DNA from: Chloroflexota bacterium
GTDB lineage: Bacteria > Chloroflexota > UBA6077 > JACCZL01
Direction: 5' to 3'
Length of the DNA: 64,000 nucleotides
NCBI GenBank assembly: GCA_020850535.1
Contig: JADZEM010000068.1
Location: 62,001-126,000 of the forward strand
The translations under genes and the position numbers were made by a program. A model generated the notes under the pieces. The model was not told the origin of the DNA and made no database searches. It saw nothing but the letters and a program-made list of their open reading frames with translations. This document shows positions 1 through 64,000 of this stretch, piece by piece (the stretch's first letter is position 1; the number at the start of each line of letters is the position of its first letter).

Positions 1-161
1 GGCAAGGAGGGAAGTGAGCGTCTCCAACGTGCACAATCGTGCCTGCGGCCCGATCGAGCAAGGCAGCGACGGCGGTGGCGATGCCGAGGCCCCCCGGCCG
101 GATCGCAGGTCTCGGGCACGGAGCAGTCCGTTATCTCCAGTACGCTGGCGGTGCCGCCGAG

Positions 162-623
162 TTAGGATCCTGCCTCTGGATCGGGAGCCGACCCCGCCGC
201 GCCAGGCAACAGGACGCGCTCGTGGATCTCGACGCCCAGCGCGTCGGCGACGGCCTGGATGCGCTCGAGACTGGCCCCGGCATAGCGCCGCGCCTCGTAC
301 CGCTGGACCTGCTGCTCCTTGAGCCCCAGGCGGCGAGCCAGCTCCTTCTGACTCAGGCCGGCCGCGATCCGCGCGCGAATCAGGGCCTCGGGCAGCTGGA
401 CGAGCGAGTCGAGCTCCAGCACACGCACCCGGCCGGAGCGGAGGGCCTCGTAGTCCGCCAGCTCCTGGTGCAGGTCGGCCAGCTGGCTCTCCATCCCCGC
501 ACGGAGCCCCGTGCGGACCCACTCCGGGCGGTCCCCGGCATCCGCGTCCAGGCGCGCTAGCGCCTCTTCGAACTCGCGGATGGCGGTCTGGGTCACCCGA
601 CGTTGCAGCTCATTGGCGATCAT
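162..623 (-). CDS. XRE-family helix-turn-helix protein, probable antitoxin
   Basis: A 153-residue protein with an amphipathic helical N-terminal half (about residues 1-75) and a cro/C1-type HTH (about 85-140; the stretch RARIAAGLSQKELARRLGLK is a classic HTH core). Such proteins bind operator DNA and often act as the antitoxin and autorepressor of a two-gene module. Its start overlaps the stop of the upstream DUF6932 gene by four bases (ATGA), so the two are translationally coupled. By analogy this is the antitoxin-like partner of a nucleotidyltransferase-like gene. The family call is firm; the antitoxin role is inferred from context only. It is the last gene of the long minus-strand array. 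Confidence 0.8.
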   Translation of the reverse strand: MIANELQRRVTQTAIREFEEALARLDADAGDRPEWVRTGLRAGMESQLADLHQELADYEALRSGRVRVLELDSLVQLPEALIRARIAAGLSQKELARRLGLKEQQVQRYEARRYAGASLERIQAVADALGVEIHERVLLPGAAGSAPDPEAGS

Positions 624-1060
624 GGCAGGGCTCGCAGGTCGAGCGCGACGATGCCCTTGGGTCGCCCCGAGCGGTCGCGCTGGAAGAAGTCGACGAAGGC
701 CGTCCCGGCGGGGTCGGCGGGCCCGTCAGCGAAGAACAGCACGCCGCCGAACGTCGCCTTCTGCGCGCGGCGCTGCCGGTCGAACGTCAGGAGGACGGGG
801 TCGAGCCGGGCGGGGTCCACCCCGTTCGTCTCCCAGCAGCCGTCGAAGTCGCCTGGCGTCTCCTTCGCCGTCACGAAGCTGCCGTCGACGTAGGCCCGCT
901 GGCAGCCGGCGAGCCGTAGCGCATCCAGCGCCGCTTTGAGCCCGGCCAGCAGCGCCAGCCGATGCGGCGTCCACCCGAAGCGGGCCACCAGCTCCTCCCA
1001 GGTTGCCCCGTGGATGCCGGCCGGCAGCAGTCCGGTCGACGGCTCGAACGGAGGAATCAT
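620..1060 (-). CDS. DUF6932-like nucleotidyltransferase-fold protein
   Basis: A 146-residue protein starting MIPPFEPSTGLLPAG. It carries the motif YVDGSFVTAKETPGDFDGCWE in two pieces: G-S-F followed by D-x-D/G, the layout of minimal nucleotidyltransferase-fold proteins annotated as DUF6932. I chose the internal ATG at 1060 because the longer reading has a low-complexity N-terminus. It overlaps the downstream HTH gene by four bases. NTase-fold/HTH pairs often behave as toxin-antitoxin or abortive-infection modules, but no activity can be assigned from sequence. The acidic residues after G-S (residue region 55-65) would be the metal ligands if it is active. Confidence 0.65.
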   Translation of the reverse strand: MIPPFEPSTGLLPAGIHGATWEELVARFGWTPHRLALLAGLKAALDALRLAGCQRAYVDGSFVTAKETPGDFDGCWETNGVDPARLDPVLLTFDRQRRAQKATFGGVLFFADGPADPAGTAFVDFFQRDRSGRPKGIVALDLRALP

Positions 1061-1088
1061 AGCACCACAACACGAGAGTTGGGGAAGC

Positions 1089-1814
1089 TTAGCCGCGGTC
1101 ATGCGCGCCCGGCCAGGGGACGACGAGGCCCCGCGCGCGGGTGGCCACCAGGTCGATGACGCGCTGGTTCCCGGAGCCAGTCCAGGCGCCGGCACGCTCG
1201 GCCAGGGCTTCGACGTAGGGCCCGTCGATCAGAACCTCGATCTCGTCCAGGATGTGACCAATCGCGGGCCGGGCGAGCGCCCGCCGGCGCAGCGCTTCGT
1301 AGGTGCGTCCGGAGTAGCAGACGATGTGCGGGCAGCCCCTGGTTCGGAGTGCTCGCACGAGGGCGAGCAGGCCGTCGGGCTGCAGGAATGGTTCGCCCCC
1401 GAGGATGCTAACGCCATCGCGCCGGTACGCGGCGTCCAGCAAGGCGTCGGCCAGGCGCTCGACCGGCACCAGGACCCCCGCCTCGGCGGGGTGCAGGTGC
1501 GGGACCCAGCACCCGTGGCACGCCAGGTCGCAGCCGCCGAGCAGGACCGATGACCGGCGGCCCGGCCCCTCGACCAGCGAGTCGTGGTAGTAGCCGGATG
1601 TTCGCAGGCAGGACTGACTAGCAAGCTCAGCGTGCGTCGCCGGCGGCAGGTGCCGGAGGCCGGTCGGGCGGGCACACCCCAGATCCTGTCCGGGGCCGAG
1701 CAGGTGCTCGAGCTCCTCACGAGGTGGCCGCCCCAGGCGCTCCGGGTGCTCGACGAGGACCGCGCCGGTACGCTCGTCGATCGTGACGGTCAGGTATGGC
1801 ACGGTCGTCTCCAT
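1089..1814 (-). CDS. Radical SAM protein, NrdG-like activase family
   Basis: A 241-residue protein with the radical SAM cluster motif C-x3-C-x2-C (CDLACHGC, about residue 100) followed by WVPHLHP. A glycine-rich ILGGEPFLQ segment (the GGE motif that contacts S-adenosylmethionine) and a VCYSGRTYE strand follow. This resembles anaerobic ribonucleotide reductase activase and related small radical SAM enzymes that make a 5'-deoxyadenosyl radical. No NrdD-like partner lies nearby; instead the gene belongs to a DUF2997/DUF1257/AAA module, so its substrate is probably something else. The start used is the ATG at 1814 (METTVPYL); a longer version to 1868 is possible but has an unstructured N-terminus. 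Confidence 0.75.
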   Translation of the reverse strand: METTVPYLTVTIDERTGAVLVEHPERLGRPPREELEHLLGPGQDLGCARPTGLRHLPPATHAELASQSCLRTSGYYHDSLVEGPGRRSSVLLGGCDLACHGCWVPHLHPAEAGVLVPVERLADALLDAAYRRDGVSILGGEPFLQPDGLLALVRALRTRGCPHIVCYSGRTYEALRRRALARPAIGHILDEIEVLIDGPYVEALAERAGAWTGSGNQRVIDLVATRARGLVVPWPGAHDRG

Positions 1815-2281
1815 CCATGGCTGGCTCGTCGCGCGGGAGTGCTGCCGGCCGCGGGCCGAGCGTTCCACCCAGCGAGACGATGCGTCCGTTCAGCGCCTCC
1901 ACAGCGCCGGCGCTCTCCGCGTTGCGGTCGGCGGGCGCCATCCCGGTGCCAGGGATGCGCAGCTCGAGCAGAGGGCCGCGCTGCTCCCCCGGCCGCATCG
2001 GCCAGACGGGAGATGACGCCCGGGCAGCGGATCGGGCAGCCCTGGAGCTGCGCCACGCTCCGACGACCCGGTCCGTCGAGCAGCAAGCCGTGGTAGATGC
2101 GGGCGACACGCAGCGCCGGGTCGCCGTCATTCGACGCGGCCGCGGCGAGCGGCCGGGCGCAGTCGACCTCGCGGGCCGGTGGGAGGAGGTCGCCGGCGAG
2201 CGCCGACGCCTCCTCCATTGTCAGTCCTTCCAGGACCAGCTCGCCCGTCGCCGGATCGAGGGTCCAGGCGAGCTCAGTCAC
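1790..2281 (-). pseudogene. Truncated radical SAM paralogue
   Basis: A GTG start at 2281 overlaps the DUF2997 stop (GTGA). The first 85 or so residues look coding and end in ARIYHGLLLDGPGRRSVAQLQ followed by GCPIRCPG. This parallels the neighbouring radical SAM protein, which has YYHDSLVEGPGRRS followed by GGCDLACHGC. After C-P-G the third cysteine and all later radical SAM motifs are missing. The reading frame becomes arginine/alanine-rich and runs into the N-terminus of the downstream gene. I read it as a tandem paralogue truncated or frameshifted just after the second cysteine. A short functional protein with a new C-terminus is less likely but not excluded. Confidence 0.5.
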
Positions 2282-2478
2282 CGTCCCGTCTTCGGCCGAA
2301 CCTGTGGCTGCACCCGCGGTCGGAGGTGGTACTCGGACGTCTGGCGCTCGACGCCGGGCTCGCCCAGCAGCTCCTTCGCCAGTCTGGCGACGTCGTCGCA
2401 GGCCGGGCCGGGAACGCCCGTGACGTGCAGCGTCAGCGCCCCCGTCTCGGGGTCGATGGTGAACTCGATCTCTGGCAT
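2278..2478 (-). CDS. DUF2997 small protein
   Basis: A 66-residue protein (MPEIEFTIDPETGALTLHV...) with the DUF2997 pattern: two short strands carrying a D-x-x-G turn, then G-V-P-G-x-A-C, a helix, and L-G-E-P-G. DUF2997 genes typically sit beside DUF1257 (Ycf35) and a Ycf46-like AAA ATPase, exactly as here. The molecular role of the family is unknown. It lies 14 nt downstream of the DUF1257 gene and overlaps the next reading frame by four bases, so the group is clearly co-expressed. The tail after residue 48 is basic and probably disordered. Confidence 0.8.
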   Translation of the reverse strand: MPEIEFTIDPETGALTLHVTGVPGPACDDVARLAKELLGEPGVERQTSEYHLRPRVQPQVRPKTGR

Positions 2479-2492
2479 GCGCGCCCCCTCGC

Positions 2493-2888
2493 TCAGTAGC
2501 GGACCGCGATCTTGACCACGCTGCCCTCGACCGTGCGGCGGGCGGTGCCGCGGAGGCGGCGGGTGACCGCCTCCACGACGCGCTCGCTGTAGGCCGTGCG
2601 GAGCGCGACAAGGAAACGGCCGCCGTGGAGCACCCGCCGGTCGTACTCGCTCACGATCGGCACGTAGCCGGCCGGCGTCCGGGTGAAGCCCAGGTCGTTG
2701 GAGGCCGGGCCGAGGTGCTGCCGGCGGACGACGAGCTCGGCCGTCTCGGGCCGGCGGTCGCCCTGGTAGCCGTGGAGCGGGAGGGCCTCCCCCTCCTCCA
2801 CCTCGGCGTAGCCCAGGTCGGCCAGCGCGGCCAGCAGCAGCCGCCGGTCTGGGAAGCAGATTTCCTCAAAGACCAAGTACTTGCTCAT
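2493..2888 (-). CDS. DUF1257 (Ycf35-like) protein
   Basis: A 131-residue protein matching DUF1257: it begins MSKYLVFEEICFPDRRLLLAALADLG in two pieces, has a central LHGYQGDRRP segment, and ends with a helix-strand tail (RRLRGTARRTVEGSVVKIAVRY). DUF1257 proteins are chloroplast/cyanobacterial Ycf35 relatives that also occur in phages and mobile elements with DUF2997 and an AAA ATPase. Function is not established. The start overlaps the stop of the upstream HNH gene by four bases. Confidence 0.85.
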   Translation of the reverse strand: MSKYLVFEEICFPDRRLLLAALADLGYAEVEEGEALPLHGYQGDRRPETAELVVRRQHLGPASNDLGFTRTPAGYVPIVSEYDRRVLHGGRFLVALRTAYSERVVEAVTRRLRGTARRTVEGSVVKIAVRY

Positions 2889-3406
2889 GCGGGTGAACCT
2901 CCCAGCCGTTCATGCGGGCAGTACCCGTAATGCCCGCGAGCCAGGTTGCAGTTGTGGCAGAGCAACCTGAACTCATCGCGAGGGAATCCCTGACGTTTCA
3001 GCCACAGGTAGAAGCTCCGTCCTTCGCCCGCTGTGGTGCGGCGATGGTGCCTGCCACCCCCATTGATGTGGTCAATGCCAAGGAACTCGCGAGTCGTCTC
3101 GCCGCAGCACTGGCAGCGGTGGCCGTACGCTGCGAGCACTTCCGTGCGTAGCTGCCCATTGCGGGCCTTGTCGTGCGCCCGCCGCTGTTCCCGAGTTGAG
3201 GCATGCCAGCGCCCATTCGCGAGTGCGGCTCGGGTCCGGTGTTCCGGGTCTTCTCTCCTGCGTCGCCAGTAGTCGCGTATACACGGTATGCACCACCTGG
3301 CGTGTCCGTCAGGCTTACTTCGATCGCGACCGAACTCGTTGACCGCTTTGAGGGCGCCGCACTTGGAGCAGCGCTTCAGCTGGGCAGGACCATCACGTGT
3401 GTCCAT
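2885..3406 (-). CDS. HNH-type zinc-binding endonuclease-like protein
   Basis: A 173-residue protein with two zinc-ribbon-like cysteine pairs at the N-terminus (CSKCG and CIPC, about residues 13-43) and a phage-type HNH region: RCQCCG, then LGIDHINGGGRHHR, then LLCHNCN. The histidine pair in D-H-I-N-G-G-G-x-H-H plus the closing C-x-x-C-N form the beta-beta-alpha metal nuclease fold. It is typical of free-standing HNH nucleases found in phage and plasmid genomes. It is nested between the AAA and DUF1257 genes that usually adjoin each other, so it may be a homing-type insertion. Its overlap with DUF1257 means expression is nevertheless coupled. Confidence 0.75.
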   Translation of the reverse strand: MDTRDGPAQLKRCSKCGALKAVNEFGRDRSKPDGHARWCIPCIRDYWRRRREDPEHRTRAALANGRWHASTREQRRAHDKARNGQLRTEVLAAYGHRCQCCGETTREFLGIDHINGGGRHHRRTTAGEGRSFYLWLKRQGFPRDEFRLLCHNCNLARGHYGYCPHERLGGSPA

Positions 3407-3469
3407 CGGTCCACGCTCCTGGGGAGGCGAGGCGGCACCAGCATCGACCTTCTCACGATTTGCCTCCGT

Positions 3470-5062
3470 TCAGAACTCCATCAGGCGGTCGCCCGTCGCG
3501 GTCGGCTGGCCGCGCACGGCGTCGATCGCCAGGTGCTCGCGCGCCCAGCGGCGCAGCTCCTCGATCTCCTCGCGCTTGACCTCGCTGGTCGGCCGGATGG
3601 CCCGCACCCGCGCCAGCACGTCGGCCGTCACGAGGTCGCGGCCGCCGTCCATGAAGGCGTCCACCAGCGCGCCCTTGACGGCCGCCTCGATCTCGGCGCC
3701 GGAGAAGCCGTCGGCCGCCCCGGCCAGCGCCTCCAGGTCGAACGCCCCGGGCTCGCGCCCCCGCCGGGCGAGGTGGACGCGGAAGATGTCCACGCGGTCC
3801 TCGGGGGTGGGCAGGTCGACGAAGACGACGTGCGAGAAGCGGCCCTGGCGGATCTGCTCGGGGGCGAGCTGGCGCACGTCGTTGGCGGTGGCGAAGACGA
3901 ACACGTCGGCCTGCTCCTGCATCCAGTTCAGGAGGGTGCCGATCGTCCGGGCCGTCTCGCCGGCGTCCGAGCGGGCCGACGACTGGAGCCCGCCGACGCC
4001 CTTCTCGAACTCGGAGAGGCCCAGCACCGCCTTGAGCGTCGTCGCGATCGCCAGCGCCCGGCGGATCGACGTGGCGGCGCTGCCGATGACGCCGCCGCCC
4101 TCGCCCATCACGGCGCCCATGTCGAGGTCGAGCAGGGGCCGGCCGAAGATGCCGGCCGCGATCTTCTTCGCCAGGTCTTTGCCGCAGCCGGGCAGGCCCA
4201 CCAGCAGCACGCCCTTGGCCGGCTCGACGCCGTACGCCCGGGCGGCCGGGGTGAACGTCACGGCCGCCTGCTGGAGCAGCAGGCGCAGGTTGGCGTAGCC
4301 GCCGAGGTGGTCGGCCGGCTCCGGGTGGCTGTAGGCCAGCGCGCCACTGCGGCGGATGACCGCGCGCTTCTCGTCGAGGATGAGCGGCACCGCCTCCGGG
4401 CCGATCCCCCGCCGGGCGATCGCCGCCTTGGCCAGCGCGTTCTCGATCTCGGTCTCGGTGAGCCCGAGCAGCGCCTGGGCGAGCTGCTCGCGGGTGCGGG
4501 CGTCGACCGCCAGCCGCACATCGGGGTGGTCGGCGAGGCGCGCGAGTTGGAGATCGAGGATGCCGGCCACCTCGCGCTCGTCGGGCAGCACCAGGTCGAC
4601 GATCTTCACCTCCTTCTCCAGCTCCGCGAGCTCCGGGAAGGATGGCCCGACGAAGAGGACGGTGACGGGGCGGGCCTTGATCGCCCAGGCGAGCTCGCGC
4701 AGCCGGCGGACGAGCAGCGGCTCTGCTTGCCCGAAGGGCGCAAGGTACGGCCCGAAGTCGGCCAGGACGTAGAGCCCCCGCTCGGCCTGTTCGACGTGCT
4801 CCAGCACCGAGAGCGGGTCGTCGGTGCCCGGGATCGGTCGCTCGCACGGGCCGAGGCCGGGGCCGGCCACCTGGCGCAGGCCGGCCGGGCGCGACCACCA
4901 GAAGAGTCCCTTGGCGGCGTGGCGCTCGAGCCTGGCCACGGCGAGCATCAGGCGGCGGAAGCGGAGCTCCTCGAAGGTGGCAACGGCGAGGAGCGGGTAG
5001 CGCGCGCGGATCAGGACGTCGAGCTCGCCGACGAGCGCGGCGAGCGAGGACGTGTCGATCAT
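3470..5062 (-). CDS. Ycf46-like AAA+ ATPase with substituted Walker motifs
   Basis: A 530-residue protein with the Ycf46 architecture: an N-terminal alpha/beta domain (about 1-200), an EIENALAKAAI linker, the Y-A-N-L-R-L-L-L-Q region, then a C-terminal AAA+ module (about 280-500) with second-region features QIRQGRFSHVVFVDLP and GFSGAEIEAAVKGAL. The P-loop reads GLPGCGKDLAKK, so the usual Ser/Thr after Lys295 is Asp296. Walker B reads AVLGLSEFEKG, so the usual Asp is Ser350 next to Glu351. These changes predict altered or lost Mg-ATP hydrolysis. The start (ATG at 5062) has a GGAGG nine bases upstream. It is the likely motor or scaffold of the DUF1257/DUF2997/radical SAM module. Confidence 0.8.
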   Translation of the reverse strand: MIDTSSLAALVGELDVLIRARYPLLAVATFEELRFRRLMLAVARLERHAAKGLFWWSRPAGLRQVAGPGLGPCERPIPGTDDPLSVLEHVEQAERGLYVLADFGPYLAPFGQAEPLLVRRLRELAWAIKARPVTVLFVGPSFPELAELEKEVKIVDLVLPDEREVAGILDLQLARLADHPDVRLAVDARTREQLAQALLGLTETEIENALAKAAIARRGIGPEAVPLILDEKRAVIRRSGALAYSHPEPADHLGGYANLRLLLQQAAVTFTPAARAYGVEPAKGVLLVGLPGCGKDLAKKIAAGIFGRPLLDLDMGAVMGEGGGVIGSAATSIRRALAIATTLKAVLGLSEFEKGVGGLQSSARSDAGETARTIGTLLNWMQEQADVFVFATANDVRQLAPEQIRQGRFSHVVFVDLPTPEDRVDIFRVHLARRGREPGAFDLEALAGAADGFSGAEIEAAVKGALVDAFMDGGRDLVTADVLARVRAIRPTSEVKREEIEELRRWAREHLAIDAVRGQPTATGDRLMEF

Positions 5063-5144
5063 TGTCTCTGCCTCCAGTCATGGATGGGCGGGCGAGGCCC
5101 GTCGCCACCTGGGCGGCGGGCCTCCGGCGCAACGGGTCGGATGG

Positions 5145-6434
5145 TCAGAGCTCGAGGGCGGCCATCCGGTGCGGCTCGGCGAGCGACCGGGCGTCGGCGT
5201 AGCAGAGCGCGACGATGTCCCCGAGCACCTGGTCGATCGGGCCGGGGTCGCGCTTGCGCGGGCCGGTCGGCCGGCTGGCGAGGTCCTCCAGCTCGCCGAG
5301 CAGCAGCTCCAGCTGCTGGTCGGACTGCCAGTTCATGAGGCGGAACCAGCGCGCCAGCTCGCGCGCCTTCTTCGCCGAGGCCCCGTGGAGCGCCCGGTGC
5401 TTCTGGAGCGAGGCGCGGATGGCGGTCGCCGACTCGTAGACGGCCGCGTGGAGCTGCCGCGCCCCCTCCTCCAGCGGGCTCAGCGACTCCTGGAGGCGCT
5501 CTCGGGCGGCCTCGAGCTTGAGGTGGCGCAGGCGCTCCTTCACCTCGGCTTCCTTCCGCCGATCCTCCGCTTCTGCCTGAAGCCGGCGGCGGATGCGCTC
5601 CTCCTCGGCCCAGAGCTCCTCTTGCACGAGCTTCTCGCGCGCCCGCTGCCGGCGCTGCTCGAGCTGCGCCGCTGCCTCGACCGCCTCGAGCTGGCGGCGC
5701 TCCTCGCGGGCCCGCCGCTGCTCGGCCAGCATCTCGCTGCCGAGCAGCACGACCCCGACGCGGTAGCGCAGCGTCAGCCGGTCCTGGAGGTCATCGGGTG
5801 CGGGGACGGCGGCCAGCACGCCCTTTGTGATGACGTCCTGGAAGCCCTCCGGGACGAGGTGGCCGGTCGCCTCGAGCCGGCGGGCCGAGTCGCGCGCCAG
5901 CTGGAGGATCGTCTCGACGACCTCCTCCCGCACGGCGTCGTACCGGTCGAGGACGGACGCCTTGGCCGCGTCGAGCGCCTGCTGGGCCGTGCGGAAGTCC
6001 CGTTCGAACGCCTCGAAGGCCGCCCAGGGCACCCAGCGGTAGGACGGCGTCTCGAATAGCGTCTCGGTCAGCGTGAAGCGGTAGGAGTAGCGGTGGAGCG
6101 CCGCGTGGGCCCGGGCGGCCGGGCGCAGCAGCGGCAGGCGGTAGCGGTCCGGCAGGAGCCCGCAGCGGGGCGGGCGGAAGGCCAGGCCGGAGCCGCGCGG
6201 CAGGCTCACCCCGAGCGCGTGCCAGTCGAGCCGCCGGTCGAGCAGCCCGAAGCCGCGCGCGTCGACGTTGATGAACGCGCCCTCGTCTTCGAGCGCGGAC
6301 AGGTCGAACGGCAGCCGCTCGACGTCGGCGACCTGGACGCCGAGGCGCCCGGCGGCGCGCTCGGCGCGGGCCGCGACGCCGTCGACGGGCAGCTCCGCCG
6401 GGTCGGCGGTCGGGCGGGGTGCGGTCTGGACCAT
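5145..6434 (-). CDS. Coiled-coil protein of unknown function upstream of the AAA ATPase
   Basis: A 429-residue protein. The N-terminal third has a folded look (LPFDLSALEDEGAFINVDAR and the aromatic YSYRFTLTETLFETPSYRWVP region). Residues about 130-360 are strongly charged heptad-like coiled coil rich in Arg, Glu and Ala. The C-terminus (ARWFRLMNW...IDQVLGDIVALCY) looks helical. The overall shape resembles phage DUF3150-type proteins that accompany AAA ATPases, but I cannot confirm that match. The ATG at 6434 was preferred over the GTG at 6443 because AGGAGG lies eight bases ahead of it and overlaps the GTG. The gene is 82 nt upstream of the AAA gene in the same transcript. Confidence 0.65.
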   Translation of the reverse strand: MVQTAPRPTADPAELPVDGVAARAERAAGRLGVQVADVERLPFDLSALEDEGAFINVDARGFGLLDRRLDWHALGVSLPRGSGLAFRPPRCGLLPDRYRLPLLRPAARAHAALHRYSYRFTLTETLFETPSYRWVPWAAFEAFERDFRTAQQALDAAKASVLDRYDAVREEVVETILQLARDSARRLEATGHLVPEGFQDVITKGVLAAVPAPDDLQDRLTLRYRVGVVLLGSEMLAEQRRAREERRQLEAVEAAAQLEQRRQRAREKLVQEELWAEEERIRRRLQAEAEDRRKEAEVKERLRHLKLEAARERLQESLSPLEEGARQLHAAVYESATAIRASLQKHRALHGASAKKARELARWFRLMNWQSDQQLELLLGELEDLASRPTGPRKRDPGPIDQVLGDIVALCYADARSLAEPHRMAALEL

Positions 6435-6495
6435 CGGCAGCACCTCCTCTGGGGGAGCGGTCGGCCGGGCGATGGATGCCGCCCGGCCGTGCCGC

Positions 6496-7041
6496 TCACG
6501 CGGACCGGCGCGCGGCGGGGGTGTAGAGTCCCCGCTCGCGGAGGCTGACGTGGCCCGACCGGCCGATGACGAGGTGGTCGAGCAGCTCCACGCCGAGGAG
6601 GTCGCCCGCCCGCGCCGCCTCGGCGGTGAGGCGGACGTCGTCGGGCGACGGGGTCGGGTCGCCGCTGGGGTGGTTGTGGACCAGGATCACCGCGGCCGCG
6701 CCGCGGGCGACGGCCTCGCGGTAGCAGTCGGCCAGGCGGATGATGGTCGCGTTCAGCCCGCCCTGGTAGACGAGGCAGGTGGCGATCACGTGGTTCTTCG
6801 CGTCGAGCAGCACCGCGCGCAGCTGCTCCTGGTGAAGCCCTGACAGCTCCGGCCCGAGGTAGGCGGCCAGGTCGGCCGGGTTGCGGACGGTCGGCCCGTC
6901 CGACGCGGGGACGATGCCCTCGACCTCGTAGCGTCGGGCCAGCTCCGCGAGCAGACGAAGGTTCTCGCGGACCAGGTGCAGCAGCGTCGCCGCCTCGGGC
7001 GGCAGCAGGCTGACCTGGCGAGCGTCGGGCGTGGTCGTCAC
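6496..7041 (-). CDS. RadC-type JAB/MPN domain protein
   Basis: A 181-residue protein carrying only the catalytic domain of the RadC family: VLLDAKNHVIATCLVYQGGLN, then the JAMM metal motif HNHPSGDPTPSPDD (two histidines and a distal aspartate), then LLDHLVIGRSGHVSLRERG. The N-terminal helix-hairpin-helix region of chromosomal RadC is shortened. Plasmids and integrative elements commonly carry such stand-alone copies, with no proven repair role. The GTG at 7041 overlaps the upstream stop (GTGA) and removes an arginine-rich leader; it is preferred over a start at 7077. Confidence 0.85.
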   Translation of the reverse strand: MTTTPDARQVSLLPPEAATLLHLVRENLRLLAELARRYEVEGIVPASDGPTVRNPADLAAYLGPELSGLHQEQLRAVLLDAKNHVIATCLVYQGGLNATIIRLADCYREAVARGAAAVILVHNHPSGDPTPSPDDVRLTAEAARAGDLLGVELLDHLVIGRSGHVSLRERGLYTPAARRSA

Positions 7042-7322
7042 GCCGGGCCGTCCTCGGCGACGGGCGCGACGTCCCACCGGACGGGCTCGCGGTGGCGGTC
7101 GCAGAGCCGACGGTCCAGGCGGGCGCGGAACTCACACGCCCGCTCACCGTCGTCGACTGCGTAGAGGTCGCTGGCCCGGCGGGCCAGCGCGTCGAAGGCG
7201 CAGCGATCGTAGAACTGGCCGGCGAAGGAGGCGAAGGCCAGGGCCAGCTGGAACGGCGTCCTGGTCCGGACGGCCAGTGCCAGCCGGCGCTCGGGCGGCA
7301 GGGTCTCGGAGAGGCTGGGCAT
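7038..7322 (-). CDS. Small protein of unknown function
   Basis: A 94-residue protein starting MPSLSETLPPERRLALAVRT. It is predicted to be mostly helical, with an aromatic-rich middle (FQLALAFASFAGQFYDRCAF) and an acidic tail. It matches no family I recognise. It is supported as a gene by its tight fit: its stop overlaps the GTG of the JAB gene, and the frame keeps the GC-rich third positions typical of the neighbours. It probably belongs to the replication/repair part of the minus-strand operon with SSB and JAB. Confidence 0.6.
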   Translation of the reverse strand: MPSLSETLPPERRLALAVRTRTPFQLALAFASFAGQFYDRCAFDALARRASDLYAVDDGERACEFRARLDRRLCDRHREPVRWDVAPVAEDGPA

Positions 7323-7390
7323 GCGGCACCCCCGCGCGGCCGGGAGCGGGACCGCGCGGCCCCCACTCCCGGCGGTCGGAAGGACCTCTC

Positions 7391-7588
7391 TCACACCGCC
7401 CGCGGCAGGCGGGGGTGCGGCGGCGGGCCGGCGAGCCGGCGGTAGACGGTCAGGTGCCGCAGGCGCGGCGACGTCGGGCTGGCGATGACCAGCAGCTCGC
7501 GGACGTACCCGGCACGTGCGTGGAGCCGGGGCAGCGAGAGCAGACAGACCCACCGGCCGGCGAGTGACCGGATCCTGAGCGTCGGCAT
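7391..7588 (-). CDS. Small basic protein of unknown function
   Basis: A 65-residue protein beginning MPTLRIRSLAGRWVCLLSLP. It is basic (many Arg) and has short beta-prone stretches such as VRELLVIAS and RLRHLTVYRRL. It sits four bases downstream of the SSB stop, which suggests translational coupling. Nothing in it allows a functional call. Small basic partners next to SSB in mobile elements are common but diverse. Confidence 0.5.
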   Translation of the reverse strand: MPTLRIRSLAGRWVCLLSLPRLHARAGYVRELLVIASPTSPRLRHLTVYRRLAGPPPHPRLPRAV

Positions 7589-7592
7589 CGGC

Positions 7593-8003
7593 TCAGAAGG
7601 GCAGCTCGTCGTCGGGGTCGCTCCCCTCGGCAACCGAGCTCTCGACGGCGGCTGCGTCCTCGGGTGGCTCGGGCGCGGGGCGCCGGTCGAGCAGGATCAG
7701 CTCGGTCGCGGTCACCTCGGCCGCGCGGCGCTGCTGGCCATTCTTGCCTTCCCAGCTGCGATAACCCAGCCGGCCGGCGACGAACACCAGCCGGCCCTTA
7801 GCGAGGTACTGGCCGGCGAGCTCGGCCAGCTTGTCCCAGCAGATCACCTGGTGCCAGTCGGTCTCGGCCTGGGTGCCCGGCCGGGCGGGCCGGTCGGTCG
7901 CCAGGCTGAGCCGGGTGATCGCCTGGCCGCCGGCGGTGAAGCGGGTGTCGGGGTCCTGGCCGAGCCGACCGATCAGCTCGACGCGATTCAGGCTGAACGA
8001 CAT
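7593..8003 (-). CDS. ssb: Single-stranded DNA-binding protein
   Basis: A 136-residue SSB with the OB-fold start MSFSLNRVELIGRLGQDPDTRFT, the conserved W-H-x-V-x-x-W-x-K-L-A-E segment, and GRLVFVAGRLGYRSWE. A short acidic tail ends in DDELPF, the hexapeptide that recruits replication and repair partners. It coats single-stranded DNA during replication or transfer. The linker is short compared with chromosomal SSBs, which is usual for element-encoded copies. Neighbouring primase and helicase genes fit a self-contained replication or transfer module. Confidence 0.95.
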   Translation of the reverse strand: MSFSLNRVELIGRLGQDPDTRFTAGGQAITRLSLATDRPARPGTQAETDWHQVICWDKLAELAGQYLAKGRLVFVAGRLGYRSWEGKNGQQRRAAEVTATELILLDRRPAPEPPEDAAAVESSVAEGSDPDDELPF

Positions 8004-8156
8004 CGCTCTCTCCTTCCGTGAGCGCGAGTGGAGCGCCGGCGCCGAGACGCCGGCCGGCGGACGCTCGCCACAGGGCGAGCAGGGTGGGGCGCGCTCGCCC
8101 TGTAGCGGGCGGCGCGTGGGCGAACCGGGCCGGGGTGCCGCGGACGCCGGAGTGGA

Positions 8157-9224
8157 TCAGGCGGCCGTGGCCGGCGCCATCCGCCCGAGCGCGGCTTCGA
8201 GGACCGCTCGCGCGAACCGGCGTGGGCCGTCGGGCCGGGTGGCAAGCTCCCCCACGTCCTTGACGTCGCCGAGCGACACGGTCACGGCCGCGGGGCCGAG
8301 CGCGCGCTGGAGTTCGGCCGCGGCCTGCCGGCCCGGCTCGTCGCCGTCGAGCGCCAGGTAGACGCGGTCGAAGCGGCGCAGCGCCTCGATCGCGGCCGGG
8401 CGGGCGTGGGTGCCGACCAGGGCCAGGGCCGGCACGGCCCACTGCCGGAGGGTCAGCCAGTCGAAGACGCCCTCGACGAGGCACACCGTCCGCTCGCGCG
8501 CGGCCGGCTCCCAGCCGAGGAGCGGCTTCGGCCCGGGCAGCGCCAGGTACTTCGGCGCGGTGGCGTCAGGCCGGATCGTGCGGCCGACGAGCCAGACGAC
8601 CTGTCCCGCGCGGATCTCCGGAACCACCACCCGCCCGGCCATCAGCTCGCGGCCGCCGCGCCCGAGGAGCCCGAGCCGCAGCGCCGCGCGTGGCGAGACG
8701 CCCCGCCAGCGCAGGTACGCCGCCAGCTCGTCCCCGGCGGCGTAGCCGACCCGGCAGCATTCGAGGATCGCGCGCTCGAGGCCGCGGCCGGCCAGGTAGG
8801 CCAGGGCGTCCGGATCGGTCAGGAGACGATTGTGGTAGAGCTCGACGGCGGCGGCGAGGCAGGCCCGATCCTCGGGCCCGCGCCGGGCCCGGCGTGTCGG
8901 TCGCCTCCTGGGTGGAGACGACATCCATCTGGCTCTCCCGATCGGCGGTGCGGCCTCGAGCAGGCGCGCGACCGCCCCGCGGAAGTCGACGCCCTCGATC
9001 CGCTCGACGAAGCCGATCGCGTCCCCGCCGACCCGGCAGCGGAAGCAGTAGAACGACGCGGTGGCCGGGTAGACGTGGAAGTTCGGGCGGCCACCGTCGG
9101 CGTGGAACGGGCAGCGCCCGAGCAGGGCGCGCCCGCTCGGACGCAGCTCGACGCCGTAGCCGGCGACGACCTCGGCGATCGGTCGGTCGCGCTTCAGCGC
9201 CGCGGTGTCGATCCGCGCCTGCAT
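8157..9224 (-). CDS. DnaG-like primase (CHC2 zinc finger plus Toprim)
   Basis: A 355-residue protein with an N-terminal CHC2-type zinc finger (GRCPFHADGGRPNFHVYP, then F-Y-C-F-R-C, residues about 35-65). A helical middle resembling the DnaG RNA-polymerase region follows (YLAGRGLERAILECCRVGYA). A Toprim domain has the catalytic glutamate in CLVEGVFDWL and the D-x-D pair in YLALDGDEPG. It lacks the DnaB-binding C-terminal domain of chromosomal DnaG, so it is probably an element primase. A second, related gene of the same layout lies at 62391. The start (ATG at 9224) is 18 nt after the helicase stop. Confidence 0.9.
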   Translation of the reverse strand: MQARIDTAALKRDRPIAEVVAGYGVELRPSGRALLGRCPFHADGGRPNFHVYPATASFYCFRCRVGGDAIGFVERIEGVDFRGAVARLLEAAPPIGRARWMSSPPRRRPTRRARRGPEDRACLAAAVELYHNRLLTDPDALAYLAGRGLERAILECCRVGYAAGDELAAYLRWRGVSPRAALRLGLLGRGGRELMAGRVVVPEIRAGQVVWLVGRTIRPDATAPKYLALPGPKPLLGWEPAARERTVCLVEGVFDWLTLRQWAVPALALVGTHARPAAIEALRRFDRVYLALDGDEPGRQAAAELQRALGPAAVTVSLGDVKDVGELATRPDGPRRFARAVLEAALGRMAPATAA

Positions 9225-9242
9225 CGGCAGCTCCTTCCCGCG

Positions 9243-11129
9243 TCAGGCCGCCCGCGCCAGCAGGTCGTCCGGGACGGCACGGAGGAACCGCGAGGGTCGG
9301 CGCGGCTCGACGCGCTCGCCTCGGCGTCGTTCCCGACAGCAGGTCAGGTAGAGCCGCTCGCGCGGCCGGGTGACCGCCACGTAGGCGACCCGGAGCTCCG
9401 CCACGACATCGTCCGGGTCCGCCGAGCGGCCCCCTGCCCGGTCGCCGACGCCGCGGGCGGCCGGGCCGAGGTACGGCAGGAGGCCCTCCTCGACGCCGAC
9501 GACGAAGGCCACCCGCCACTCGCCGCCCTTCGCGCCGTGGATCGTCGTGAAGGCCACCCGTGCGCCGTCGTCGGGGCCGGGATCGGCCGCCTCGTCGCCG
9601 AGTTCCAGCTCGGCGAGCCAGTCGCCCAGCCCCCCGTCGGCCCGCTCGGCGAGGGCGCCCAGCTCGGCCAGGTTGTCGAGACGGGCAGCACTCTCCGGCT
9701 GGTCGGCGAGCCAGGCGCGGTAGCCGCTCCGCTCGAGTGCCAGGTCGAGCAGCCGGGCGGGCGGCAGCCGCCCGCTCTGCGCGTGGAGGTCCGCGATCAG
9801 CGCGGCCAGGGCTTCGGCCCGGACGAGGGCCGCCGGCCCGTAGCCGCGCGCCAGGTGCGGGAGCCGGTCGGCCGCCGCCGGCTCGACGTGCAGGTGTTCC
9901 GCCAGGTGGCCGAGGCGGCGGGGCGGAACGTTGACGATGCGGGCCAGGGCCGCCCCGTCGGCCGGGTTGTGGGCGAGGCGGAGGTAGGCGACGGCGTCGC
10001 GCACCTCACGGCAGGCGAGGAGGTCGCCGCCGCGCACGCGGTAGGGCAGGCGCCGGGCGCGGAAGGCAACGGCCAGCTCGCGAGCCTGGCGGTTCGTCCG
10101 GTACAGCACTGCGACCTCGCCCAGGCCGCCGATCGCCCCCTCGGCCCGCAGCCGCTCGACCTCGGCCGCGACGTAGGTGGCCTCGGCGCGCTCGTCCGAG
10201 GCGACGACGAGCTGCGCCGGCCGACCCGGTGAGTTGTCGGTCCAGAGCGGGCCGTAGTCGCCGAGCGTGGCGCCGAGCGCGTTCGCCAGCGCCACGATCC
10301 GGCCGGTCGAGCGGAAGTTCTGGCCCAGGCTGACCGTCCGCGCCTCCGGAAAGTCCGTCCGCACCCGGAGCAACAAGCGCACGTCGGCGCCACGCCAGCC
10401 GTAGAGAGCCTGGCGGGGATCGCCAACCACGACGAGGTTGCGGTGTCGCTCGGCGATACGCCGCAGCAGGGCGTACTGGGTGGCGCAGACGTCCTGGAAC
10501 TCGTCCACCAGCACGTGGCGGTAGGCGTCCTGGACGAGGCGGAGCGCCGCCGGACGCTCGCCGAAGAGCCGGAGCGGCAGCGCGAGCATGGCCGGGTAGT
10601 CGGCGGCGCCGCGCCGGTGGAGCAGCTCCTCATAGGCCCGGGCGAGGGTTCGGAGCGGCTCACCGTCCGGGCTCCGCCCGCTTAGGCGATGGCGCGCGAG
10701 ATCGGCCGCCCACTCGGCCGCCGAGCGCTCCGCGAGATCGACGCCGCACCGCTGGGCCGCCGCGCGCACGAGGACGCGGGCCTCGTCGGCGCCGTAGACG
10801 GCGACCGGGCCGGGTCCGAGGCCCAACTCCTCGCTCCACTCGCGGACGATCCGCAGCCCGAAGGCGTGGAAGGTCGCCACGTCGACGCGCCGGCCCTGCT
10901 CGCCGAGCAGCCCGACGAGCCGCTCCCGGAGCTCGCGGGCGGCCTTGGTGGCGAAGGTCAGCGCGAGCAGGCTCGTCGGCGGGACCCCACGAGCCAGGAT
11001 CAGGTAGGCGATCCGCGCCGCGAGCACGGTCGTCTTGCCCGAGCCGGGGCCGGCCACGATCACCAGCGGCCCGTCCGGGGCCAGCACCGCCCGGCGCTGC
11101 TCCGGCCCGAGGCGCGAGAGGTCCAGCAC
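9243..11129 (-). CDS. UvrD/PcrA-type superfamily 1 DNA helicase
   Basis: A 628-residue SF1A helicase. It has the Q-motif and P-loop (LGPEQRRAV, then GPGSGKTTVLAARIA), motif Ia (LALTFATKAARELRER), Walker B VLVDEFQD, motif III DPRQALYGWRGAD, motif IV-like NFRSTGRIVALAN, motif V TTIHGAKGGEW and motif VI YVAVTRPRERLYL. It unwinds DNA 3' to 5' using ATP. It is a little shorter than chromosomal UvrD, mainly in the C-terminal 2B region. The start is GTG at 11129, three bases after the upstream stop. It likely serves replication or repair of the element together with SSB and primase. Confidence 0.95.
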   Translation of the reverse strand: MLDLSRLGPEQRRAVLAPDGPLVIVAGPGSGKTTVLAARIAYLILARGVPPTSLLALTFATKAARELRERLVGLLGEQGRRVDVATFHAFGLRIVREWSEELGLGPGPVAVYGADEARVLVRAAAQRCGVDLAERSAAEWAADLARHRLSGRSPDGEPLRTLARAYEELLHRRGAADYPAMLALPLRLFGERPAALRLVQDAYRHVLVDEFQDVCATQYALLRRIAERHRNLVVVGDPRQALYGWRGADVRLLLRVRTDFPEARTVSLGQNFRSTGRIVALANALGATLGDYGPLWTDNSPGRPAQLVVASDERAEATYVAAEVERLRAEGAIGGLGEVAVLYRTNRQARELAVAFRARRLPYRVRGGDLLACREVRDAVAYLRLAHNPADGAALARIVNVPPRRLGHLAEHLHVEPAAADRLPHLARGYGPAALVRAEALAALIADLHAQSGRLPPARLLDLALERSGYRAWLADQPESAARLDNLAELGALAERADGGLGDWLAELELGDEAADPGPDDGARVAFTTIHGAKGGEWRVAFVVGVEEGLLPYLGPAARGVGDRAGGRSADPDDVVAELRVAYVAVTRPRERLYLTCCRERRRGERVEPRRPSRFLRAVPDDLLARAA

Positions 11130-11132
11130 CGG

Positions 11133-11435
11133 CTACGGGGCCGCATCGCCGAGCTCGAGCCAGCGGAGGTAGAAGGCGGCGTCCCGCACCCGCCAGCACG
11201 GCTCGGCCAGGGCATCCGGCAACACGCTGCCGATCAACGCCAGGTCGGCCGCCGCATCGGTCCCGTAGCACGCGAGCAGCGCCGCCGGCGTCGAGCAGCG
11301 CCGCAGGCCGGCCAGCACGGCGTGGACCGCCACGTGGATGGGGCAGGCGCCGAGCGACGTCAGGCGGGCGACCTCGGTGTGGCCGCGACGCCAGAGCGCC
11401 ACCGTCGCCCGATCGTATGGCGCCAAATAGTCCAT
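11133..11435 (-). CDS. Small protein of unknown function
   Basis: A 100-residue protein starting MDYLAPYDRATVALWRRGHT. It appears helical, with three scattered cysteines and a tryptophan-rich C-terminal helix (CWRVRDAAFYLRWLELGD). The ATG at 11435 has a GGGAG element upstream, and the stop is three bases before the helicase start, so it is likely co-translated. No family recognised. It could be an accessory of the helicase, which is only a positional guess. Confidence 0.6.
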   Translation of the reverse strand: MDYLAPYDRATVALWRRGHTEVARLTSLGACPIHVAVHAVLAGLRRCSTPAALLACYGTDAAADLALIGSVLPDALAEPCWRVRDAAFYLRWLELGDAAP

Positions 11436-11525
11436 CGATAGGCTCCCTTCGCCTTTCGGGTAGTGTTCTTGAGCGTGTGGCGAGCGGCCTCGGTCGGAAA
11501 GCCAACCGGGACCGCTCGCCGGGTC

Positions 11526-12569
11526 TCAGCGGAGCGGCCGGGCCCGCCGGACCTGGCGCTCGCCGACGACCGAGCCGACCTCCCAGGCCGGCCCCATCCC
11601 GAGGGCGCTCACGACCACGTACTCCCCGCCGCTCTCGCGGGCCAGGATGGCGCCGCGCCCGGGATCGGGCGCGTAGCGCAGCGGCTCGGCGAGCCCACGC
11701 TCGCGGCAGAGGCGGGAACAGGCCCGGGCCCACTCGCCGAAGACCTGCGCCGCCAACGGGGTCGGCAGGCCGTCGACGTCGATCCCCTCCAGGCGCGCCA
11801 CGGCCTCGGCCGGGCTGCGCCGGAGCTCGCGGCGGACCGTCCAGAGGGTCTCCTCGGCGGCGACGCTCTTGACGGCGGCCTCCCGCTGCGCGATGATAGT
11901 CACGAGAGAAGCGGCCTCGGCGTTGTTCGGGTCTTCGGTGCTAACGACGCCCGCCAATGCCTTCGCTTCCTCGAGTCGCCCGGCTCGGAGCGCTTCCGAC
12001 GCTTCGGCCAGGGCCCCGGAGAGTCGCCCGGCCCGCTCGGCCTCGGCGGCTCTCAGTCTGTCTGCCTCCTCCTGACGCCGGCGCTCGGCGAGCAGCCGAC
12101 CGACGTCCAGCCGCGCCGCGAGGTTCTTGAGCTCGGCGCAGCGCGCGTCGGCGAGGCGGGCGGCGGCCTCCTCGGCCCGGGCGGCGAGCCCTGCCACGTG
12201 CGCGGCCGTCGTCCGCGCCTCCTCGGCGAACGCACCATCAGCCAGCTCCTCGGCCCGCAGCTTCAGGTCGCACGCGCCGTCGCGGGCGCGCTCGGCCTCC
12301 TGGAGAGTCGCGGCGAGCGCGTCGTACTGCTCCAGGTCGCGCAAGGCCAGCGCCCGGGTCGCCTGGTCCTGGCGGGCGACGGCCGCGAGCGTCGCGCTCG
12401 CCGCCTCCAGCTCGGCCAGCAGCTCGGACAGGTCGGGCGTTCGGTCCGGGGCGACATTCTCGGCGGGCGGGGGCTCGACGGCATCCTCGGCCGGGCCGGT
12501 CGGCAGCTCCTCCAGGTCGAGCAGGCGCGGGAGGTCCGCGAAGCTCTTGACGACAATCGATCTCGACAT
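11526..12569 (-). CDS. Alanine/glutamate-rich coiled-coil protein
   Basis: A 347-residue protein beginning MSRSIVVKSFADLPRLLDLE. Residues about 45-260 are a long, nearly continuous coiled coil rich in Ala, Glu, Arg and Leu. The C-terminal 80 residues look folded (ILARESGGEYVVVSALGMGPAW, ending ERQVRRARPLR) and contain a small beta-rich unit. No enzymatic motif is visible. It could be structural or a partner of the coiled-coil protein at 5145. The gene is one of the minus-strand set and shares its codon use. Confidence 0.65.
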   Translation of the reverse strand: MSRSIVVKSFADLPRLLDLEELPTGPAEDAVEPPPAENVAPDRTPDLSELLAELEAASATLAAVARQDQATRALALRDLEQYDALAATLQEAERARDGACDLKLRAEELADGAFAEEARTTAAHVAGLAARAEEAAARLADARCAELKNLAARLDVGRLLAERRRQEEADRLRAAEAERAGRLSGALAEASEALRAGRLEEAKALAGVVSTEDPNNAEAASLVTIIAQREAAVKSVAAEETLWTVRRELRRSPAEAVARLEGIDVDGLPTPLAAQVFGEWARACSRLCRERGLAEPLRYAPDPGRGAILARESGGEYVVVSALGMGPAWEVGSVVGERQVRRARPLR

Positions 12570-12617
12570 GGTCGATGTCCTCCTCGACTTCGATATGGCG
12601 GCGGGGTGGTCGTCGCC

Positions 12618-13187
12618 TCAGGCGGCGGGCCCGATTCGCCGGACGGTGGCAGCACCGGGGGCGGGGGCGAGCGGGTCCGGGCGCAGCGCGCTCACGCTGC
12701 CGTCCGCTGACCGCCCGGTCGGCTCGAGCTCGATCGGCACAAGCACGCCGGTCCCGCCACCCTCATGCAGCGCCAGGCCGATGCACTGCTCGGCGAGGGC
12801 CGCGAGCAGCTCGTCCGTTTCGAGCCAACGCCCGTCGACCTGCAACGCCAGCCGGATCAGGGCGAATCCGTCGCCCCCGGGCCGGAGCCCGAGCTGGTAG
12901 CAGCCGGCCAGCTGGCGATCGGTGCAGATCACCTGCTGGACGACGATGGCGACGTCCCTGGGGAACGAGCCGCCCAGCGCGCGCTCCAGCCGACGCAGGC
13001 CGAGCCGGAGGTCGCGCTGCAGGCGGCGGTGCCGGGCCCGGTCGGCGACCAGGATCTCGACCGGGATCGGCCGTCGCCAGCGGTGCAGGATCTGCCAGGC
13101 ACGGCGCGCGGCGCCGACGAGCCGGCCCCCCAGGGCTCGCAGGCGCCGCACCCAGCCGGCGCATCGCGTTGTGGCACGTCTCTGCAC
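12618..13187 (-). CDS. Unknown basic/folded protein
   Basis: A 189-residue protein (GTG start at 13187) with a GGGAGGAG ribosome-binding site four bases ahead, which decides this start over the longer open frame. The first 40 residues are arginine-rich. The rest has alternating strands and helices: VEILVADRARHRRLQRDLRL, DVAIVVQQVICTD, and GFALIRLALQVDGRWLETDELL. The C-terminus is proline/alanine-rich. No family recognised. It follows the 72-aa gene and precedes the coiled-coil gene. Confidence 0.65.
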   Translation of the reverse strand: MQRRATTRCAGWVRRLRALGGRLVGAARRAWQILHRWRRPIPVEILVADRARHRRLQRDLRLGLRRLERALGGSFPRDVAIVVQQVICTDRQLAGCYQLGLRPGGDGFALIRLALQVDGRWLETDELLAALAEQCIGLALHEGGGTGVLVPIELEPTGRSADGSVSALRPDPLAPAPGAATVRRIGPAA

Positions 13188-13243
13188 GAGTCTCCTCCCA
13201 TGAGCGCTGTCGCCTCGGTTGAGGCGTGTCCTCGGCCGTAGCG

Positions 13244-13462
13244 TCACGTCGTGCAACCGCCCGATGGGGTCGGGTGCGTCGACCCAGGACCGGCCTGCTC
13301 GTGCAGGAGACGAACGGCGAGCGTGAGCCCGGCCTCGATCCCCCGGCGCGCGATGACACGGTGGTCTCGGCAGCACGCCCGGTCGGCCCTCGGCTGCTCC
13401 CGGGGATCGACCTCGGCGACGATCTTCTCCACGGCTCTGGTGAGCTCGTCCGCGATCGACAT
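13244..13462 (-). CDS. Small protein, first gene of the minus-strand array
   Basis: A 72-residue protein beginning MSIADELTRAVEKIVAEVDP. The ATG at 13462 is preceded by AAAGGAGG with ideal spacing, good evidence of translation. It has an acidic helical N-terminal half, then a Cys-Cys pair and a basic segment. Its role is unknown. As the first gene of the array of about 13 kb it could be a regulator, but no DNA-binding motif is evident. Confidence 0.6.
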   Translation of the reverse strand: MSIADELTRAVEKIVAEVDPREQPRADRACCRDHRVIARRGIEAGLTLAVRLLHEQAGPGSTHPTPSGGCTT

Positions 13463-13617
13463 GGCGTCCTCCTTTCATTGCCGCCCCTCGACACGGCGAT
13501 GCCGCCCGGCCGAGCGGCGACCGTCCGGGGCGTGGGCCGCATGTGCGTGCGTCGTTTCTGGACCGCGGCGGTCCTCGGGCCGTCCCAACCTCCTTTCGAT
13601 TGCTGGGCACATGAAAA

Positions 13618-13641
13618 GGCCCCGCTCGGGTGAGCGGGGCC
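13618..13641 (-). terminator. Rho-independent terminator on the minus strand
   Basis: A perfect 10-bp stem (GGCCCCGCTC paired with GAGCGGGGCC) with a 4-nt loop is followed on the minus strand by four thymines. It ends transcription coming from the DUF6883/DUF4926 pair and insulates it from the long minus-strand array that begins at 13462. Confidence 0.8.
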
Positions 13642-13694
13642 CTCGGTGGACGGTTCGTGCCGCGACCGGAGGCGGTCGCGGCGGGGCTGCAAAT

Positions 13695-13708
13695 CGGGAT
13701 ATCCCGAG
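13695..13708. promoter_or_regulatory. 14-bp perfect palindrome
   Basis: TCGGGATATCCCGA is an exact 14-bp inverted repeat beside an unusually AT-rich patch (TCTATACGTAG). It lies between the DUF4926 stop and the minus-strand terminator. It could be an operator or a promoter-proximal site for transcripts entering the minus-strand array. No clear -35/-10 pair was found with it. Confidence 0.35.
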
Positions 13709-13802
13709 TGTCTATACGTAGTTCGCCGGGTCACCCCGCCGAGGCGATGTTGTGGGTCATCCCTCGTCGATCAGAGGGTCGGGGACGGCGGCCTGCGCAC
13801 CG

Positions 13803-14057
13803 CTACGAGCGGGGTGCCACGGCCCGGGCGTGGCGGACGTCATGCTCGGCCGCCGGACGGACGGCGTCGGCGGCGACGTCGATGACCGCCATCGTCTCGC
13901 CGGTGACCGTCGTGACCTCGACGGTGTATCCCGGCGGGACGCCCTCACGGCCCGAGTGCGCCAGCAGCACCACCGCGACGTCGCCCGCCCGTAAGGTATC
14001 GCCAGGCACGTCCCGGGTGAGGACGACCATCGCGTGCTCCGGGAGCAGCTCGCTCAC
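13803..14057 (-). CDS. DUF4926 protein, probable antitoxin-like partner
   Basis: An 84-residue protein with the DUF4926 pattern: VVLTRDVPGDTLRAGDVAVVLL followed by a PPGYTVEVTTVTGETMAVIDV strand set (each quoted in part). This is a small beta-barrel fold. The family is usually encoded directly after a DUF6883 protein, as here (64 nt gap), and the pair is generally treated as toxin-antitoxin-like, with no proven mechanism that I know of. The tail is charged and may be flexible. Confidence 0.75.
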   Translation of the reverse strand: MSELLPEHAMVVLTRDVPGDTLRAGDVAVVLLAHSGREGVPPGYTVEVTTVTGETMAVIDVAADAVRPAAEHDVRHARAVAPRS

Positions 14058-14121
14058 TGTGGGCCTTCACTCCTCCGCCCGGGATGGGCGGTCGCGAATC
14101 GCGGTCGCGTCGTTCCCCATG

Positions 14122-14427
14122 CTAGCACCTGGCGGGCCGGACGACCGGGTTCCGACCGTCCGGCGTCGGCAGCGGGTCCTCGACGGTGTAATGATGGCCG
14201 TAGGCCGTCTGCCGCTCGCCCACGACCAGCCCCGACCGGGCGTGGGCGAGCAGGACCGCCTCCAGGACCGGCCATGTCTCGCGACGGAAACCGAAGCACT
14301 TGAGGAACGCCGCCTTGTCGCCCCCGACGGGGTGGTCTGGGTTCAGCAGGTAGTCGGTGAGCCTGGCCGACTCGATGAATGCCGCCTCCGCGCCGGGCAG
14401 CGACGACCGACCGCGCCCCCCTTCCAT
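14122..14427 (-). CDS. DUF6883 protein
   Basis: A 101-residue protein with the DUF6883 signature: K/R-L-T-D-Y-L-L-N-P-D-H-P-V-G-G-x-K-A, then a phenylalanine-rich F-L-K-C-F-G-F, a helix with W-P-V-L-E-A-V-L-L-A-H-A, and the strand G-L-V-V-G-E-R-Q-T-A-Y-G-H-H-Y-T-V-E. It forms a two-gene unit with the downstream DUF4926 gene and is the likely toxin-like or effector member. The start is ATG at 14427 with GGAGG upstream. It is transcribed toward the terminator at 13618. Confidence 0.75.
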   Translation of the reverse strand: MEGGRGRSSLPGAEAAFIESARLTDYLLNPDHPVGGDKAAFLKCFGFRRETWPVLEAVLLAHARSGLVVGERQTAYGHHYTVEDPLPTPDGRNPVVRPARC

Positions 14428-15087
14428 GCCGTGGTTCCTCCCCGTTGTGGACTCGGGGGCTCAGACTGCCGCGTCACCGGGCACCACGGGGCCGCGGTCA
14501 CCGCGAAACCAGCAGGCGATGGGCACACGGTTGCTGCTCCTCGCCGAGACGGGACGACCGCATGCGGACGCACACCAGCTATCCAGGCGACCTGGCCGGT
14601 GCGTCGGTCTGCTCGTCCCCGGTTCGCCCTCGGCAGGAGCGCGTGTCGCCGCGCCTGCCCGGACCCGGCCGGGTCGCGTGCCGGTCGCCTCTTTGACGCC
14701 GAGCGGGAGAGCAGGCTCACGGGCCAACGTCGGTGCGTCGGCCGCATCCCGGTCGGGCGTGGGGATGGGGCACCACCCCTGGCGGCTTTGCGGGCGAAGC
14801 CGCCGAACCTCGAAGACGTCCCCAGTTTAGCCGCGGCCGCCCCCGGATTGGACCCCGGACATGCACGGCCCTGCTGAGCCGCCCGGCTGTCCTCGGGTCG
14901 GCAGCCTACCTCCGGAGCCTCGGCAGGCGGCCGGGGAGGGCGGCGCCGAGGCGTCGGGCCGGCCATCGGCCGCGGAAGGCAGCCGAGGACTCCGAGCGCT
15001 TCCCGCACGGTGGCGCCGCGCGGAGTGCGCCCGGCGCCGGACCGCGCGCGGCGGTGCCACCGGGACCGGCGCCGGATGGCGGCGCGA

Positions 15088-15185
15088 GCGGCCCCGGGGG
15101 CACGAACGACTCGTCGCGACATTGGCCCCAACTGAGTTCGGGAGCCTTCCTGGTCAGGCACGGCGAAACTGGCTGCATCATGGGG
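15088..15185 (+). repeat. Direct repeat, copy A
   Basis: About 98 nt sharing blocks with copy B at 16591. Both open with GCGGCCCCGGGGGCACGAA, then ACTCGTCG; both have a central CCTGGT-x-AGGC; both close with CGAAACTGGCTGCATCAT followed by GGGG. The two copies are in the same orientation and flank the MazEF-like genes. The interior differs in length, so the conserved ends look like the functional parts. It could be a recombination site, a small mobile repeat or a structured RNA. Confidence 0.65.
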
Positions 15186-15601
15186 TATCCATCAGTCCGG
15201 CCTGCCGCTCCCGGGCCCCACTCCCGGGACTCCAGCCGGCGCCCGCCCGCCGGGCTGCCGATGGGCCCGCGGACGCGGGATGTAGCCGGGCCGCCCGCCG
15301 CGCCCATCGCTCGCGACTGGCGCTCCCGGACATGAGAGCAGACTGGGGACCCCCGCTGGTACTGGCCTCCGCGCACGTCGACGGCGAGTGCCTGGCTTCT
15401 GGAGCCGGCCCGCTCAAACGCATTGGCCGCGCTGGCGGAGCGCTCGAGATCGGCCGTGCGGCACCTGTGGCCCGCGGGTCAGTACTCCTGGCCATCAGGG
15501 CAATGTTGGGGCGATCCTCGCCCGATCATGGCGCGATGACGGCCGATGCTGCACGCTTGTCGCGATCCCCGACCACCGTCGGCCTCGACGCGAGCGTTGT
15601 C

Positions 15602-15631
15602 GTCACCGCGCGAGCCGGCTCGCGCGGTGAC
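15602..15631. promoter_or_regulatory. 30-bp perfect palindrome upstream of mazEF-like genes
   Basis: Two 15-nt arms (GTCACCGCGCGAGCC and its exact reverse complement) abut with no spacer. The site lies 72 nt upstream of the antitoxin start. It could be an operator for the antitoxin complex or a cruciform-forming site. It lacks a T-run, so it is not an obvious terminator. A possible -10 (TATGAT, 15670-15675) follows. Confidence 0.55.
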
Positions 15632-15703
15632 AGGACGAGCAGCGGGCTCCCCGCGGGGTCGGCGCGCGGTATGATCAGAAGTAGGATCACACCGAGGTGA
15701 GCG

Positions 15704-16006
15704 ATGGCAGTCCACGAGCGCGTCACCATCACGCTTCCCGCCGAGCTCGTTCGAGACATCGACCGCCTGGAAAAGAATCGGAGCAAATTCCTCCAGGAGG
15801 CGGCCCGACACGAGCTCGAGCGGCGACGGCGTGCTCAGCTTGAGCTCTCCCTCCGCACCCCCCACGCCGAGGCCGCCGACCTGGCCGAGGTTGGCTTGGG
15901 CGCCTGGGTCGCCTCCCTGCCGGAGGAGGATGCCGCCGGGCTGGTCGACCTCGAGGCGGGCACGGCCGTCCGCTGGGTGCCCGGCGAGGGTTGGACCGAG
16001 GTCTAG
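15704..16006 (+). CDS. Ribbon-helix-helix antitoxin (MazE/CopG-like)
   Basis: A 100-residue protein whose first 45 residues fit a ribbon-helix-helix DNA-binding fold: a beta strand ERVTITLPAELVRDIDRL, a turn KNRSKF, then helix LQEAARHELERRRR. The C-terminal half is acidic (EAADLAEVGLGAWVASLPEE) and would wrap the toxin. It is preceded by GAGGTGAG and followed two bases later by a MazF-type toxin. It should neutralise the toxin and repress the operon, perhaps via the 30-bp palindrome upstream. Confidence 0.85.
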   Translation: MAVHERVTITLPAELVRDIDRLEKNRSKFLQEAARHELERRRRAQLELSLRTPHAEAADLAEVGLGAWVASLPEEDAAGLVDLEAGTAVRWVPGEGWTEV

Positions 16007-16008
16007 CG

Positions 16009-16389
16009 GTGAGGCTCGAGCGTGGCACTGTGGTGCTGTTGGAGCTCGATCCCACCGTCGGCCATGAGCAGCGGGGCGTCCGCCCGTGCATCGTCGTCAG
16101 TGACCCGGACGTGATCGCTGACCAGCGCTTTCCGCTGACCGCCGTCGTTCCTGTCACCGGAACGCCTGGCCAAGGGGCGCTCTATCCCAGCCTCCAGCCG
16201 GGTCGCAGTGGGCTGGCCAAACCGTCCTACGCGCTCATCGACCAGCTACGCTCCGTGGACAAGCGGCGCATCCGCCGTGTCTTCGGCGTGATCTCCAGCA
16301 GCGAGGTCGACGCCCTGGACGAGGGTCTGGTGCTCTTTCTCGGCCTCGGCGCGAAACCCACGTCGCCCGGAGCGCAGTCTAGCGACTAG
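16009..16389 (+). CDS. MazF/PemK-family mRNA endonuclease toxin
   Basis: A 126-residue protein of the PemK/MazF fold: RLERGTVVLLELDPTVGHEQ and GVRPCIVVSD at the N-terminus, LTAVVPVTGTP in the core, LAKPSYALIDQLRSVDKRRI (the S-x-x-x-x-D-Q region), then VFGVISSSEV. Members cut mRNA at short sequences and are inhibited by the cognate antitoxin. The GTG at 16009 follows the antitoxin stop by two bases. A TTG at 15991 would extend it by six residues, but overlap makes that less likely. Stand-alone operation as an element-stabilising TA system is the simplest reading. Confidence 0.9.
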   Translation: MRLERGTVVLLELDPTVGHEQRGVRPCIVVSDPDVIADQRFPLTAVVPVTGTPGQGALYPSLQPGRSGLAKPSYALIDQLRSVDKRRIRRVFGVISSSEVDALDEGLVLFLGLGAKPTSPGAQSSD

Positions 16390-16590
16390 ACGCGGCGTTC
16401 GTGCTGCCGTTCTCGCAGCCATTCCTGGCTACGGCTTCGGGTCCAGGATCCGTCAAGCTCTGGGCCGATCGGCGATCCTGAGCGAACCGCGCGCTCGCGC
16501 GGCGCCAGTCACACGACGCTCGTCGTTGCCGCGCTCCGGCATCGGACTGCCCCCGGCGACACCCCGCACCTGCGTCGGCCGACAGCGCTG

Positions 16591-16700
16591 GCGGCCCCGG
16601 GGGCACGAATAACTCGTCGTGCGATTCGTCCCTCCCTCGGCCGGGGGCCCTCCTGGTAGGCCGCCGCCGGGCGGTCCGAAACTGGCTGCATCATAGGGGG
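16591..16700 (+). repeat. Direct repeat, copy B
   Basis: The second copy of the repeat at 15088, same orientation, about 109 nt. It shares the opening GCGGCCCCGGGGGCACGAA, ACTCGTCG, the central CCTGGTAGGC, and the closing CGAAACTGGCTGCATCAT. It lies about 200 nt after the MazF-like stop, so the two copies frame a 1.4-kb TA cassette. Its inner segment is longer and can form a CCGCCGCCGGGCGG stem. Confidence 0.65.
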
Positions 16701-16805
16701 TTAACGGGTTGCGCACGCCGCACCCGGACCGCGGCCCCCGGGCCGTCCGATGCCGAGGGCCGCTCGACCATGGCCGCCCCCGCCGATCCGCTGTCGCCCC
16801 GCGGC

Positions 16806-17411
16806 CTACCTGACCTGACGCCCTGGACCGCGACGGATTTGACTGGGGGTAGCTGGCGATCTGCGGGGCGTCAGCGTTGGCGCTGCGAGGCCGTCCGGCC
16901 CAGTCGCGACGCCATCCACGGCGCGCGGACGGGGAGCCAGCTGGCCGTCCACACCTGGCCGTCCAGACTGTTCCTCGACGCTGGCCCCGGGCGCGGTCAG
17001 TCCCTCGAGGACTCGGATCCGCTCGACGATTCCCACCAGCGCGTCGACCGTCGCGGGCGACAGTCCGGCGAGCCGACCGACGAGACGGCGGACGGCATCG
17101 TCGCGGAGCGCGAGCACGATGGCCGGGTCCTCGCTCGTCGGCGACGCGGGCTCGTCGTCGAAGAAGTAGCCGCACGGCACGCCGAAGAAGGCGGCCAGGG
17201 CCTGGAGGTGGCTGCGACGCGGGTCGGTCGCCCGCCCCGTCCGGAGCTCCCAGAGGTAGGTCGGGGAGATGGTCGGGCCGCCGGCCGCCGCGATCGCCCG
17301 CGCTGCCTCGCCGGTCGTGTACGGGCGCCCGCGGGGGGAACGCGCGGTTCGGAAGAGACGGTCGAGACGGTCAGCCAGGGTCTCCCCGGGCGCCGGCTCG
17401 CCATCCAGCAT
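16806..17411 (-). CDS. XRE-family transcriptional regulator
   Basis: A 201-residue protein: MLDGEPAPGETLADRLDRLF, a HTH of the EspR-like type with the recognition region PTISPTYLWELRTGRATDP, then a middle helix with FFGVPCGYFFDD. A helical domain (RDDAVRRLVGRLAGLSPATVDALVGIVERI) and a disordered tail follow. GAGGGAG sits six bases before the ATG at 17411. It is divergent from the Tad locus and is a good candidate for its regulator; the 8-bp-arm inverted repeat near 17591 could be its operator. Similar regulators occur beside Tad or ESX-like loci in high-GC bacteria. Confidence 0.8.
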   Translation of the reverse strand: MLDGEPAPGETLADRLDRLFRTARSPRGRPYTTGEAARAIAAAGGPTISPTYLWELRTGRATDPRRSHLQALAAFFGVPCGYFFDDEPASPTSEDPAIVLALRDDAVRRLVGRLAGLSPATVDALVGIVERIRVLEGLTAPGASVEEQSGRPGVDGQLAPRPRAVDGVATGPDGLAAPTLTPRRSPATPSQIRRGPGRQVR

Positions 17412-17550
17412 GTTCCGCTCCCTCAGCCGCCGCGCTCGCACGTCGCCCGTGACTCGAAGGCCCGGCGCGCGAGCGGACCGCGCGAGTATAGCGCATAGCC
17501 GCGATCCCTCAAGTGGATTGGCTGGGTGGACCGACGGCTCACGGCGGAGG

Positions 17551-17608
17551 TTGCGTACACCGTCCACGCAAGCGTATAAGACCAGCATGTGATCCACATG
17601 TGTGGATC
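17551..17608 (+). promoter_or_regulatory. Probable Tad-operon promoter with overlapping inverted repeat
   Basis: TTGCGT (17551) and TATAAG (17575) are 18 bp apart and read toward the Tad genes. Immediately after the -10 lies the inverted repeat GATCCACA-TG-TGTGGATC (17591-17608), a position suited to a repressor. The patch is the most AT-rich in this part of the window. The -35 match is weak. Confidence 0.45.
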
Positions 17609-17636
17609 GTGCGTCGGCAGAGCTCAAGGGGGAGCG

Positions 17637-17936
17637 ATGGCCGGGGCGGCGCCACGGAGGCGGGAGGCGGCGAGCGTACTCCGCATCGCGGTGGGGCCGG
17701 CTGCGTCCCGCGCCGGTCGATCCACCGCCCCCGCTCGACCGCCGAGCGCGCTGGGCCGGGCCGACGCCGTGCGGACGGCCCGTGCCAGCGGCCCCGCGTC
17801 GGCTCCGCTCTGGGCGGCGACGCGGGGCACGTGGTTGGTGGGGGAAAGGCCGGCCGGTTCGTCCCGCCGCGGCACCGTCCCCCGTACCTCCCTGCTGCAT
17901 GACCGCCGTCTGGTCGCCGGGGGGGTGGGCCGATGA
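17637..17936 (+). CDS. Small protein leading the Tad operon
   Basis: A 99-residue basic protein (MAGAAPRRREAASVLRIAVG...). Support is contextual: AAGGGGGAG just before the ATG, GC-rich third positions, and an ATGA overlap with the CpaB-like gene at its end. Composition is Ala/Arg/Pro-rich and no fold is evident, so it might instead be a leader peptide or a non-coding transcript leader. Confidence 0.45.
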   Translation: MAGAAPRRREAASVLRIAVGPAASRAGRSTAPARPPSALGRADAVRTARASGPASAPLWAATRGTWLVGERPAGSSRRGTVPRTSLLHDRRLVAGGVGR

Positions 17937-18628
17937 GTGTCGGGGTGCTGACGCCGGCCCGGGCGGTACGCCGGCCGTGGCGCGCCGATCCGCGGGCGCT
18001 GCTCGGGGCCGGGCTGGTCCTCGTCGGGATCGTCGGGTACGTGGCCGTGGCCGGACTCACCGCCGACACGCGGGCGGTCGTCGTCGCGGCCCGCGACCGG
18101 CCGGCCGGCGCCCGGCTCGCGCCCGGCGACCTGGCGGTTGCCCGGGTCCGGGTCGACGACGCGATCTACGCCGCGGCGATCCGTGGCGACGAGCTGGAGT
18201 CGCTGGCCGGCCGGACGCTGCCGACGCCGCTTTACGCCGGCCAGGTCCTCGCGCGGGCCCAGGTCGTCGACCGCCCGCCCCCGGCCCCGGGCCAGGTGCT
18301 GATGACGGTCGCGGTCCCGCCCGAGCGGGCCGTCGGCGGCCAGCTCCGACCGGGCGACCTCGTCCGGGTGCTGGCGACCGAGAACGGGCCGGGCGGACGG
18401 GCGGTCGTGGCCGTGCCCCGGGCGACGATCGTCGAGCTGGGGCGCGAGTCCCTGCCGGGGGTAGCGACGGGGCGAGGCGACGGGCCGCCGCTCGCCTGGG
18501 CGACGCTGCTGCTCGGCGAGGCCGAGGCGGTGGGGCTCGCCCAGGCCAAGAACACCGGCCAGCTCGACCTGGCGCTCCTGCCGCCGGAGGCCGAGCCACC
18601 CGGCGAGGCGGGAGGCGGGTCCCGATGA
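17933..18628 (+). CDS. cpaB: SAF-domain pilus assembly protein, CpaB-like
   Basis: A 231-residue protein with a basic N-terminus, one membrane segment (ALLGAGLVLVGIVGYVAVAGL, residues about 22-43) and a periplasmic SAF domain (VVVAARDRPAGARLAPGDL through YAGQVLARAQVV). A second strand-rich half (GQVLMTVAVPPERAVGG and RPGDLVRVLATE) matches the RcpC/CpaB layout. CpaB/RcpC is the inner part of the Tad secretion channel or its stabiliser. It begins the conserved cpaB-cpaE-cpaF-tadB-tadC order. Confidence 0.85.
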   Translation: MSVGVLTPARAVRRPWRADPRALLGAGLVLVGIVGYVAVAGLTADTRAVVVAARDRPAGARLAPGDLAVARVRVDDAIYAAAIRGDELESLAGRTLPTPLYAGQVLARAQVVDRPPPAPGQVLMTVAVPPERAVGGQLRPGDLVRVLATENGPGGRAVVAVPRATIVELGRESLPGVATGRGDGPPLAWATLLLGEAEAVGLAQAKNTGQLDLALLPPEAEPPGEAGGGSR

Positions 18629-18638
18629 GGGTGCACCA

Positions 18639-19973
18639 GTGAGCGCGACGCTCCGGCTCCGACCGGCTCGGCTCGCGATCGGGCTCGGCAACCCGGCCGC
18701 CGAGGCGGCGCTGCTCCCGCTGCTGGCGGCCGCCGACGACCTGGAGGTCGCGGCGCGCTGCCTGGGGGCTGAGGAGCTGCTGGCGGCCGCCCGCGACCCC
18801 GCGATCGACGCCGTGCTCGTCTCGCTCGACCTGCACCGCCTGACGTCGGAGCTGCTCGCCGAGCTGGCGAACGATCGGCCGTCGCTCGTCGTGCTCGCCC
18901 CGGTCGGGGCGCCGCCGGACCTGCCGGGCCTGGTGGTGCCGGCCGAGGCCGAGCCGGCCGAGGTCCTCCAGGCGCTCCGCCTGGCCGTCGGCGGCCCGGT
19001 GGTCTCGGTCGCGGCGGCGCGTGGTCCCGCCTCGCGCGAGGAGCCGCCGCCCGCCCCGGGCTCCGAGGTGGACGACACTCGCGTGAGCGGGCTGGTCGCG
19101 GTCGCCGGCCCGCCGGGTGCCCCGGGCCGGACGACGGTCGCCCTCGGCGTGGCGGCGGGGCTGGGCACGATCGCGCCGACCGTGCTCGTCGAGGCGGACG
19201 CGACCGCCCCGAGCGTCGCGGCGTACCTCGACCTCGACCCGTCCCGCAACGCCTTCATGCTGGCCCACGCGGACCCCGTGACGCCCCAGGACTGGGAGGA
19301 GACCCTGGCCCAGGAGCTCCAGCCGCTCGACCGCGCCCGCAGCCCGCACGCGGTCGTGCTGTGCGGGGTGCCGAAGCCGGAGATGCGCGGGGCCTTGCGT
19401 CCGGCCTTCGTCGCGCAACTGCTCGACGAGCTGGGCCGCCGCTACCGCTATGTGGTAGTGGACCTCGGCCCGGACCCGCTCGGGACGGAACGGTCGCTCG
19501 GTGTGCCGACGCTCGACCGGGCCGAGGCGATCCTGGTCGTCACAGGGGCCGAGCTGGTCGGGCTGCATCGTGCGCGCGGGCTGCTCGCGACGCTCCGGGC
19601 TCGGCCGGGGCCCGATAGACTGGCGCTCGTCGTCAACCGCCACGACCCGAAGCGTCACCACGCGCGGCGGGAGATCGAGTGGGCGCTGGAGACCCCGGCC
19701 GCGGCGATGATCCCCTACGACTGGGGCGGCGTGCAGCGGGCGGCCGCCGCCCAGCGCCCGGTCGTGCTCGAGGGTCGCGGCGGGGCCGCCCAGGCGCTGC
19801 TGGAGCTGGCCGGCCGGGTCCACGGTCGGCGGCTGCGGCTGCCGCCGGATCCGGAGCGGCCGGCTCGGTGGGCGTGGGCGGCACGCCGGCCGGGCTGGCC
19901 CAAGCGGCGCCCGCGGCCGGCCCCGGCTCCAGCCTCGGCTCCGGCGCCTGAGAGGGCATCAGATGGTCGCTGA
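18639..19973 (+). CDS. cpaE: CpaE-like ParA-type ATPase with an atypical P-loop
   Basis: A 444-residue protein: an N-terminal receiver-like alpha/beta domain (1-130) without clear phosphorylation residues, a linker, then a ParA/MinD-fold domain (about 155-400). The deviant Walker A, normally K-G-G-x-G-K-T, reads AGPPGAPGRTTVALG: the first lysine is absent and the second is Arg. The 'switch' strand is TVLVEADATAPSVAAYLD. CpaE/TadZ localises the Tad machine at the cell pole. The Lys-to-Arg change is common in high-GC Tad loci, so low ATPase activity is plausible. GTG start at 18639; it overlaps CpaF by 11 nt. Confidence 0.8.
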   Translation: MSATLRLRPARLAIGLGNPAAEAALLPLLAAADDLEVAARCLGAEELLAAARDPAIDAVLVSLDLHRLTSELLAELANDRPSLVVLAPVGAPPDLPGLVVPAEAEPAEVLQALRLAVGGPVVSVAAARGPASREEPPPAPGSEVDDTRVSGLVAVAGPPGAPGRTTVALGVAAGLGTIAPTVLVEADATAPSVAAYLDLDPSRNAFMLAHADPVTPQDWEETLAQELQPLDRARSPHAVVLCGVPKPEMRGALRPAFVAQLLDELGRRYRYVVVDLGPDPLGTERSLGVPTLDRAEAILVVTGAELVGLHRARGLLATLRARPGPDRLALVVNRHDPKRHHARREIEWALETPAAAMIPYDWGGVQRAAAAQRPVVLEGRGGAAQALLELAGRVHGRRLRLPPDPERPARWAWAARRPGWPKRRPRPAPAPASAPAPERASDGR

Positions 19974-21342
19974 GCGGCGCGGCGGGGTGGCGGGTGGCCG
20001 GCCGGTCGGCCCGGAGCGCGAGGCCGAGCGGGCGCTGCGCGACGCGGTCCGCGCGGCCCTGGACGGGCGCGTGCGCCAGGGGACGCTCGACGAGGGACGC
20101 ATGCTGCGGCCGGGTCCCGAGGAGGAGGCCGAGGTCCGCAAGGAGATCCGGCGGCTGATCGCCGAGCACCAGCGAGTGGCCCGCACCTCCGGGGGCGTCG
20201 TCCTGGCCGACGAGGCCGCGACCGAGGCGCGGCTGGTCGACGCGCTGCTGAAGCTCGGCATCCTCCAGCCGCTGCTCGACGACGGGTCGATCGAGGAGAT
20301 CGAGGTCAACGGGCCGAGCCGGGTGTTCGTCGTCCGCGACGGGCGGACGGAGCTGCTGCCGGAGCTGTACTTCGACGACGACGAGGAGCTGCGGCGGCTG
20401 GTGAAGCGGATCGTCGGGCCGCTCGGGCGGCGGCTGGACGAGGCCTCGCCGATGGTCGACGTCCGTCTGCCGGACGGCTCGCGCCTGAACGCGGTCATCC
20501 CGCCGGCCGCGGAGTTCACGGCGGTCACGATCCGCAAGTTCCTGCTGCGAGCCCAGTCGCTCGACCAGCTGGTGCGGCTCGGGACGCTGCCGGCGGCCGT
20601 CGCCCAGTTCCTGGATGCGGCCGTCCGGGGCGGCGTCAACATCCTGGTGAGCGGGCCGACCGGGAGCGGCAAGACGACCCTCCTCAACGCCCTCGGGGCC
20701 GCCATCGTCGGGCTGAACGAGCGGATCGTGGTGGTCGAGGAGACGGCCGAGCTGAAGCTCTCGAAGCTGCCGAACGCGGTCTCGCTCCAGGGGCGCGCGG
20801 CGAACGTCGAGGGGGCCGGCGAGATCACGATCCGGGATCTCGTCCGCAACGCGCTGCGGATGCGGCCGACCCGGATCGTCGTCGGCGAGGTCCGCGGGGC
20901 CGAGGCGCTCGACATGCTCGACGCGATGAACACCGGCCACGACGGCAGCCTGACGACGATCCACGGCAACAGCCCTAGAGACGCGCTGGCCCGCCTGCGG
21001 GTCCTGGCGCTGCGGGCCGAGGAGCGGGTCCCGGCCGAGGCGCTCGGCGAGATGATCGCCTCGACGGTCGGGTTGGTCGTCCAGCTCCGCCTGGACCCCC
21101 GGAGCGGCGAGCGGCGGGTCTCGGGCGTGTTCGAGGTCACCGGGCTCGAGGGCGCGACGATCGTCGGCCAGGACCTGTGGACGATCGACGACGGGGGGCG
21201 CCTGGCGTGGACCGGCCGCCAGCCCCGCTGCCTGGAGCGGATCGCGGCGCGGGGAATCGACTACACCCCGCCCCCGGCGGTCGCCCGCCCCCGGCGAGGT
21301 GGCGCGGCGGCCGGGGCGCGCGCCGGCGAGGGCGGCCGGTGA
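19963..21342 (+). CDS. cpaF: CpaF/TadA secretion ATPase
   Basis: A 459-residue type II/IV secretion ATPase. The N-terminal helical domain is followed by SIEEIEVNGPSRVFV and a catalytic core with Walker A GPTGSGKTTLLNALGA, the Asp box VVVEETAELKL, Walker B RIVVGEVRGAEALDML, and the His box GHDGSLTTIHGNS. It is the hexameric motor that powers Tad pilus assembly at the inner membrane. All catalytic motifs are intact, in contrast to the CpaE-like neighbour. The C-terminus carries a short basic tail beyond the usual end. Confidence 0.95.
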   Translation: MVAERRGGVAGGRPVGPEREAERALRDAVRAALDGRVRQGTLDEGRMLRPGPEEEAEVRKEIRRLIAEHQRVARTSGGVVLADEAATEARLVDALLKLGILQPLLDDGSIEEIEVNGPSRVFVVRDGRTELLPELYFDDDEELRRLVKRIVGPLGRRLDEASPMVDVRLPDGSRLNAVIPPAAEFTAVTIRKFLLRAQSLDQLVRLGTLPAAVAQFLDAAVRGGVNILVSGPTGSGKTTLLNALGAAIVGLNERIVVVEETAELKLSKLPNAVSLQGRAANVEGAGEITIRDLVRNALRMRPTRIVVGEVRGAEALDMLDAMNTGHDGSLTTIHGNSPRDALARLRVLALRAEERVPAEALGEMIASTVGLVVQLRLDPRSGERRVSGVFEVTGLEGATIVGQDLWTIDDGGRLAWTGRQPRCLERIAARGIDYTPPPAVARPRRGGAAAGARAGEGGR

Positions 21343-21461
21343 GTCGGATCGGCAAACGGTCGCCCGTGCCCCCGGGGTGATCCGGGAGCAGGCCGGGAGC
21401 ACGGGCTCATAAGGTGGGAGCGGTGGTCACGTCCGAGGGGGCGTGCGGAGGAGACGCGACG

Positions 21462-22322
21462 ATGGAGCGGCCGCTGATCACGCTGCTGCTGGCCCTGTCG
21501 TTCGGGGCCGGCCTGGGGCTGCTCTACGGCGGGCTCGTCGACCCGCGCCCGCCGCGACCCGGCCCGGGCCCGGTTGCCCGGCTGCTGGCGCGGGCCGGAC
21601 TTGCCGACGTGTCGCCGCGCGAGTTCGTGCTGGTCTCGACGCTGGCCGGACTGGCGGCCGCAGTCGCCGCCCAGGTGGCCCTCGGCTGGACGGCCGTCTC
21701 GGTGCTGGCCGGGGTGCTGGGCACCGCCGTGCCGCTCGGCTACTACCTCCGTCGCCAGGAGGTCCGTCGCGCCCGGGTCCAGGCGGCGCTGGTCGACGCC
21801 CTGGCCCAGCTCCGCGACACGGTGCGAGCGGGCCTGAGTGTCGAGGAGGGCGTGGCGGCCCTCGCCCGGAGCGGGCCGCAGGCCCTGCGCGCCGAGTTCG
21901 CCCGCCTGGCCCAGGACGCGCGGCTCGACGGCTTCGCGGCGGGGTTGGGCCGGATGCGGGAGCGGCTGGCCGACCCGGTCTTCGATATGGCGGCGGTCGC
22001 GCTCCAGACGAACGACCGCCTGGGCGGCCGGCAGGTCGTGCCGGTCCTCGATCGGCTGGCCCAGGCCAGCCGCGGCGAACTGCGGGTCCAGGAGGAGCTG
22101 CGGGCCTACCGGGCGCGGACGGTGCTCTCGGCGCGGGTCGTGGCGGCCGTGCCGGTCGTCCTGCTGGTGGCCATCCGCTGGATCAATCCGGAGTACCTGG
22201 CCGTGTTCGACGCGCCCGCGGGCCAGGCGGTGCTCGCGCTGTGCGCGGCGAGCGTCGCGGTCGGCTACGGTGCGATGCTCTGGACGGCGCGCACGCCGGG
22301 CCAGCCGCGGGTGCTCCGATGA
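21462..22322 (+). CDS. tadB: TadB-like inner-membrane platform protein
   Basis: A 286-residue protein starting MERPLITLLLALSFGAGLGL, with GGAGGAG upstream of the ATG. Two N-terminal membrane segments, a cytoplasmic T2SF domain (VDALAQLRDTVRAGLSVEEGV through LGGRQVVPVLDRLAQ), and two C-terminal membrane segments (VVAAVPVVLLVAIRWI and AVLALCAASVAVGYGAML) give the standard TadB topology. It anchors the pilus motor in the membrane together with TadC. The gap of about 119 nt after CpaF contains no gene. Confidence 0.9.
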   Translation: MERPLITLLLALSFGAGLGLLYGGLVDPRPPRPGPGPVARLLARAGLADVSPREFVLVSTLAGLAAAVAAQVALGWTAVSVLAGVLGTAVPLGYYLRRQEVRRARVQAALVDALAQLRDTVRAGLSVEEGVAALARSGPQALRAEFARLAQDARLDGFAAGLGRMRERLADPVFDMAAVALQTNDRLGGRQVVPVLDRLAQASRGELRVQEELRAYRARTVLSARVVAAVPVVLLVAIRWINPEYLAVFDAPAGQAVLALCAASVAVGYGAMLWTARTPGQPRVLR

Positions 22323-22332
22323 GGGCGCACCC

Positions 22333-23388
22333 GTGAACGACCCCTTCGGGCTCCCAGACCTCGGCTGGCTGGCCGACCCTGCCGCGCGGGCCGCGGCCTG
22401 GGCAGTGCTGGTCGAGCGGCTCGGCCGGTTCGACCCGACGGCGGTCCGGCCGGGCGGGCTGCTCTGGCCGGCCCTGGTCGGGCTCGGGTTGTACCTGCTG
22501 CTGGTGGCCCAGCCGATCGGGCGGCCGAAGCCGGACCTGGTCGAGCGGCTGCGGCGGCTCGACGTGGACGAGCGGGTCCGCTGGGAGCTCGGGGCCGAGC
22601 GACTGCCGCTGTTCCGGTCGCGGCTGCTCGAGGCCCTCCTGCGGCCGGTCCTCGACGACGTCGGGGCGCTGCTGCGGAGCCTGCTCGGCCGGCTCGGGCT
22701 GGCCGGCGGCCGCGACCTGGAGGCCAGGCTGGCTGTCGCCCGACCGGGCGTGACGGCTTCCCAGCACTACGGCGAGAAGCTGGCGGTCGCGCTGGTGGCC
22801 GGTGCGTTCGTCCCGCTCGGGGCCTCTCTCGGGGTGCTCCCGTTCGGCTGGGCGACGCCGTGGATCGCGGCGCTGGTGGCGGGACTCGGCTTTGCCGCAC
22901 CGGACTGGGAGCTGGAGCGGCGGCTGCGGACCCTGCGGGCCGCCTGCGCCCACGAGCTGCCGGCCCTGGTGGACTTGCTCGCGATCGCGACCTCGGCCGG
23001 CTACGCCGTCGAGCAGGGGCTGGAGCTGGTCGTCCGCGAGGGGACGGGAGCGGCGGCTCGCGAGCTGCGGCGGGCGACCCGCGAGGCGGCGCTCGGGCAG
23101 GCCCCGCTGGTCGAGGCGCTCGAGGCGGCCGCGCGGCGGGTCGGGGCACCCGAGCTCTCGCAGCTGGTGACCACGCTGCGGGCCGCCCAGGAGCAGGGCC
23201 TGCCGCTCGGGCCGGCGCTCGCGGCCCAGGCCGAGGTGCTCCGCGACCGACGGCGGCTGGCGGTGCTCGAGGAGGGCGGCAAGGCGAACGTCCGGATGGT
23301 GATCCCGGTCGCCGTGTTCATCCTCCCGGTGCTGTTCATCATCCTGCTCGTCCCGGCGGCGGTGTCGCTGCTGGGGTTCGGGGGATAG
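22333..23388 (+). CDS. tadC: TadC-like inner-membrane platform protein
   Basis: A 351-residue protein, GTG start at 22333, ten bases after TadB. One membrane segment near residue 40-60 (LVGLGLYLLLVAQPI), two adjacent central segments (ALVAGAFVPLGASLGVLPF and WIAALVAGLGFAAPDW), the T2SF cytoplasmic domain (AHELPALVDLLAIATSAGYAVEQGL in part), and a C-terminal segment (VAVFILPVLFIILLVPAAVS). It pairs with TadB as the platform of the Tad pilus. Confidence 0.9.
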   Translation: MNDPFGLPDLGWLADPAARAAAWAVLVERLGRFDPTAVRPGGLLWPALVGLGLYLLLVAQPIGRPKPDLVERLRRLDVDERVRWELGAERLPLFRSRLLEALLRPVLDDVGALLRSLLGRLGLAGGRDLEARLAVARPGVTASQHYGEKLAVALVAGAFVPLGASLGVLPFGWATPWIAALVAGLGFAAPDWELERRLRTLRAACAHELPALVDLLAIATSAGYAVEQGLELVVREGTGAAARELRRATREAALGQAPLVEALEAAARRVGAPELSQLVTTLRAAQEQGLPLGPALAAQAEVLRDRRRLAVLEEGGKANVRMVIPVAVFILPVLFIILLVPAAVSLLGFGG

Positions 23389-23484
23389 GGAGGTGGGGAC
23401 GACAGGACGGCGAGCGCGAGGCGGGGGCGGCGCCGGGGCGGCGCCGAGGTCAGTGACGCGGCGGGCAGAGCGCGGGAGGCAGAG

Positions 23485-23727
23485 GTGTCCGAGCTTCGCT
23501 GGTGGATGGACTGCGTCTGGCTGATGGTGGCGGCCCGGCTCCCGGCCGGGCGGCGGTTGGCGACGGCCGGGCTGGCCGGCCAGTCGCTGGTCGAGTACGC
23601 GCTGGTGATCGGGGTGATCGCCCTGCTGGCGATCGCCGGACTGACGGCCTTCGGCAACGGGATCAGTCAGCTCTTCAGCTCGATCCTCAGTCGAGTGACC
23701 GGGGCCGTCGGCGGGGGCGGGGGATAG
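23485..23727 (+). CDS. flp: Flp-family type IVb pilin
   Basis: An 80-residue prepilin. A basic leader of about 30 residues ends in G-Q-S-L-V-E-Y-A, the prepilin peptidase site with the conserved Glu at position +5 region, followed by the hydrophobic helix LVIGVIALLAIAGLTAFGNG and a short glycine-rich end. It is the major subunit of the Tad/Flp pilus. GTG start with GGGAGG seven bases upstream. The cognate peptidase is probably the gene at 30766. Confidence 0.9.
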   Translation: MSELRWWMDCVWLMVAARLPAGRRLATAGLAGQSLVEYALVIGVIALLAIAGLTAFGNGISQLFSSILSRVTGAVGGGGG

Positions 23728-23729
23728 TG

Positions 23730-24236
23730 ATGCGCGCCCGGGCGAGCGCCGACGCGGACGGGGCGACCGCCGGCGTCGCCGTGCCGCGGCCCCGGCCCTC
23801 CGGCCGCGAGGAGCGGCGACCCCGCCGGCTGCGACGACAGGTCGAGCGGGGCCAGGCGCTGGTTGAGACGGCCCTGGCGTTCCCGATCCTGGTCTTGGCG
23901 GCCTACGCGATGGTCCAGGTGGTCCTCTACGTCCACGCGCGGACCGTCGTGGTCGCCGCCGTCCAGGAAGGCGCCCGGGCGGCCGTGACGGGCGGCGACG
24001 GGATGGGGCGAGCGCGCGAGGTGCTCCAGGCCGGCTTGGGCCCGAGCGGCCGTCGGCTGTTCGTGAACACCCGCATCGAGCTCGGCGCTACGGGCGGCGA
24101 GGCCTGGGTCGTGTCCGCCGACGGGACCTGGCCGGTCCACGTCGGGCTGACCCGCATCGAGGTGCCGCTCCGCGCCGAGGCGCGCGTCAGCGGCGAGTTC
24201 TTCCGCGGCGGCCCGCCGGGAGGGCCGGGGCGATGA
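23730..24236 (+). CDS. TadE-like pseudopilin
   Basis: A 168-residue protein with a long basic N-terminus (about 45 residues), then GQALVETALAFPILVLAAYAM, the TadE prepilin-like cleavage region and transmembrane helix. A C-terminal extracytoplasmic domain contains FVNTRIELGAT and VGLTRIEVPLRAEARV. It is processed like Flp and helps initiate pilus assembly. The ATG at 23730 follows the pilin stop by two bases. Confidence 0.85.
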   Translation: MRARASADADGATAGVAVPRPRPSGREERRPRRLRRQVERGQALVETALAFPILVLAAYAMVQVVLYVHARTVVVAAVQEGARAAVTGGDGMGRAREVLQAGLGPSGRRLFVNTRIELGATGGEAWVVSADGTWPVHVGLTRIEVPLRAEARVSGEFFRGGPPGGPGR

Positions 24237-24661
24237 GGCGCCTCGAGCGCGCCCAGGCCCTCGTCGAGGTGGCATTCGCCGTGCCCGTCGTCGTCATGCT
24301 CGTCGTCGGGGCGACCGCGATCGCGACGGTGGGGCTCGTCCAGATGGCCTCCGAGGCCTCAGCCCGCGAGGCGGCCCGGGCGGCGGCGTCGGCGAAGGAC
24401 GCCGCCGAGGCGGTCGCGTGGGGCCGCCAGAGCGGCCAGGAGGTAGCGAGAGGCTACGGGCTCGCCAACGCGCAGGTCGACGTCACGGTGCGCGACTTCC
24501 CGCGCCCGAACCAGCCGCGCACCGGGGCCGGCGAGGCCCGGGCGACGGTCCGCGCCGACGTGTCGGTCCTGCGGTGGGGACGGGTCGCGGTCTCGGCCGA
24601 GCACGTCGAGCCGATCGAGCCGTACCGAGCGCGCTGGATCGGGGGGGCGGGAGTCCCGTGA
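24233..24661 (+). CDS. TadE/TadF-like pseudopilin
   Basis: A 142-residue protein with a short basic start (MRRLERAQALVEVAFAVPVVV) in which A-Q-A-L-V-E is the prepilin-like processing region, then one transmembrane helix. The extracytoplasmic part ends in VLRWGRVAVSAEHVEPIEPY. The A-S-E-A-S-A-R-E-A-A-R-A-A-A helix is typical of TadE/F proteins. It overlaps both neighbours by four bases (ATGA and GTGA). Confidence 0.85.
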   Translation: MRRLERAQALVEVAFAVPVVVMLVVGATAIATVGLVQMASEASAREAARAAASAKDAAEAVAWGRQSGQEVARGYGLANAQVDVTVRDFPRPNQPRTGAGEARATVRADVSVLRWGRVAVSAEHVEPIEPYRARWIGGAGVP

Positions 24662-25107
24662 GGCACCGTGCGGCGGCGCGGCGCGGCGTGCGGGGCCAGG
24701 CCGTGGCCTGGCTGGCGATCATGCTGCCGCTGTTCCTGGCCGTGGTCGGGCTGGCCGTCGACGGGGTGGTCGTCCTGGGGGCGCGCCGCGAGCTCCAGGA
24801 TATCGCCGACGGCGCGGCGCGAGCCGGGGCGACGGCGGTCGACGAGCAGCGCTACCGCGAGCAGGGGACGGTGGAGCTGGTCGAGGGGACCGCGCGCCAG
24901 CGGGCCGAGCAGGCGCTCGCTCGGGTCGAGTCGCGTCGGCTGGAAAGCCCTCCAGCTGGCGACGTCCGAGCGAGCCGAACGGAGGTCGCGGTGAGCGTGC
25001 GCGGGCGGGCCCGGCTCGCGTTCATCCGCATCGTCGGGATCAGGACCGCTGAGGTGCGTGCATCGGCAAGGGCGCGGCCGTTCCCCGGCATCACGCAGGC
25101 GGAGTGA
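24658..25107 (+). CDS. TadG-like protein
   Basis: A 149-residue protein starting at GTG 24658 (overlap GTGA). After a short basic leader comes GQAVAWLAIMLPLFLAVVGL, the hydrophobic segment of TadG/Tad-like proteins. Next is VVVLGARRELQDIADGAARAGA, the conserved region after the membrane segment (R-R-x-L-Q-x-x-A-D-x-A-A). It is much shorter than full TadG and lacks a VWA domain. It is likely the third pseudopilin-type protein of the pilus. Confidence 0.8.
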   Translation: MRHRAAARRGVRGQAVAWLAIMLPLFLAVVGLAVDGVVVLGARRELQDIADGAARAGATAVDEQRYREQGTVELVEGTARQRAEQALARVESRRLESPPAGDVRASRTEVAVSVRGRARLAFIRIVGIRTAEVRASARARPFPGITQAE

Positions 25108-25191
25108 GGGGGCTCTCGAACCACCACGGGCGTGGCACCGCGGCAAGAGGTCGCGACCTGGGCCAGCTCGTGGCGAGACATGGAGGAGGCG

Positions 25192-25752
25192 ATGAAGAGC
25201 AAACTGCCGAGGGCACTGGTCCTGGCACTGCTCGGGGCGGCGATGGTCGTCGGCCAGCTGGTGCTCGGGGCGAGCGCCGTCGTCGCCCAGGCGGCCGACG
25301 ACGAGGGGCCGCTGATGCAGCGGCTGCGCGAGCTGCGCCGCCCGGATGGCTCGGTCGATGCGCCCTACGGGACGGGCCAGCCGGAGGAGCTAGCAATCCA
25401 GACCGCCTACGAGCAGTACCTTGCCGTGACGGTCGATGCCCTAGCCCGCACCGATGCGAGCCGCATGGAAGAGGTTGCGGCCGGCCGACGGCTCGAGCGG
25501 ACGCGGGCGTACATCAACCAGTTGCAGGCCTCCGGGCGCCTGGCCGAGGTCACGGTGGAGTCGATAGCGCCGGTCGCCTACGTGGAGCTGACCGGTACGG
25601 AAGCAATCATCTACGTCCAGTATCGCCAGTGGCATCGCGAGATCGACGCCGTGACTGGGGCCCTCATGGCGGAGCAAGCGGGCGAGATCCTGGACACCTA
25701 CTACCTCCTGGAGCGGAGCGATGCCGCGTGGAAAGTCACGGACAGCGCCTGA
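25192..25752 (+). CDS. Secreted protein with ARC6/IMS-like C-terminal domain
   Basis: A 186-residue protein. The ATG at 25192 follows GGAGGAGGCG and gives a clean signal peptide (ALVLALLGAAMVVGQLVL, then AQA-like cleavage near residue 35). The mature part starts with a charged segment, and its C-terminal about 110 residues (IQTAYEQYLAVTVDALARTD, RLERTRAYINQLQASG, ILDTYYLLERSDAAWKVTD) resemble the small alpha-beta domain found at the end of ARC6-type and related secreted proteins. That match is from memory of the pattern only. It probably acts outside the membrane as part of the Tad apparatus. Confidence 0.6.
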   Translation: MKSKLPRALVLALLGAAMVVGQLVLGASAVVAQAADDEGPLMQRLRELRRPDGSVDAPYGTGQPEELAIQTAYEQYLAVTVDALARTDASRMEEVAAGRRLERTRAYINQLQASGRLAEVTVESIAPVAYVELTGTEAIIYVQYRQWHREIDAVTGALMAEQAGEILDTYYLLERSDAAWKVTDSA

Positions 25753-26521
25753 TGCCCGACGGCGCACCCTCGTGCTGAGTGGCGCAGCACTGGGGGCGCT
25801 CCTCCTTGGGCCAGCAACTGCCCAGGCAGCACCAGGCGATCCGATTGGCATTCGCCCGCCGCCCCAGCGGCCGACCGCCGGCGTCCGCCCCGGGGGCGGT
25901 GGGTGGAACGTGAGCGGCCCCGGCCGTCCAGGCAGTGTCGGAGCTGGCGGGCGCCCCGGTGGCAACCCCGGCGCGGGCGCCGGTCCCGGGGCCGGCGGCG
26001 GAGGACCGATCACGGCGGCCGGCTTCGCCAACTGGCTCTTCGAGCTCCAGATCCCGCAGCTGACGATCCGGACGAGCCCAGAGAATCCGGGCCTGGTCGG
26101 GATCGAGACGTACTTCTGGGTCGACGGGTACGGCGGCGAGTTCACGGAGCGCGGGCGCGTGCAGCGACCGGCCGATTTCGGCGGCGACTTCAGCGTGCAG
26201 ATCCGAGGCTGGGCCGGGCGGGTCGACTGGGATTTCGGCGACGGCCTCGGCCGGCTGGGCGGCCAGGTCGGCCCCGGCCGTGGCGACCGGCGGACCCTGC
26301 CCGGCGCGGGGCCGAGCGGGTCGACCGTCAGGTACGTCTACGACTTCACGTCATGGCACTACGAGAACGCCCAGCCCCCCGGCTTCCCGGTCGTCGTCCG
26401 GGTGACCTGGAACGGCCGCTGGACGGCCACTGGGGGCGAGGGGAGCGGGACGCTGACGCCGATCGCGCGCGACTACGTCCTGGCCTACCGAGTTCGGGAG
26501 ATTCAGCAGATCCTGCGTTAG
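25721..26521 (+). CDS. Secreted glycine-rich protein with a PKD-like region
   Basis: A 266-residue protein overlapping the previous gene by 32 nt. It has a signal peptide (TLVLSGAALGALLLGPATAQ), a glycine/proline-rich low-complexity linker (about residues 45-95) and a C-terminal beta-rich domain containing RVDWDFGDGLGRLGG, a PKD-like D-F-G-D-G motif. Then come YVYDFTSWHYENAQ and VVRVTWNGRW. It is likely exported and exposed at the surface. The context suggests a pilus-associated or cell-wall protein; no enzyme motif is seen. Confidence 0.65.
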   Translation: MPRGKSRTAPDARRRTLVLSGAALGALLLGPATAQAAPGDPIGIRPPPQRPTAGVRPGGGGWNVSGPGRPGSVGAGGRPGGNPGAGAGPGAGGGGPITAAGFANWLFELQIPQLTIRTSPENPGLVGIETYFWVDGYGGEFTERGRVQRPADFGGDFSVQIRGWAGRVDWDFGDGLGRLGGQVGPGRGDRRTLPGAGPSGSTVRYVYDFTSWHYENAQPPGFPVVVRVTWNGRWTATGGEGSGTLTPIARDYVLAYRVREIQQILR

Positions 26522-26598
26522 CGGGCAGACCGGCGACGACGGCGGGTGGCTGTCGCGAATGACGGTCCCGCTCGAGGGGCCGAGCGAGGAGGACGGCG

Positions 26599-29500
26599 AT
26601 GCTCGACCGTACCTACATCGGCAAGGAGGCGGCCGACGACGAGGCCACCGCGTGGGCCTGGGACGGACCGGCGGCGCGCGGTCCGGTGCTCGGGCGACGC
26701 GGCTGGATCCTCGTGCTCCTGCTCGGGCTCGTGCTGCCGGTCGGGCTGCTGGCCTGGGACGGATTCCCCCGCTCGAGCGAGTGGACGTCGGCATGGCGAG
26801 TGGCCTGGCTCGCGGCCTCGACGGGACCGGGTGGGCTTCCCACTGGCGCCGTCGGACGGGCGGCGCTCGTCGGTACCGGCTGGGTCGTCGCCAGCCCGGC
26901 CGCGCTGGCGCTCCTGATCGCGCTCGTCGCCCAGTCGTCACGCTCCGCGCGCGGGCAGCTCTGGCTCGTGATCGTCGGGTTGGCGCTCGTGCCGACGGGA
27001 CTGCTGGCCCTGGTCGGCTCGCCCCGGCTGCCGGCTGCCCTACCGACCTGGGGTGACGCGACGGCCCTCGGCGGTGCGGATCTGCTCGGCCTGGCCGAGC
27101 TGCTCGCCTGGGCCCTCTGGGCCTGGGCGGTGCTGTCGTTCGTGCTCCAGGTCCTGGTCGCCCTCGCCGCGCGGGTGGCCGGCCCGGCCGCCTGGGTAGG
27201 GTCCCTGGCAACCGTCGTCGACCGCCTCTCGGCGCCGCTCATTCGCGGGGTCGTCCGTCGCTCCATGCTCGTCATGCTGATCGCCAACGTCGTCGGCCGG
27301 GCCGCGCCGGCCGCGGCGGCCGCACCGCCTCCCGCTCCCGTCGCCCTGGCGCTCGACGGACCGACCAATTCGGGCGCGGTCGCGCACGGAACCGAGAGTG
27401 TGGACTCGGACGCCGGAACGATCGCCCGCAACGGCCAAGCCAATGGGGTCGTCGCGACGGCCCGGCTGTCGTCCGCTGGCCCCCTCCGGCAGGAGGGCGA
27501 GCCCACGCGCCACGTCGTCGGTTCCGGCGAGACCCTGCGCGAAATCAGCCGGCAACACTATGGCGTTCCCGACGAGTGGCCGCGGCTGGCGGAGGCCAAC
27601 CTGGGCAAACCCCAGCCGGAGGGCGGCAGGCTGACCCGTCCCGATTACATCCGGCCGGGCTGGGTGCTGGTCGTCCCGCCGGCCGGGCCGGTCGAGTGGG
27701 TCGATGGGGCGGCCTACTACACCGTGGCGAAGTACGACACGCTGCGGGGCATCGCCGCGCGCCTCTATGGCGACGAGCTGGCCTGGCCGCGCATCTTCGA
27801 GGCCAACCGAGGCACGATCGCCCCGAACGGGATGCCGCTTCATCACCCCGACCTCATCTACCCCGACCACCGACTGCGGATTCCGGACCTGGCGCCGCCG
27901 ACCGACGTTGGTACCGATCCGGTGGCGGCCGAGGCGGCGGCAGCGGCCGAGCGTGCCGAGCAGGAACGCCGTGCCGCGGAGGCCCGCCGCGCCGAGGAGG
28001 CGCGCCGAGCGGAAGAGGCGCGTCAGGCGGAGGAATCCCGGCGGGCCGAGGAGGCGCGGGCCGAACAGGCGCGTCGGGCGGATGAGGCCCGCCGGACCGA
28101 GGAGGCCCGGCTGGCCGAGGCTGCCCGCCGGGCCGAGGAGGCGCGGATCGCCGAGGCCGAGGCGGCTGCCGCGCGCGAGCGAGCCCGTCAGGCCGCGCTC
28201 GCCGAGGCGGCCGAGGCCGAGCAGCGGGCCCGCGCGGAGGCCGCGGCGGCGGAGGCGCGGGCGGCCGAGCTTCGGGCGCTGGCCCGGCAGGCGGCGCTCG
28301 CGGCCGGGGCGGCCGGGGCGGTGCTGGCGCTCGGGGCGGCCGGGCTGCTGGCCCGCCGCCGACGCGGGCGGCGCACGCGCCTGGACGACCCGCCCCCGCC
28401 CGACGAGCAGGTGCCGGTCCGCGAGGGTTTCGCCGAGGGCGAGCCCCACCGCGCGCTGGCCTTCCGCGCCCACGCCGGCGAGGAGGCCGAGCCGGCGGTC
28501 CTGGCCGCGGCGGCCCTCGCGCGGGCGCTGGACGCCGAAGGGTTCCGCGACCTCGACATCCTGACCGCGGCCGAGGTCCGCGGCGGGCGCGGGGCCGAGT
28601 TCCTGGTCTGCGGCGACCTGACGGACGTGGCACGCGTGGTCGAGGCCGCACCCACCCTCCGCCGCCACCTCGGGGGCGATGTCGAGGCCGAGCTCACCCC
28701 CGACCACGACGCCCTCCTGCGCGTGCGGGCGATCGGCGGCATGGCGGCCTGGCCGGCCGCGGCCCCGGGGGCCGCCCCGCCGCTGGTGCCGCTCGGGATC
28801 CGGCCGGATCGCCAGGGAGTCTCCGTCAACTGGGAGGAGCTCGAGCACGTGCTAGTGGCCGGCCTGCCCGGCGGCGGGGCCGAGACTGTCCTGGTCAGCC
28901 TGGTCGCCGGCCTGGCGGCCCGCTCCCGTCCGGACGAGCTGCGGCTGTGGACGTTCGCGCCGCGGCGGGCGCTGCCGGCCGAGCTGGCCGACCTGCCCCA
29001 CCAGTTGGCCCTGCCGGTCGATCCAGCCGGCCCGGATGGGGAGCGGGCGCGCGCCGAGCTGCGCGACCTGCTGGAGCGCCGGCGGGCCGGCGAGCGCGGC
29101 CCGGAGGTGGTCGTGGTGGTCGGCGAGCTGGCCGACCTCGACGACGGCGGGACGACGCTCGAGGCGATCGGGCGCGACGGCCCGGCGTACGGCGTACGCC
29201 TGCTCGCGGCCACGAGCCGGGCCGAGGAGCTGAGCGAGGGGCTGCTGGCCCACTTCCAGACCCGGCTGGTCCTGCGGCTGCTGGACGCCGAGCTGTCGGT
29301 CCGGCTGCTCGGGACGGAGGACGCCGCCGAGCTCGGGGCCGGTGGCGACATGCTGGTGCGCCTGGAAGGCCGCCGGCCATTCGGCGCCCGCGGGTACCGG
29401 ATCGCGCCCGACCAGCTGGCCCGGCTGGTGCGCCTGACCCGCGACCTGTACGGGCAGGTCCCCGCGGGCACAGATGACGACCGGCCCGGATGGGTCGCCT

Positions 29501-30696
29501 CGGATCAGGGCGGGTCAAGGGGTGAGCCCGACGAAGGTACAGCCGCGTCGGACGACGGAGCTTCCCTCGAGGCTGCTCACGGCCTGGATGAGTCGGACGA
29601 GGCGGCGGAGGACGACGGTGAGGCATCCGACGGTATCGCAACGTCCGGTCCGATGGTGGAGGGTGGCGGTGACCGCCCGGAAGTGCCTTCGGAGCGGCCC
29701 CCCCGCGCTGGGACCGCCGGGATCGGCGCGACTGCCCGGAACGGCGCCGTGGCGACCGTCGCAGCGCCGACGGAGAACGGTGTCGCTCGCGAGCCTGCGC
29801 CCCCTGCCCCGGCGGCGCCGGCCGCCGCGATGGTCGAGATCCGCTGCTTCGGCAAGCTGCGGCTCGCCGTGGACGGGCGCGAGTGGGAGCCTGGCAGCCT
29901 GCCGAGCAGCGGCGGCGAGGGCGGCGCCCGCGTCTGGGAGGCGCTCGCCTTCATCGCCGCGCACCCGCCCGGGACGGTGACAGGCGAGCGGCTGCTGACG
30001 GGGCTTTACCCCGACGCCCCGGGCACCCGCGAGATGCACAAGCGGGTCCACAACGCCCTCTGGCGGGCCCGAAAGCTCCTGGCCGGGCTCCGCCCGGGCC
30101 TGCCCGGCGATGCCCTCCAGGCCGACGCGGCCGGCGTGTACCGGTTCGCGCCGGGTGCGATGACATCCGACGTCCACCGGTTCCTCGAGCTGGTGCGACG
30201 CGCGCCCCGCCTTGAGCCGGCCGAGGCCGAGGCCGCGCTCCGCGAGGCCTGCGCGCTGTACGCCGGCGAGCTGCTCGAGGCGCCGACCTACGGCTGGGTG
30301 TCGGATCGGAGCGCGGCGGACGGGGTCACGCTGGAAGAGCAGTACCGGGAGACGTTCCTTAGGGCCGCCCGCGCTCTCGGGCAGCTCCTCCTGCAAGCCG
30401 AGCGACCGGCCGAGGCGGCTGAGGTCTACTGGTCGGTGTTGAACCGCGAGCCAACGGCCATCGAGGCCGTGCGCGGGCTCTGCCGGGCCCGCGTGGCCCT
30501 CGGCGACGGAGCGGGACTCCGCCAGGACCGCCGCCAGCTGGTCGCCCGGCTGGCGGGGTATTACGGCGTCGCGGAGGATGAGGTGCCCGCCGGGAAGACG
30601 CCGGACGAGGAGATCCTCGACGAGGACGTCGCGGCGCTCTTCGGCGAGGCCGAGCGGCAGGTGGGGCCCGGTGCCGCGAGCGGCAAGGGACGCTGA
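26599..30696 (+). CDS. Multidomain membrane protein: LysM x2, degenerate FtsK-like domain, BTAD
   Basis: A 1365-residue protein. In order: four or five membrane segments (about 34-250); two LysM domains (305-355, HVVGSGETLREISRQHYG; 373-432, YTVAKYDTLRGIAARLYG); an Ala/Glu/Arg coiled coil (442-560); one membrane segment (560-585); an FtsK/HerA-like domain (740-950) with PHQLALPV, VVVVVGELADL, GVRLLAATSRAEE and GAGGDML in FtsK order; and a C-terminal OmpR-like wing plus BTAD bundle (1078-1345) starting VEIRCFGKLRLAVDG. The P-loop is AGLPGGGAETV and lacks Lys, and the Walker B Asp is Gly, so the ATPase is probably dead. LysM/BTAD proteins accompany Tad loci in high-GC bacteria. Confidence 0.75.
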   Translation: MLDRTYIGKEAADDEATAWAWDGPAARGPVLGRRGWILVLLLGLVLPVGLLAWDGFPRSSEWTSAWRVAWLAASTGPGGLPTGAVGRAALVGTGWVVASPAALALLIALVAQSSRSARGQLWLVIVGLALVPTGLLALVGSPRLPAALPTWGDATALGGADLLGLAELLAWALWAWAVLSFVLQVLVALAARVAGPAAWVGSLATVVDRLSAPLIRGVVRRSMLVMLIANVVGRAAPAAAAAPPPAPVALALDGPTNSGAVAHGTESVDSDAGTIARNGQANGVVATARLSSAGPLRQEGEPTRHVVGSGETLREISRQHYGVPDEWPRLAEANLGKPQPEGGRLTRPDYIRPGWVLVVPPAGPVEWVDGAAYYTVAKYDTLRGIAARLYGDELAWPRIFEANRGTIAPNGMPLHHPDLIYPDHRLRIPDLAPPTDVGTDPVAAEAAAAAERAEQERRAAEARRAEEARRAEEARQAEESRRAEEARAEQARRADEARRTEEARLAEAARRAEEARIAEAEAAAARERARQAALAEAAEAEQRARAEAAAAEARAAELRALARQAALAAGAAGAVLALGAAGLLARRRRGRRTRLDDPPPPDEQVPVREGFAEGEPHRALAFRAHAGEEAEPAVLAAAALARALDAEGFRDLDILTAAEVRGGRGAEFLVCGDLTDVARVVEAAPTLRRHLGGDVEAELTPDHDALLRVRAIGGMAAWPAAAPGAAPPLVPLGIRPDRQGVSVNWEELEHVLVAGLPGGGAETVLVSLVAGLAARSRPDELRLWTFAPRRALPAELADLPHQLALPVDPAGPDGERARAELRDLLERRRAGERGPEVVVVVGELADLDDGGTTLEAIGRDGPAYGVRLLAATSRAEELSEGLLAHFQTRLVLRLLDAELSVRLLGTEDAAELGAGGDMLVRLEGRRPFGARGYRIAPDQLARLVRLTRDLYGQVPAGTDDDRPGWVASDQGGSRGEPDEGTAASDDGASLEAAHGLDESDEAAEDDGEASDGIATSGPMVEGGGDRPEVPSERPPRAGTAGIGATARNGAVATVAAPTENGVAREPAPPAPAAPAAAMVEIRCFGKLRLAVDGREWEPGSLPSSGGEGGARVWEALAFIAAHPPGTVTGERLLTGLYPDAPGTREMHKRVHNALWRARKLLAGLRPGLPGDALQADAAGVYRFAPGAMTSDVHRFLELVRRAPRLEPAEAEAALREACALYAGELLEAPTYGWVSDRSAADGVTLEEQYRETFLRAARALGQLLLQAERPAEAAEVYWSVLNREPTAIEAVRGLCRARVALGDGAGLRQDRRQLVARLAGYYGVAEDEVPAGKTPDEEILDEDVAALFGEAERQVGPGAASGKGR

Positions 30697-30765
30697 TGGT
30701 CACCTGGTGGGCCGGGATCGGCAGGTTAGGAACCCTGCGATGCACCTGAAGGTGGGGCGACCTTG

Positions 30766-31251
30766 ATGGACATTGCCCCGCCGGTCCCGACGGCCGTGGC
30801 CTGGCCCGCCCTCGCCCTGCTGCTCGGCGTGGCCGCAGTGGCGGACCTTCGCTCGCGCCACGTGCCGATCCTGCTGCTCGGCGGTGGACTGCTGACCGGC
30901 CTGGTTCTCGCGGCCCTGGTCGGAGGCTCTTCCGCCCTCGGGCACAGTCTGCTGGGCGTTGCCGTCGGCGGGGGGCTGCTGCTCCCGTTCGTGCTGGTCC
31001 GCGGCAAGCCACCCGGCCTTCCTCGGGTGGAACGAGGCGAGGCGCTCGGCCCGGCCGACGCCCTGCTCCTGGCCGCGGTCGGAGCCTGGCAGGGCCCGCT
31101 CTTCGCCCTACAGGCCGCGGTCGCGGCGAGCCTGGTGGGGGCCGTCTGGGCGCTCGTGGCCTGGTGCCGGGCCGGGCGTCGGCGCGGCGTTGTCTTTCCG
31201 TACGTGCCGTCATTGGCGCTGGGAGCCGTGCTGGCGACGCTGCTCCGCTAG
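30766..31251 (+). CDS. Prepilin peptidase, A24 family
   Basis: A 161-residue integral membrane protein with at least five hydrophobic segments. The first catalytic Asp is in AAVADLRSRHVP; the second is in the G-x-x-D motif LGPADALLLAAVGAW (GPAD instead of GxGD). It lacks the N-terminal methyltransferase domain, as CpaA/TadV do. It would cleave the Flp pilin and TadE-like proteins at the cytoplasmic face. The ATG at 30766 follows GGTGGGG and is the last gene of the Tad locus. Confidence 0.8.
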   Translation: MDIAPPVPTAVAWPALALLLGVAAVADLRSRHVPILLLGGGLLTGLVLAALVGGSSALGHSLLGVAVGGGLLLPFVLVRGKPPGLPRVERGEALGPADALLLAAVGAWQGPLFALQAAVAASLVGAVWALVAWCRAGRRRGVVFPYVPSLALGAVLATLLR

Positions 31252-31358
31252 GTGCTGCCAGCAACCGCCTAGGAGCGCGTCTCCGCCGCGACGGTTTCCC
31301 AAGTGTTGCCATACTGGGGCGCGTCTTGACGTACTCGGGCCGTGGCCACGCGGAGATC
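31252..31358. other. Convergent intergenic junction, left edge of the defence island
   Basis: This 107-bp gap separates the Tad locus from the methyltransferase gene and marks a visible fall in GC and a change in codon use. It contains a short perfect palindrome CGTGGCCACG. I saw no direct repeat shared with the right edge (after 53829). Confidence 0.4.
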
Positions 31359-32813
31359 CTACTTGCCTAATGTCGGGATCCTCATTAGGCGGTGCCCACG
31401 GAAGCGCAAACCTCTGCTCGTGACGAGTGCCGTCCATCGGTCCTGTGTGCCGATACTCGCAGGACCTGCGAACAAGCCAGCCTGCTCCTCCTGTGCAGTC
31501 AGGCGGGCGAATGTCTGTCGCCTAGGGTAGTCCGCTGCGACGAACGTCTCCTTCCGATGGAGAATTGGAGGGTTCTTCCACCTGCGGAAGTCCCTGATCC
31601 TGACGTCAAGATGCCTCAGATCTGCCCTCACGGACATATGGAGCGCTGGGTGCGGCTCGCGGTCGAAGGCGGGATATACGAGGTACGAGACTTTCGGCTC
31701 GAACCGGTGGAGCTTCACAACGTTCGCCATATCGACGGTGCCCGTAAGGGCACGCCCGCAGCCCTCGTAGACCCGGAGCAGTGGGCTAAGGCGTGGCAGC
31801 GCACTCACGTGGATGTACAGGGCCTCAGGTGTAAGCTTGCCGACGGGCGCTTCTCGACACGCGCGGTCGAGCGCCGCCAGGTTGCCGGCCCCGAATAACA
31901 GCGTGTCGGCCCTCTCGCAGGCTGCCTTGTATGAACCGAAGAAGGCCCGCACGTCGAGTTGGATGTCGCGTGGGAGTGCAGTGAATTTGGGGCGCCCACC
32001 GAACGCAGCAAGGGCGAGATACACAGCAAGATCGTCGGTCGCCGCTGTCTGCGCGCCACCCCAAGCGTCGTCACCCGTGGCGCGGCGGACAAGGGCGAGA
32101 GCGCGCTGTATGCTTCCGAACCGCTCCACTATCGCCGCGGCGGCCTGACCTAGTTCAAAGGCTTCGGGTTCCCGGCCGCGCGCCTGGACGAACGTGAGAA
32201 GCGGGTCCAGAATGGCGCGATTGGCCTCGTACACCGCTTCCCGGGTGCGGCGGTGCACCACCACGGGGCGGTGGCGAACGCGCGCGGCGAAGTAGCGCTG
32301 AGCCTGAACTTCGTCGCGGAAGACGTAGAAGACGCCAGGGGCGGCCGCCACGCTGCGCACCGTCAACACACCGTCGACCCAGGCGCGCAGTTCCTCCTGG
32401 CTGAAGAACTTCTGGAACGTGCCCTTCATCGTGAGCATGCCATCGCCGCAGCCCACCCCCGGCAAGTTCTGCGCTTCCCACTCCATCCTGGCGGCGACCA
32501 CGAGTACGCCCTCGGCGAGTGACCACGCTGTCCGTAGGGCGTCAGCACGCTCTCGCGGATCTTCTATGACGTTAACGACGTACCCCAGATTGACGAGGTA
32601 AGCAGATTGCAGTTCCCCGTGCGGCCAATGCACGGGGTCCCAGCCCGACGCAGCGAACCCGAGGTCCGACATACGCTCCACGTCGCCGCCGCGTCCGCTG
32701 CCATAGTCGAAGAACGTCGCTCCCGTCGGAATGAGGCCATCGGCTAGGGCCAGCGAGACCGGTCGCGATAGGGCGACCCTACTGATCGCCGTGCGGTGGC
32801 GCGGAATGCTCAT
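31359..32813 (-). CDS. DNA phosphorothioation-associated putative methyltransferase
   Basis: A 484-residue protein of the family that accompanies phosphorothioation loci. The N-terminal part begins MSIPRHRTAISRVALSRPVS and has an S-adenosylmethionine-binding motif FFDYGSGRGGDVERM with downstream GWDPVHWP. The C-terminal half carries the family-specific stretch KVSYLVYPAFDREPHPAL. The substrate is unproven. The ATG at 32813 is used because it has GGAGAAGG upstream and the extra 17 residues to 32864 look random. It is transcribed away from the ssp operon from a shared 140-bp intergenic region. Confidence 0.85.
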   Translation of the reverse strand: MSIPRHRTAISRVALSRPVSLALADGLIPTGATFFDYGSGRGGDVERMSDLGFAASGWDPVHWPHGELQSAYLVNLGYVVNVIEDPRERADALRTAWSLAEGVLVVAARMEWEAQNLPGVGCGDGMLTMKGTFQKFFSQEELRAWVDGVLTVRSVAAAPGVFYVFRDEVQAQRYFAARVRHRPVVVHRRTREAVYEANRAILDPLLTFVQARGREPEAFELGQAAAAIVERFGSIQRALALVRRATGDDAWGGAQTAATDDLAVYLALAAFGGRPKFTALPRDIQLDVRAFFGSYKAACERADTLLFGAGNLAALDRACREAPVGKLTPEALYIHVSALPRLSPLLRVYEGCGRALTGTVDMANVVKLHRFEPKVSYLVYPAFDREPHPALHMSVRADLRHLDVRIRDFRRWKNPPILHRKETFVAADYPRRQTFARLTAQEEQAGLFAGPASIGTQDRWTALVTSRGLRFRGHRLMRIPTLGK

Positions 32814-32870
32814 GGCCTTCTCCGTGGGGCACCGATCAAGCGCGGCATTGAGGCATCTTGGCATACCTAG

Positions 32871-32899
32871 TTGTGCTCTCTCCCCCCTCTCCCTATACT
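32871..32899 (+). promoter_or_regulatory. Probable ssp-operon promoter
   Basis: TTGTGC (32871-32876) and TATACT (32894-32899) lie 17 bp apart in a pyrimidine-rich, low-GC patch and point at the HTH-ssp operon. The -10 matches the consensus at five of six positions, and the spacing is ideal. It is the best sigma-70-type promoter seen in the window. Confidence 0.65.
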
Positions 32900-32907
32900 A
32901 GGCAAAG

Positions 32908-32942
32908 GCGGCAACGCGGGCAACTGCGGTAATCGCGGCACT
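32908..32942 (+). promoter_or_regulatory. Four degenerate GCGG-centred tandem units
   Basis: Four units (GCGGCAAC, GCGGGCAACT, GCGGTAATC, GCGGCACT) start 8 to 10 bp apart, just after the -10 of the putative ssp promoter and before the HTH gene. The spacing, close to one helical turn, would suit repeated binding by the small HTH protein encoded next. Confidence 0.45.
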
Positions 32943-32955
32943 GGAGGAAGTGGCT

Positions 32956-33285
32956 GTGGCGACGGCCTCCGAGACTGACCGACGACGGCGCGAAGTATTG
33001 GCGCGCCTCTTTGCACCCAACGGCAAGCTGATGCCAGGACTGCAGGAGACCCTGCCACTGAGCTCGGCGGATGTAGCTGCGCTGTTCCGAATGAGCGAGC
33101 GGGCAATCCGTCTGTGGGCTGCGAAAGGAGAACTGCCTCATATGCGCACCCTCGGCGGCGGCCGGCTCCTGTATCCAGCCGACGAGATTGCCGCGCTCTA
33201 CGCGGAGCATTACGCGGGCGCGCTTCCGCGCGGACGGAATCCGGCTCGGGCCCCCGCGCGCAACAGCAGGCGAGGCGCATCGTGA
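32956..33285 (+). CDS. Small MerR/excisionase-type HTH protein
   Basis: A 109-residue protein with a winged HTH of the MerR/Xis type (LSSADVAALFRMSERAIRLWAAKGELPHMRTLGGGRLLYPADEI, quoted in parts: VAALFRMSERAIRLWAAKG and GGGRLLYPADEI). It has no effector domain. The GTG at 32956 lies seven bases after GGAGGA; a GTG at 32950 is an alternative. It overlaps the sspA start (GTGA) and is therefore part of the operon. It probably autoregulates via the tandem repeats upstream. DndB-type regulators, usual in dnd loci, are absent here. Confidence 0.75.
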   Translation: MATASETDRRRREVLARLFAPNGKLMPGLQETLPLSSADVAALFRMSERAIRLWAAKGELPHMRTLGGGRLLYPADEIAALYAEHYAGALPRGRNPARAPARNSRRGAS

Positions 33286-34451
33286 GGCTGCCCACCCCAC
33301 CCCCCATCTACCTGGACCACCACGCGACTACGCCAGTCGATCATCGCGTGGCCACCGCCGTGCTGCGGGCCATGACCACCGACTTCGGTAATGCAAACAG
33401 TGTGGAGCACCTCTTCGGTGAAGCAGCGGCCCATCTCGTCGCCGATGCGCGCCGCGAGGTGGCCGCGTTGGTCGGTGCGGAGCCGAGGGGCGTGCATTTC
33501 ACGTCGGGATCCAGTGAGAGCATCCGCCTCGCCGTCGGACACGCGGTCTCAAGTTGTCAGCACCGACCATTGCGCTTGGCGCTCATGGCAGTCGAGCATC
33601 GTGCAGTCCTCGACACCGTCGCCGCTCACGAAGCGCGGGGCGACGTTTCGGTCCTTTGGCTGCCGGTTGATGGGCGGGCCAGGCTAGACCTGGCGGCGCT
33701 CGAGGCGGTCTGCCGCGATGGTGTTGATCTGGTCTGCGTCATGGCCGCCAACAACGAAGTGGGCACGCTTTATCCGATCGATGAGGTCGCGCGGATCGCC
33801 GGTCGGGCCGGGGCGTTGACCTTGGTCGACGCGACCCAGGCGGCCGGCCGGATCCCGATCCAGCTTGCTGCCTGGGAGATCACGTACCTCACGATGAGCG
33901 CCCACAAGATGTACGGGCCGAAGGGCGTCGGCGCCCTGGTGGCCCCGCGTGAACTGGAACTCCGTCCCGTACACGGCCATACGCCTGGCACGGGTGACGG
34001 GACACCGAACGTGCCGGGCATCGTGGGGCTCGGCGAGGCGTGCCGGCTGCGTCGGCTCGAAATGAGCGCGGACGAATCGCGAATGGCTGCCCAGCGCGAC
34101 CGGCTCCAGGCGCTCTTGCTCGCGGGCATCGATGAGCTGGTCATCAACGGCGATTGTGAGCATCGGCTCAGCAATAACTTACATGTATCGATCCCTGGGG
34201 TCCCGAACGACGCCGTTGTCGCGCGGCTACGCCGCCACGTTGCGCTCTCGACGGGAGCGGCTTGCTCGTCCGGCGCCGACACACCCTCCCACGTACTCCA
34301 CGCGATGGGGCTCCCTGCGGCCTTGCAGGAGGGTGCGCTGCGTATCGGCACCGGAAAGTTCACGGCTGACGAGGAAATCGAGCGCGCGGCCGAACATATC
34401 ACGAAGGCAGTCGCTGGTACCCGCGCTGCCGTGCGAGGAGCCTTGGTATGA
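33282..34451 (+). CDS. sspA: Cysteine desulfurase of the phosphorothioation system (SspA/DndA-like)
   Basis: A 389-residue fold-type I PLP enzyme: IYLDHHATTPVDHRV at the start, the PLP lysine Lys209 in MSAHKMYGPKGVG, and the sulfur-carrying Cys328 in STGAACSSGADTPSHVL. It removes sulfur from cysteine and passes it as persulfide to the ATP-pyrophosphatase SspD for insertion in the DNA backbone. Length and motifs fit DndA/SspA/IscS; context decides for the phosphorothioation role. GTG start overlapping the HTH stop. Confidence 0.9.
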   Translation: MRLPTPPPIYLDHHATTPVDHRVATAVLRAMTTDFGNANSVEHLFGEAAAHLVADARREVAALVGAEPRGVHFTSGSSESIRLAVGHAVSSCQHRPLRLALMAVEHRAVLDTVAAHEARGDVSVLWLPVDGRARLDLAALEAVCRDGVDLVCVMAANNEVGTLYPIDEVARIAGRAGALTLVDATQAAGRIPIQLAAWEITYLTMSAHKMYGPKGVGALVAPRELELRPVHGHTPGTGDGTPNVPGIVGLGEACRLRRLEMSADESRMAAQRDRLQALLLAGIDELVINGDCEHRLSNNLHVSIPGVPNDAVVARLRRHVALSTGAACSSGADTPSHVLHAMGLPAALQEGALRIGTGKFTADEEIERAAEHITKAVAGTRAAVRGALV

Positions 34452-34491
34452 GCCGGTGCGCGCCTGGTGGCGCCCGAAGCAGGAGCAGGCC

Positions 34492-35412
34492 ATGAGGTTC
34501 TCCGGACACGAGAGCTTTGCGTGCCGGTACGCGTGGCTGCCCAAGGCGTACCGCGCGATCGACGAGGATCCCGCCGCGTTCGCGGACGAGGAGCGGGCCA
34601 TGGTGCGCCTGGGCGTCGGCAAGAACATGGTCCGATCGATCCGCTTCTGGGTCGAGGTCACGGGGGTAGCCGCCCCGCAACCGGACAGGACCCTGGAGCC
34701 CACCCGCTTCGGGCGGGCGGTCTTCGCCGACAACGGCTTCGACCCGTTCCTCGAGGACGCGCGGACGCTCTGGCTGCTCCACTGGAACATCGCGACCCGC
34801 GTCGAGGACCCGCTCTTCGCCTGGGACTTTCTCCTATACAAATGGCCTTACGCTGAACTGACGCGAACCGAAGCCCTCGCCGCGCTCATGCGCGAAGCGC
34901 GGCGGCGCAACGTGTCCCACTCCGAGGTCACGCTGGGCCAACACCTGGACATCTTCCTCCACACGTACATCGCGACGCGGACGGCCAAAGGCGGGTTCGA
35001 GGACTCGCTGGACTGCCCATTGGCCGAGTTGGAACTGCTCCACCAGGTGGGCGAGCGCCGCGCCGATGGTTCCGGGCGCCGCGAGCCGGTCTACGCCTTC
35101 CGCCGGGAAGCCAAGCCCGAGGTCGCGACGGCGCTCTTCGAGTTCTGCTTGGACGACTACTGGCGGCAGCATCGGCCAGTTGAAGCGACGCGTGCCTACC
35201 GTGACGTGGCCACCGCCCCGGGCAGCATAGGCCAGGTGTTCAAGCTCCCTGAAGACGACATCCGCAGCCGCCTGGACGCCTATGCGCTGAACGACTCACC
35301 ACGGCCGTTCCGCTACCAGCCATCGGCCGTCCAAGGTCTCGTGTCTCGCCGCGATGTCCGGGAACGCGACTTCTTGGCCGCCGTGTACCTGGAGGAGGGC
35401 AACGGTGGGTGA
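34492..35412 (+). CDS. sspB: DUF4007 protein, SspB-like DNA nickase
   Basis: A 306-residue DUF4007 protein. It begins MRFSGHESFACRYAWLPKAY, then has MVRLGVGKNMVRSIRFW and the D-P-F-L-E-D-x-x-T-L-W-L-L-H-W signature of the family. The C-terminal part (SRLDAYALNDSPRPFRY) is probably a winged-helix or DNA-binding unit. SspB proteins nick DNA in a sequence-specific way and set the site for single-strand sulfur incorporation. The ATG at 34492 was taken as the family's usual start. It overlaps sspC by eight bases. Confidence 0.85.
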   Translation: MRFSGHESFACRYAWLPKAYRAIDEDPAAFADEERAMVRLGVGKNMVRSIRFWVEVTGVAAPQPDRTLEPTRFGRAVFADNGFDPFLEDARTLWLLHWNIATRVEDPLFAWDFLLYKWPYAELTRTEALAALMREARRRNVSHSEVTLGQHLDIFLHTYIATRTAKGGFEDSLDCPLAELELLHQVGERRADGSGRREPVYAFRREAKPEVATALFEFCLDDYWRQHRPVEATRAYRDVATAPGSIGQVFKLPEDDIRSRLDAYALNDSPRPFRYQPSAVQGLVSRRDVRERDFLAAVYLEEGNGG

Positions 35413-38400
35413 GCTGCTTGCGCCGGTCCCATCCTCCCTCCCCACCGACGGGGTGACGCCCGCGGACCGGACCCCGACGGCACCGCGCATCGTCGAGCTG
35501 TTGCGCGTGCCGGAGCGCTACCTCCGGTCAGTGCACCTGGAGCGCGACTTCGACGACGTGGCCTCCCTCCGCCACTACGTCGTCACCCCGCCCATGGTGG
35601 CGGTCTTCGCCCGCATGATTGAGGGTCTGCGGCCGGGGTCAGGTCGCCGCGCGTGGCGCATCACCGGGGACTACGGCACGGGGAAGTCCTCTCTTGCGCT
35701 CGTGCTCGCCCACCTGCTGCGTGAGCCGGAGGCGCCTCCGCTCGCCGAGCTGCGCCGGGTCATCGAGCGAGAGATCGAGCGCGACCGGCTAGGCTTGGAG
35801 ACGACTCGACTGGTGCCCGTGCTGGTCACCGGCGCACGCGAGGCGCTGGTGCCCAACGTGGCCCGAGCGATTGGTCACACCCTCGATCGGCTGCGGGGCC
35901 GCGGCCGGCCAAACCGGACCCTGGAGCAGTTGCGGAGCCACGCGGCCTCGGTCTCCGCGACCGGAGATGCCTCGCAGTTACTCAAGCTACTGGAGGGCGT
36001 CGGCCACTACGCCGCGCACAGCGGCCGCTCCGGCGTGCTGCTGGTGCTCGATGAGCTGGGCAAGTTCCTCGAGTACGCCGCCCTCCACCCGGACCGGGAG
36101 GACGTGTACGTGCTCCAGCGCCTCGCGGAAGCAGCCGCCCGGAGCGGCGACTGCCCCCTGGTCGTTGTGGGGCTCCTCCACCAAGGCTTCCACGCCTATG
36201 CGGAGCGGCTGCCATCGACGGCGCGCCTGGAGTGGGACAAGGTGGCCGGCCGGTACGAGGAGGTCACGTTCGACCAGCCCCTGGCGCACGTGGCGGCGCT
36301 CGTCGCTGGTGCGCTGAGCGTTGACGTGGAGCGGGTGCCGGATGATGTCGCGGCGTCTGCCCACGCGGTGCGCAGCGCGACCGCGGCGACCGGTTGGTAC
36401 GGGGCCTTGGGCGACTGCCCGGCGCCGCTGGAGTTGTACCCGCTGCACCCGATGGTGCTGCCGGTGTTGGTCCGGTTCTTCGCTCGGTTTGGGCAGCACG
36501 AGCGCTCGCTGTTCAGCTTCCTCCTCTCGTCTGAGCCGTTCGGGCTGCAGTACTTCGCCTGTCGTCGGGCGAGCCGGCAGGACTGGTATCGCCTGCCGGA
36601 CTTCTACGACTACGTCCGGGCCGTGTTCGGACACCGGTTGGCTGGCGCGAGCTACCGCAGCCACTGGCTGCGCATCGTCGGGACGTTGGACCGGGTGGCC
36701 ACCACCGACCTGAACCCCCTCGAGTTGCAGGTCCTCAAGGCCGTGGCCGTGCTCAACGTGCTCGACGCGGAGCATCTCCTCGCCACCAACGTTGTGCTGG
36801 CAGCCGCCATCTCGGACTGCGAGTCGGCGGGTGCGGTGAACGAAGCGGTGGCGTCGCTGAAGCGCCGCGGCCTGCTGTTTGACCGCGGTGCGGCTGGTGG
36901 CTACTGTCTCTGGCCGAGCACGAGCGTCAATCTGGAGGCGGCGTTCGAGCTAGCGCTGCGCACGCTCGGACCGGTGGACCGCGCCGCGTCACAGCTGACG
37001 CCGTATCTCGACGAGACTCCCGTGCTGGCGCGGCGCCACTACATCGAGACGGGCACCTTACGGCACTTCGAGGTGCGCCACGCCGAGCCGGCCGGGCTGC
37101 GGGAGGCCGTGGCACGACCGACCGACGCCGACGGCTTGGTCATCGTCGCGCTCTGCGAGTCGCCCGAGGAACACCGCGCAGCGCTCGCCCTGGCGGTGGA
37201 CCCCGTAATCGCCTCGTGCGCGGAGGTCCTCCTGGCGGTTCCGCCGCCCCTCCAGAACCTCGCGGCGGAGCTCCAGGATGCCCGCTGCTGGCAGTGGGTC
37301 GCCGACAACACGCCGGAGCTCGCGCACGACACCTACGCGGCCGCCGAGGTGGCGCGCCAGGTCGCTTTGTCGCGGCAGGCGCTATTGCGGAGGCTCGCGG
37401 CGCTCTTCGGCTTTCGGGTCACGAGCACCGACGTGGAATGGTGGCGGGGTGGTAGGCGACTCGAGGTGCCCGCGCGAGGCGGGCTCTCCGCAGCACTGTC
37501 CGAGATCTGCGACGAGCTGTACCGCAAGGCGCCGCGCGTCCGTAACGAGCTGCTCAACCGGCGGAGTTTGAGCAGCGCCGCGGCCGCGGCGCGCCTGCGC
37601 CTGATCGAGGGCATCTTCTCGTCGGCCGACCAGCCCGCCCTGGGTATCCCGGCTGGGAAAGCGCCGCCGGAGAAATCGATGTACCTGTCCGTGCTGAGCG
37701 CCGGCAACGTGCACCGCGAGCAGGCGGGGCAATTCGTGCTCGCGGAGCCCCCCGAGCACGCTGACCCTCTACGCCTCCGACCTGCCCTCGCCCGCATCAT
37801 CGCGCTGCTTGAGGAGCAGGATGGGCACCGAGTGCCGGCGCCCGAGATCTTTGGAGTGGTGCAAGGCCGGCCGTACGGCGTACGCGCGGGCATGGCGCCC
37901 CTTCTGTTGGCGATCGTGGTCGCCGCGCACGCCCATGAGATCGCGGTGTACGAGCACGGCACGTTCCTGCCGAGATGCGGCGCACCCGACTTCCTGCGCC
38001 TGATCAAGCATCCGTCGTCCTTTGAGTTCCAGCTATGTCGTATCGCGGGTGTGCGCGCGGAGGTGTTTGCCCAGCTGGCGCAGCTCTTCGCCGCGAAACA
38101 GCCCGGCGGCCGCCGCCCGGACCTGCTGGACGTCGTGCGGCCGCTGACCGTCTTCGCCGCCGGCTTCCCGGACTACACCCGCCGGACCAGCGTCATCCCC
38201 GAACTGGCAAAGAGCGTGCGCGACGCGCTCCTGGTCGCACGGGAGCCGGCGACTCTCCTGTTCCGGGACCTGCCGCTGGCGTGCGGCTTGGAGCCGTTCG
38301 TGGAAGATGGGCCGGCCAACCCCGATCACGCGCAGTTCTACGCCACGACCTTGCGGGCGGCAATGGATGACCTCCGCGCCGCGTACCCACGGCTCTTGGA

Positions 38401-38929
38401 GCGTATCCGCGACCGCGTGACGCGCGGTCTAGAGGATGGGGCGGGGCCACCGGACCGCGCTGATATCGCCCGGCGGGCCCTGCACGTTTCGCTCGTGGCG
38501 CGCGAGCCGCGACTCGTGGCCTTCGCGCGGTCCATTGCGGACACGGCGCTGTCCGAGGACGCGTGGGCCGAAAAGATCGGCAGCTTTGTGATCGCGAAGC
38601 CTCCCGCCTACTGGACGGCCGCAGACGAGGTGCGCGCCGGCGACGAGATCGATCTCTTGGGCGGGACCTTCTGCCGCTTGGAGGCGACGGCCTTCGGGAA
38701 CGGCTGGGACGCCCCCGATGTGACGGCCGTGCGGATTGCCGTAACGGTGGCCGATGGCAACGAAGCAGCGCGGGTCGTGCGCTTCCGCGCGGAGGACGAA
38801 CCGTCACTGGGTGTTCTCGTGGAGCGTCTCGAGGCGGCGCTCGGGGGTACTGAGCGCACCGAGCTCCGACTCGCGGCGCTCGCCCGCCTGCTCAAGAACA
38901 ACCTTGCGCCGGAACCGGCGGTCGGTTGA
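35405..38929 (+). CDS. sspC: SspC-like ATPase
   Basis: An 1174-residue protein with the P-loop GDYGTGKSSLALVLAHLL (about residues 87-104) and Walker B VLLVLDELGKFLEYA (about 211). This is followed by a WH-like region (AVLNVLDAEHLLATNVVLAAA) and a long helical C-terminal half with no catalytic motif. In known systems SspC is the ATPase that works with SspB and SspD in sulfur incorporation. GTG start at 35405 overlapping sspB. Its length is large but in the range of SspC-like multi-domain ATPases as I remember them. Confidence 0.8.
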   Translation: MGELLAPVPSSLPTDGVTPADRTPTAPRIVELLRVPERYLRSVHLERDFDDVASLRHYVVTPPMVAVFARMIEGLRPGSGRRAWRITGDYGTGKSSLALVLAHLLREPEAPPLAELRRVIEREIERDRLGLETTRLVPVLVTGAREALVPNVARAIGHTLDRLRGRGRPNRTLEQLRSHAASVSATGDASQLLKLLEGVGHYAAHSGRSGVLLVLDELGKFLEYAALHPDREDVYVLQRLAEAAARSGDCPLVVVGLLHQGFHAYAERLPSTARLEWDKVAGRYEEVTFDQPLAHVAALVAGALSVDVERVPDDVAASAHAVRSATAATGWYGALGDCPAPLELYPLHPMVLPVLVRFFARFGQHERSLFSFLLSSEPFGLQYFACRRASRQDWYRLPDFYDYVRAVFGHRLAGASYRSHWLRIVGTLDRVATTDLNPLELQVLKAVAVLNVLDAEHLLATNVVLAAAISDCESAGAVNEAVASLKRRGLLFDRGAAGGYCLWPSTSVNLEAAFELALRTLGPVDRAASQLTPYLDETPVLARRHYIETGTLRHFEVRHAEPAGLREAVARPTDADGLVIVALCESPEEHRAALALAVDPVIASCAEVLLAVPPPLQNLAAELQDARCWQWVADNTPELAHDTYAAAEVARQVALSRQALLRRLAALFGFRVTSTDVEWWRGGRRLEVPARGGLSAALSEICDELYRKAPRVRNELLNRRSLSSAAAAARLRLIEGIFSSADQPALGIPAGKAPPEKSMYLSVLSAGNVHREQAGQFVLAEPPEHADPLRLRPALARIIALLEEQDGHRVPAPEIFGVVQGRPYGVRAGMAPLLLAIVVAAHAHEIAVYEHGTFLPRCGAPDFLRLIKHPSSFEFQLCRIAGVRAEVFAQLAQLFAAKQPGGRRPDLLDVVRPLTVFAAGFPDYTRRTSVIPELAKSVRDALLVAREPATLLFRDLPLACGLEPFVEDGPANPDHAQFYATTLRAAMDDLRAAYPRLLERIRDRVTRGLEDGAGPPDRADIARRALHVSLVAREPRLVAFARSIADTALSEDAWAEKIGSFVIAKPPAYWTAADEVRAGDEIDLLGGTFCRLEATAFGNGWDAPDVTAVRIAVTVADGNEAARVVRFRAEDEPSLGVLVERLEAALGGTERTELRLAALARLLKNNLAPEPAVG

Positions 38930-38941
38930 AGGGGCGACGAC

Positions 38942-39244
38942 GTGGTGTTGCAGCGGTCCACCTCCCAGCCCGGTACCCGCCTCCGCATCGACGCGGCGGG
39001 GTTGCGCCGCCGGCTGCCACACGGCATCATGGCTATAGAACGCACGTTCGCTCCCGATGCCGTCCGGACGGATCGACGTGCGGCCCTGACCCTCGTGCGG
39101 CGGGGCCACGGCGGCGGGCGTGGCTGGGTGGCCGTCGGGTGGGAACCTTCAGCCTGCGAGGGCTCGGGTGGGTACCGGGTGCCCCATCCCGCACGCGGCG
39201 ACTGGCTTACGAATGGCGTGTACCACACCGGGGGCAGGCGATGA
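38942..39244 (+). CDS. 100-residue protein of unknown function between sspC and the GHKL gene
   Basis: GTG start at 38942 with AAGGGG seven bases upstream; the TGA stop overlaps the next ATG (ATGA). The sequence (RLRIDAAGLRRRLPHGIMAIERTF, in part, and ALTLVRRGHGGGRG followed by WVAVGWEPS) has GC-rich third positions, whereas the alternative frame is arginine-rich noise. No family recognised. It looks like a basic protein with a short strand-turn-strand core. It may be a regulator or adaptor for the two proteins that follow. Confidence 0.55.
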   Translation: MVLQRSTSQPGTRLRIDAAGLRRRLPHGIMAIERTFAPDAVRTDRRAALTLVRRGHGGGRGWVAVGWEPSACEGSGGYRVPHPARGDWLTNGVYHTGGRR

Positions 39245-41643
39245 CGTTCAAGGTCGCGGCGCGCACGCTGCTCCATCTCGGCGCCGAACTGATCAGCTCC
39301 GACGCGGTCGCGCTCCAGGAGCTGATCAAGAACGCCTTCGACGCCGGCTCCAAGCGGGCCACGGTCGACGTCGTCGTCCGGGTGTTTTACGCGACGGTGG
39401 GCGAGCTCGCCGAACAGCTGCGTCAAGAGGAGGAACACGGGCGCAACGGCCACGACGGCGCGGCCTCCAGCGCGGCGTTGCCACACCTGCGCCGTGCGCT
39501 GCAGGACGCAGTGGACCCCACCGCTCCCGGTGCGAAGGCGCTGGTGCGGCAGGCCGTTGAGGCGGCGGACTGGGCGACGCTGCGGGACGCGCTCACGGAA
39601 GCCAATTACCTGGTCGTGGCGGACATGGGCGAGGGCATGTCACTGGAGAATCTCCGGGGCGCCTTCCTGACGATCGGCACCCGATCGCGGCATGCCGCGC
39701 GCCTGCAGCAGCGCTCGGACGGACCGCTCGCCAGGGGTCAGCGGCCCATCCTCGGCGAAAAGGGCGTGGGCCGACTGTCGGCGATGCGGTTGGGCACGCG
39801 CCTGCACGTCGAGTCCAGCAAGGCCGGGGAGTCCCACTGGAACGTGCTCGACATCAATTGGTCGGTGTTCTCACACGAGTCGGACGCCCTGCTCGACGAA
39901 TTCCACGTGGCGCCCCGACGTGGCGCGCCGAAGGAGCGCCCTCAGGAGTCGGGCACCCGCATCCGTATCTCCGGTCTCACGTCGGAGTGGACCAGAGAGC
40001 GGCTCGACGAACTCGCCAAGTACGAGTTCAGCAAGCTGACGGATCCGTTCACCGAGACGCCGGTATTCCCGATTCAGCTCCGGTACAACGGCGAGCCCGT
40101 CTCCATCCCGCGCTTCAACCGGCTGCTGCTGGAGAATGCCCACGCCACCGTGCGCGCCTCGTTTGAGGAAGCGCCGCCCGCGGACGCCGCCGGCGACGGC
40201 GTCGGGGGCATGCGCGTCACGGGGACGATCCGCTACCGCAGCCGGGAGCGCGTCTTCGCGCTCGACGGGACCCACCTAGCGTCCGTTGCAGGGAGCCCGC
40301 CGCGTGTCCTCCGATCGCTGGGCCCCTTCGACATCGAAATCTACTGGTACAACCGCCGCATCCTCACGGCACTCGAGGGCATCGGCGACCGGCGCCTGGT
40401 GCTACGGCTGGTCAACGAGTGGGGCGGCGGCCTCATGGTATTCCGCGACGGCTTCCGCGTACTGCCGTACGGCGGCCCCGAGGACGACTGGCTGGGCCTC
40501 GACAGGATCGCGCTGGGGTCGCCCGGGTACAAGGTGAACCGCACGCAGCTGATCGGACGGGTCAGCATTTCCAGCGTGCGGAACCCGGCGCTCACCGATC
40601 AGACGAATCGCGAGGGCTTGCGCGACTCGGACGAAAAGCGCGCCCTGATCCAGCTCTTACGGTACGTCATCCAGACGGAGTTCCGCACCTTCCTCAACCA
40701 GACGGACGCCGCTGACCGCCCGCGCGAGCCGGTCCCAGTTGAAGAGCTTGGGGGGCGCGTCGAGGAGGAGGAGCAGGAAATCCGGAAGAACCTCGCCCAA
40801 CTCGTGCAGCGCGTGCCGGCGCTACACGAGCAGCAGCCGCTGCTCGAAGCCATCAGCGGTGCCGTTGACCGGCTTCACGCCCTCATGGATGAAGTGCGGG
40901 AACTGGCGTCTCAGTACGAGGCGGGGCGCGGCCAACTGCTCAACCTGGCGGGCATTGGCCTCACCGTGGAGATGCTCGCTCACGAGCTGAACCGTGCGAC
41001 CGAGCACGCCCTCCACACCCTCGCCGAAGCGCCGGGCGTGGGACTGCCTCGGCAGGTCGAGGCGCTCGTCCGCACCCTCGAGACCCAGTTGAAGACCCTG
41101 CAGAAGCGGCTGCGCATTCTGGATCCACTGAGCACGACCGGGCGGCAGCGCAAGGAGCTCTTCGACGTCGTCGAGCTGGTGCGCGACACCATCGAGGCGC
41201 ACCGCGATAGGTTTGAGCGCGAGCACATCGACGTGCGGCTCGTCGTCGAACCCCACACATCGCGCCCGCGACTGCCGATTCGCGCCGTCAAGGGCATGGT
41301 CGTCCAGATCCTGGAGAACCTGATCGCGAACTCGGTGTACTGGCTCCGGCAGCAGCGGACGCTCGACCCAAGCCACCCCTCCTGGATACGCATCGTCGTC
41401 GATACGGAGGCGAAGACCCTCTCCGTCACTGACAACGGGCCCGGCGTCGCGCCCGAATTCAAGGGGCGCATCTTCGAGGCCTTCTTCACGACCAAGCCGG
41501 CCGGCATGGGCAAGGGGTTGGGGCTGTTCATCGCGCGCGAGATCGCCAAGTACCACGGGGTGGAGCTGTTCCTTGCCGAGCCGCCCACGGGCCCGCAGGG
41601 GACCTACCACACGTTTGTTCTCACGCTCGAGGGGATGAAGTGA
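39241..41643 (+). CDS. Dual-GHKL ATPase protein: HSP90/MutL-like plus histidine-kinase-like
   Basis: An 800-residue protein. Residues 1-200 form an HSP90/MutL-type ATP site: N-box ALQELIKNAFDAG, G1 VVADMGEGMSLENL, G2 GEKGVGRLSAMRLG. A middle domain follows (200-520, containing NQTNREGL-like ALTDQTNREGLRD). Residues about 560-800 are a histidine-kinase core: dimerisation helix with EMLAHELNRATEHAL (candidate phospho-acceptor His581), N-box ILENLIANSVYWL, G1 VTDNGPGVAPEF, F-box RIFEAFFTTKPAG, and G2 MGKGLGLFIAREIAK. No membrane segment is present. It is coupled by overlap to the receiver-like gene. It is likely a cytosolic sensor or regulator of the phosphorothioation defence. Confidence 0.8.
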   Translation: MTFKVAARTLLHLGAELISSDAVALQELIKNAFDAGSKRATVDVVVRVFYATVGELAEQLRQEEEHGRNGHDGAASSAALPHLRRALQDAVDPTAPGAKALVRQAVEAADWATLRDALTEANYLVVADMGEGMSLENLRGAFLTIGTRSRHAARLQQRSDGPLARGQRPILGEKGVGRLSAMRLGTRLHVESSKAGESHWNVLDINWSVFSHESDALLDEFHVAPRRGAPKERPQESGTRIRISGLTSEWTRERLDELAKYEFSKLTDPFTETPVFPIQLRYNGEPVSIPRFNRLLLENAHATVRASFEEAPPADAAGDGVGGMRVTGTIRYRSRERVFALDGTHLASVAGSPPRVLRSLGPFDIEIYWYNRRILTALEGIGDRRLVLRLVNEWGGGLMVFRDGFRVLPYGGPEDDWLGLDRIALGSPGYKVNRTQLIGRVSISSVRNPALTDQTNREGLRDSDEKRALIQLLRYVIQTEFRTFLNQTDAADRPREPVPVEELGGRVEEEEQEIRKNLAQLVQRVPALHEQQPLLEAISGAVDRLHALMDEVRELASQYEAGRGQLLNLAGIGLTVEMLAHELNRATEHALHTLAEAPGVGLPRQVEALVRTLETQLKTLQKRLRILDPLSTTGRQRKELFDVVELVRDTIEAHRDRFEREHIDVRLVVEPHTSRPRLPIRAVKGMVVQILENLIANSVYWLRQQRTLDPSHPSWIRIVVDTEAKTLSVTDNGPGVAPEFKGRIFEAFFTTKPAGMGKGLGLFIAREIAKYHGVELFLAEPPTGPQGTYHTFVLTLEGMK

Positions 41644-43808
41644 TGGCGGACCCGGCAGTGCCGACCCCGGCCGGCACCCCCTCCGAAGCAGGGCAGCATC
41701 CGCTCGCGGCGCTGCTGCGCGCCCAAGGGCTCCAGCAGGTGGTGGTCGTGGATGACTACTACGACCCGCCCGAGCACCTCGAGCTTAGCCCTCGCGACGC
41801 TGACGACCTATGGGGGCTGCTGGAATTCGAGGACGACGCGCAGGCCGAGTTGGCGGCCCTGGGACACACCGTCAGCGGCCCCGAGAGCCTGAGCGGACCG
41901 GTACTCTCGTCGTTTCTAGCCAACCGGGAACGGTGTCCGGCATTCGACGCCCAGTGGCAGCGGTCGATCGCCGGGCAGCGGCGCGAAGAGCAGTCGGCGC
42001 AGCTCACGCGGATCGAAGGGCACCTGCGAGGCGCGCTGGGGCTGTGGGTCGCACCCTACGGGAGCAACGCCTCCGTGGAGGAAATGGCCCGCGGCGGCGC
42101 GCAGTTGTTCCTCCTCGACTGGCGTCTCGGGGACGACGACGACGAGGCTGCGATCGAGGCCGCCGTCCGGAAGGCCAAGGATATCCACGAACACTGGCCG
42201 CCCGGACAGCCGAGGCCGCTCATCGTGCTCATGTCTTCGGCGCCGGGCGTCACCGCCCGCGCCGAAGAGTTCCGTCGCCGCTCCCGGCTGCTGGCGGGGA
42301 TGTTCCACGCCGTGCCGAAAGCCGAGCTCACCGACGAGTTCTCGCTCCAGATGCACCTGCAGACGCTGGCTATGTCCTTGCCGGCGGGTCATCGCGTGCA
42401 GGAGTTCGTCGAGGCGCTTTGCGAGAAGGTCAGGACTGTGGGTGATGAGTTCATCGAACGCATCAGCGCCCTGACACTGAGCGACTACGCCTACATCCAG
42501 AGTCTCAGCCTGCAAGCGGACGGCCAGCCGCTGGGGGATTACCTGATGTGGCTGTTCAGCGCCTACTTCGGGCACCTCCTCTTCAGCCGTGCGCTGCGCG
42601 AGCAGCGGGATGGATTGGACGCGCTGACGTTCACACCTCTGCCGAGCAAGACCGTACCCTCGCCCCAATTAGCAGAGATGTACCGCTATGCGCTGTTCGA
42701 CGTGGACATCGGCCCGGTGACGAGCCACCCACGCGCTGCCGCCGCGCCTGCCGGCACCATGCAGGGCGATGTCGTACCCGCGCCCAATGGGGACGCTATA
42801 GCACAGGCCGTGGACGCGGGCGATCCGATGTTGAGCCTGGGCGACGTCTTCGTCCCTGTCGGGGCGGCGCCGGCCGTTGCGAAGGAGGGGGCTGGGGCCG
42901 ATGCTCTAAGCCCGGCCGGTGAGGACCTGGCCGGCGCGGCTGAGCACGGTGAGGCACATCGGCCGCCTGACCTGGCGATGGTCATCAACGCGCAGTGCGA
43001 TCTGGCGTTCGCGCCGGAGGGCGGTCGCACGATCGAACGGGGCCGATCGATCCTGCTACTGCCCGGCACGCTGCACCCGATTCGAGAGCCGGTCCCCGAC
43101 CGGTACAAGGATGCCCCGCGCACCGAGCTGTACGAACACGAAGGTCGCAGCTACCGCGTCCTCTGGAACACCAAGGAGGTGAAGACTGTCCCGTACGGAG
43201 AGTTCCGCCGCTGGCACGACGGGGCAGATGCTCATGACGGCACGCGGGCCACCCCGCACGAACGCAAGGCGCGCTTACGCCTGCCGTTCGCGCTCGAAGT
43301 GCAGCGAGCGTTTGCCGCCGACCTGACCCGCGTGGGCATGCCGGTCGCGCCGCCCATCTACCAGGCAGTCGACGTCCGTCTCCTACGTGCCACCGGCAAG
43401 CGATTCGACCAGGACGAGGCGCCAGGAGACTCCGAGGCGGCGTTCTTGGTGCTGTCGCGGGATGGGCATAAGATCGTCCAGCAGTGCGTGCTCACGTTGC
43501 CGCTCGTTCAGCGCCTCAGACGAATGGTGGAGGCAAGGCTCACCTCACTGGAGGACCAGTTGAGTGGGGGCGCCTCAGACAAGCGGTTGGAGCAGCAACT
43601 CCAGACCCAGGTGGACGCCCTGCGCCGCACGATCGCCAACAACACCGACTGGGCCAAGCTGCTGTCGCCCATCGACATGCCCACGGAGACAAGGGCGCGG
43701 CCGTTCGTGGGGGGCTACATCCAGATCGTTCGCAACAAATCGGTGGGTCACGAGTGCCCCACGGACAAGGTCATCGCGGCCGTGAGCCTGCAGGAGGGAG
43801 ACCGATGA
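41643..43808 (+). CDS. Receiver-like domain protein with large C-terminal effector region
   Basis: A 721-residue protein. Residues about 20-235 fit a response-regulator fold: acidic pair QVVVVDDYYD (Asp37-Asp38), phospho-acceptor candidate FLLDWRLGDDDD (Asp159), IVLMSSAPG (the Ser/Thr position) and HAVPKAEL (Lys226). A roughly 90-residue insertion separates the first two. The C-terminal half has a segment with MVINAQCDLAFAPEG, also an H-x-x-W-H-D-G region, and a coiled-coil near 620-670. This is the predicted partner of the preceding kinase-like protein. The ATG at 41643 overlaps its stop. No DNA-binding output domain is apparent. Confidence 0.7.
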   Translation: MADPAVPTPAGTPSEAGQHPLAALLRAQGLQQVVVVDDYYDPPEHLELSPRDADDLWGLLEFEDDAQAELAALGHTVSGPESLSGPVLSSFLANRERCPAFDAQWQRSIAGQRREEQSAQLTRIEGHLRGALGLWVAPYGSNASVEEMARGGAQLFLLDWRLGDDDDEAAIEAAVRKAKDIHEHWPPGQPRPLIVLMSSAPGVTARAEEFRRRSRLLAGMFHAVPKAELTDEFSLQMHLQTLAMSLPAGHRVQEFVEALCEKVRTVGDEFIERISALTLSDYAYIQSLSLQADGQPLGDYLMWLFSAYFGHLLFSRALREQRDGLDALTFTPLPSKTVPSPQLAEMYRYALFDVDIGPVTSHPRAAAAPAGTMQGDVVPAPNGDAIAQAVDAGDPMLSLGDVFVPVGAAPAVAKEGAGADALSPAGEDLAGAAEHGEAHRPPDLAMVINAQCDLAFAPEGGRTIERGRSILLLPGTLHPIREPVPDRYKDAPRTELYEHEGRSYRVLWNTKEVKTVPYGEFRRWHDGADAHDGTRATPHERKARLRLPFALEVQRAFAADLTRVGMPVAPPIYQAVDVRLLRATGKRFDQDEAPGDSEAAFLVLSRDGHKIVQQCVLTLPLVQRLRRMVEARLTSLEDQLSGGASDKRLEQQLQTQVDALRRTIANNTDWAKLLSPIDMPTETRARPFVGGYIQIVRNKSVGHECPTDKVIAAVSLQEGDR

Positions 43809-43887
43809 GCCGCCTTGATCCGGGACGCCCCGCGCCCGCTGCCCTCGCCTGGACCACAGCACGACCGAGGAGTGAGGAGTGTCGAAG

Positions 43888-44703
43888 ATGACAGACACCA
43901 TCCGCCACATCCTGAGCCTCTCCGGCGGTAAGGACAGCGCGGCGCTCGCTATCTACATGCGGGACCGTGTGCCGCAGATGGAGTACATCTTCCACGACAC
44001 CGATAAGGAGTTGCCTGAGACACTCGACTACCTCGCGCGACTCGAGGCGATCCTGGGCAAGCCGGTCACCCGGACATCCACGGTCGACAACTTCGACCAT
44101 TGGCTCGTGGTCTACGGTGGGATGCTTCCATCCAACCACCGGCGGTGGTGCACCAAGATGCTCAAGCTCAAGCCGTTCGAGGCCTACGTCGGCGATGACC
44201 CCGTCATCAACTACGTGGCGCTAAGGGCGGATGAGAAGCGAGTGGGTTACATCTCCACCAAGCCCAACATCACGACTGTCTACCCATTCCAGGAGGATGG
44301 GCTCGTCCGCGCGGACATAATTCGCATCCTCGAAGAGTCCGGCCTGGGCCTCCCGCCTTACATGGCCTGGGGCCGCACGCGCTCGGGCTGCTTCTTCTGC
44401 TTCTACCAGCAAAAGATCGAGTGGGTGCGACTCAAGGAAACCCACCCGGACCTCTTCGAAGAAGCCAAGAGGTACGAGGAGCAGAGCGTCCTCCACGGCG
44501 AGGCGTTCTACTGGAACCAGCGCGAGTCGCTCGCGGAACTGGAGCGCCCGGAGCGCGTCGCCGAAATCAAGGCTAATTGGGAGGCGGCGCAGGCCCGTAA
44601 GCGCGCGCAGCGCAAGAACCTACCGCTTGTGGAAACCCTCGGCGGCCTGGTCGTTGACGATGAGCCCCTGGAGCGTGAGGGGTGCCTGATTTGTTCGATC
44701 TAG
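43888..44703 (+). CDS. sspD: SspD-like PAPS-reductase-family sulfur-transfer protein
   Basis: A 271-residue protein with the PP-loop SLSGGKDSAALAIYM near the N-terminus, RRWCTKMLKLKPF (Cys88), RSGCFFCFYQQKIEW (Cys168, Cys171) and a terminal C-L-I-C pair (Cys266, Cys269), suited to an iron-sulfur cluster or sulfur relay. It activates the DNA phosphate by adenylation and takes sulfur from SspA, like DndC. The ATG at 43888 is preceded by GAGGAG. An 80-nt gap separates it from the receiver-like gene. It is 24% shorter than typical DndC, consistent with SspD. Confidence 0.85.
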   Translation: MTDTIRHILSLSGGKDSAALAIYMRDRVPQMEYIFHDTDKELPETLDYLARLEAILGKPVTRTSTVDNFDHWLVVYGGMLPSNHRRWCTKMLKLKPFEAYVGDDPVINYVALRADEKRVGYISTKPNITTVYPFQEDGLVRADIIRILEESGLGLPPYMAWGRTRSGCFFCFYQQKIEWVRLKETHPDLFEEAKRYEEQSVLHGEAFYWNQRESLAELERPERVAEIKANWEAAQARKRAQRKNLPLVETLGGLVVDDEPLEREGCLICSI

Positions 44704-44745
44704 TCCGCCACCGAAGGTGGGCGGTTGCGCCGTGCGGTGAACGCG

Positions 44746-46647
44746 ATGACTGACTCTAGCCCCGACCCCCGCAACTGGATTCGCTTCCTGCGCCAGTATG
44801 GGCCCGTGCCCCAGAACGAGAACATGTACGACGAGTTCATTCGTCGGTCGGCGCGGCGGGCTGGGGTAGAGCCGCTCCACTTCGACCATCCCGCTGGTGC
44901 TGTGGTGCTCGAGTCTATCACCGGACCGGCGCCGGTCTCCGTGGTGCTCACCGGGACGGCGGGCGACGGCAAGACGCACCTGTGCCGGCAGGTCTGGGAG
45001 GCGGTCGGCGGCGACGCGCTCGCCTGGCAGTCGCCCGAGCCCTACGTGCGCACGTGGCTGCCTGGGGCTGCCGACGGTCAGTCAGGCCACGACGGGCCAG
45101 GACGCACGCTCCACGTTTTGCGCGACCTAAGCGCGTGGGTGCCGCAGCGTGGGGGGGCGTGGGATCCCGCGAAGGAGGACTTGCTGAAGAGCTTCAGCGC
45201 TTCGCTCTTCGCGGACTGCGGCCCCGGCGACGTGTTTCTCATCGCCGGCAACGATGGTCAGCTGATCGAGACCTGGCGGCGCCTGGGCCGCTCCGAGGCC
45301 GTTGAGCGTACCCAAGACCTCCTTGAAACCCTGCTGGTGGAGGACCGGCAGCAGCGCGAGGGCATCGGCTTGCGCTTCTTCAACCTCAGCCGATATCGGT
45401 CTGCGGACCTCCTGGACCGTGCGCTCGACGCGTTCTTGGGGCACAGCGGCTGGGATGCGTGCCGGGCGCTCAACGCTGGGCAGGCCGAGTTCTTCGGCCC
45501 CGAGTGCCCGATCCGCCATAACGTCGAGCTGCTCGAGACGCCGCTTGTCCGGCGCCGACTCAAGGACCTGTTGGCACTGTGCGACTACAATCGGCTGCAC
45601 TTGCCGATCCGCCAACTCCTGCTGCTGCTCGTCAACGCGGTCCTGGGGCATCCGGGCGTGAAGGACCGCCTGATGAGCGCCGCCGACGTGCCGACGATCA
45701 TCCGCGACGGCACGACCGCCCGGGCGAGCCTGTACAGCAACATCTTCGGCGGCAACCTGGCTGAGACACGGCGCGAGTCGATCCTCGTCTTCGACGCCCT
45801 CGATCGACTCGGCATCGGCCACGAGACGTCGAACCGGGTCGATAACATCCTCATCTTCGGCGAAGCGGACGAGGCACTGCGCGAGTACTTCGACCGCTAC
45901 ATGGCGTCGGACACGTTCTATGGCGCCGACGCGAGCTACCGGGCGGCCCAGCGGGAGTACGTGAAGGGGGCGGAGGAGAGCGAAGAGCGCGGCGCCGGGT
46001 TCCTGCGCTTGCTCGTCGCCCAGCGCCGCGGTTTCTTCTTCAAAGTCACGGATGACGACGTGGAGGACATGCGGCTCTGGGAGCTCACCGTCTTCCGCTA
46101 CGCCGGCGAGTACCTGGGTCGGGTCGTCGCCGCCCTTGAGGCCGGCCGGCGAGTCGACCGCCCGATCCTGTCGCGCTTGGTTCGCGGACTCAACCGCATC
46201 TTCACGGGCATGCTGGTGTCGGACGACCGGGATTTGCTGCTGGCGACGAGCCTCGCTCTGTCGCAGGGTCGGGTGAGCCGCCTGCTGGAAGAGCGCATCT
46301 CGGTCGAGCCGCGCCTCGGCGAACGGGTCGAGGTCGTGCTCAACGACGGCGACCGCATGCCCGCGCTCGAGGTGACGCTCAGTCGAGACGTGCGCCGCCT
46401 GTTGCCGCTGCACCTCACGCGGTACGAATTCCTCAGCCGCGTCGCCGAAGGGGCGCTGCCGAGCAGCTTCTCCAAGGAGTGCTACGAGGATCTGCTCGCC
46501 TTCAAGAGTCAGCTGCTGAGTGCTCTGGCCGAGCGTCGAGAGGCGGGCGGCGAGGAGCCGGAGCGCGACACGCTCGCCTTCCGCCTGCTGGAGCTCGAGG
46601 AGGCAGGCCGGGCGACGGTGCGCGATCTCGAATTGCGGGAGGTGTGA
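44746..46647 (+). CDS. sspF: SspF/DndF-like P-loop restriction protein
   Basis: A 633-residue protein beginning MTDSSPDPRNWIRFLRQYGP. It carries the P-loop VVLTGTAGDGKTHLCRQVW (about residues 65-83) and the strand VFLIAGNDGQLIETWRRLG, followed by helical regions and an FNLSRYRSADL block. This is the pattern of DndF (DptF), the restriction ATPase of Dnd systems, and of SspF. SspFGH act on DNA lacking phosphorothioate marks. The start is not certain: TTG at 44725 or GTG codons ahead are alternatives. It follows sspD by 42 nt and is five bases before sspG. Confidence 0.8.
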   Translation: MTDSSPDPRNWIRFLRQYGPVPQNENMYDEFIRRSARRAGVEPLHFDHPAGAVVLESITGPAPVSVVLTGTAGDGKTHLCRQVWEAVGGDALAWQSPEPYVRTWLPGAADGQSGHDGPGRTLHVLRDLSAWVPQRGGAWDPAKEDLLKSFSASLFADCGPGDVFLIAGNDGQLIETWRRLGRSEAVERTQDLLETLLVEDRQQREGIGLRFFNLSRYRSADLLDRALDAFLGHSGWDACRALNAGQAEFFGPECPIRHNVELLETPLVRRRLKDLLALCDYNRLHLPIRQLLLLLVNAVLGHPGVKDRLMSAADVPTIIRDGTTARASLYSNIFGGNLAETRRESILVFDALDRLGIGHETSNRVDNILIFGEADEALREYFDRYMASDTFYGADASYRAAQREYVKGAEESEERGAGFLRLLVAQRRGFFFKVTDDDVEDMRLWELTVFRYAGEYLGRVVAALEAGRRVDRPILSRLVRGLNRIFTGMLVSDDRDLLLATSLALSQGRVSRLLEERISVEPRLGERVEVVLNDGDRMPALEVTLSRDVRRLLPLHLTRYEFLSRVAEGALPSSFSKECYEDLLAFKSQLLSALAERREAGGEEPERDTLAFRLLELEEAGRATVRDLELREV

Positions 46648-46651
46648 CGGC

Positions 46652-48331
46652 ATGGCGACCACGACCGACACGGTGAGCACGGCAGCCACACCGACGTCGA
46701 ACGGCGGCGCCGACCGGCAGTCAGTCCAGGCGGCGGTAGCCCCCATTCCTCTATCGCCGGGCGTGTGGCCTGGGGTTCTGGCGGGCCTTCCGTTCGTCGC
46801 TCCGCCGGCCGAACCGCACCCAAACCGGGACCACCGCATCGATCTGTGGCTGGACGAGCAGCTTTGGGGGCACCGCCTTTGGGACGCGCAGAGCCCGTGG
46901 CTGATCTTCCTCGAGTTCTTGAACGTCGCCGAGGCCTGTCAGCGACAGGATCGACTCCTGGCCGAGACCCACCCGTATCTCCTGAAGTATCGGCCGCACC
47001 AGCGCATGTTCCTGCGCAACATCCTCTTCAACAGCGACGACGTGGGGAAGATCGCCGACGAGCAGGGCGAGAGCCGGCGCGCATGGGAGGACTGGCTGGC
47101 TCGGATGCGCAACGCAGCCCTCGGCGTGCCGGCCCCGCGGGATTTCAGCTACCTGCGCACGCGCTTCCACTCCTACCACGACTTCGCCGAGGCGGTGCGT
47201 CTAGTGCGCGGCGCGGTCGTCGAGCGACAGAGCAACAAGCGCTGGTCGTCGCGCTTCGTGTTCCCGTTCGGCCCGCACTCGCTGTACATCGATCTCAACA
47301 TCTCCAGGGCCACCGGCCAGCCGAGCCGCGAGTACATCAACTTCGGGCGCAGTGGCGAACTCCTGTACCTGATGCTGGCCCGCTCGACGCTGCGGGACGA
47401 GCTCGTCCCGCACCTCCGCGAGATGGTCGCGGGGAACAACCGCTGGGATCGCTTGGTGGCCGCGCTGCAGCCGGAAGGGGAAGAGGACCAGGAGCGCGAG
47501 AGCAAGAGCTGTTACTTGCCGTATCTCCGACATCCGGTCTTCGACGCGCTGGCCCGTGACTGGCTGGCCATCTTCCGCCTGCGGCTGCCGTCGTTCGATG
47601 GCTACCCGCACCTGGTGACGCTGGGGACGCTGCACCTGCTGCGCTACCACCTGTCAGTCGGGGCGACATGGGCGGGTCAGCATAGGCCGCCCCGTCTCAT
47701 CTGCGAGATCGTCGCGCCCAAAAAGACGCTCGTCCGCGAACTCTCACTCCGGAGCTACGGCCAGAACGACGCCCAGTCCACCAACGCCGTCGAGCAGTTC
47801 GTGGAGCGCATCAAGCGATCGGAGGCGTGGAGGTGCGCAGAGGGGTCGGGCGCGTTCGCGCAGTGCCGGCAGGTGCTCCAGGAGGCGGTCTGGTGGGGGG
47901 ACGACTACGACGGTCCCAACGACCCGGAGCTGCTGCTGGCTGAGCTCAGGCGCGTCGCGCGGAAGGGGCACCAGCAGCACGCGGCGCAGGTGCACCGCAC
48001 CTACGGCCGGGAGATCGGGCTCGTGTCGCGCCGCGGCACCACTCGCTTCCGGTACGCCCCGACCGACCAACTGATGAAGACGCTCTTGTTCGCGACCGTC
48101 GAACGCCGCATGGAGTTCGGTGAGTTCCTGGCGAGCCTGTTCGAGAAGTACGGTCTGGTGATCGGCGATCGCGAGGCCGAGCGCGTGCTCCCGGCCGACG
48201 AATTCGATCGGAAGGCGTTCCAGGCGAACGGACGGCGGCTGGAGCAGCGGCTGGGCAGCTTGGGACTGCTGCGCCGGCTCTCCGACGCGTGCGCCTACGT
48301 CGAGAACCCCTATGGAGGCGCGGGCGCATGA
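46652..48331 (+). CDS. sspG: SspG/DndG-like restriction protein
   Basis: A 559-residue protein in the position of DndG/SspG between the F-like and H-like genes. It has no P-loop. Recognisable points are WLIFLEFLNVAEACQRQDRL, LKYRPHQRMFLRNILFNSDD, and FVFPFGPHSLYIDLN. The C-terminal helix region has TDQLMKTLLFATVERRMEF. DndG-type proteins have no known catalytic motif and support the restriction complex. The overlap with sspH (ATGA) and the five-base gap to sspF show joint translation. Confidence 0.75.
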   Translation: MATTTDTVSTAATPTSNGGADRQSVQAAVAPIPLSPGVWPGVLAGLPFVAPPAEPHPNRDHRIDLWLDEQLWGHRLWDAQSPWLIFLEFLNVAEACQRQDRLLAETHPYLLKYRPHQRMFLRNILFNSDDVGKIADEQGESRRAWEDWLARMRNAALGVPAPRDFSYLRTRFHSYHDFAEAVRLVRGAVVERQSNKRWSSRFVFPFGPHSLYIDLNISRATGQPSREYINFGRSGELLYLMLARSTLRDELVPHLREMVAGNNRWDRLVAALQPEGEEDQERESKSCYLPYLRHPVFDALARDWLAIFRLRLPSFDGYPHLVTLGTLHLLRYHLSVGATWAGQHRPPRLICEIVAPKKTLVRELSLRSYGQNDAQSTNAVEQFVERIKRSEAWRCAEGSGAFAQCRQVLQEAVWWGDDYDGPNDPELLLAELRRVARKGHQQHAAQVHRTYGREIGLVSRRGTTRFRYAPTDQLMKTLLFATVERRMEFGEFLASLFEKYGLVIGDREAERVLPADEFDRKAFQANGRRLEQRLGSLGLLRRLSDACAYVENPYGGAGA

Positions 48332-51300
48332 CAACGACGGTGGCAGCGGGCGTATCTCGCGGACCGGACGGGCCGGACGGGAGTCAGGCGCCGGCGGGGG
48401 CCGCCACTTCCCGCTTGACACGCGAGGACCTCATCGGCCGCGTGGCAGTGCTCCACCTCCAGCAAAGGTTGACTCGCCCCGACGGACTCACCGCAGGCAA
48501 CGGTCCGCCCAGCGGAACCGGATCCGTGGGCGCGATTGACGGAACCGAAACGACCGGCGGCACGGCGCGCTTCATCATCGACTGCCTCACCGGAGCACAG
48601 ACGGCGGCGATTGCACGAGCCGTCCTGGCCGACTCTGACCTGTCGGCCCAGTGCGACATCAAGCTGCCGGTCGGGCTCGTGGACGGCTTCGGGCTGCCGC
48701 CCGAGGTGCTGACCACCGAGCGGGCGACCTATTTCCGGAACGCACCCTGCCCCAAGCCCGCGCTCCTGCTTGCCAATACGGGTGACGACGAGGAGCAATC
48801 CCTCCGCGAGCTGACACCAGTGGGTGCCCCCGACCTGCGGGCCGATACCGACCTGTGGGTTCAGGTGGCCGGTGCCGGCCTCGTCCTTACCGATGACGAG
48901 CCGAGGTGGTGGGAGCGGGCGCTGCGTGGATTAGAGGATCTGCACCTCGCGTCGCTGGACCGCTTCGCCGATTACGTGCTGAGGACGCGCACGCTGATCG
49001 ACGAGGAGGGCCTCACCGTGCCCGACGCCCTCGACCGCGCGCTGCCGGCGCTGGGTTGGCCCAAGAACGCGGGCGAGTTCAGCCGCATCGCGCCGCGCGC
49101 CCGTGGCCAAGCCGCAAAGTGGCGGGCCCAGTACGCCACAGTCTACGCCAAACGTGCGTGCTTCCTGGTCAAGCAGACACCCTCTGGCGTCGTCCTGACG
49201 GAGGACGAGCTGCGTGCAGCCTTCGAGCGGGTCAAGGACGACATCCCCGAGGAATGCCACGAGGTCGTCGGCGAGTTCATCGCCGCCCCGGGTGGCTGGA
49301 CCGAAACATCGGCGCGGCTGGCGGAGAGCGACTGGGAGGACATCAAGCCACTGTTCGACGGTCTCCGGCGCGAGCGTTTCAACCTCGGGAAGGCGACGCT
49401 CGAGTTTTACGGCGAGCGCGACCCCGAGTTGCTCACGGACGCCGAGCGGGAGTACCTCGAGCGTCTGAGCGTGCGGCGGACGACGGAGGCGGCGCTCGAC
49501 GACGACCGCGACTTCTACGACGCGCACCGGGACGAGCTCCGCGAGGACCGCAAGCTAAAGTCGGCGTGGGACCGCTTCATCTTCGGCACGCCCAAGGAGA
49601 CGCATGACTTCCTCGCCGGCTTCGTGGCGTGCCTGGAGGGCTTCAGTTGGGAGACGCCGAGCACGCGCCGGACGCTGACGATCACGTGCGAGCGACGCTT
49701 CCGGCGCGACTTCCGCGACCTGAACTTCGAAGCGGGTCTGTACTTCGCGCGGCGCTACGGCGGTCTGCCCGAGCTATTCGACCAAAAGGTGGTCTGGAAC
49801 GTCGGCGAGCTCTTCAACTTCCCCGAGTTGGTGGAGACCTGGAGGCGGCGGGGATCGCTGAATCACTCGGAGGCGCGGGCGGCCTTGCAGCTCAAGTTCA
49901 TCGTCAGCCTCGAATTCGAGACGGCTGCGGGGGACGTAGACCGGTCCGCGGCGCAGTTCATCTGGCGGTTCAATCCGCAGTGGGTCGCGAGCGAGCTGGC
50001 GAACGACTGGGAGCGGCTGGCGGCCCACCCGCTCGTGGTGTGCCGCGCCGACCGTGAGCCGACGAGTAGCAAGGGCGCGGCGCAGAGCGTCGACCTGTGG
50101 AACGTCCGCACGCTCATGGCGGCCTACGGCCAAGACCGCGGCTCGTTGGTCGGGATGTACCGACCGGCCAATGATCTCGCACGCCTCTGGCGGGACAACC
50201 TGCGGCAGGCACGCGAAAGAGCGCTGATCACTGATGCCACGGGTCGGCGATTGGCAGACCTCTTCGACGGGTTCGCGCAGAGTTACGGCGAGGCGATCCA
50301 GGGGTTTGTCGCCGATGGCCTGGCGTCGGCCCTCCTCGATCGGCAGGTGCGCGCGTACGGCGAACTCCTCGATGCCCTCTGCCGCGAGGCCACGAGCGAC
50401 CGGACGCGGCAACTCTTGTTGCGCCCGCTCCTGCAGGTCGGCACCGTCGCCGTACAGGGTGGCCGCTCCACGGCCATCGTGCCTCCATGGCACCCGCTGC
50501 GCTTGGCAGCCATGGGCCGCAAGGCCCGCCGCGTCGCCGCGTTGGTGCGGTACCTCATCGAGACACCCCAACTGGAGTTTGGCGACCCGCGTCTGTTCTT
50601 CCGGGAGCTGCGCGACGAACTGGCGCACCCGCACTATCCGGAGGTGGCGCTCGGCTGGGAGGGTGACCAACCGGAGCTCCTGGCTCTGACCGACACTGCG
50701 GGCGACTACACGCTCCACGAGTCGCCGTTCGCCGTCGATGCCGGCGCCGACGACACCAACGAGAATCCGGCCGAAGGGGCCGGCCGCGTTGCCGAGCTCG
50801 TCCGCCGGTACCTCGCGCTGCACCCGCACGAGCAGGCGAATCTGTCGGTGGTGCTCTACAACTGCGATTCGTCGCGCTTGCCGCTGGCCGTCGTCGGCAA
50901 GCTCGCGACGCTGCACCAAGACGAGGAAGACGTCCGCTGCCACGTGGTGCTGCGGCACCGGGACCCGAGGCAACTGGCGTGGCTCTACGAGCAGATCGTG
51001 GATGCCTCCGACGCCGACGGTGACGCGATCGTCGCGAGCGAGACGACCCGTGACTTCATGGCCCGGCTGCGCATCGGCATCTCGGCCGACCAGGCGCCGG
51101 CGCCGGACCCGCGCGACGGCTGCCCCGACGACATCGTGTTCTCCCAGGACGTGATCGCGCGCCACGCACGGTTGGAGTGGTACCCTGAGGACGCACGCCC
51201 AGCTGATCCCGACACGCTCAACCCGTCCCAGTGGTCGCGCCGGCGCCCCGTTGCGGCGGGCGACATGAAGTCGGTGGTGTACCTCACCTGCCCGGTGCAG

Positions 51301-53829
51301 CGCGCGGAGGGCTGGTCCTACCTCACGGCGATCGCTTCCTTCTTCAGACCGGACTGGGATCCCACCGCGCAGCAGCGGCTGATCCCGGCGCGCCAACTCG
51401 ACTTCCGCGACGCGACGACCGCGCGGATCTTCGAGGAGACGCACAACCTGGCGAATTGGGTGACCAACTACGACGAGCTGCTCGACCGGCGCCAGTTGAT
51501 CGAGCAGGGCGTTCGGATCATCCGCTACAAGCAGGTCAGTACCCAGGGACGCAACCTGATCATCTCCTCGCGCGCCCCCACCGGGCTGCTGAAGTCGATG
51601 GTGGTGAGCCGCCTGCGAGATCTGCACCTGGGCATCTCGGACGCCGAGCTGTCTGCCCTGGCGGAGCGGTTCATCGGCGACGCGAACGACGTTTCCGGCG
51701 ACATCGTCCTGCGCGCGGCGCAGCGCGGCCGGAGCGCCAGCGAGTTGATAGGCGTCGTGCTCAGCCGGTACCTCGTGCGCCACGAGCTCGGGCGCGACCA
51801 GCATGCGGGGTGGTACTTCCTCGACGACTACGCCGACTGGCTGGGCCAGCAGGAGGAGCACATCGCCGACCTGCTCGCCCTCAGTCCGCGGACAGCGCCT
51901 GACGGCTCCATGAAGCTGCTCACGGTCGTGACCGAGGCGAAGTACATCGATGCCGCGAACCTCGCAGCCAAGCGCAAGGAGTCCCAGAAGCAGCTGCGCG
52001 ACACGCTGCGCCGCGTTTCAGGCGCCGTCATAGAGTCCCCGGCCCGCCTGGATCGCGACGTGTGGCTGGGGCGCCTGTCCGACCTCCTGGTCGACGGCGT
52101 GATCTTCCCGGTCGGCGCGGCGCTGGACCTCCCGGCGTGGCGACGGGCGCTGCGGGAGGGCCGGTGCGCCATCGAGCTGCGCGGGTACTCGCACGTGTTC
52201 GTCTCCGGTCCGTTGGACGCGTCCGACTGCTCGGCACGCGCGCGGCTGCCCGAGGCGAACGACGCGCCGTTCGACGCCTACCAAGAGGTCTTCGGCCGCA
52301 ACCACGTCCGGGAGCTCGTGCTCAGCTACCTACGCGGCGAAGATCCCACGCGGATCCGACGCAACCTAGAGGGCGATGAGTGGGACGGGAGCGGTGCGCC
52401 AGATCGGTTCGCGGACCCAACGCCGGGTCCGAGCGATGCCGGATCGGGCGGCGCCGGTGCGGCCGGGGACATACCACTCGACGGCGGTGATGGTCCGCAG
52501 CCTACGCCGCCGTCGGCGCCCAGTGCCCAGCCCGCGGCAGACGGTGCGGCAGGTGTGGCCGTGCCCACCGCCGGCGCGAGCGACGTGCACGAGGAGCCGC
52601 GACCGGATGCCGCAGCTCCGGCCGTTGAGGCCGAGACGAAGTCCTACACGGGCAGCGCCGACGGGCAGGACGAGCGGTCGCTGTTCCCGGGCGTCGCGCG
52701 CTGGGTGGCGTCTGCCGCGCCTCGGATGGGCGAGAGCGACGAGGACCGTGCCTGGTTACGCCAGGTCGAGCACACAGCTCGGACCGCGCTCCACCAGTTC
52801 CAGTTGCAGGCGAAGCTGCTGCGGAGCGTTCTGACGCCCAATGCTGCCCTGCTCAAGTTCCGGGGCAGCGCCAACCTGACCGTCGATCAGGTGCTGCGCC
52901 GCCGGTCGGAGTTCCTGACGACCTACGGCCTCAACTTGATCGGCGTGCAGCCGGAGCCCGGGGTCGTGTCCCTTTCGATCGCCCGCCCGCGCCGTGAGAT
53001 CGTATCTCTGCGGTCCCTATGGCAGCAGTGGACTCCCGACTGGCGGGACGGGAACGAAACCCTGCTCATCGGCGTCCGCGAGGACGACGGCGAGTTGCTC
53101 GTGCTCTCGCCGGGCGACCTCCATGCGCCGCACTCGCTGATTGCGGGCTCGACGGGCAGCGGCAAGTCCGTTCTGATGCAGAACATCATCCTCAGCATCG
53201 CCGCCACCAACCGCCCGGACCAAGCGCGCATCACGCTCGTGGATCCGAAGCAGGGCGTCGACTACTTCGCCTTTGAGGAGCTGCCGCACCTGGACGGCGG
53301 GATCATCGACCGACAAGAGGACGCGCTCGACCGCATCCGAGCGCTCGTCGACGAGATGGACGCGCGCTACGTTCGCATGCGCCGTGCGCGAGCAACCAAC
53401 TTGCGGCACTACAACCAGCGTGCGATGCCGGAAGATCGGCTGCCGACGCTGTGGCTGATCCACGACGAGTTCGCCGAATGGATGCTCACCGAAGAGTACA
53501 AGCACGAGGTCGCTTCAGCTGTTCAGCGGCTCGGGGTCAAGGCACGCGCGGCTGGCATTCATCTGGTCTTCGCTGCCCAGCGGCCGGAAGTGAACGTGAT
53601 GCCAATGCAGCTCCGCGCTAATCTGGGCAACCGTCTCATCCTGCGCGTCGACTCCGAGGGGACGTCCGAGATCGCCCTCGGGGACAAGGGAGCCGAGCGG
53701 CTGCTGGGCAAGGGACATCTGCTGGCGAAGCTGGAGGGGGTGTCGTCGCTGATCTACGCCCAGGTGCCTTACGCCACGCCCGATGAGATCGATGAGTTGG
53801 TGGAGCTGGTTCGGAGCAGCACTGAATAG
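48328..53829 (+). CDS. sspH: SspH/DndH-like protein with C-terminal FtsK/HerA ATPase
   Basis: An 1833-residue protein. The first about 1350 residues are unique to DndH/SspH-like proteins, with WDRFIFGTPKETHDFLAGF and RRDFRDLNFEAGLYFARRYG in the helical N-terminal third. A low-complexity linker (about 1365-1450) follows. The C-terminal FtsK/HerA-type motor has Walker A IAGSTGSGKSVLMQNIIL (about 1607), LVDPKQGVDYFAF, Walker B LWLIHDEFAEWML (about 1707), and HLVFAAQRPEVNVMP. In Dnd and Ssp systems this ATPase moves along DNA and is needed for restriction of unmodified DNA. It closes the operon. Confidence 0.85.
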   Translation: MTTTVAAGVSRGPDGPDGSQAPAGAATSRLTREDLIGRVAVLHLQQRLTRPDGLTAGNGPPSGTGSVGAIDGTETTGGTARFIIDCLTGAQTAAIARAVLADSDLSAQCDIKLPVGLVDGFGLPPEVLTTERATYFRNAPCPKPALLLANTGDDEEQSLRELTPVGAPDLRADTDLWVQVAGAGLVLTDDEPRWWERALRGLEDLHLASLDRFADYVLRTRTLIDEEGLTVPDALDRALPALGWPKNAGEFSRIAPRARGQAAKWRAQYATVYAKRACFLVKQTPSGVVLTEDELRAAFERVKDDIPEECHEVVGEFIAAPGGWTETSARLAESDWEDIKPLFDGLRRERFNLGKATLEFYGERDPELLTDAEREYLERLSVRRTTEAALDDDRDFYDAHRDELREDRKLKSAWDRFIFGTPKETHDFLAGFVACLEGFSWETPSTRRTLTITCERRFRRDFRDLNFEAGLYFARRYGGLPELFDQKVVWNVGELFNFPELVETWRRRGSLNHSEARAALQLKFIVSLEFETAAGDVDRSAAQFIWRFNPQWVASELANDWERLAAHPLVVCRADREPTSSKGAAQSVDLWNVRTLMAAYGQDRGSLVGMYRPANDLARLWRDNLRQARERALITDATGRRLADLFDGFAQSYGEAIQGFVADGLASALLDRQVRAYGELLDALCREATSDRTRQLLLRPLLQVGTVAVQGGRSTAIVPPWHPLRLAAMGRKARRVAALVRYLIETPQLEFGDPRLFFRELRDELAHPHYPEVALGWEGDQPELLALTDTAGDYTLHESPFAVDAGADDTNENPAEGAGRVAELVRRYLALHPHEQANLSVVLYNCDSSRLPLAVVGKLATLHQDEEDVRCHVVLRHRDPRQLAWLYEQIVDASDADGDAIVASETTRDFMARLRIGISADQAPAPDPRDGCPDDIVFSQDVIARHARLEWYPEDARPADPDTLNPSQWSRRRPVAAGDMKSVVYLTCPVQRAEGWSYLTAIASFFRPDWDPTAQQRLIPARQLDFRDATTARIFEETHNLANWVTNYDELLDRRQLIEQGVRIIRYKQVSTQGRNLIISSRAPTGLLKSMVVSRLRDLHLGISDAELSALAERFIGDANDVSGDIVLRAAQRGRSASELIGVVLSRYLVRHELGRDQHAGWYFLDDYADWLGQQEEHIADLLALSPRTAPDGSMKLLTVVTEAKYIDAANLAAKRKESQKQLRDTLRRVSGAVIESPARLDRDVWLGRLSDLLVDGVIFPVGAALDLPAWRRALREGRCAIELRGYSHVFVSGPLDASDCSARARLPEANDAPFDAYQEVFGRNHVRELVLSYLRGEDPTRIRRNLEGDEWDGSGAPDRFADPTPGPSDAGSGGAGAAGDIPLDGGDGPQPTPPSAPSAQPAADGAAGVAVPTAGASDVHEEPRPDAAAPAVEAETKSYTGSADGQDERSLFPGVARWVASAAPRMGESDEDRAWLRQVEHTARTALHQFQLQAKLLRSVLTPNAALLKFRGSANLTVDQVLRRRSEFLTTYGLNLIGVQPEPGVVSLSIARPRREIVSLRSLWQQWTPDWRDGNETLLIGVREDDGELLVLSPGDLHAPHSLIAGSTGSGKSVLMQNIILSIAATNRPDQARITLVDPKQGVDYFAFEELPHLDGGIIDRQEDALDRIRALVDEMDARYVRMRRARATNLRHYNQRAMPEDRLPTLWLIHDEFAEWMLTEEYKHEVASAVQRLGVKARAAGIHLVFAAQRPEVNVMPMQLRANLGNRLILRVDSEGTSEIALGDKGAERLLGKGHLLAKLEGVSSLIYAQVPYATPDEIDELVELVRSSTE

Positions 53830-54299
53830 GCCGGGAGACAGCGCTTCGCCCGAGATGAGAGGCTCGCTCACGAGCCAAGTCCCGCGCTCCCATTGACCGG
53901 AGGGGGGCGCCGGGAGCATCGCCCCTGGCGTTCCTCCCCCGCCGGGGACGCATAGCTCGTCGGAACACCGGTCTGACTTCGTCAGCGGGCGAGTTCAGTC
54001 ACCCGACTACCGGGAGGCAGAGCGTGCTCCCGGCGGGTTAGCTGCAGCCAGCCGTTTAGGCTTCTGTGCACCCAGCCTGCCCGTCTGTGTCGCGAGGGCT
54101 TAGGTGTCATCCATGCCACGGCCAAATCGCGGCCTCGATGATCAAGCCCTCATCAGTGCCCCCTTCTGCAGCGCCTCGTCTGCTCCGCAGCGAATCTCGC
54201 TACCCGTGCCCCGGCCCCCTCGCTGCCCCCGGCCGTCCGCGAGACCGCACCGGGAGCCCCCGCTCGTAGGCTGTCCTTCAGACACCGCGGGAGGCTGCC
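53830..54299. other. 470-bp intergenic region after the defence operon
   Basis: No credible gene. It contains a 6-bp stem GGCTCG-CTCA-CGAGCC (53861-53876) just after the sspH stop, and a structured stretch at 54002-54037 where CCGGGAG pairs with CTCCCGG inside an outer CCCG/CGGG stem. Neither has a T-run. The boundary returns to very high GC at the next gene. The promoter of the next operon should lie at its right end. Confidence 0.5.
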
Positions 54300-55730
54300 A
54301 TGCCCCAACTTCCGTTCGAGGCTACGTTCTCCATCCCTGCCTTCGCCGGTCGCAGCCGACGTTTCGGCCGACGCCGGGCCCTGCTGGCCGCCGGCTCCGC
54401 CGTCATCGTGCTCGGCGGGGGCGCCGCCTCCTGGGCGTACCTCGCCCCGAACGGGCTCGGGCCCGACGCTGCGCGGCTGGCACTGACCAGCGACCCGCCC
54501 GGTGCAACGGTTGAGGTCGATGGCGTCGGCGGCGGAGCCGCCCCGGTCGAGCTCCTGCTCCCGCCCGGCGAACACCGCGTAACGATCCGTGCACCCGGCT
54601 ACGCCGATGGCGAGTACCGCGTCGCGCTGACCCCGAGCGGGGCCGCGGAGCTGCGCGCCGACCTGTGGCCCCGCGAGCCGCTCCTCCAGCCGCTTCGGCC
54701 GCTCGTGCCGGGCGCCTCAATCGTCGCCGCCGATTTCCTGCCCGACGGCGAGGTCGCGCTCGTGGCGACGCTGCCACCGAACGGCGAGCGACTGGCCTGG
54801 CTGCTCGACGGCGACGGCGGACTGCGTCGAGTCGGCCCGGCCGAGGCCCAGCCCGGCTTGACGATCGCCCCGGACGGCGCGACCGTCGCCTACCTCGCCC
54901 CGACCGCCGGGGGCGCTCCCGGGACCGACGCGCGGCTGGCCGAGGTCACCGTCGCCCCGCCAGGCGGCCCGGCGCGGACGATCTTCGCCCTGCCCCCGGC
55001 GCCGCCGACCGGCGACGCCGACCGCCTGGTCGACCTGGCCTGGGACCCGCGCGGCGACCGACTGCTGGCCATCGTCCGGGGGCGTCCCTCGGCCGGCCTG
55101 CGGAGCCGCCTGCTCTTGCTCGACCCCGATGGTCGGGTGACGGAGCTGGCCGAGCTGCCGAGCGAGGTCGTCGCCGGGTCGTACAGCTGGTCGCCGGACG
55201 GCGCGCGGCTGGCCTTCCTGGCCCGCACCGACGCCGGCGTCGCCCTCTGCATCGTCGCGACCGACGGGGCCGGGGCGCCCCGGTATCTCGCCGACCTCGG
55301 CGGCGACGACCCGCTGCCGTTCCCGCCGCTGGCCTGGTCGCCGGACGGGGCCTACATGGTCTACGCCGCCCAGGACAAGGACGCCGCGACCGGCGGCTGG
55401 CTCTTCAGCCCGCGCGGGCCGGGCCTGTTCGCGGCGGCCGCCGACCGGCCCCGCCCGACCCGGCTTGGCGCGGCCGAGGGACTCGCCCCGGCCTGGCGGC
55501 CGGACGGCCAGCTGGTGACGCTGGCGCGCCCGAAGGGATCGGGTGGGCCGCTCGGGCTGCGGGCGATCGAGCCGGACGGCCGCGTCCGCGAGCTGGTCGA
55601 GCTGCCGCTGCGGACGAGCGGTGCCGTCGCCGCCCGCTGGGATCCCGTCGCCCGGCGGGCCCTGGTCGCAGCCCGAGCCGGCGGGCGGGTCGACCACTGG
55701 CTGCTCGACTTCCGGGGAGGTGCCCGATGA
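54300..55730 (+). CDS. Membrane-anchored PEGA plus WD40-like propeller protein
   Basis: A 476-residue protein with a basic N-terminus, one membrane segment (ALLAAGSAVIVLGGGAASWAYL, about residues 29-50), a PEGA-like domain (LALTSDPPGATVEVDG, then LLPPGEHRVTIRAPGY) and a beta-propeller of PD40-type repeats (WSPDGARLAFLA, WSPDGAYMVYAA, WRPDGQLVTLA). It is exported-facing and likely a structural or peptidoglycan-contact part of the T4SS-like locus. GGGAGG sits six bases before the ATG. Overlaps the following gene (ATGA). Confidence 0.75.
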   Translation: MPQLPFEATFSIPAFAGRSRRFGRRRALLAAGSAVIVLGGGAASWAYLAPNGLGPDAARLALTSDPPGATVEVDGVGGGAAPVELLLPPGEHRVTIRAPGYADGEYRVALTPSGAAELRADLWPREPLLQPLRPLVPGASIVAADFLPDGEVALVATLPPNGERLAWLLDGDGGLRRVGPAEAQPGLTIAPDGATVAYLAPTAGGAPGTDARLAEVTVAPPGGPARTIFALPPAPPTGDADRLVDLAWDPRGDRLLAIVRGRPSAGLRSRLLLLDPDGRVTELAELPSEVVAGSYSWSPDGARLAFLARTDAGVALCIVATDGAGAPRYLADLGGDDPLPFPPLAWSPDGAYMVYAAQDKDAATGGWLFSPRGPGLFAAAADRPRPTRLGAAEGLAPAWRPDGQLVTLARPKGSGGPLGLRAIEPDGRVRELVELPLRTSGAVAARWDPVARRALVAARAGGRVDHWLLDFRGGAR

Positions 55731-56923
55731 GCCGACCCCGCGCGACCCGACCCCTGCTCCTCGTCATGCTCTTGATCCTGGCGACCGCCGCGCTCGGAGC
55801 CCCGCCGGTCGCCCTGGCGCAGCCGGACAACGACAACCGCTCGGCCCGCAACGACAACGCCGACCCGGGCGACGACCCGATCCGGATCGTCGGCGGCACG
55901 ACCGGCCCGGATCCGTTCCTGACGTCCTGGACCGGCTTCCCGATCGTCGGCGAGTTCATCGTCCAGAAGGTCGCGGACGCCGTGGCGTACCTCATCGGCA
56001 AGGTCGTCGAGGGCATGCGCCAGCTCATCGCCGGGCTGCTGGCCGACCCCCGCAACAACTACCTGTTCCGCACGCCCCCGGCCGCGAGCTACGGGCTCCA
56101 ACCGGTCCGCGACTTCCAGGCGATCACCGTCGCCGTCGGCAACGCCCTGCTGGCGCTGCTCCTGGTCGGGGGCGGGTTCGGCGTGATGATCGGCGCCTCG
56201 ACCGGCATCCCCTACCACACCGCCGCCGAGATCCTACCGCGCTTCGTGGTCGGCGCGGTCCTGGTCAACACGGCGACCGCCTGGACCGAGGGGGCGATCC
56301 GCCTCAATAACGCCATCTGCGCCGCGCTCGACCCGCGGTTCCTGCCCGGCTGGGATAGCGCCCCGGTCGTGGACCCGGCCCTCGGGGTCGGCTACCTGAT
56401 CGCGCTCGGCGCGCTGCTCGTCGTCTACTTCGTGGTCGTCCTGCTGCTCTTGATCCACCAGGTCGCGCGGCTGGCGCTGGTGTGCGTGCTCTTGGTCCTG
56501 GCGCCGGTCGGCGTTGCCTGCTGGCTCCTGCCCCAGACCCAGCGCTGGGCCCAGCTCTGGTTCGTGCTCTTCTTCGGGACCGTCTTCTCCCAGGTCGGCC
56601 AGGTCGCGGCGCTCGCCGTCGGGGCGGCCCTCGCGACCGGCATGGGCGTCGCGGGCGAGCAGGCCGGCGGCCCGCCACTGCTCTCCGTGACGATCGGGAT
56701 CGCGAGCGTCCTGCTGGCGATGAAGATGCCGGGCCTCTTCCACGCCTCAGCCGGCGGCCCCTCGCTGCGCACGGTCGCCATCCTCGTCGGCCGTGGGGGC
56801 GCGGGCCGCGCCGTGGGCGCCGCGCTCGGGGGCGGTGGCGGAGGCTCGGGTGGCGGCCGGACGGGCGGCGCGGTGGCCGCGGCGCCGCGCCCGGTCGCCG
56901 CATCCGGCGCGGGCCGACCGTAG
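55727..56923 (+). CDS. VirB6/TrbL-like polytopic membrane protein
   Basis: A 398-residue protein with an N-terminal signal-like segment (LLLVMLLILATAALGAPPVAL) and at least five further hydrophobic segments (LLALLLVGGGFGVMIGAS, YLIALGALLVVYFVVVLLLL, LVCVLLVLAPVGVACWLL, FGTVFSQVGQVAALAVGAAL, and others). The layout and the L-V-L-A-P-V-G segment resemble TrbL/VirB6 channel components of Gram-positive-type conjugation systems. The C-terminus is a long glycine/alanine-rich tail. Family placement rests on topology and neighbours (PrgI, VirB4). Confidence 0.7.
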   Translation: MSRPRATRPLLLVMLLILATAALGAPPVALAQPDNDNRSARNDNADPGDDPIRIVGGTTGPDPFLTSWTGFPIVGEFIVQKVADAVAYLIGKVVEGMRQLIAGLLADPRNNYLFRTPPAASYGLQPVRDFQAITVAVGNALLALLLVGGGFGVMIGASTGIPYHTAAEILPRFVVGAVLVNTATAWTEGAIRLNNAICAALDPRFLPGWDSAPVVDPALGVGYLIALGALLVVYFVVVLLLLIHQVARLALVCVLLVLAPVGVACWLLPQTQRWAQLWFVLFFGTVFSQVGQVAALAVGAALATGMGVAGEQAGGPPLLSVTIGIASVLLAMKMPGLFHASAGGPSLRTVAILVGRGGAGRAVGAALGGGGGGSGGGRTGGAVAAAPRPVAASGAGRP

Positions 56924-56934
56924 GGGGCGCCGCG

Positions 56935-58056
56935 ATGGACGACCTGCGCGCGACCCTCCTCTCCATCACCCTCGGGCGCGGGGCATCACTCGCCCTGGCC
57001 CTCCTGCTCGGCCCGGCCCTGCTGCTGGTCGTGCCGGTCGGGGCCGGCGTCCTGGCCGGGACGTTCGCCCTCCAGGTCCTGCTCGCCGGCCCACCGAACG
57101 GCGGCCCCCCACCGGTCGAGCACTGGGTCCGCGACGGCTCGCCGGTGGCCGGGGAGATCCCGCCGGCCCACCGCGCCGTCATGGAGGCGACGCCGGCCCG
57201 CTGGTGCCCGGGCCTGCCCTGGCAGGTGCTGGCGGCGATCGCCCGCATCGAGTCCGGCTTCGGGCGGAACATGGGCCCCTCGAGCGCCGGGGCGATCGGC
57301 TACATGCAGTTCATGCCGGCCACCTGGGCGGCCTACGGGGTCGACGGCGATGGCGACGGCGACCGCGACCCCTGGGACTACCGGGATGCGATCCCGGCCG
57401 CCGCCCGCTACCTCTGCGCGAGCGGCGCGCCGGGCGATCTGCGCGGGGCCCTCTGGGCCTACAACCACGCCGACTGGTACGTCGCCCAGGTCCTCGAGCA
57501 GGCCCGGGCATACACGGCCGAGCTGCCCCCGGCCGGGGCGCTCGGGCCCGGGCTGCCCGGCCTGCCGGCCCCACCCGGCGCGCTCGCCGCGGTCCCGCGG
57601 GTCGGCCAGGGCGACCCGGCCGAGTACGACGCGCAGTACCCGGTCGGCGTCTGGGCCGCGAGTACCTGCTCGGCGGCCAGCCTGACCGCGGTCGCGCGCG
57701 GCTTCGGCCGGCCCGTCCGGATCGCCGACACGATGCGGCTGATGCCGGGCGCGATCACGACCCGCCTCGGGCTGGTGAGCCGCCCGGCCCTGGTCGGGGC
57801 GGCCCGTGCGCTCGGCTTCCAGGCCGCCGACGACGTGATCGGCTACGAGCACCTGCGGGCCGCGACCTCTGCCGGCCAGCCGGTCCTCGTCGACATCACC
57901 AACGCGACCTTCCCCGAGGGCCACTGGCTGGTGGTGACCGGCGTCGGCGACGACGGGGTCCGGGTGGTCGACTCGGCCGGCACGCGGCTGACGTTCATCG
58001 CCCGCTCGACGTTCGTGCCGTCCTGGAGCGGGCGGGGCATCCGCCTCGTGGCCTGA
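56935..58056 (+). CDS. Lytic transglycosylase (SLT) fused to a C39-like cysteine peptidase
   Basis: A 373-residue protein with one membrane segment (LLLGPALLLVVPVGAGVLAGTF). Its SLT domain (about 85-190) has the catalytic Glu in AAIARIESGFGRNMGPSSAGAIGYMQFMPATW (quoted parts: IARIESGFG, GAIGYMQFMPATW). The C-terminal C39-like domain has Cys in ASTCSAASLTAV (about 244), His in GHWLVVTGVG (about 329) and Asp in VRVVDSAG (about 345). It opens the peptidoglycan for the secretion apparatus. The cysteine domain may cut wall peptides or process a substrate. The fusion is like VirB1-type wall hydrolases of Gram-positive conjugation. Confidence 0.85.
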   Translation: MDDLRATLLSITLGRGASLALALLLGPALLLVVPVGAGVLAGTFALQVLLAGPPNGGPPPVEHWVRDGSPVAGEIPPAHRAVMEATPARWCPGLPWQVLAAIARIESGFGRNMGPSSAGAIGYMQFMPATWAAYGVDGDGDGDRDPWDYRDAIPAAARYLCASGAPGDLRGALWAYNHADWYVAQVLEQARAYTAELPPAGALGPGLPGLPAPPGALAAVPRVGQGDPAEYDAQYPVGVWAASTCSAASLTAVARGFGRPVRIADTMRLMPGAITTRLGLVSRPALVGAARALGFQAADDVIGYEHLRAATSAGQPVLVDITNATFPEGHWLVVTGVGDDGVRVVDSAGTRLTFIARSTFVPSWSGRGIRLVA

Positions 58057-58204
58057 CGGGCGGCGTGGTGGGAGGAGCGAGGGAACGGCGCCCAAAGGGC
58101 ACGACGAGCGGGGGTGGGCGCCCCGCGCGAGCACGACCCAACGGCCCGGCGAGGCGGGGCGGCCCGGGCCAGCCAGACCAGATCACGAGCCCAGGAGGCG
58201 GAGC

Positions 58205-58498
58205 ATGAGCCGCGAGATCGTCCAGGTGGCGCTCCTGCTGCAGCCGACCGACGTCCGGTCGGGCATCACCCAGCTCTTCACGAACCTGCTCAACATCGGC
58301 TTCACGGTCGGCGTCGTCGTCGCCGCCTTCTTCCTGATGTGGGGCGCCTTCCAGTACATGGCGGCCGGCGGCTCGCCGCGCCAGATGGAGGGCGGCAAGC
58401 AGGCGATGGTGAACGCCTTGTTCGGGTTGGCGATCGTCATCCTCGCCCGGGCCGTCGCCGGCGCCGTCGGTCAGGCCCTCGGGGCCGGTGGCGGCTGA
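58205..58498 (+). CDS. VirB2/TrbC-type pilin-like membrane protein
   Basis: A 97-residue protein with two hydrophobic segments: LLNIGFTVGVVVAAFFLMWGAF and ALFGLAIVILARAVAGAVG, separated by the loop QYMAAGGSPRQMEGGKQAM. The loop and the second segment match the VirB2/TrbC-like 'pilin' of PrgI/VirB4-type systems. GGAGGCGGAGC precedes the ATG. It is expected in the membrane as a channel or pilus subunit. It lacks a long signal sequence. Confidence 0.75.
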   Translation: MSREIVQVALLLQPTDVRSGITQLFTNLLNIGFTVGVVVAAFFLMWGAFQYMAAGGSPRQMEGGKQAMVNALFGLAIVILARAVAGAVGQALGAGGG

Positions 58499-58510
58499 GG
58501 GGAGGCAACC

Positions 58511-58906
58511 ATGGCACGCCGACACGAGGTCCCGACCCACCTGAACGTCGAGGACAAGCTGCTGCTCGGCCTCTCGGTCCGGCAGTTCACCGTCCTGCTC
58601 GCCGGCGCGTCCGCCGCCTACGGCATCTGGAGCGGCGCCCCGGACTGGCCCGCGCCGCTCCTCTACGGCCTGGTCGCCGCGGTCGCCCTGACCTCGGCCG
58701 GACTGGCCTTCGTCCGGCCGCTCGGGCGCGGGCTCGAGGAGTGGGCGTTCGCGCTGGCGCACTACTGGGCCATGCCGAAGCTGGTGCTCTGGCGGCCGGC
58801 CGAGCCGGACCCGACCGACTGGCGGCCGGCCGGCGCGGACTGGGCGGAGCTCGCCCCGCGGGCCGCCTGGACGGCCCGGGAGCGCGGAACGGGAGGCCCG
58901 CGATGA
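58511..58906 (+). CDS. PrgI-family protein (VirB3-like)
   Basis: A 131-residue protein starting MARRHEVPTHLNVEDKLLLGL, then two adjacent membrane segments (LLAGASAAYGIWSGAP and GLVAAVALTSAGLAFVRP), then a cytoplasmic tail with WAMPKLVLWRP. PrgI proteins (VirB3-like) always sit just before VirB4, as here; the ATGA overlap confirms coupling. It recruits or anchors the VirB4 ATPase. Confidence 0.85.
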   Translation: MARRHEVPTHLNVEDKLLLGLSVRQFTVLLAGASAAYGIWSGAPDWPAPLLYGLVAAVALTSAGLAFVRPLGRGLEEWAFALAHYWAMPKLVLWRPAEPDPTDWRPAGADWAELAPRAAWTARERGTGGPR

Positions 58907-61900
58907 GCCGCACGCGCCCCACCCGCGGGCCGGCCTCGGCCCAGGCGGCGCTGGTCCGCCTGGAGGGGGTCGAGGATTGCGTCGCCCATCTGGCCGGCGG
59001 GCGCTCGGTCGCCGTGCTCGAAGTCTCCGGGGTCGACTTCGGCCTGCGCGGCGAGCAGCAGCAGGAGGTCCTGGTCGCCGGCTTCGCCGCCTTCCTCAAC
59101 GGGCTGACCTTCCCAGTCCAAATCCTGGTCCGGGTCCAGCCGACTGACCTCCGCCGCTACTTCGAGGACCTCAGGCGCGTCGCCCTGCGCGAGCCGAACC
59201 GGGCGCTCTCTGCCCTGGCCCGCGACCACGTCGACTTCGTCCACCGCCTGGCCCGCGACAAGACGCTGCTCGAGCGCCGCTTCTACGTCGTCGTCCCGGC
59301 TGATGCGCGGGGCGCCGGTCCGGTGGGCGGGCTCTGGCCGTTCGGCCGCCGGCGGGAGCGCGGCGACGCGGCCCTCGCCGACCGGCGGCGGCTGGCGGTC
59401 CGCTGCGACCAGGTCCGGGCGGGGCTCGAGCGCTGCGGCCTCGCGGTCCACCGCCTCGGCGACGCGGAGCTGGCCCAGCTCTGGCACGCCTGCTGGTCGC
59501 CGGAGCTGGCCCGGACCCAGCGGCTGAAGCGGCACCTCTCGGAGTACACCCACCTGGTCGTCCGCACCGACAGGCCGGTCGCCGACGCCGGGCCGGCTGG
59601 AGCCGCCCGGGAACGCACCGTCGACCCCGCGCCGACCTCGGGACCGGCCGAGCCGGACACTGGCGACGGCCGTGGCGTCCGGCTGCCGTTCTTGCCGGTC
59701 GGCCGGCGCGGGGCCCCGGCACCGCTCGGCCCGGACGAGCGTCGCTTCGCGCTCGGAGCCCGGACGCTCGCCGATCTCGTCGCCCCGGCCGCCTTCGTCG
59801 TCCGCGACGACCACGTGCGCCTGGAGCGGCAGTACGTCCGGGGGATCCTGGTCACGAACTTCCCGCGCACCGTCGAGCCGGGCTGGCTCACCCGCCTGAT
59901 CGACTTCCAGGAGCCGCTCGAGCTCGCGATCCACGTCGAGCCACTCGACTCGGGCCAGATCATCCGCCAGCTCGGCTACAAGCTGGTCCAGTTCCAGTCG
60001 TCGCGGCTGGTCGACGCCCGGTCCGGGCGGCTCGGCGATCCGGAACGCGAGGTCGCCTTCGAGGACGCCGAGACGCTGCGCGACCGGCTCCAGCGGGGCG
60101 AGGAGCGGGTCTTCTCGGTCGCGCTCTACCTCCTGCTGCGGGCGCCGAGCCTCCAGACCCTCGACGAGCTGACCCGGCGGGTCGAGGTCGAGCTGGACGG
60201 GATGATGGCCCAGTCGCGGGGCGCCCTGTTCGAGCAGGACCTGGCGTTCCGAGCGTGCCTGCCGGAGGGGCGGGGGACGCTGCCGATCTACCGCAACCTC
60301 GACACCTCGTCGCTCGCGACGACCTTCCCGTTCGCCTCGACGACGCTGAGCATGGAGCAGGGGGTGCTCTACGGCATCGCGACCACCAACAACTCGCCGG
60401 TCATCTTCGACCCGTTCGACGCCTCCCTGCTCAACGCCAACGAGGTGGTCTTCGCCAAGTCGGGCGCCGGCAAGAGCTACGCGACCAAGGTCAAGGCGCT
60501 GCGCTTCCTGCAGCGCGGGGTCGACTTCCTCGTCATCGACCCCGAGGACGAGTACCGCGCCGTCTGCGAGGCGGTCGACGGCCAGTACCTGCGGCTGGCC
60601 TCGTCGAGCCCGCACAAGCTGAACCCCTTCGACCTGCCGCCGCCCGACCCGACCGCCGACGAGGGCCGCGACCCGCTCGCCGAGCAGGTCGCGGCCGTGC
60701 TCGGGCTGCTCGAGGTGATGCTGGCAGCCCCCGGCCGCCCGCTCGGTCCGCGCGAGCGGGCGGTCCTGGATCGGGCCGTCTACCTGGCCTACGCGGCCCG
60801 GGGGATCGTCGCCGATCCGGCCACCCACGATCGGCCCCCGCCGCTGATGCGCGACCTGCTCGGCGAGCTCGACGCGCTGGCCGAGGACGACCGCGACGCC
60901 GAGGACCTGGCCGACCGGCTGCGGCGCTACGTCGAGGGGTCGCTGGCGGGTCTCTTCGGCGGGCCCACCAACGTCGCGCTCGACCGGCGCTTCGTCGTCT
61001 TCAACGTCCAGGCGCTAGAGGAGGAGCTGCGCCCGATCGGGATCCACCTGATCGCCAACTTCGTCTGGACGCTGGTCCGCCGCGAGAAGAAGCCGCGGCT
61101 GCTGGTCGTCGACGAGGCCTGGACGCTGATGCAGTACGAGGCCGGCGGCCAGTTCCTCGAGAGCATGGCCCGCCGGGCCCGCAAGTACTACCTGGGACTG
61201 GTCACGCTCACCCAGGACGTGGCCGACTTCCTCGAATCCGAGCACGGCCGCAAGGTGCTGACGAACGCCGCGATCAAGCTGCTGATGAAGCAAGACGCCT
61301 CGACGATCGGGCCGGTCGTGCGGGCGTTCGGGCTGGCCGAGGACGAGCGGGGGCTCCTGCTGGGGGCGGCCAAGGGGCAGGGGCTGCTCTTCGCCCGCGA
61401 CTCGCGGGTGGCGATCGAGATCAAGGCCAGCCCGGCCGAGCACACCTTGGCGACGACGGCCCCGAAGGAGATCGCCGACCGCGAGCGGGCCGCGCGGGAA
61501 CGGGCGCGGGCCGAACGCGCCGCCACCGAGCCGGCCGTCGCTCCGGGCGCGAGCCCCGAGCCCGGTCGCGACACCCGCCCGGTGGCGGTGGGCGATCCCC
61601 CACGCCGCCCGGCCCGGCGCGAGCGCCGCGCCAACGGGCGACCGGAGCGAGCCGAGGTGCCGGCGGTTGAGGGAGGGCCAAGGCCGCCCGACGACGAGCT
61701 GGAACGGGACTGGGCGTCTCTCGACGCCCGGGCCGACCTGGATCCCGAATCGGAGCGCGGGCGACCGCCCCCGACGCGAGAGGGAGCGCCTGATGACGAA
61801 CCGGCCCTGCGCCCCGGCGCCGAGGCCCGGCGCCGCGCGGCCGACGTGCCGAGCGTCCGACGGCCTTCGGACAGCCGCGAGCTGGCCGAGCGCCTCGTCG

Positions 61901-62394
61901 CCGAGGAGGAGGCGGGTAAGGCGGCGAGGGGGGAGCAGCGTCGGGCGGTGCGAGCGGAGGACGTCGTGCGAGGACGGTCGTTCGCCGCCGAGGACGCCGC
62001 TGCCCTGCGGCGGGCCGACGAGGACGCCGACCGTCGCGCCCGCAAGGAGGACACCGGCCGGCGCGACGGGCCCGGCCTCCGTTTGGACGGCGATCGGCGC
62101 GCGGACGTCGAGGTCGGCTGGGCAGTGGGGGGCCGTGGCGGACGCGCCGACGACGACGTACACGCTGCGAGTCGGTCACTCGGCGACCGTGCGCGCAGTT
62201 CCGATGGCCGCTCTGGCTCGACCAGCGCCGGTGACGACGTGGCCGGGGATGGCGACGACTGGCGGGCGCTGCTGGCGGAGGACGAACGGCGCCGGCACGA
62301 GGAAGACGCCGAGGAGGAAGAGCGTAGGCGACGCGAGGAGGACGACGAAGAGCTCGACCGGCGGCTCCGGAGCGAGCGGGAGGTGGGCAGGTGA
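58903..62394 (+). CDS. virB4: VirB4-like T4SS ATPase with long charged C-terminal extension
   Basis: An 1163-residue protein. The N-terminal VirB4 domain (LYYGIATTN-like VLYGIATTNNSPVIFDPFD) leads to the motor core: Walker A FAKSGAGKSYATKVKA (about residue 523), LVIDPEDEYRAV, Walker B LLVVDEAWTLMQYE (about 735) and LVTLTQDVADFLES. This is the HerA/VirB4 layout of the motor that powers a type IV secretion channel. Residues about 860-1163 are Arg/Glu/Asp/Pro-rich, low-complexity and predicted disordered, an addition not found in typical VirB4. GTGA overlap with the downstream primase. No coupling protein (VirD4) or relaxase follows in the window. Confidence 0.9.
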   Translation: MSRTRPTRGPASAQAALVRLEGVEDCVAHLAGGRSVAVLEVSGVDFGLRGEQQQEVLVAGFAAFLNGLTFPVQILVRVQPTDLRRYFEDLRRVALREPNRALSALARDHVDFVHRLARDKTLLERRFYVVVPADARGAGPVGGLWPFGRRRERGDAALADRRRLAVRCDQVRAGLERCGLAVHRLGDAELAQLWHACWSPELARTQRLKRHLSEYTHLVVRTDRPVADAGPAGAARERTVDPAPTSGPAEPDTGDGRGVRLPFLPVGRRGAPAPLGPDERRFALGARTLADLVAPAAFVVRDDHVRLERQYVRGILVTNFPRTVEPGWLTRLIDFQEPLELAIHVEPLDSGQIIRQLGYKLVQFQSSRLVDARSGRLGDPEREVAFEDAETLRDRLQRGEERVFSVALYLLLRAPSLQTLDELTRRVEVELDGMMAQSRGALFEQDLAFRACLPEGRGTLPIYRNLDTSSLATTFPFASTTLSMEQGVLYGIATTNNSPVIFDPFDASLLNANEVVFAKSGAGKSYATKVKALRFLQRGVDFLVIDPEDEYRAVCEAVDGQYLRLASSSPHKLNPFDLPPPDPTADEGRDPLAEQVAAVLGLLEVMLAAPGRPLGPRERAVLDRAVYLAYAARGIVADPATHDRPPPLMRDLLGELDALAEDDRDAEDLADRLRRYVEGSLAGLFGGPTNVALDRRFVVFNVQALEEELRPIGIHLIANFVWTLVRREKKPRLLVVDEAWTLMQYEAGGQFLESMARRARKYYLGLVTLTQDVADFLESEHGRKVLTNAAIKLLMKQDASTIGPVVRAFGLAEDERGLLLGAAKGQGLLFARDSRVAIEIKASPAEHTLATTAPKEIADRERAARERARAERAATEPAVAPGASPEPGRDTRPVAVGDPPRRPARRERRANGRPERAEVPAVEGGPRPPDDELERDWASLDARADLDPESERGRPPPTREGAPDDEPALRPGAEARRRAADVPSVRRPSDSRELAERLVAEEEAGKAARGEQRRAVRAEDVVRGRSFAAEDAAALRRADEDADRRARKEDTGRRDGPGLRLDGDRRADVEVGWAVGGRGGRADDDVHAASRSLGDRARSSDGRSGSTSAGDDVAGDGDDWRALLAEDERRRHEEDAEEEERRRREEDDEELDRRLRSEREVGR

Positions 62395-63638
62395 ACGGGA
62401 CCATCACGGCACGCTCCGGCCGCCACGACCTGGCGGTACTCAAGGCCGGCCATCCGATCGCCGACCTCGTCGCCGCGGCCGGCGTCGAGCTCGGGCGGGT
62501 CGGCGAGGCGCTGGTCGGTCGCTGCCCCTTCCACGCCGACGGCGGGCGCCCGAACCTGCACGTCTACCCATCCGCCGGTCGCTGGTGGTGCTACCGGTGC
62601 GGGGTCGGCGGCGACGTCGTCGACTGGGTCATGCGCCGCGATGGGCTCCCGTTTGCCGAGGCGTGTGCCCGCCTGGCCGGTCGCGCGGTGCCGCCCGGCC
62701 ACCCCGCCGTTGTCCGACCCTCGCCCGGGGCCCCACCGTCGCGCGAGCGGCGCCACTGGGACCGCCTGACGCTCGAGCAGCAGGTGGTGATGAACGTGGC
62801 GGCCACGGTCTACCGCCACCTGCTCTGGCGCGACGAGCGGGCGCGGGCGTACCTCCGCGCGCGGGGGATCCCGGACTGGGTCGCCCGCCAGTGCGGGCTC
62901 GGCTACGCCGACGGGCGCACGCTCGACGGCTACCTCCGCCGCCGCGGCGGGCTGCAGGTGGCCCAGGAGCTCGGGCTGCTCGGGCGACCGGAACGCGCGG
63001 ACAGCGGCCGGGCACCGCGCGAGCTGCTGGCCGGGCGGCTGGTCGTCCCCGAGATCCGCGGCGGACAGGTGATCTGGCTGATCGGGCGCGCCGTGCCGGA
63101 CGCCCTGCCCAGCGACGCCCCGCCGTACCTGGCACTGCCGGGCGAGCGACCGGTCCTCGGCCAGGAGCGAGCGGCCGGGCGGGTCGAGGTCGTCTGTGCC
63201 GAGGGCGTGTTCGACTGGCTGACCGCCCTCAGCTGGGGACTGGCGGCCTGGAGCCCGTGCGGCACGGCCCTCCCGCCCGACAAGCTCGGCTTCCTGGCCC
63301 GGGCACGGGTCGTCTGGGGCGCTTTCGACGGCGACCGGGGCGGCGCCGAGGGCGCCGAGCGCTTCGCCAGGCTGCTCGGCGCGCGGTTCCGCCCGCTGAC
63401 CCTGCCGCCCGGTCGCGATCTCAACGACCTGGGACGGGCCGGGCGGGCCGAGTTCTTCCGCCTGCTTGCCGAGGCCCGTCGCCAGACTGCCGCCCGGGAA
63501 GCAGCGCCATCCGCGACCGCCGCGTTCCAGGGGCCGGGGCGGGGTATCGGCGACGGTGACGACGTAGGCGGTGAGGCCGAACACGCTGCCCGGCCCGGGG
63601 ACCGGTCGGGCAGCGTCGGCCAGGGAGGCCAGCCATGA
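62391..63638 (+). CDS. DnaG-like primase (second copy)
   Basis: A 415-residue protein with the same layout as the gene at 8157: CHC2-type finger (GRCPFHADGGRPNLHVYP, W-W-C-Y-R-C-G-V-G-G-D), a helical middle (YLRARGIPDWVARQCGLGYA), and Toprim motifs VVCAEGVFDWL and WGAFDGDRGGAEGA. The finger is near-identical to the first copy (GRCPFHADGGRPN-x-HVYP), but the rest is clearly diverged, so these are paralogues rather than a recent duplication. GTG start overlapping virB4. Probably primes the transferred or replicating strand. Confidence 0.9.
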   Translation: MNGTITARSGRHDLAVLKAGHPIADLVAAAGVELGRVGEALVGRCPFHADGGRPNLHVYPSAGRWWCYRCGVGGDVVDWVMRRDGLPFAEACARLAGRAVPPGHPAVVRPSPGAPPSRERRHWDRLTLEQQVVMNVAATVYRHLLWRDERARAYLRARGIPDWVARQCGLGYADGRTLDGYLRRRGGLQVAQELGLLGRPERADSGRAPRELLAGRLVVPEIRGGQVIWLIGRAVPDALPSDAPPYLALPGERPVLGQERAAGRVEVVCAEGVFDWLTALSWGLAAWSPCGTALPPDKLGFLARARVVWGAFDGDRGGAEGAERFARLLGARFRPLTLPPGRDLNDLGRAGRAEFFRLLAEARRQTAAREAAPSATAAFQGPGRGIGDGDDVGGEAEHAARPGDRSGSVGQGGQP

Positions 63639-63922
63639 GACGGGCGGCGGCGCACCGTTGCGTCGGCAGGGGACGACGAGCGGCCGTCTCCCGGCACGTT
63701 GACCTTCGCGCGGCGGTCCTCCGGGCCGGGAAACGCCTCGGCTGGGACGAGCGGGAGGTCGTCGCCTTCGCCGAGGCGCTGGTCGGGCGGCCCTGGCGAC
63801 GCTGCTGCCGGACCTCCCTCGAAACGGTCCTCGGCGAGTACGTCGCCCTGGCGCAGATCATCCGCGCGAAGGCGGCGCGGCGCGCACGCCGCATGAACGG
63901 GGCGGAGGGCACGTATGCCTGA
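63635..63922 (+). CDS. Small basic protein of unknown function
   Basis: A 95-residue protein starting MRRAAAHRCVGRGRRAAVSR. It is basic, mostly helical, with LRAAVLRAGKRLGWDEREVVAFAEAL and LETVLGEYVALAQIIRAKAARRA (each quoted in part). No family recognised; a helical region like this suggests nucleic acid binding. ATGA overlap with the primase, and it overlaps the next frame by eight bases. Confidence 0.6.
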   Translation: MRRAAAHRCVGRGRRAAVSRHVDLRAAVLRAGKRLGWDEREVVAFAEALVGRPWRRCCRTSLETVLGEYVALAQIIRAKAARRARRMNGAEGTYA

Positions 63923-64000
63923 GGCGGCACTGGCGAGCTGTGGCGGGCCGGCAGACGCGGCCGTCGAGATTGTCGTCCGGGTGACCCTCGCCGACATCGC
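63915..64000 (+). CDS. Start of a further gene, cut by the window end
   Basis: An ATG at 63915 opens a frame (MPEAALASCGGPADAAVEI, then VVRVTLADI) that overlaps the previous gene by eight bases and runs past the window end. The overlap pattern matches the rest of the operon, so translation is plausible. No product can be assigned from 28 residues. Confidence 0.5.
   Translation, partial: MPEAALASCGGPADAAVEIVVRVTLADI

Follow-up and report, generated by a model that had tools for sequence, protein, structure and literature searches.

A reciprocal exchange of Walker A and Walker B residues in a lineage of Ycf46-like AAA proteins, usually accompanied by a PRTRC-type module

What becomes of a AAA ATPase when its Walker A Ser/Thr and its Walker B Asp have both been replaced? 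According to PMC9599734, a 2022 analysis, these two residues are strictly conserved in P-loop NTPases, where a short hydrogen bond connects them, and catalysis is proposed to include transfer of a proton from the hydroxyl to the carboxylate. A Ycf46-like protein encoded in 64,000 nucleotides of Chloroflexota DNA (the window, meaning the whole stretch analysed) carries Asp and Ser at these positions. The original prediction had noticed GCGKD (Asp296) and LSE (Ser350-Glu351), and had proposed that the active site is non-canonical or, alternatively, that the protein is an inactive scaffold. Reading the codons of the minus-strand ORF at 3470-5062 bears out both motifs: Asp296 is GAC (bases 4177-4175), Ser350 is TCC (4015-4013) and Glu351 is GAG (4012-4010), with Gly348 at 4019-4021.

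The window protein and its predicted fold

3470..5062, minus strand: Ycf46-like AAA protein, 530 aa (ORF and profile matches)
4175..4198, minus strand: Walker A GLPGCGKD, residues 289-296, Asp296 where Ser/Thr is canonical
4166..4168, minus strand: Lys299, one helical turn past Walker Lys295; canonical Ala, Cys or Ser
4091..4105, minus strand: GEGGG, residues 320-324; pore loop 1 longer by Gly-Gly-Gly 322-324
4010..4027, minus strand: Walker B VLGLSE, Ser350 for Asp, Glu351 kept, Gly348 for Trp
3881..3883, minus strand: sensor 1 Asn394, Asn in all 137 aligned homologues
3839..3850, minus strand: Arg405 and Arg408, arginine-finger positions in the second region of homology, both Arg in all 137

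The protein matches the Pfam AAA model PF00004 (1.3e-13), and phrog_8638 spans its residues 9-509 (1.9e-92). Similarity to the Ycf46-like family runs the full length of the protein, beyond the AAA domain alone: the top plasmid homologues show about 32-38% identity at 92-97% query coverage, and the alignment with a phage model named ycf46 spans 558 columns (TM 0.85). In keeping with AAA proteins generally, we take Asn394 to be sensor 1 and Arg405 and Arg408 to be arginine fingers. Like classical AAA proteins, the window protein has a AAA domain, an Asn at sensor 1 and both arginines; GCGKD and LGLSE fit neither the classical Walker A pattern, [G/A]xxxxGK[S/T], nor Walker B, hhhhDE.

An AlphaFold2 model of the single chain, built with 73 sequences, has a mean pLDDT of 88.7 and a pTM of 0.81, with Gly322-324 below 50; an earlier run with 5 sequences gave pLDDT 53.9 and was discarded. 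Among the structural relatives ranked by Foldseek, a ranking that leaves room for other folds, the top PDB entries are tandem p97/Cdc48 structures, which cover residues 2-525 at Z 24-26 and rmsd 5-9; the closest single AAA domains, from Vps4 and p97 D2, align over approximately 240-512 with rmsd 2.5-2.9 angstrom. As modelled, the window protein resembles a p97/Cdc48-shaped tandem AAA protein whose first domain has no P-loop. The N-terminal half is AAA-like and contains no P-loop in its sequence, and the second module is therefore the only possible ATP site.

One exchanged lineage among Ycf46-like proteins

The homologues come from genome contigs (5 loci), from genomes at the level of the class (6 of 29), from the phylum of the window genome (11 of 201 and 16 of 400 genomes), from the Acidobacteria-type phylum to which the genome of locus L011 belongs (71 of 297 genomes, part of the 71 being read), and from 780 plasmid records, 72 phage records and viral contigs; in the plasmid and phage records, motifs were read for eight regions. 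After rows shorter than 300 aa (10 of them) and identical or contained rows had been left out, the alignment held 137 distinct rows. Lys-Asp and Ser-Glu occur together in 29 of these, and the remaining 108 combine Lys-Ser/Thr with an acidic residue and Glu (Lys-Ser with Asp-Glu in 102, Lys-Thr with Asp-Glu in 5, Lys-Ser with Glu-Glu in one). No row among the 137 carries just one of the two changes. The substitutions are reciprocal, the Walker A Ser/Thr having become Asp and the Walker B Asp having become Ser, and co-occurrence of the pair among Ycf46 proteins, which the original prediction had proposed as a check, is thereby complete. Their Walker residues set the swapped rows apart from the whole of the other 108, which makes them a variant lineage rather than ordinary members of the Ycf46-like family. 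The single Glu-Glu row, L205, is a viral protein of canonical type (AAA frame from 4968) in which Glu replaces the first Walker B Asp.

The 29 swapped rows comprise 12 of a Chloroflexota type and 17 of an Acidobacteria-type group, 16 of the latter being mutually close. In trees of 89 and of 137 rows, made by a quick method with the trait columns masked, they fall on one side of a single branch (SH-aLRT 100), so that one origin is enough; by the same token the 29 rows may share one event and are not independent replicates. Supports of just 46 and 35 on the neighbouring branches leave the sister group unnamed by these trees. In the plasmid and phage collections no match attains 60% identity (best plasmid match 37.5%), and all eight plasmid and phage regions read are canonical. 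Three scans of viral contigs with swapped-lineage queries gave no swapped relative. Canonical Ycf46-like proteins are frequent there, with 118 of 189 candidate stretches confirmed (L127-L205).

Could the pair be local drift, or an error in the window assembly? The window genome is assembled as a 227-contig draft, which leaves some opening for this explanation, but the identical pair stands in 29 different sequences drawn from numerous assemblies and is written with varied synonymous codons, so that we give it practically no weight. Asp296 is encoded by GAC in 19 rows and GAT in 10; Ser350 draws on both serine codon families, AGY in 19 rows and TCN in 10 (AGC 12, AGT 7, TCC 6, TCG 2, TCA 1, TCT 1). 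Rows with ordinary motifs are only about 28-41% identical to the window protein, and all the close homologues that were read are swapped, contrary to what drift would have left behind. Four P-loops of other AAA proteins from the window genome (six loci), a small control, read GK[ST] with DE.

dN/dS was estimated for ten pairs. The values for seven swapped pairs are 0.207, 0.160, 0.094, 0.136, 0.028, 0.030 and 0.021, the last three being rough, with dS above 1.5; dS was saturated in an eighth swapped pair, and the two canonical pairs came out at 0.149 and 0.330. With a mean identity of 0.80, the AAA core varies less among swapped rows than the N half (0.62) or the lid (0.63). Codon variety, low dN/dS and a AAA core that is the best-conserved part of the protein together favor a site under selection.

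Further changes, none of them in the original prediction, accompany the exchange, whose reciprocal nature it had also missed. Lys299 is found in 29 of 29 swapped rows (Ala in 86, Cys in 11 and Ser in 6 of the 108 canonical rows), and Gly348 likewise in 29 of 29, the canonical residue being Trp in 89 of 108. Position 330 is Ala in 28 swapped rows and Ser in one, against Glu in 108 of 108 canonical rows. Gly-Gly-Gly 322-324, placed in pore loop 1 by alignment with Cdc48, is present in 28 of 29 swapped rows (one is without the stretch); none of the 108 canonical rows has it. The Asp that follows GRF in 106 of 108 canonical rows is missing from all 29 swapped rows. Lys295, Glu351, Asn394, Arg405 and Arg408 are invariant across all 137 rows, swapped and canonical. 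The earlier statement that the AAA fold is otherwise well preserved needs correction, since changes have also reached pore loop 1 and the vicinity of the Walker B strand.

What the exchanged site may do

The fixed swap, purifying selection and the five invariant residues support a non-canonical active site better than an inactive scaffold, so that the original prediction is borne out in part. We lean, if only slightly, toward a site that would still bind and hydrolyze ATP with the exchanged pair. What was observed is the exchange and its conservation, the changes beside it, a fold model, the gene neighbors and an association across genomes; hydrolysis, residue contacts, ring assembly, a client and any link to ubiquitin-like conjugates are inferred from these. 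One lineage would have rebuilt its sole ATP site so that an acid and a hydroxyl still face each other with their positions exchanged. Asp296 might contact the metal, or be balanced by Lys299, with Ser350 as its hydrogen-bond partner, and Glu351, Asn394, Arg405 and Arg408 would act as in other AAA proteins. The small-to-large change at 299 and the large-to-small change at 348 suggest that Lys299 fills the space of Trp348; the replacements of Ala299 by Lys and of Trp348 by Gly would probably let the lysine lie beside the new Asp296. Pore loop 1 is the part of a AAA protein that engages its client, and the longer, Gly-rich form suggests an altered grip. The protein may work with CC432, DUF1257, DUF2997 and radical-SAM proteins, its cassette neighbors, on mobile elements.

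Several of the same residues admit other explanations. Loss of Glu330 and of the Asp after GRF could equally signal a lost or altered ATPase cycle, and an Asp adjoining the phosphate-binding lysine could repel ATP. A nucleotide-gated scaffold, with ATP or ADP bound, perhaps without Mg, as a conformational switch and with hydrolysis extremely slow or absent, is a real though rather unlikely alternative. As reported in PMC9599734, Walker B Asp-to-Asn mutants keep NTP binding and lose activated hydrolysis; Ser350 is likewise without a carboxylate, and the absence of Glu330 and of the post-GRF Asp would also suit such a switch. The invariant Glu351, Asn394 and both arginines in 29 of 29 swapped rows would, however, be unexpected in a protein that does not hydrolyze ATP.

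Quite improbable, to our minds, is a purely structural pseudo-ATPase, in which Asp296 would pair with Lys299, Lys295 or both, closing the site and leaving the ring as a passive scaffold. An internal ion pair is possible, and Lys299 and Gly348, both uncommon in canonical rows, do accompany Asp296 in 29 of 29 rows. Yet this reading sits badly with the retention of the P-loop glycines, of Lys295 and Glu351 and of both arginines, and with a AAA core better conserved than any other part of the protein; nor was a canonical paralog recognized that might drive a mixed ring. Searching the 21 swapped genomes with the canonical alignment at E<=1e-40 found 32 places, all swapped copies or apparent partial copies, the partial places G518:C28, G029:C58 and G655:C6 lying outside the reading of both motifs; no canonical Ycf46-like place was recognized in these genomes at that threshold. 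The swapped protein is therefore not obviously the silent partner of a canonical one.

If the exchanged pair does work, then either the site accepts a wider range of geometries than had been supposed or catalysis can take a different route; a natural exchanged lineage bears directly on the proposal of proton transfer from hydroxyl to carboxylate. No account of the exchange turned up in the open literature covered on Ycf46, DUF1257/DUF2997, Walker variants and PRTRC, with subscription papers mostly beyond that coverage.

The cassette, the ubiquitin-like module and known systems

1089..1868, minus strand: NrdG-like radical-SAM gene (PF13353 1.9e-26, PF04055 1.6e-7); 26 of 31 swapped loci
2278..2478, minus strand: DUF2997 gene (PF11211 3.8e-6); 27 of 31 swapped loci
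2493..2888, minus strand: DUF1257 gene (PF06868 1.8e-7); 27 of 31 swapped loci
2885..3406, minus strand: HNH / endonuclease VII-like gene between the AAA and DUF1257 genes (phrog_1035 3.8e-15)
5145..6443, minus strand: CC432 coiled-coil partner gene; 28 of 31 swapped loci by iterated profile
6496..7077, minus strand: RadC-family JAB-domain gene, a backbone neighbor of the cassette (PF04002 9e-37)

The gene order CC432, AAA, DUF1257, DUF2997, radical SAM is common to both swapped groups. By iterated profiles, on the same strand and within 6.5 kb, the 96 canonical loci have CC432 in 19 (a count that may take in unrelated coiled coils), DUF1257 in 39, DUF2997 in 37 and radical SAM in 13; several of the swapped loci lacking a neighbor lie at contig ends. 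Of the 31 swapped loci, 8 have the RadC-family JAB-domain gene as a neighbor; of the 96 canonical ones, none does. PMC4284462 places DUF2997, DUF1257 (ycf35) and fed7 in one cluster, in PMC5940233 the ycf genes are handled as a family of conserved hypothetical genes, and papers that mention ycf46 are mostly plastid genome surveys.

CC432 was considered as a partner specific to the swap and rejected: in a one-pass profile search, full-length relatives adjoin the canonical viral loci L140 (1.5e-48) and L131 (1.6e-46), and CC432 therefore does not explain the exchange. Pfam gave no match for 14 of 15 CC432 members and one weak match to Phage_Mu_Gam (0.0091), and the best values in a PDB profile search, 0.011 and 0.072, were treated as noise. 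The CC432 C-terminus reads ALE[LIV] in each of the 15 rows aligned, which gives the tail the look of a recognition signal. After DUF2997, at 1717-2281 on the minus strand, the window holds the start of a first radical-SAM copy whose frame is broken past the cysteine region; the intact gene at 1089-1868 is a second copy.

Elsewhere in the window, three runs of plus-strand genes are seen. Flp/Tad-type pilus genes (CpaB, a T2SSE ATPase, T2SSF, a prepilin peptidase) with an FtsK-domain protein lie at 17933-31251. At 35354-46647, large unknown proteins, a protein with two HATPase domains and a PAPS-reductase-domain protein form one run with the look of a defense-type island. Transfer-like mobile-element genes, among them FtsK/TraG-type ATPases, a lytic transglycosylase and a second CHC2/Toprim primase, occupy 48289-63638.

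Left of the window edge (position 62001), the same contig encodes a ubiquitin-like module beside a sliding-clamp gene:

C68:56217-57422: ThiF (PF00899 4.5e-15)
C68:57067-57702: JAB (TIGR03735 2.4e-11)
C68:57699-58436: E2 (PF14460 1.5e-16)
C68:58348-59211: unknown gene between E2 and Prok_Ub
C68:59208-59615: Prok_Ub (PF14454 5.3e-14)
C68:60302-61465: DnaN-like clamp (TIGR00663 1.8e-64)

Prok_Ub, E2, JAB and ThiF lie 2.4-5.8 kb from the edge on the same strand (L206:12478-18466). Against curated NCBIfam cut-offs, PRTRC_C scores above (48.5 vs 45.95), and PRTRC_A, PRTRC_B and ThiF score below. In the Acidobacteria-type group, a JAB-ThiF fusion and an E2-like protein adjoin the swapped cassette (L088); in Chloroflexota-type genomes the module is farther away, and among seven extended stretches of that type E1 was found in L206, L207, L208, L210, L211 and L212 (part) and not in L209. 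Profiles found ThiF at 16, JAB at 15 and E2 at 13 of 31 swapped loci, and ThiF at 1, JAB at 0 and E2 at 0 of 96 canonical loci, the canonical flanks being mostly only 5 kb.

A genome-level search with no flank limit (E<=1e-12) found the E1-like PRTRC ThiF in 16 of 21 swapped genomes and in 0 of 30 chosen canonical genomes, six from the window's phylum and the first 24 non-swapped ones listed from the Acidobacteria-type phylum, their canonical motif being judged from a score gap where no locus had been fetched (Fisher p 2.8e-9, relatedness ignored). ThiF had no match in five swapped genomes (G238, G029, G016, G013, G201). Copy numbers of the swapped gene and of ThiF agree in several genomes (3/3 in G577 and G655; 2/2 in G631, G545, G585 and G081). 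Across the window's phylum at large, ThiF occurs in 18 of 201 genomes, four of the 18 swapped. Because the swapped genomes are mutually related, the association speaks of co-travel, not of a physical link: the swapped AAA protein rides on mobile elements, usually with a PRTRC-type ubiquitin-like conjugation module as fellow traveler. That an ATP-hydrolyzing, exchanged-pair P-loop ATPase serves there as a Cdc48-like remodeler of PRTRC ubiquitin-like conjugation is a speculative reading of these sequences, and probably wrong in at least some part. If true, it would mean that hydrolysis needs no Ser/Thr hydroxyl at the Walker A position. The function of the p97-shaped Ycf46-like machine was not found in the open literature searched, and the link to a ubiquitin-like tagging module offers a concrete place to seek the client of such a bacterial machine.

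Among known systems, the IetA anti-phage ATPase is similar in its AAA part only (PADLOC IetA 3e-17). Identity as IetA was rejected, with a score of 55.5 bits to NF042959 against an equivalog cut-off of 510, and since the canonical L019 matches IetA better (8.2e-28), the window match reflects general AAA similarity. With p97/Cdc48, NVL/Rix7, Afg2/Drg1 and Vps4 the window protein has in common the predicted fold, the sensor Asn and the arginine positions; it differs from classical AAA proteins in its approximately 16-24% identity, its P-loop-less first module, its swapped Mg-site residues and three additional Gly in pore loop 1. PRTRC systems include Prok_Ub, Prok-E2_D, JAB and ThiF, and the window contig has all four side by side, but the AAA cassette is not among the PRTRC families matched. 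Such systems are similar to operons with E1, E2, JAB and Ub-like proteins that Iyer et al. 2006 (PMC1779556) describe as sporadic and partly mobile, in a main text that does not use the term AAA. The nearest relatives are the Ycf46-like AAA proteins of plasmids, phages and chromosomes (PHROG 8638), which share full-length similarity, tandem architecture and often the same DUF1257 (Ycf35), DUF2997 and radical-SAM neighbors, and whose 108 canonical rows all keep Ser/Thr with an acid (Asp in 107, Glu in one) and Glu330, and have no GGG.

Follow-up and report, generated by a model that had tools for sequence, protein, structure and literature searches.

An inherited, catalytically dead FtsK-like domain between LysM and SARP parts in a protein of a Chloroflexota Tad locus

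What becomes of an FtsK motor that has lost its active site and is fused to wall-binding and DNA-binding-type parts in a Tad pilus locus? This question is raised by one protein encoded in the window, the 64,000-nucleotide stretch of Chloroflexota DNA analysed here, which the earlier note had read as a pseudo-motor between LysM domains and BTAD. An FtsK-derived domain indeed lies there, and we refer to this LysM/pseudo-FtsK/SARP protein (ORF 26599-30696, + strand) as LFB. As the broken motor is common to all relatives, it appears to have found a new use as a static component, probably in a regulator of pilus genes.

Tad locus and domain layout of LFB

The proposed Tad context was confirmed, with RcpC/CpaB, T2SSE (CpaF), T2SSF, TadE, TadE/G and Peptidase_A24 genes all being present (Table 1). 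The gene order TadZ-CpaF-TadB-TadC-TadE-TadE/G-...-LFB is conserved across loci and LFB is its final gene in every well-covered locus, a conserved place in tad operons by which Tad components are recognised. One CpaF subtype (62-68% identity) was found in 9 of the 11 relatives that bear LFB and in none of the 50 others (Fisher 3e-9). LFB belongs to a distinct Tad operon of Chloroflexota that is linked to this subtype. No secretin was found among the neighbouring ORFs tested in the window, which has a GC content of 74% and contains many long spurious ORFs.

Table 1. Features of LFB and of the surrounding Tad locus (positions in the window)
Feature	Position	Strand	Basis or remark
CpaB/RcpC	17933..18628	+	Pfam RcpC, SAF
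TadZ/CpaE-like MinD-type ATPase	18639..19973	+	minD models; conserved synteny
CpaF/TadA ATPase, LFB-co-occurring subtype	19963..21342	+	T2SSE E=3.8e-56
TadB	21414..22322	+	assigned from conserved gene order and homologues
TadC, T2SSF family, start uncertain	22300..23388	+	T2SSF E=1.3e-16; gene order
TadE-like minor pilin (ORF; true start probably further in)	23502..24236	+	TadE E=3.3e-10
TadE/TadG-like protein	24418..25107	+	Pfam Tad E=1.9e-8
Conserved operon protein, without family	25132..25752	+	homologues at equivalent place in L050, L052
Conserved protein directly upstream of LFB, without family	25721..26521	+	homologues directly upstream in most loci
LFB gene	26599..30696	+	1365 aa; ATG start; Shine-Dalgarno-like GAGGAGG just upstream
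N-terminal hydrophobic helices, residues ~35-241	26701..27321	+	hydropathy, alignment
LysM 1, residues 305-360	27511..27678	+	Pfam LysM E=1.6e-5
LysM 2, residues 371-430, degenerate in LFB	27709..27888	+	NF008399 stretch 371-430; alignment
Ala/Arg/Glu-rich coiled linker, residues 440-565	27916..28293	+	sequence
Transmembrane helix 566-584, then RRRRGRRTR	28294..28374	+	hydropathy
Degenerate FtsK alpha+beta motor domain, residues ~590-960	28366..29478	+	Pfam, HHalign, AF2/Foldseek
Dead Walker A GLPGGGAET (Lys to Ala, Ser/Thr to Glu)	28861..28887	+	family alignment
Dead Walker B VVVVVGEL (Asp to Gly, Glu kept)	29107..29130	+	family alignment
FtsK arginine-finger position, Pro862 in LFB	29182..29184	+	alignment with true FtsK
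Acidic low-complexity linker	29479..29829	+	sequence
OmpR-type winged helix of SARP module, residues ~1078-1190	29830..30168	+	Trans_reg_C in relatives; AfsR/EmbR fold
BTAD helical/TPR part of SARP module, residues ~1191-1345	30169..30633	+	BTAD in relatives; AF2/Foldseek
Prepilin peptidase, just downstream of LFB	30763..31251	+	Peptidase_A24 E=9.2e-11

Alignment of the family revealed that the N-terminal helices 121-139 and 172-190 are conserved, while the first two helices are an extension particular to LFB. LysM repeats, the mark of this type of wall binding, are present in LFB and were detected by Pfam in all 13 family members searched; relatives carry a Pro/Ala-rich linker at the place of the coil. 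Almost every full-length member has a helix like that at residues 566-584, in most cases followed by a net positive charge, and the RRRRGRRTR stretch that follows in LFB suggests, by the positive-inside rule, that the downstream part of the protein should be cytoplasmic.

An FtsK-derived domain with inherited loss of its active site

The FtsK landmarks claimed for LFB, AGLPGGGAETV (residues 754-764), VVVVVGEL (837-844), LPHQ, GVRLLAATSRAEE and GAGGDML, are all present. Residues 738-898 match Pfam FtsK_SpoIIIE (E=3.6e-7, 30.3 bits, cut-off 24), and profile comparison, which retrieved the FtsK/EccC families, aligned the LFB domain, alpha subdomain included, with true FtsK over 332 columns (HHalign, probability 99.7, E=8.7e-26). 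The AF2 model of the domain is confident (pLDDT 88.4) and its best PDB matches in Foldseek are FtsK motors (6t8b, E=1.8e-17), so that both sequence and fold reveal the alpha+beta motor typical of FtsK/SpoIIIE. The domain is therefore genuine, but larger than the 740-950 given in the earlier note, extending over residues ~590-960 as the alpha subdomain is included. No match to Ftsk_gamma, the KOPS-reading winged helix, was obtained in LFB with Pfam at E<=10.

We also considered EccC as the source of the domain. Its summed profile score is higher, yet for a single domain the best match is to FtsK, and the alpha subdomain is found in FtsK only; we thus prefer FtsK. LFB has one FtsK domain instead of the tandem FtsK-type ATPases of EccC, and ESX genes are absent among the neighbours tested, which are Tad genes. 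That FtsK-like motifs were merely read into GC-rich sequence, by chance or in a wrong frame, might be suspected in a window of this composition with its many spurious ORFs; this is excluded for practical purposes by 18 homologues sharing the domain and by the concordance of profile E-values with AF2/Foldseek.

To compare active sites, 18 family members were aligned over the FtsK-like domain with 12 true FtsKs of the same phylum. All 12 true FtsKs have the Walker A motif GxxGxGK[S/T], but neither its Lys nor its Ser/Thr is found in any of the 18 family members, 14 of which have Asp/Glu at the Ser/Thr position; the last Gly of the P-loop is invariant (18/18). The Walker B Asp (hhhhDE) is likewise missing throughout the family (0/18, against 12/12), and the acid that follows it is retained (Glu in 16, Asp in two). 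The earlier note was thus right about the P-loop Lys, the loss of which is family-wide, and about the first Walker B acid, which is the only one of the two that is lost. Of the residues whose roles were assigned in P. aeruginosa FtsK (PMC7321959), the arginine finger R620 is Arg in 12/12 true FtsKs, with Arg/Lys at this position in only 3/18 family members, and the DNA-gripping pore-loop residues K643 and R661 are each found in 0/18 as compared to 12/12. The third, R632, is kept in 8/18, LFB among them (12/12 in true FtsKs); K657 was left out of scoring, as it is not conserved among the 12 true FtsKs themselves. As no homologue among the 18 has an intact P-loop and all share the loss, it is old and inherited, which rules out both a pseudogene and a mutation confined to LFB. 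The catalytic and trans-acting residues have thus been lost by inheritance, together with most of those that grip DNA.

Compared with the FtsK/SpoIIIE motor (P. aeruginosa FtsK, PDB 2iuu, 6t8b), LFB hence shares the whole alpha+beta fold and the landmark order, but lacks the Walker A Lys and Ser/Thr, the Walker B Asp, the arginine finger (absent from most of the family), K643, R661 and a detectable gamma domain, and has LysM and SARP parts fused to it. The degenerate DUF, D2 and D3 domains of EccC/EssC resemble the LFB domain in being decayed members of the FtsK ATPase family that adjoin a transmembrane segment and persist in a non-catalytic role (PMC11154593). EccC differs in its tandem ATPase domains and in lacking an alpha subdomain, LysM domains and a SARP module; moreover, the P-loop of the EccC5 DUF is a helix, whereas the LFB sequence retains a Gly-rich loop.

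A complete SARP module at the C-terminus

The C-terminal part, described previously as a BTAD helical bundle, does contain BTAD but is a full SARP module of the DNA-binding type, i.e. an OmpR-type winged helix followed by BTAD. Both BTAD and Trans_reg_C are significant in 10/13 family members; in LFB itself BTAD is below significance by Pfam alone, and the assignment draws on the predicted fold. The AF2 model of the module (pLDDT 88.4) matches AfsR (8k60, 3.5e-8) and EmbR (2fez, 6.7e-8) over ~270 columns in Foldseek. An Arg-x-Arg in the recognition helix is invariant in the family and corresponds by alignment to the DNA-contacting R92/R94 of AfsR (PMC10936776). The position of AfsR Trp74 is Tyr in LFB and Trp in relatives and SARPs; that of Thr88 is variable. 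One relative, G300, a single MAG sequence that branches with FtsK-bearing relatives, has kept the transmembrane, LysM and SARP parts and lost the FtsK domain.

A proposed tethered regulator and its alternatives

The domain make-up of LFB, the inherited residue losses and the Tad linkage are established here, together with the conservation of the predicted folds; we infer the topology, the oligomeric state, any binding to DNA, the genes targeted and the signal. Our preferred reading, which we hold to be right with slightly better than even chances, is that LFB is a wall-tethered, membrane-embedded SARP-type regulator of one Chloroflexota Tad subtype with the dead FtsK domain as its hub. The paired LysM domains would grip peptidoglycan outside the membrane, and the FtsK-derived alpha+beta domain, lying in the cytoplasm just under the membrane, would serve as a hub for oligomerisation and partner binding, neither hydrolysing ATP nor gripping DNA in the manner of FtsK. 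The acidic linker may be a flexible tether carrying the winged helix and BTAD, which might bind RNA polymerase and the DNA of promoters, probably those of the tad operon or of pilus genes, with an output that would follow the condition of pilus machine or wall. The limited reach of a membrane- and wall-tethered DNA binder, the BTAD of LFB that Pfam alone misses and the Tyr in its winged helix count against a regulator, and the tight Tad linkage would also be compatible with an assembly part.

Such a part, fixing the Tad machine to peptidoglycan while a dead FtsK ring organises CpaF/TadB/TadC and the winged helix and BTAD act as a protein-protein adaptor, would agree with the place of LFB at the close of the Tad order, with LysM domains as wall anchor, with the lack of a secretin among the tested ORFs, and with the degenerate EccC DUF rings, in which dead ATPases already serve a structural purpose (PMC11154593). 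The complete SARP module and the FtsK-less G300, however, favour a regulator over a pure scaffold. The recognition-helix arginines are retained and the FtsK domain is dispensed with in this relative, and to our knowledge every characterised BTAD protein whose winged helix is intact is a transcription factor; we therefore regard a pure scaffold as unlikely, though worth keeping in view. The retained GxxGxG loop, its last Gly and the Walker B Glu might instead point to a nucleotide-binding, non-hydrolysing switch that senses a ligand like the NOD domain of AfsR. This is improbable given the missing Lys and Ser/Thr in all 18 members, the acid in 14 of them at the site that coordinates Mg/phosphate, and the failure of the related EccC5 DUF to bind ATP (PMC11154593). 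Decay of a functionless relic, which the lost active-site residues and G300 would allow, appears very improbable, as the frames are open, mean column identity is 40% over deep divergence with R889 and H801 invariant, the fold is confident and common, and remodelling is confined to the active site with a consistent change of Ser/Thr to Asp/Glu.

The regulator that we favour would resemble known systems in part. The SARPs AfsR (Streptomyces) and EmbR (Mycobacterium) have the same winged helix and BTAD arrangement as the predicted LFB fold, and large SARPs also bear additional sensory or oligomerisation domains (PMC10936776). Known SARPs, however, are soluble with an N-terminal SARP module, whereas that of LFB is C-terminal and joined to membrane, LysM and pseudo-FtsK parts. 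ToxR/CadC likewise link a cytoplasmic OmpR-type winged helix through the membrane to an outer domain, the CadC DNA-binding domain being a weak Foldseek match to the LFB module (E=0.029), but in LFB the domain order is reversed, BTAD and pseudo-FtsK are present and LysM would lie outside. FtsK-family pseudo-ATPases are known within EccC, beside live ATPase domains; in LFB the dead motor has no live ATPase domain next to it, every member examined has inherited it dead, and SARP and wall-binding parts are fused to it. This combination of a lone inherited dead motor with a transcription-activating-type module and LysM suggests that one Tad subtype may own an envelope-embedded regulator, which would open the question of how a secretin-less machine, in a bacterium with one membrane, signals its condition to the genome. 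We suggest only tentatively that a dead FtsK motor has become a ring-shaped hub in a transmembrane, wall-sensing SARP regulator that relays pilus or wall state across the membrane to a promoter, which would be a kind of signalling receptor new to the literature. LFB also offers a clean natural test of what the FtsK fold does when it no longer hydrolyses ATP and has lost much of its hold on DNA.

Our literature searches brought up no earlier account of such an architecture; the homologue survey excluded Actinomycetota, in which large LysM/BTAD proteins may exist. A tblastn search of plasmids with the FtsK+SARP part of LFB gave zero matches, and two Arthrobacter-type plasmid Tad loci are without an annotated LysM or BTAD gene. 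In a genome-contig scan with whole LFB as query nearly all matches ran through the Glu/Ala/Arg coil, and one Paenibacillus match covered residues 730-916.

FtsK fold and loss of motor residues

The open reading frame of LFB, the protein of the window that joins LysM, FtsK-like and SARP parts (the SARP module being an OmpR-type winged helix, Trans_reg_C, plus BTAD), is preceded by a ribosome-binding-like GAGGAGG. Pfam recognises LysM at residues 305-360 (E=1.6e-5) and, with 30.3 bits where the cut-off is 24, FtsK_SpoIIIE over residues 738-898 (E=3.6e-7); NCBIfam matches a LysM protein model to residues 371-430 and EccC models to the FtsK-like part.

The domain at residues 590-960 is an FtsK fold. 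A profile built from 18 LFB members aligned with one from 12 true FtsKs of the phylum over 332 columns (probability 99.7, E=8.7e-26), taking in the FtsK alpha subdomain, which lies upstream of the Pfam match, and searches of the PDB sequences with the domain retrieved EccC and FtsK. The AlphaFold2 model of this region (pLDDT 88.4, pTM 0.89) had the FtsK motor in DNA-bound cryo-EM structures as its top Foldseek match (6t8b, E=1.8e-17), with TcpA and EccC ranking after it.

The earlier note had described this domain as catalytically dead; the motifs that it quoted all lie in LFB at the places it gave, and what it observed is confirmed and extends to the whole family. None of the 18 aligned members has the Walker A Lys (Ala in 11), which is likewise absent from divergent members in the genomes G230 and G301 and from a frame-broken copy in G009. 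The Walker A Ser/Thr is also missing from all 18, and Asp or Glu stands there in 14, indicating that the site has been consistently remodelled. All members keep the final Gly of the loop. The Asp of Walker B occurs in 0/18, replaced by Gly in eight and Pro in six; at the next position 16 members keep Glu and two have Asp. The position of the FtsK arginine finger, R620 (PMC7321959), is Pro862 in LFB by alignment with the PDB sequence and holds Arg or Lys in only three of the 18. Equivalents of K643 and R661, which are among the FtsK loop residues that hold DNA (PMC7321959), occur in no member, and that of R632 in eight, the window's LFB included. R620, R632, K643 and R661 are each present in all 12 true FtsKs; K657, which varies among these, was left out of the scoring. 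We placed the FtsK residue numbers on the PDB chain ourselves, consistently with all named residues. In contrast to LFB, the FtsK-type domain of SspH in the same window has an intact P-loop (GSTGSGKS, residue 1620), so P-loop loss is not a genome-wide property. Judged from these residues, the FtsK domain of LFB is dead throughout the family's life.

Family extent and Tad linkage

To sample the family, the whole genomes of 61 relatives were searched and 400 genomes from this phylum were scanned with a profile. The phylum is Chloroflexota, as judged from relatives in it with genomes of 1.4-1.5 Mb that each have 19-28 reductive dehalogenase genes, a hallmark of Dehalococcoides. With the FtsK-like profile it is sharply set apart, most members scoring 320-547 bits versus at most 103 for all other FtsK proteins; one frame-broken copy scores 147, and two more contigs carry only a partial FtsK-like domain. 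The profile detects the family in 12 of these 400 genomes; a fragment, all that remains at a contig end in G008, would bring the number to 13. At least two copies each are present in G004, G009, G040 and G230; the fourth copy of G009, which lacks the P-loop Lys, is a decaying paralogue.

At loci reaching far enough upstream the gene order is TadZ-CpaF-TadB-TadC-TadE-TadE/G-conserved protein(s)-LFB, complete at L045, L049, L051-L054 and L059 and partial at L047, L050, L091 and L092. In the window CpaB, TadZ, CpaF, TadB, TadC, TadE, TadE/G and two conserved proteins lie upstream of LFB and a prepilin peptidase downstream. No such neighbours were found in the several kb upstream at two G009 loci, L056 and L093 (the latter the broken copy); thus, LFB is strongly but not invariably linked to Tad genes. 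Among the 61 relatives the CpaF accompanying LFB forms a separate group (62-68% identity, where other CpaFs reach at most about 53%), which is present in 9/11 LFB-bearing genomes versus 0/50 others (Fisher 3e-9, with the identity cut chosen after the data had been seen). In the two LFB-bearing genomes without it LFB lies close to contig ends. ARAGORN also calls a tRNA-Pro(GGG) between TadB and TadC; in such GC-rich DNA this is probably a coincidental match.

Coordinates of the features (window positions unless a locus is named)
Feature	Position	Strand	Remarks
PemK/MazF-like toxin gene	15991-16389	+	within 15704-16389
tRNA-Pro(GGG) call	22354-22451	+	98 bases
LFB ORF	26599-30696	+	1365 residues, ATG start
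Protein adjoining Ssp genes	31359-32864	-	501 aa
Ssp system	33114-53829	+	SspA, B, C, D, F, G, H
SspH	48289-53829	+	FtsK-type domain
Fourth LFB copy of G009	L093, 8943-11680		two frames
FtsK-less LFB relative	L116 (G300:C214)	-	927 aa, intact ORF

SARP module, topology and possible function

The C-terminal end of LFB is a predicted transcription module. BTAD and Trans_reg_C are recognised by Pfam in 10 of 13 full-length members, and the last 267 residues gave a confident model (pLDDT 88.4) whose six best Foldseek hits, aligned over some 270 columns, are AfsR and EmbR (AfsR 8k60, E=3.5e-8; EmbR 2fez, E=6.7e-8). AfsR recognises direct repeats in the form of a side-by-side dimer via its winged helix, in which R92 contacts a base and R94 the backbone (PMC10936776). 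At the corresponding position every member of the LFB family has an Arg-x-Arg pair; in the turn before it, the window's LFB has Tyr in place of the conserved Trp.

Every full-length member has hydrophobic helices at its N-terminus and two LysM repeats; in nearly all, another hydrophobic helix, with net positive charge after it, immediately precedes the FtsK-like part. By the positive-inside rule this sequence pattern suggests that the LysM part is extracytoplasmic and the FtsK and SARP parts are cytoplasmic. Beyond the LFB family, a profile of the membrane and LysM parts retrieved only broken frames in G028 and a single intact protein in G300. This protein comprises membrane helices, a pair of LysM repeats, a basic stretch, a linker, winged helix and BTAD, with no FtsK domain. 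A tree built from the parts that the proteins have in common groups it with the two G230 members, which are FtsK-bearing (support 87/91), making secondary loss of the domain likely. The FtsK part can thus be lost, and the invariant core consists of the SARP module together with the wall/membrane part.

The main rival to a regulatory role is the possibility, raised in the earlier note, that LFB is a structural scaffold for Tad assembly. EccC is a known case of dead FtsK-type ATPases: the DUF domain of EccC5, which has lost Walker motifs and binds no ATP, has been proposed to retain a hexamer-forming role (PMC11154593). AfsR and other large SARPs have additional regulatory domains (PMC10936776). 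We consider a scaffold less likely than a regulator. As a regulator, LFB would grip the wall by its LysM domains, and the FtsK fold below the membrane would serve as an oligomerisation or docking surface rather than as a motor; the SARP module, on an acidic tether, might then bind DNA and switch on pilus genes, depending on the right state of the pilus machine or wall as signal. LFB combines known kinds in a new way: in the papers searched, no dead FtsK motor standing alone was found joined to LysM and SARP parts in a membrane-spanning protein. The family itself was surveyed within the Chloroflexota; a wider genome scan gave almost exclusively coil matches.

Other genes in the window

Directly beyond the Tad locus lies a complete-looking Ssp phosphorothioation defence system with two further genes within it, in a stretch whose GC is lower (66-70% versus 74%). 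The protein adjoining it on the opposite strand has only a weak methyltransferase match; we take it to resemble the putative methyltransferase that often accompanies phosphorothioation genes. Elsewhere in the window, the PemK/MazF-like toxin gene is preceded by a small, antitoxin-like ORF.
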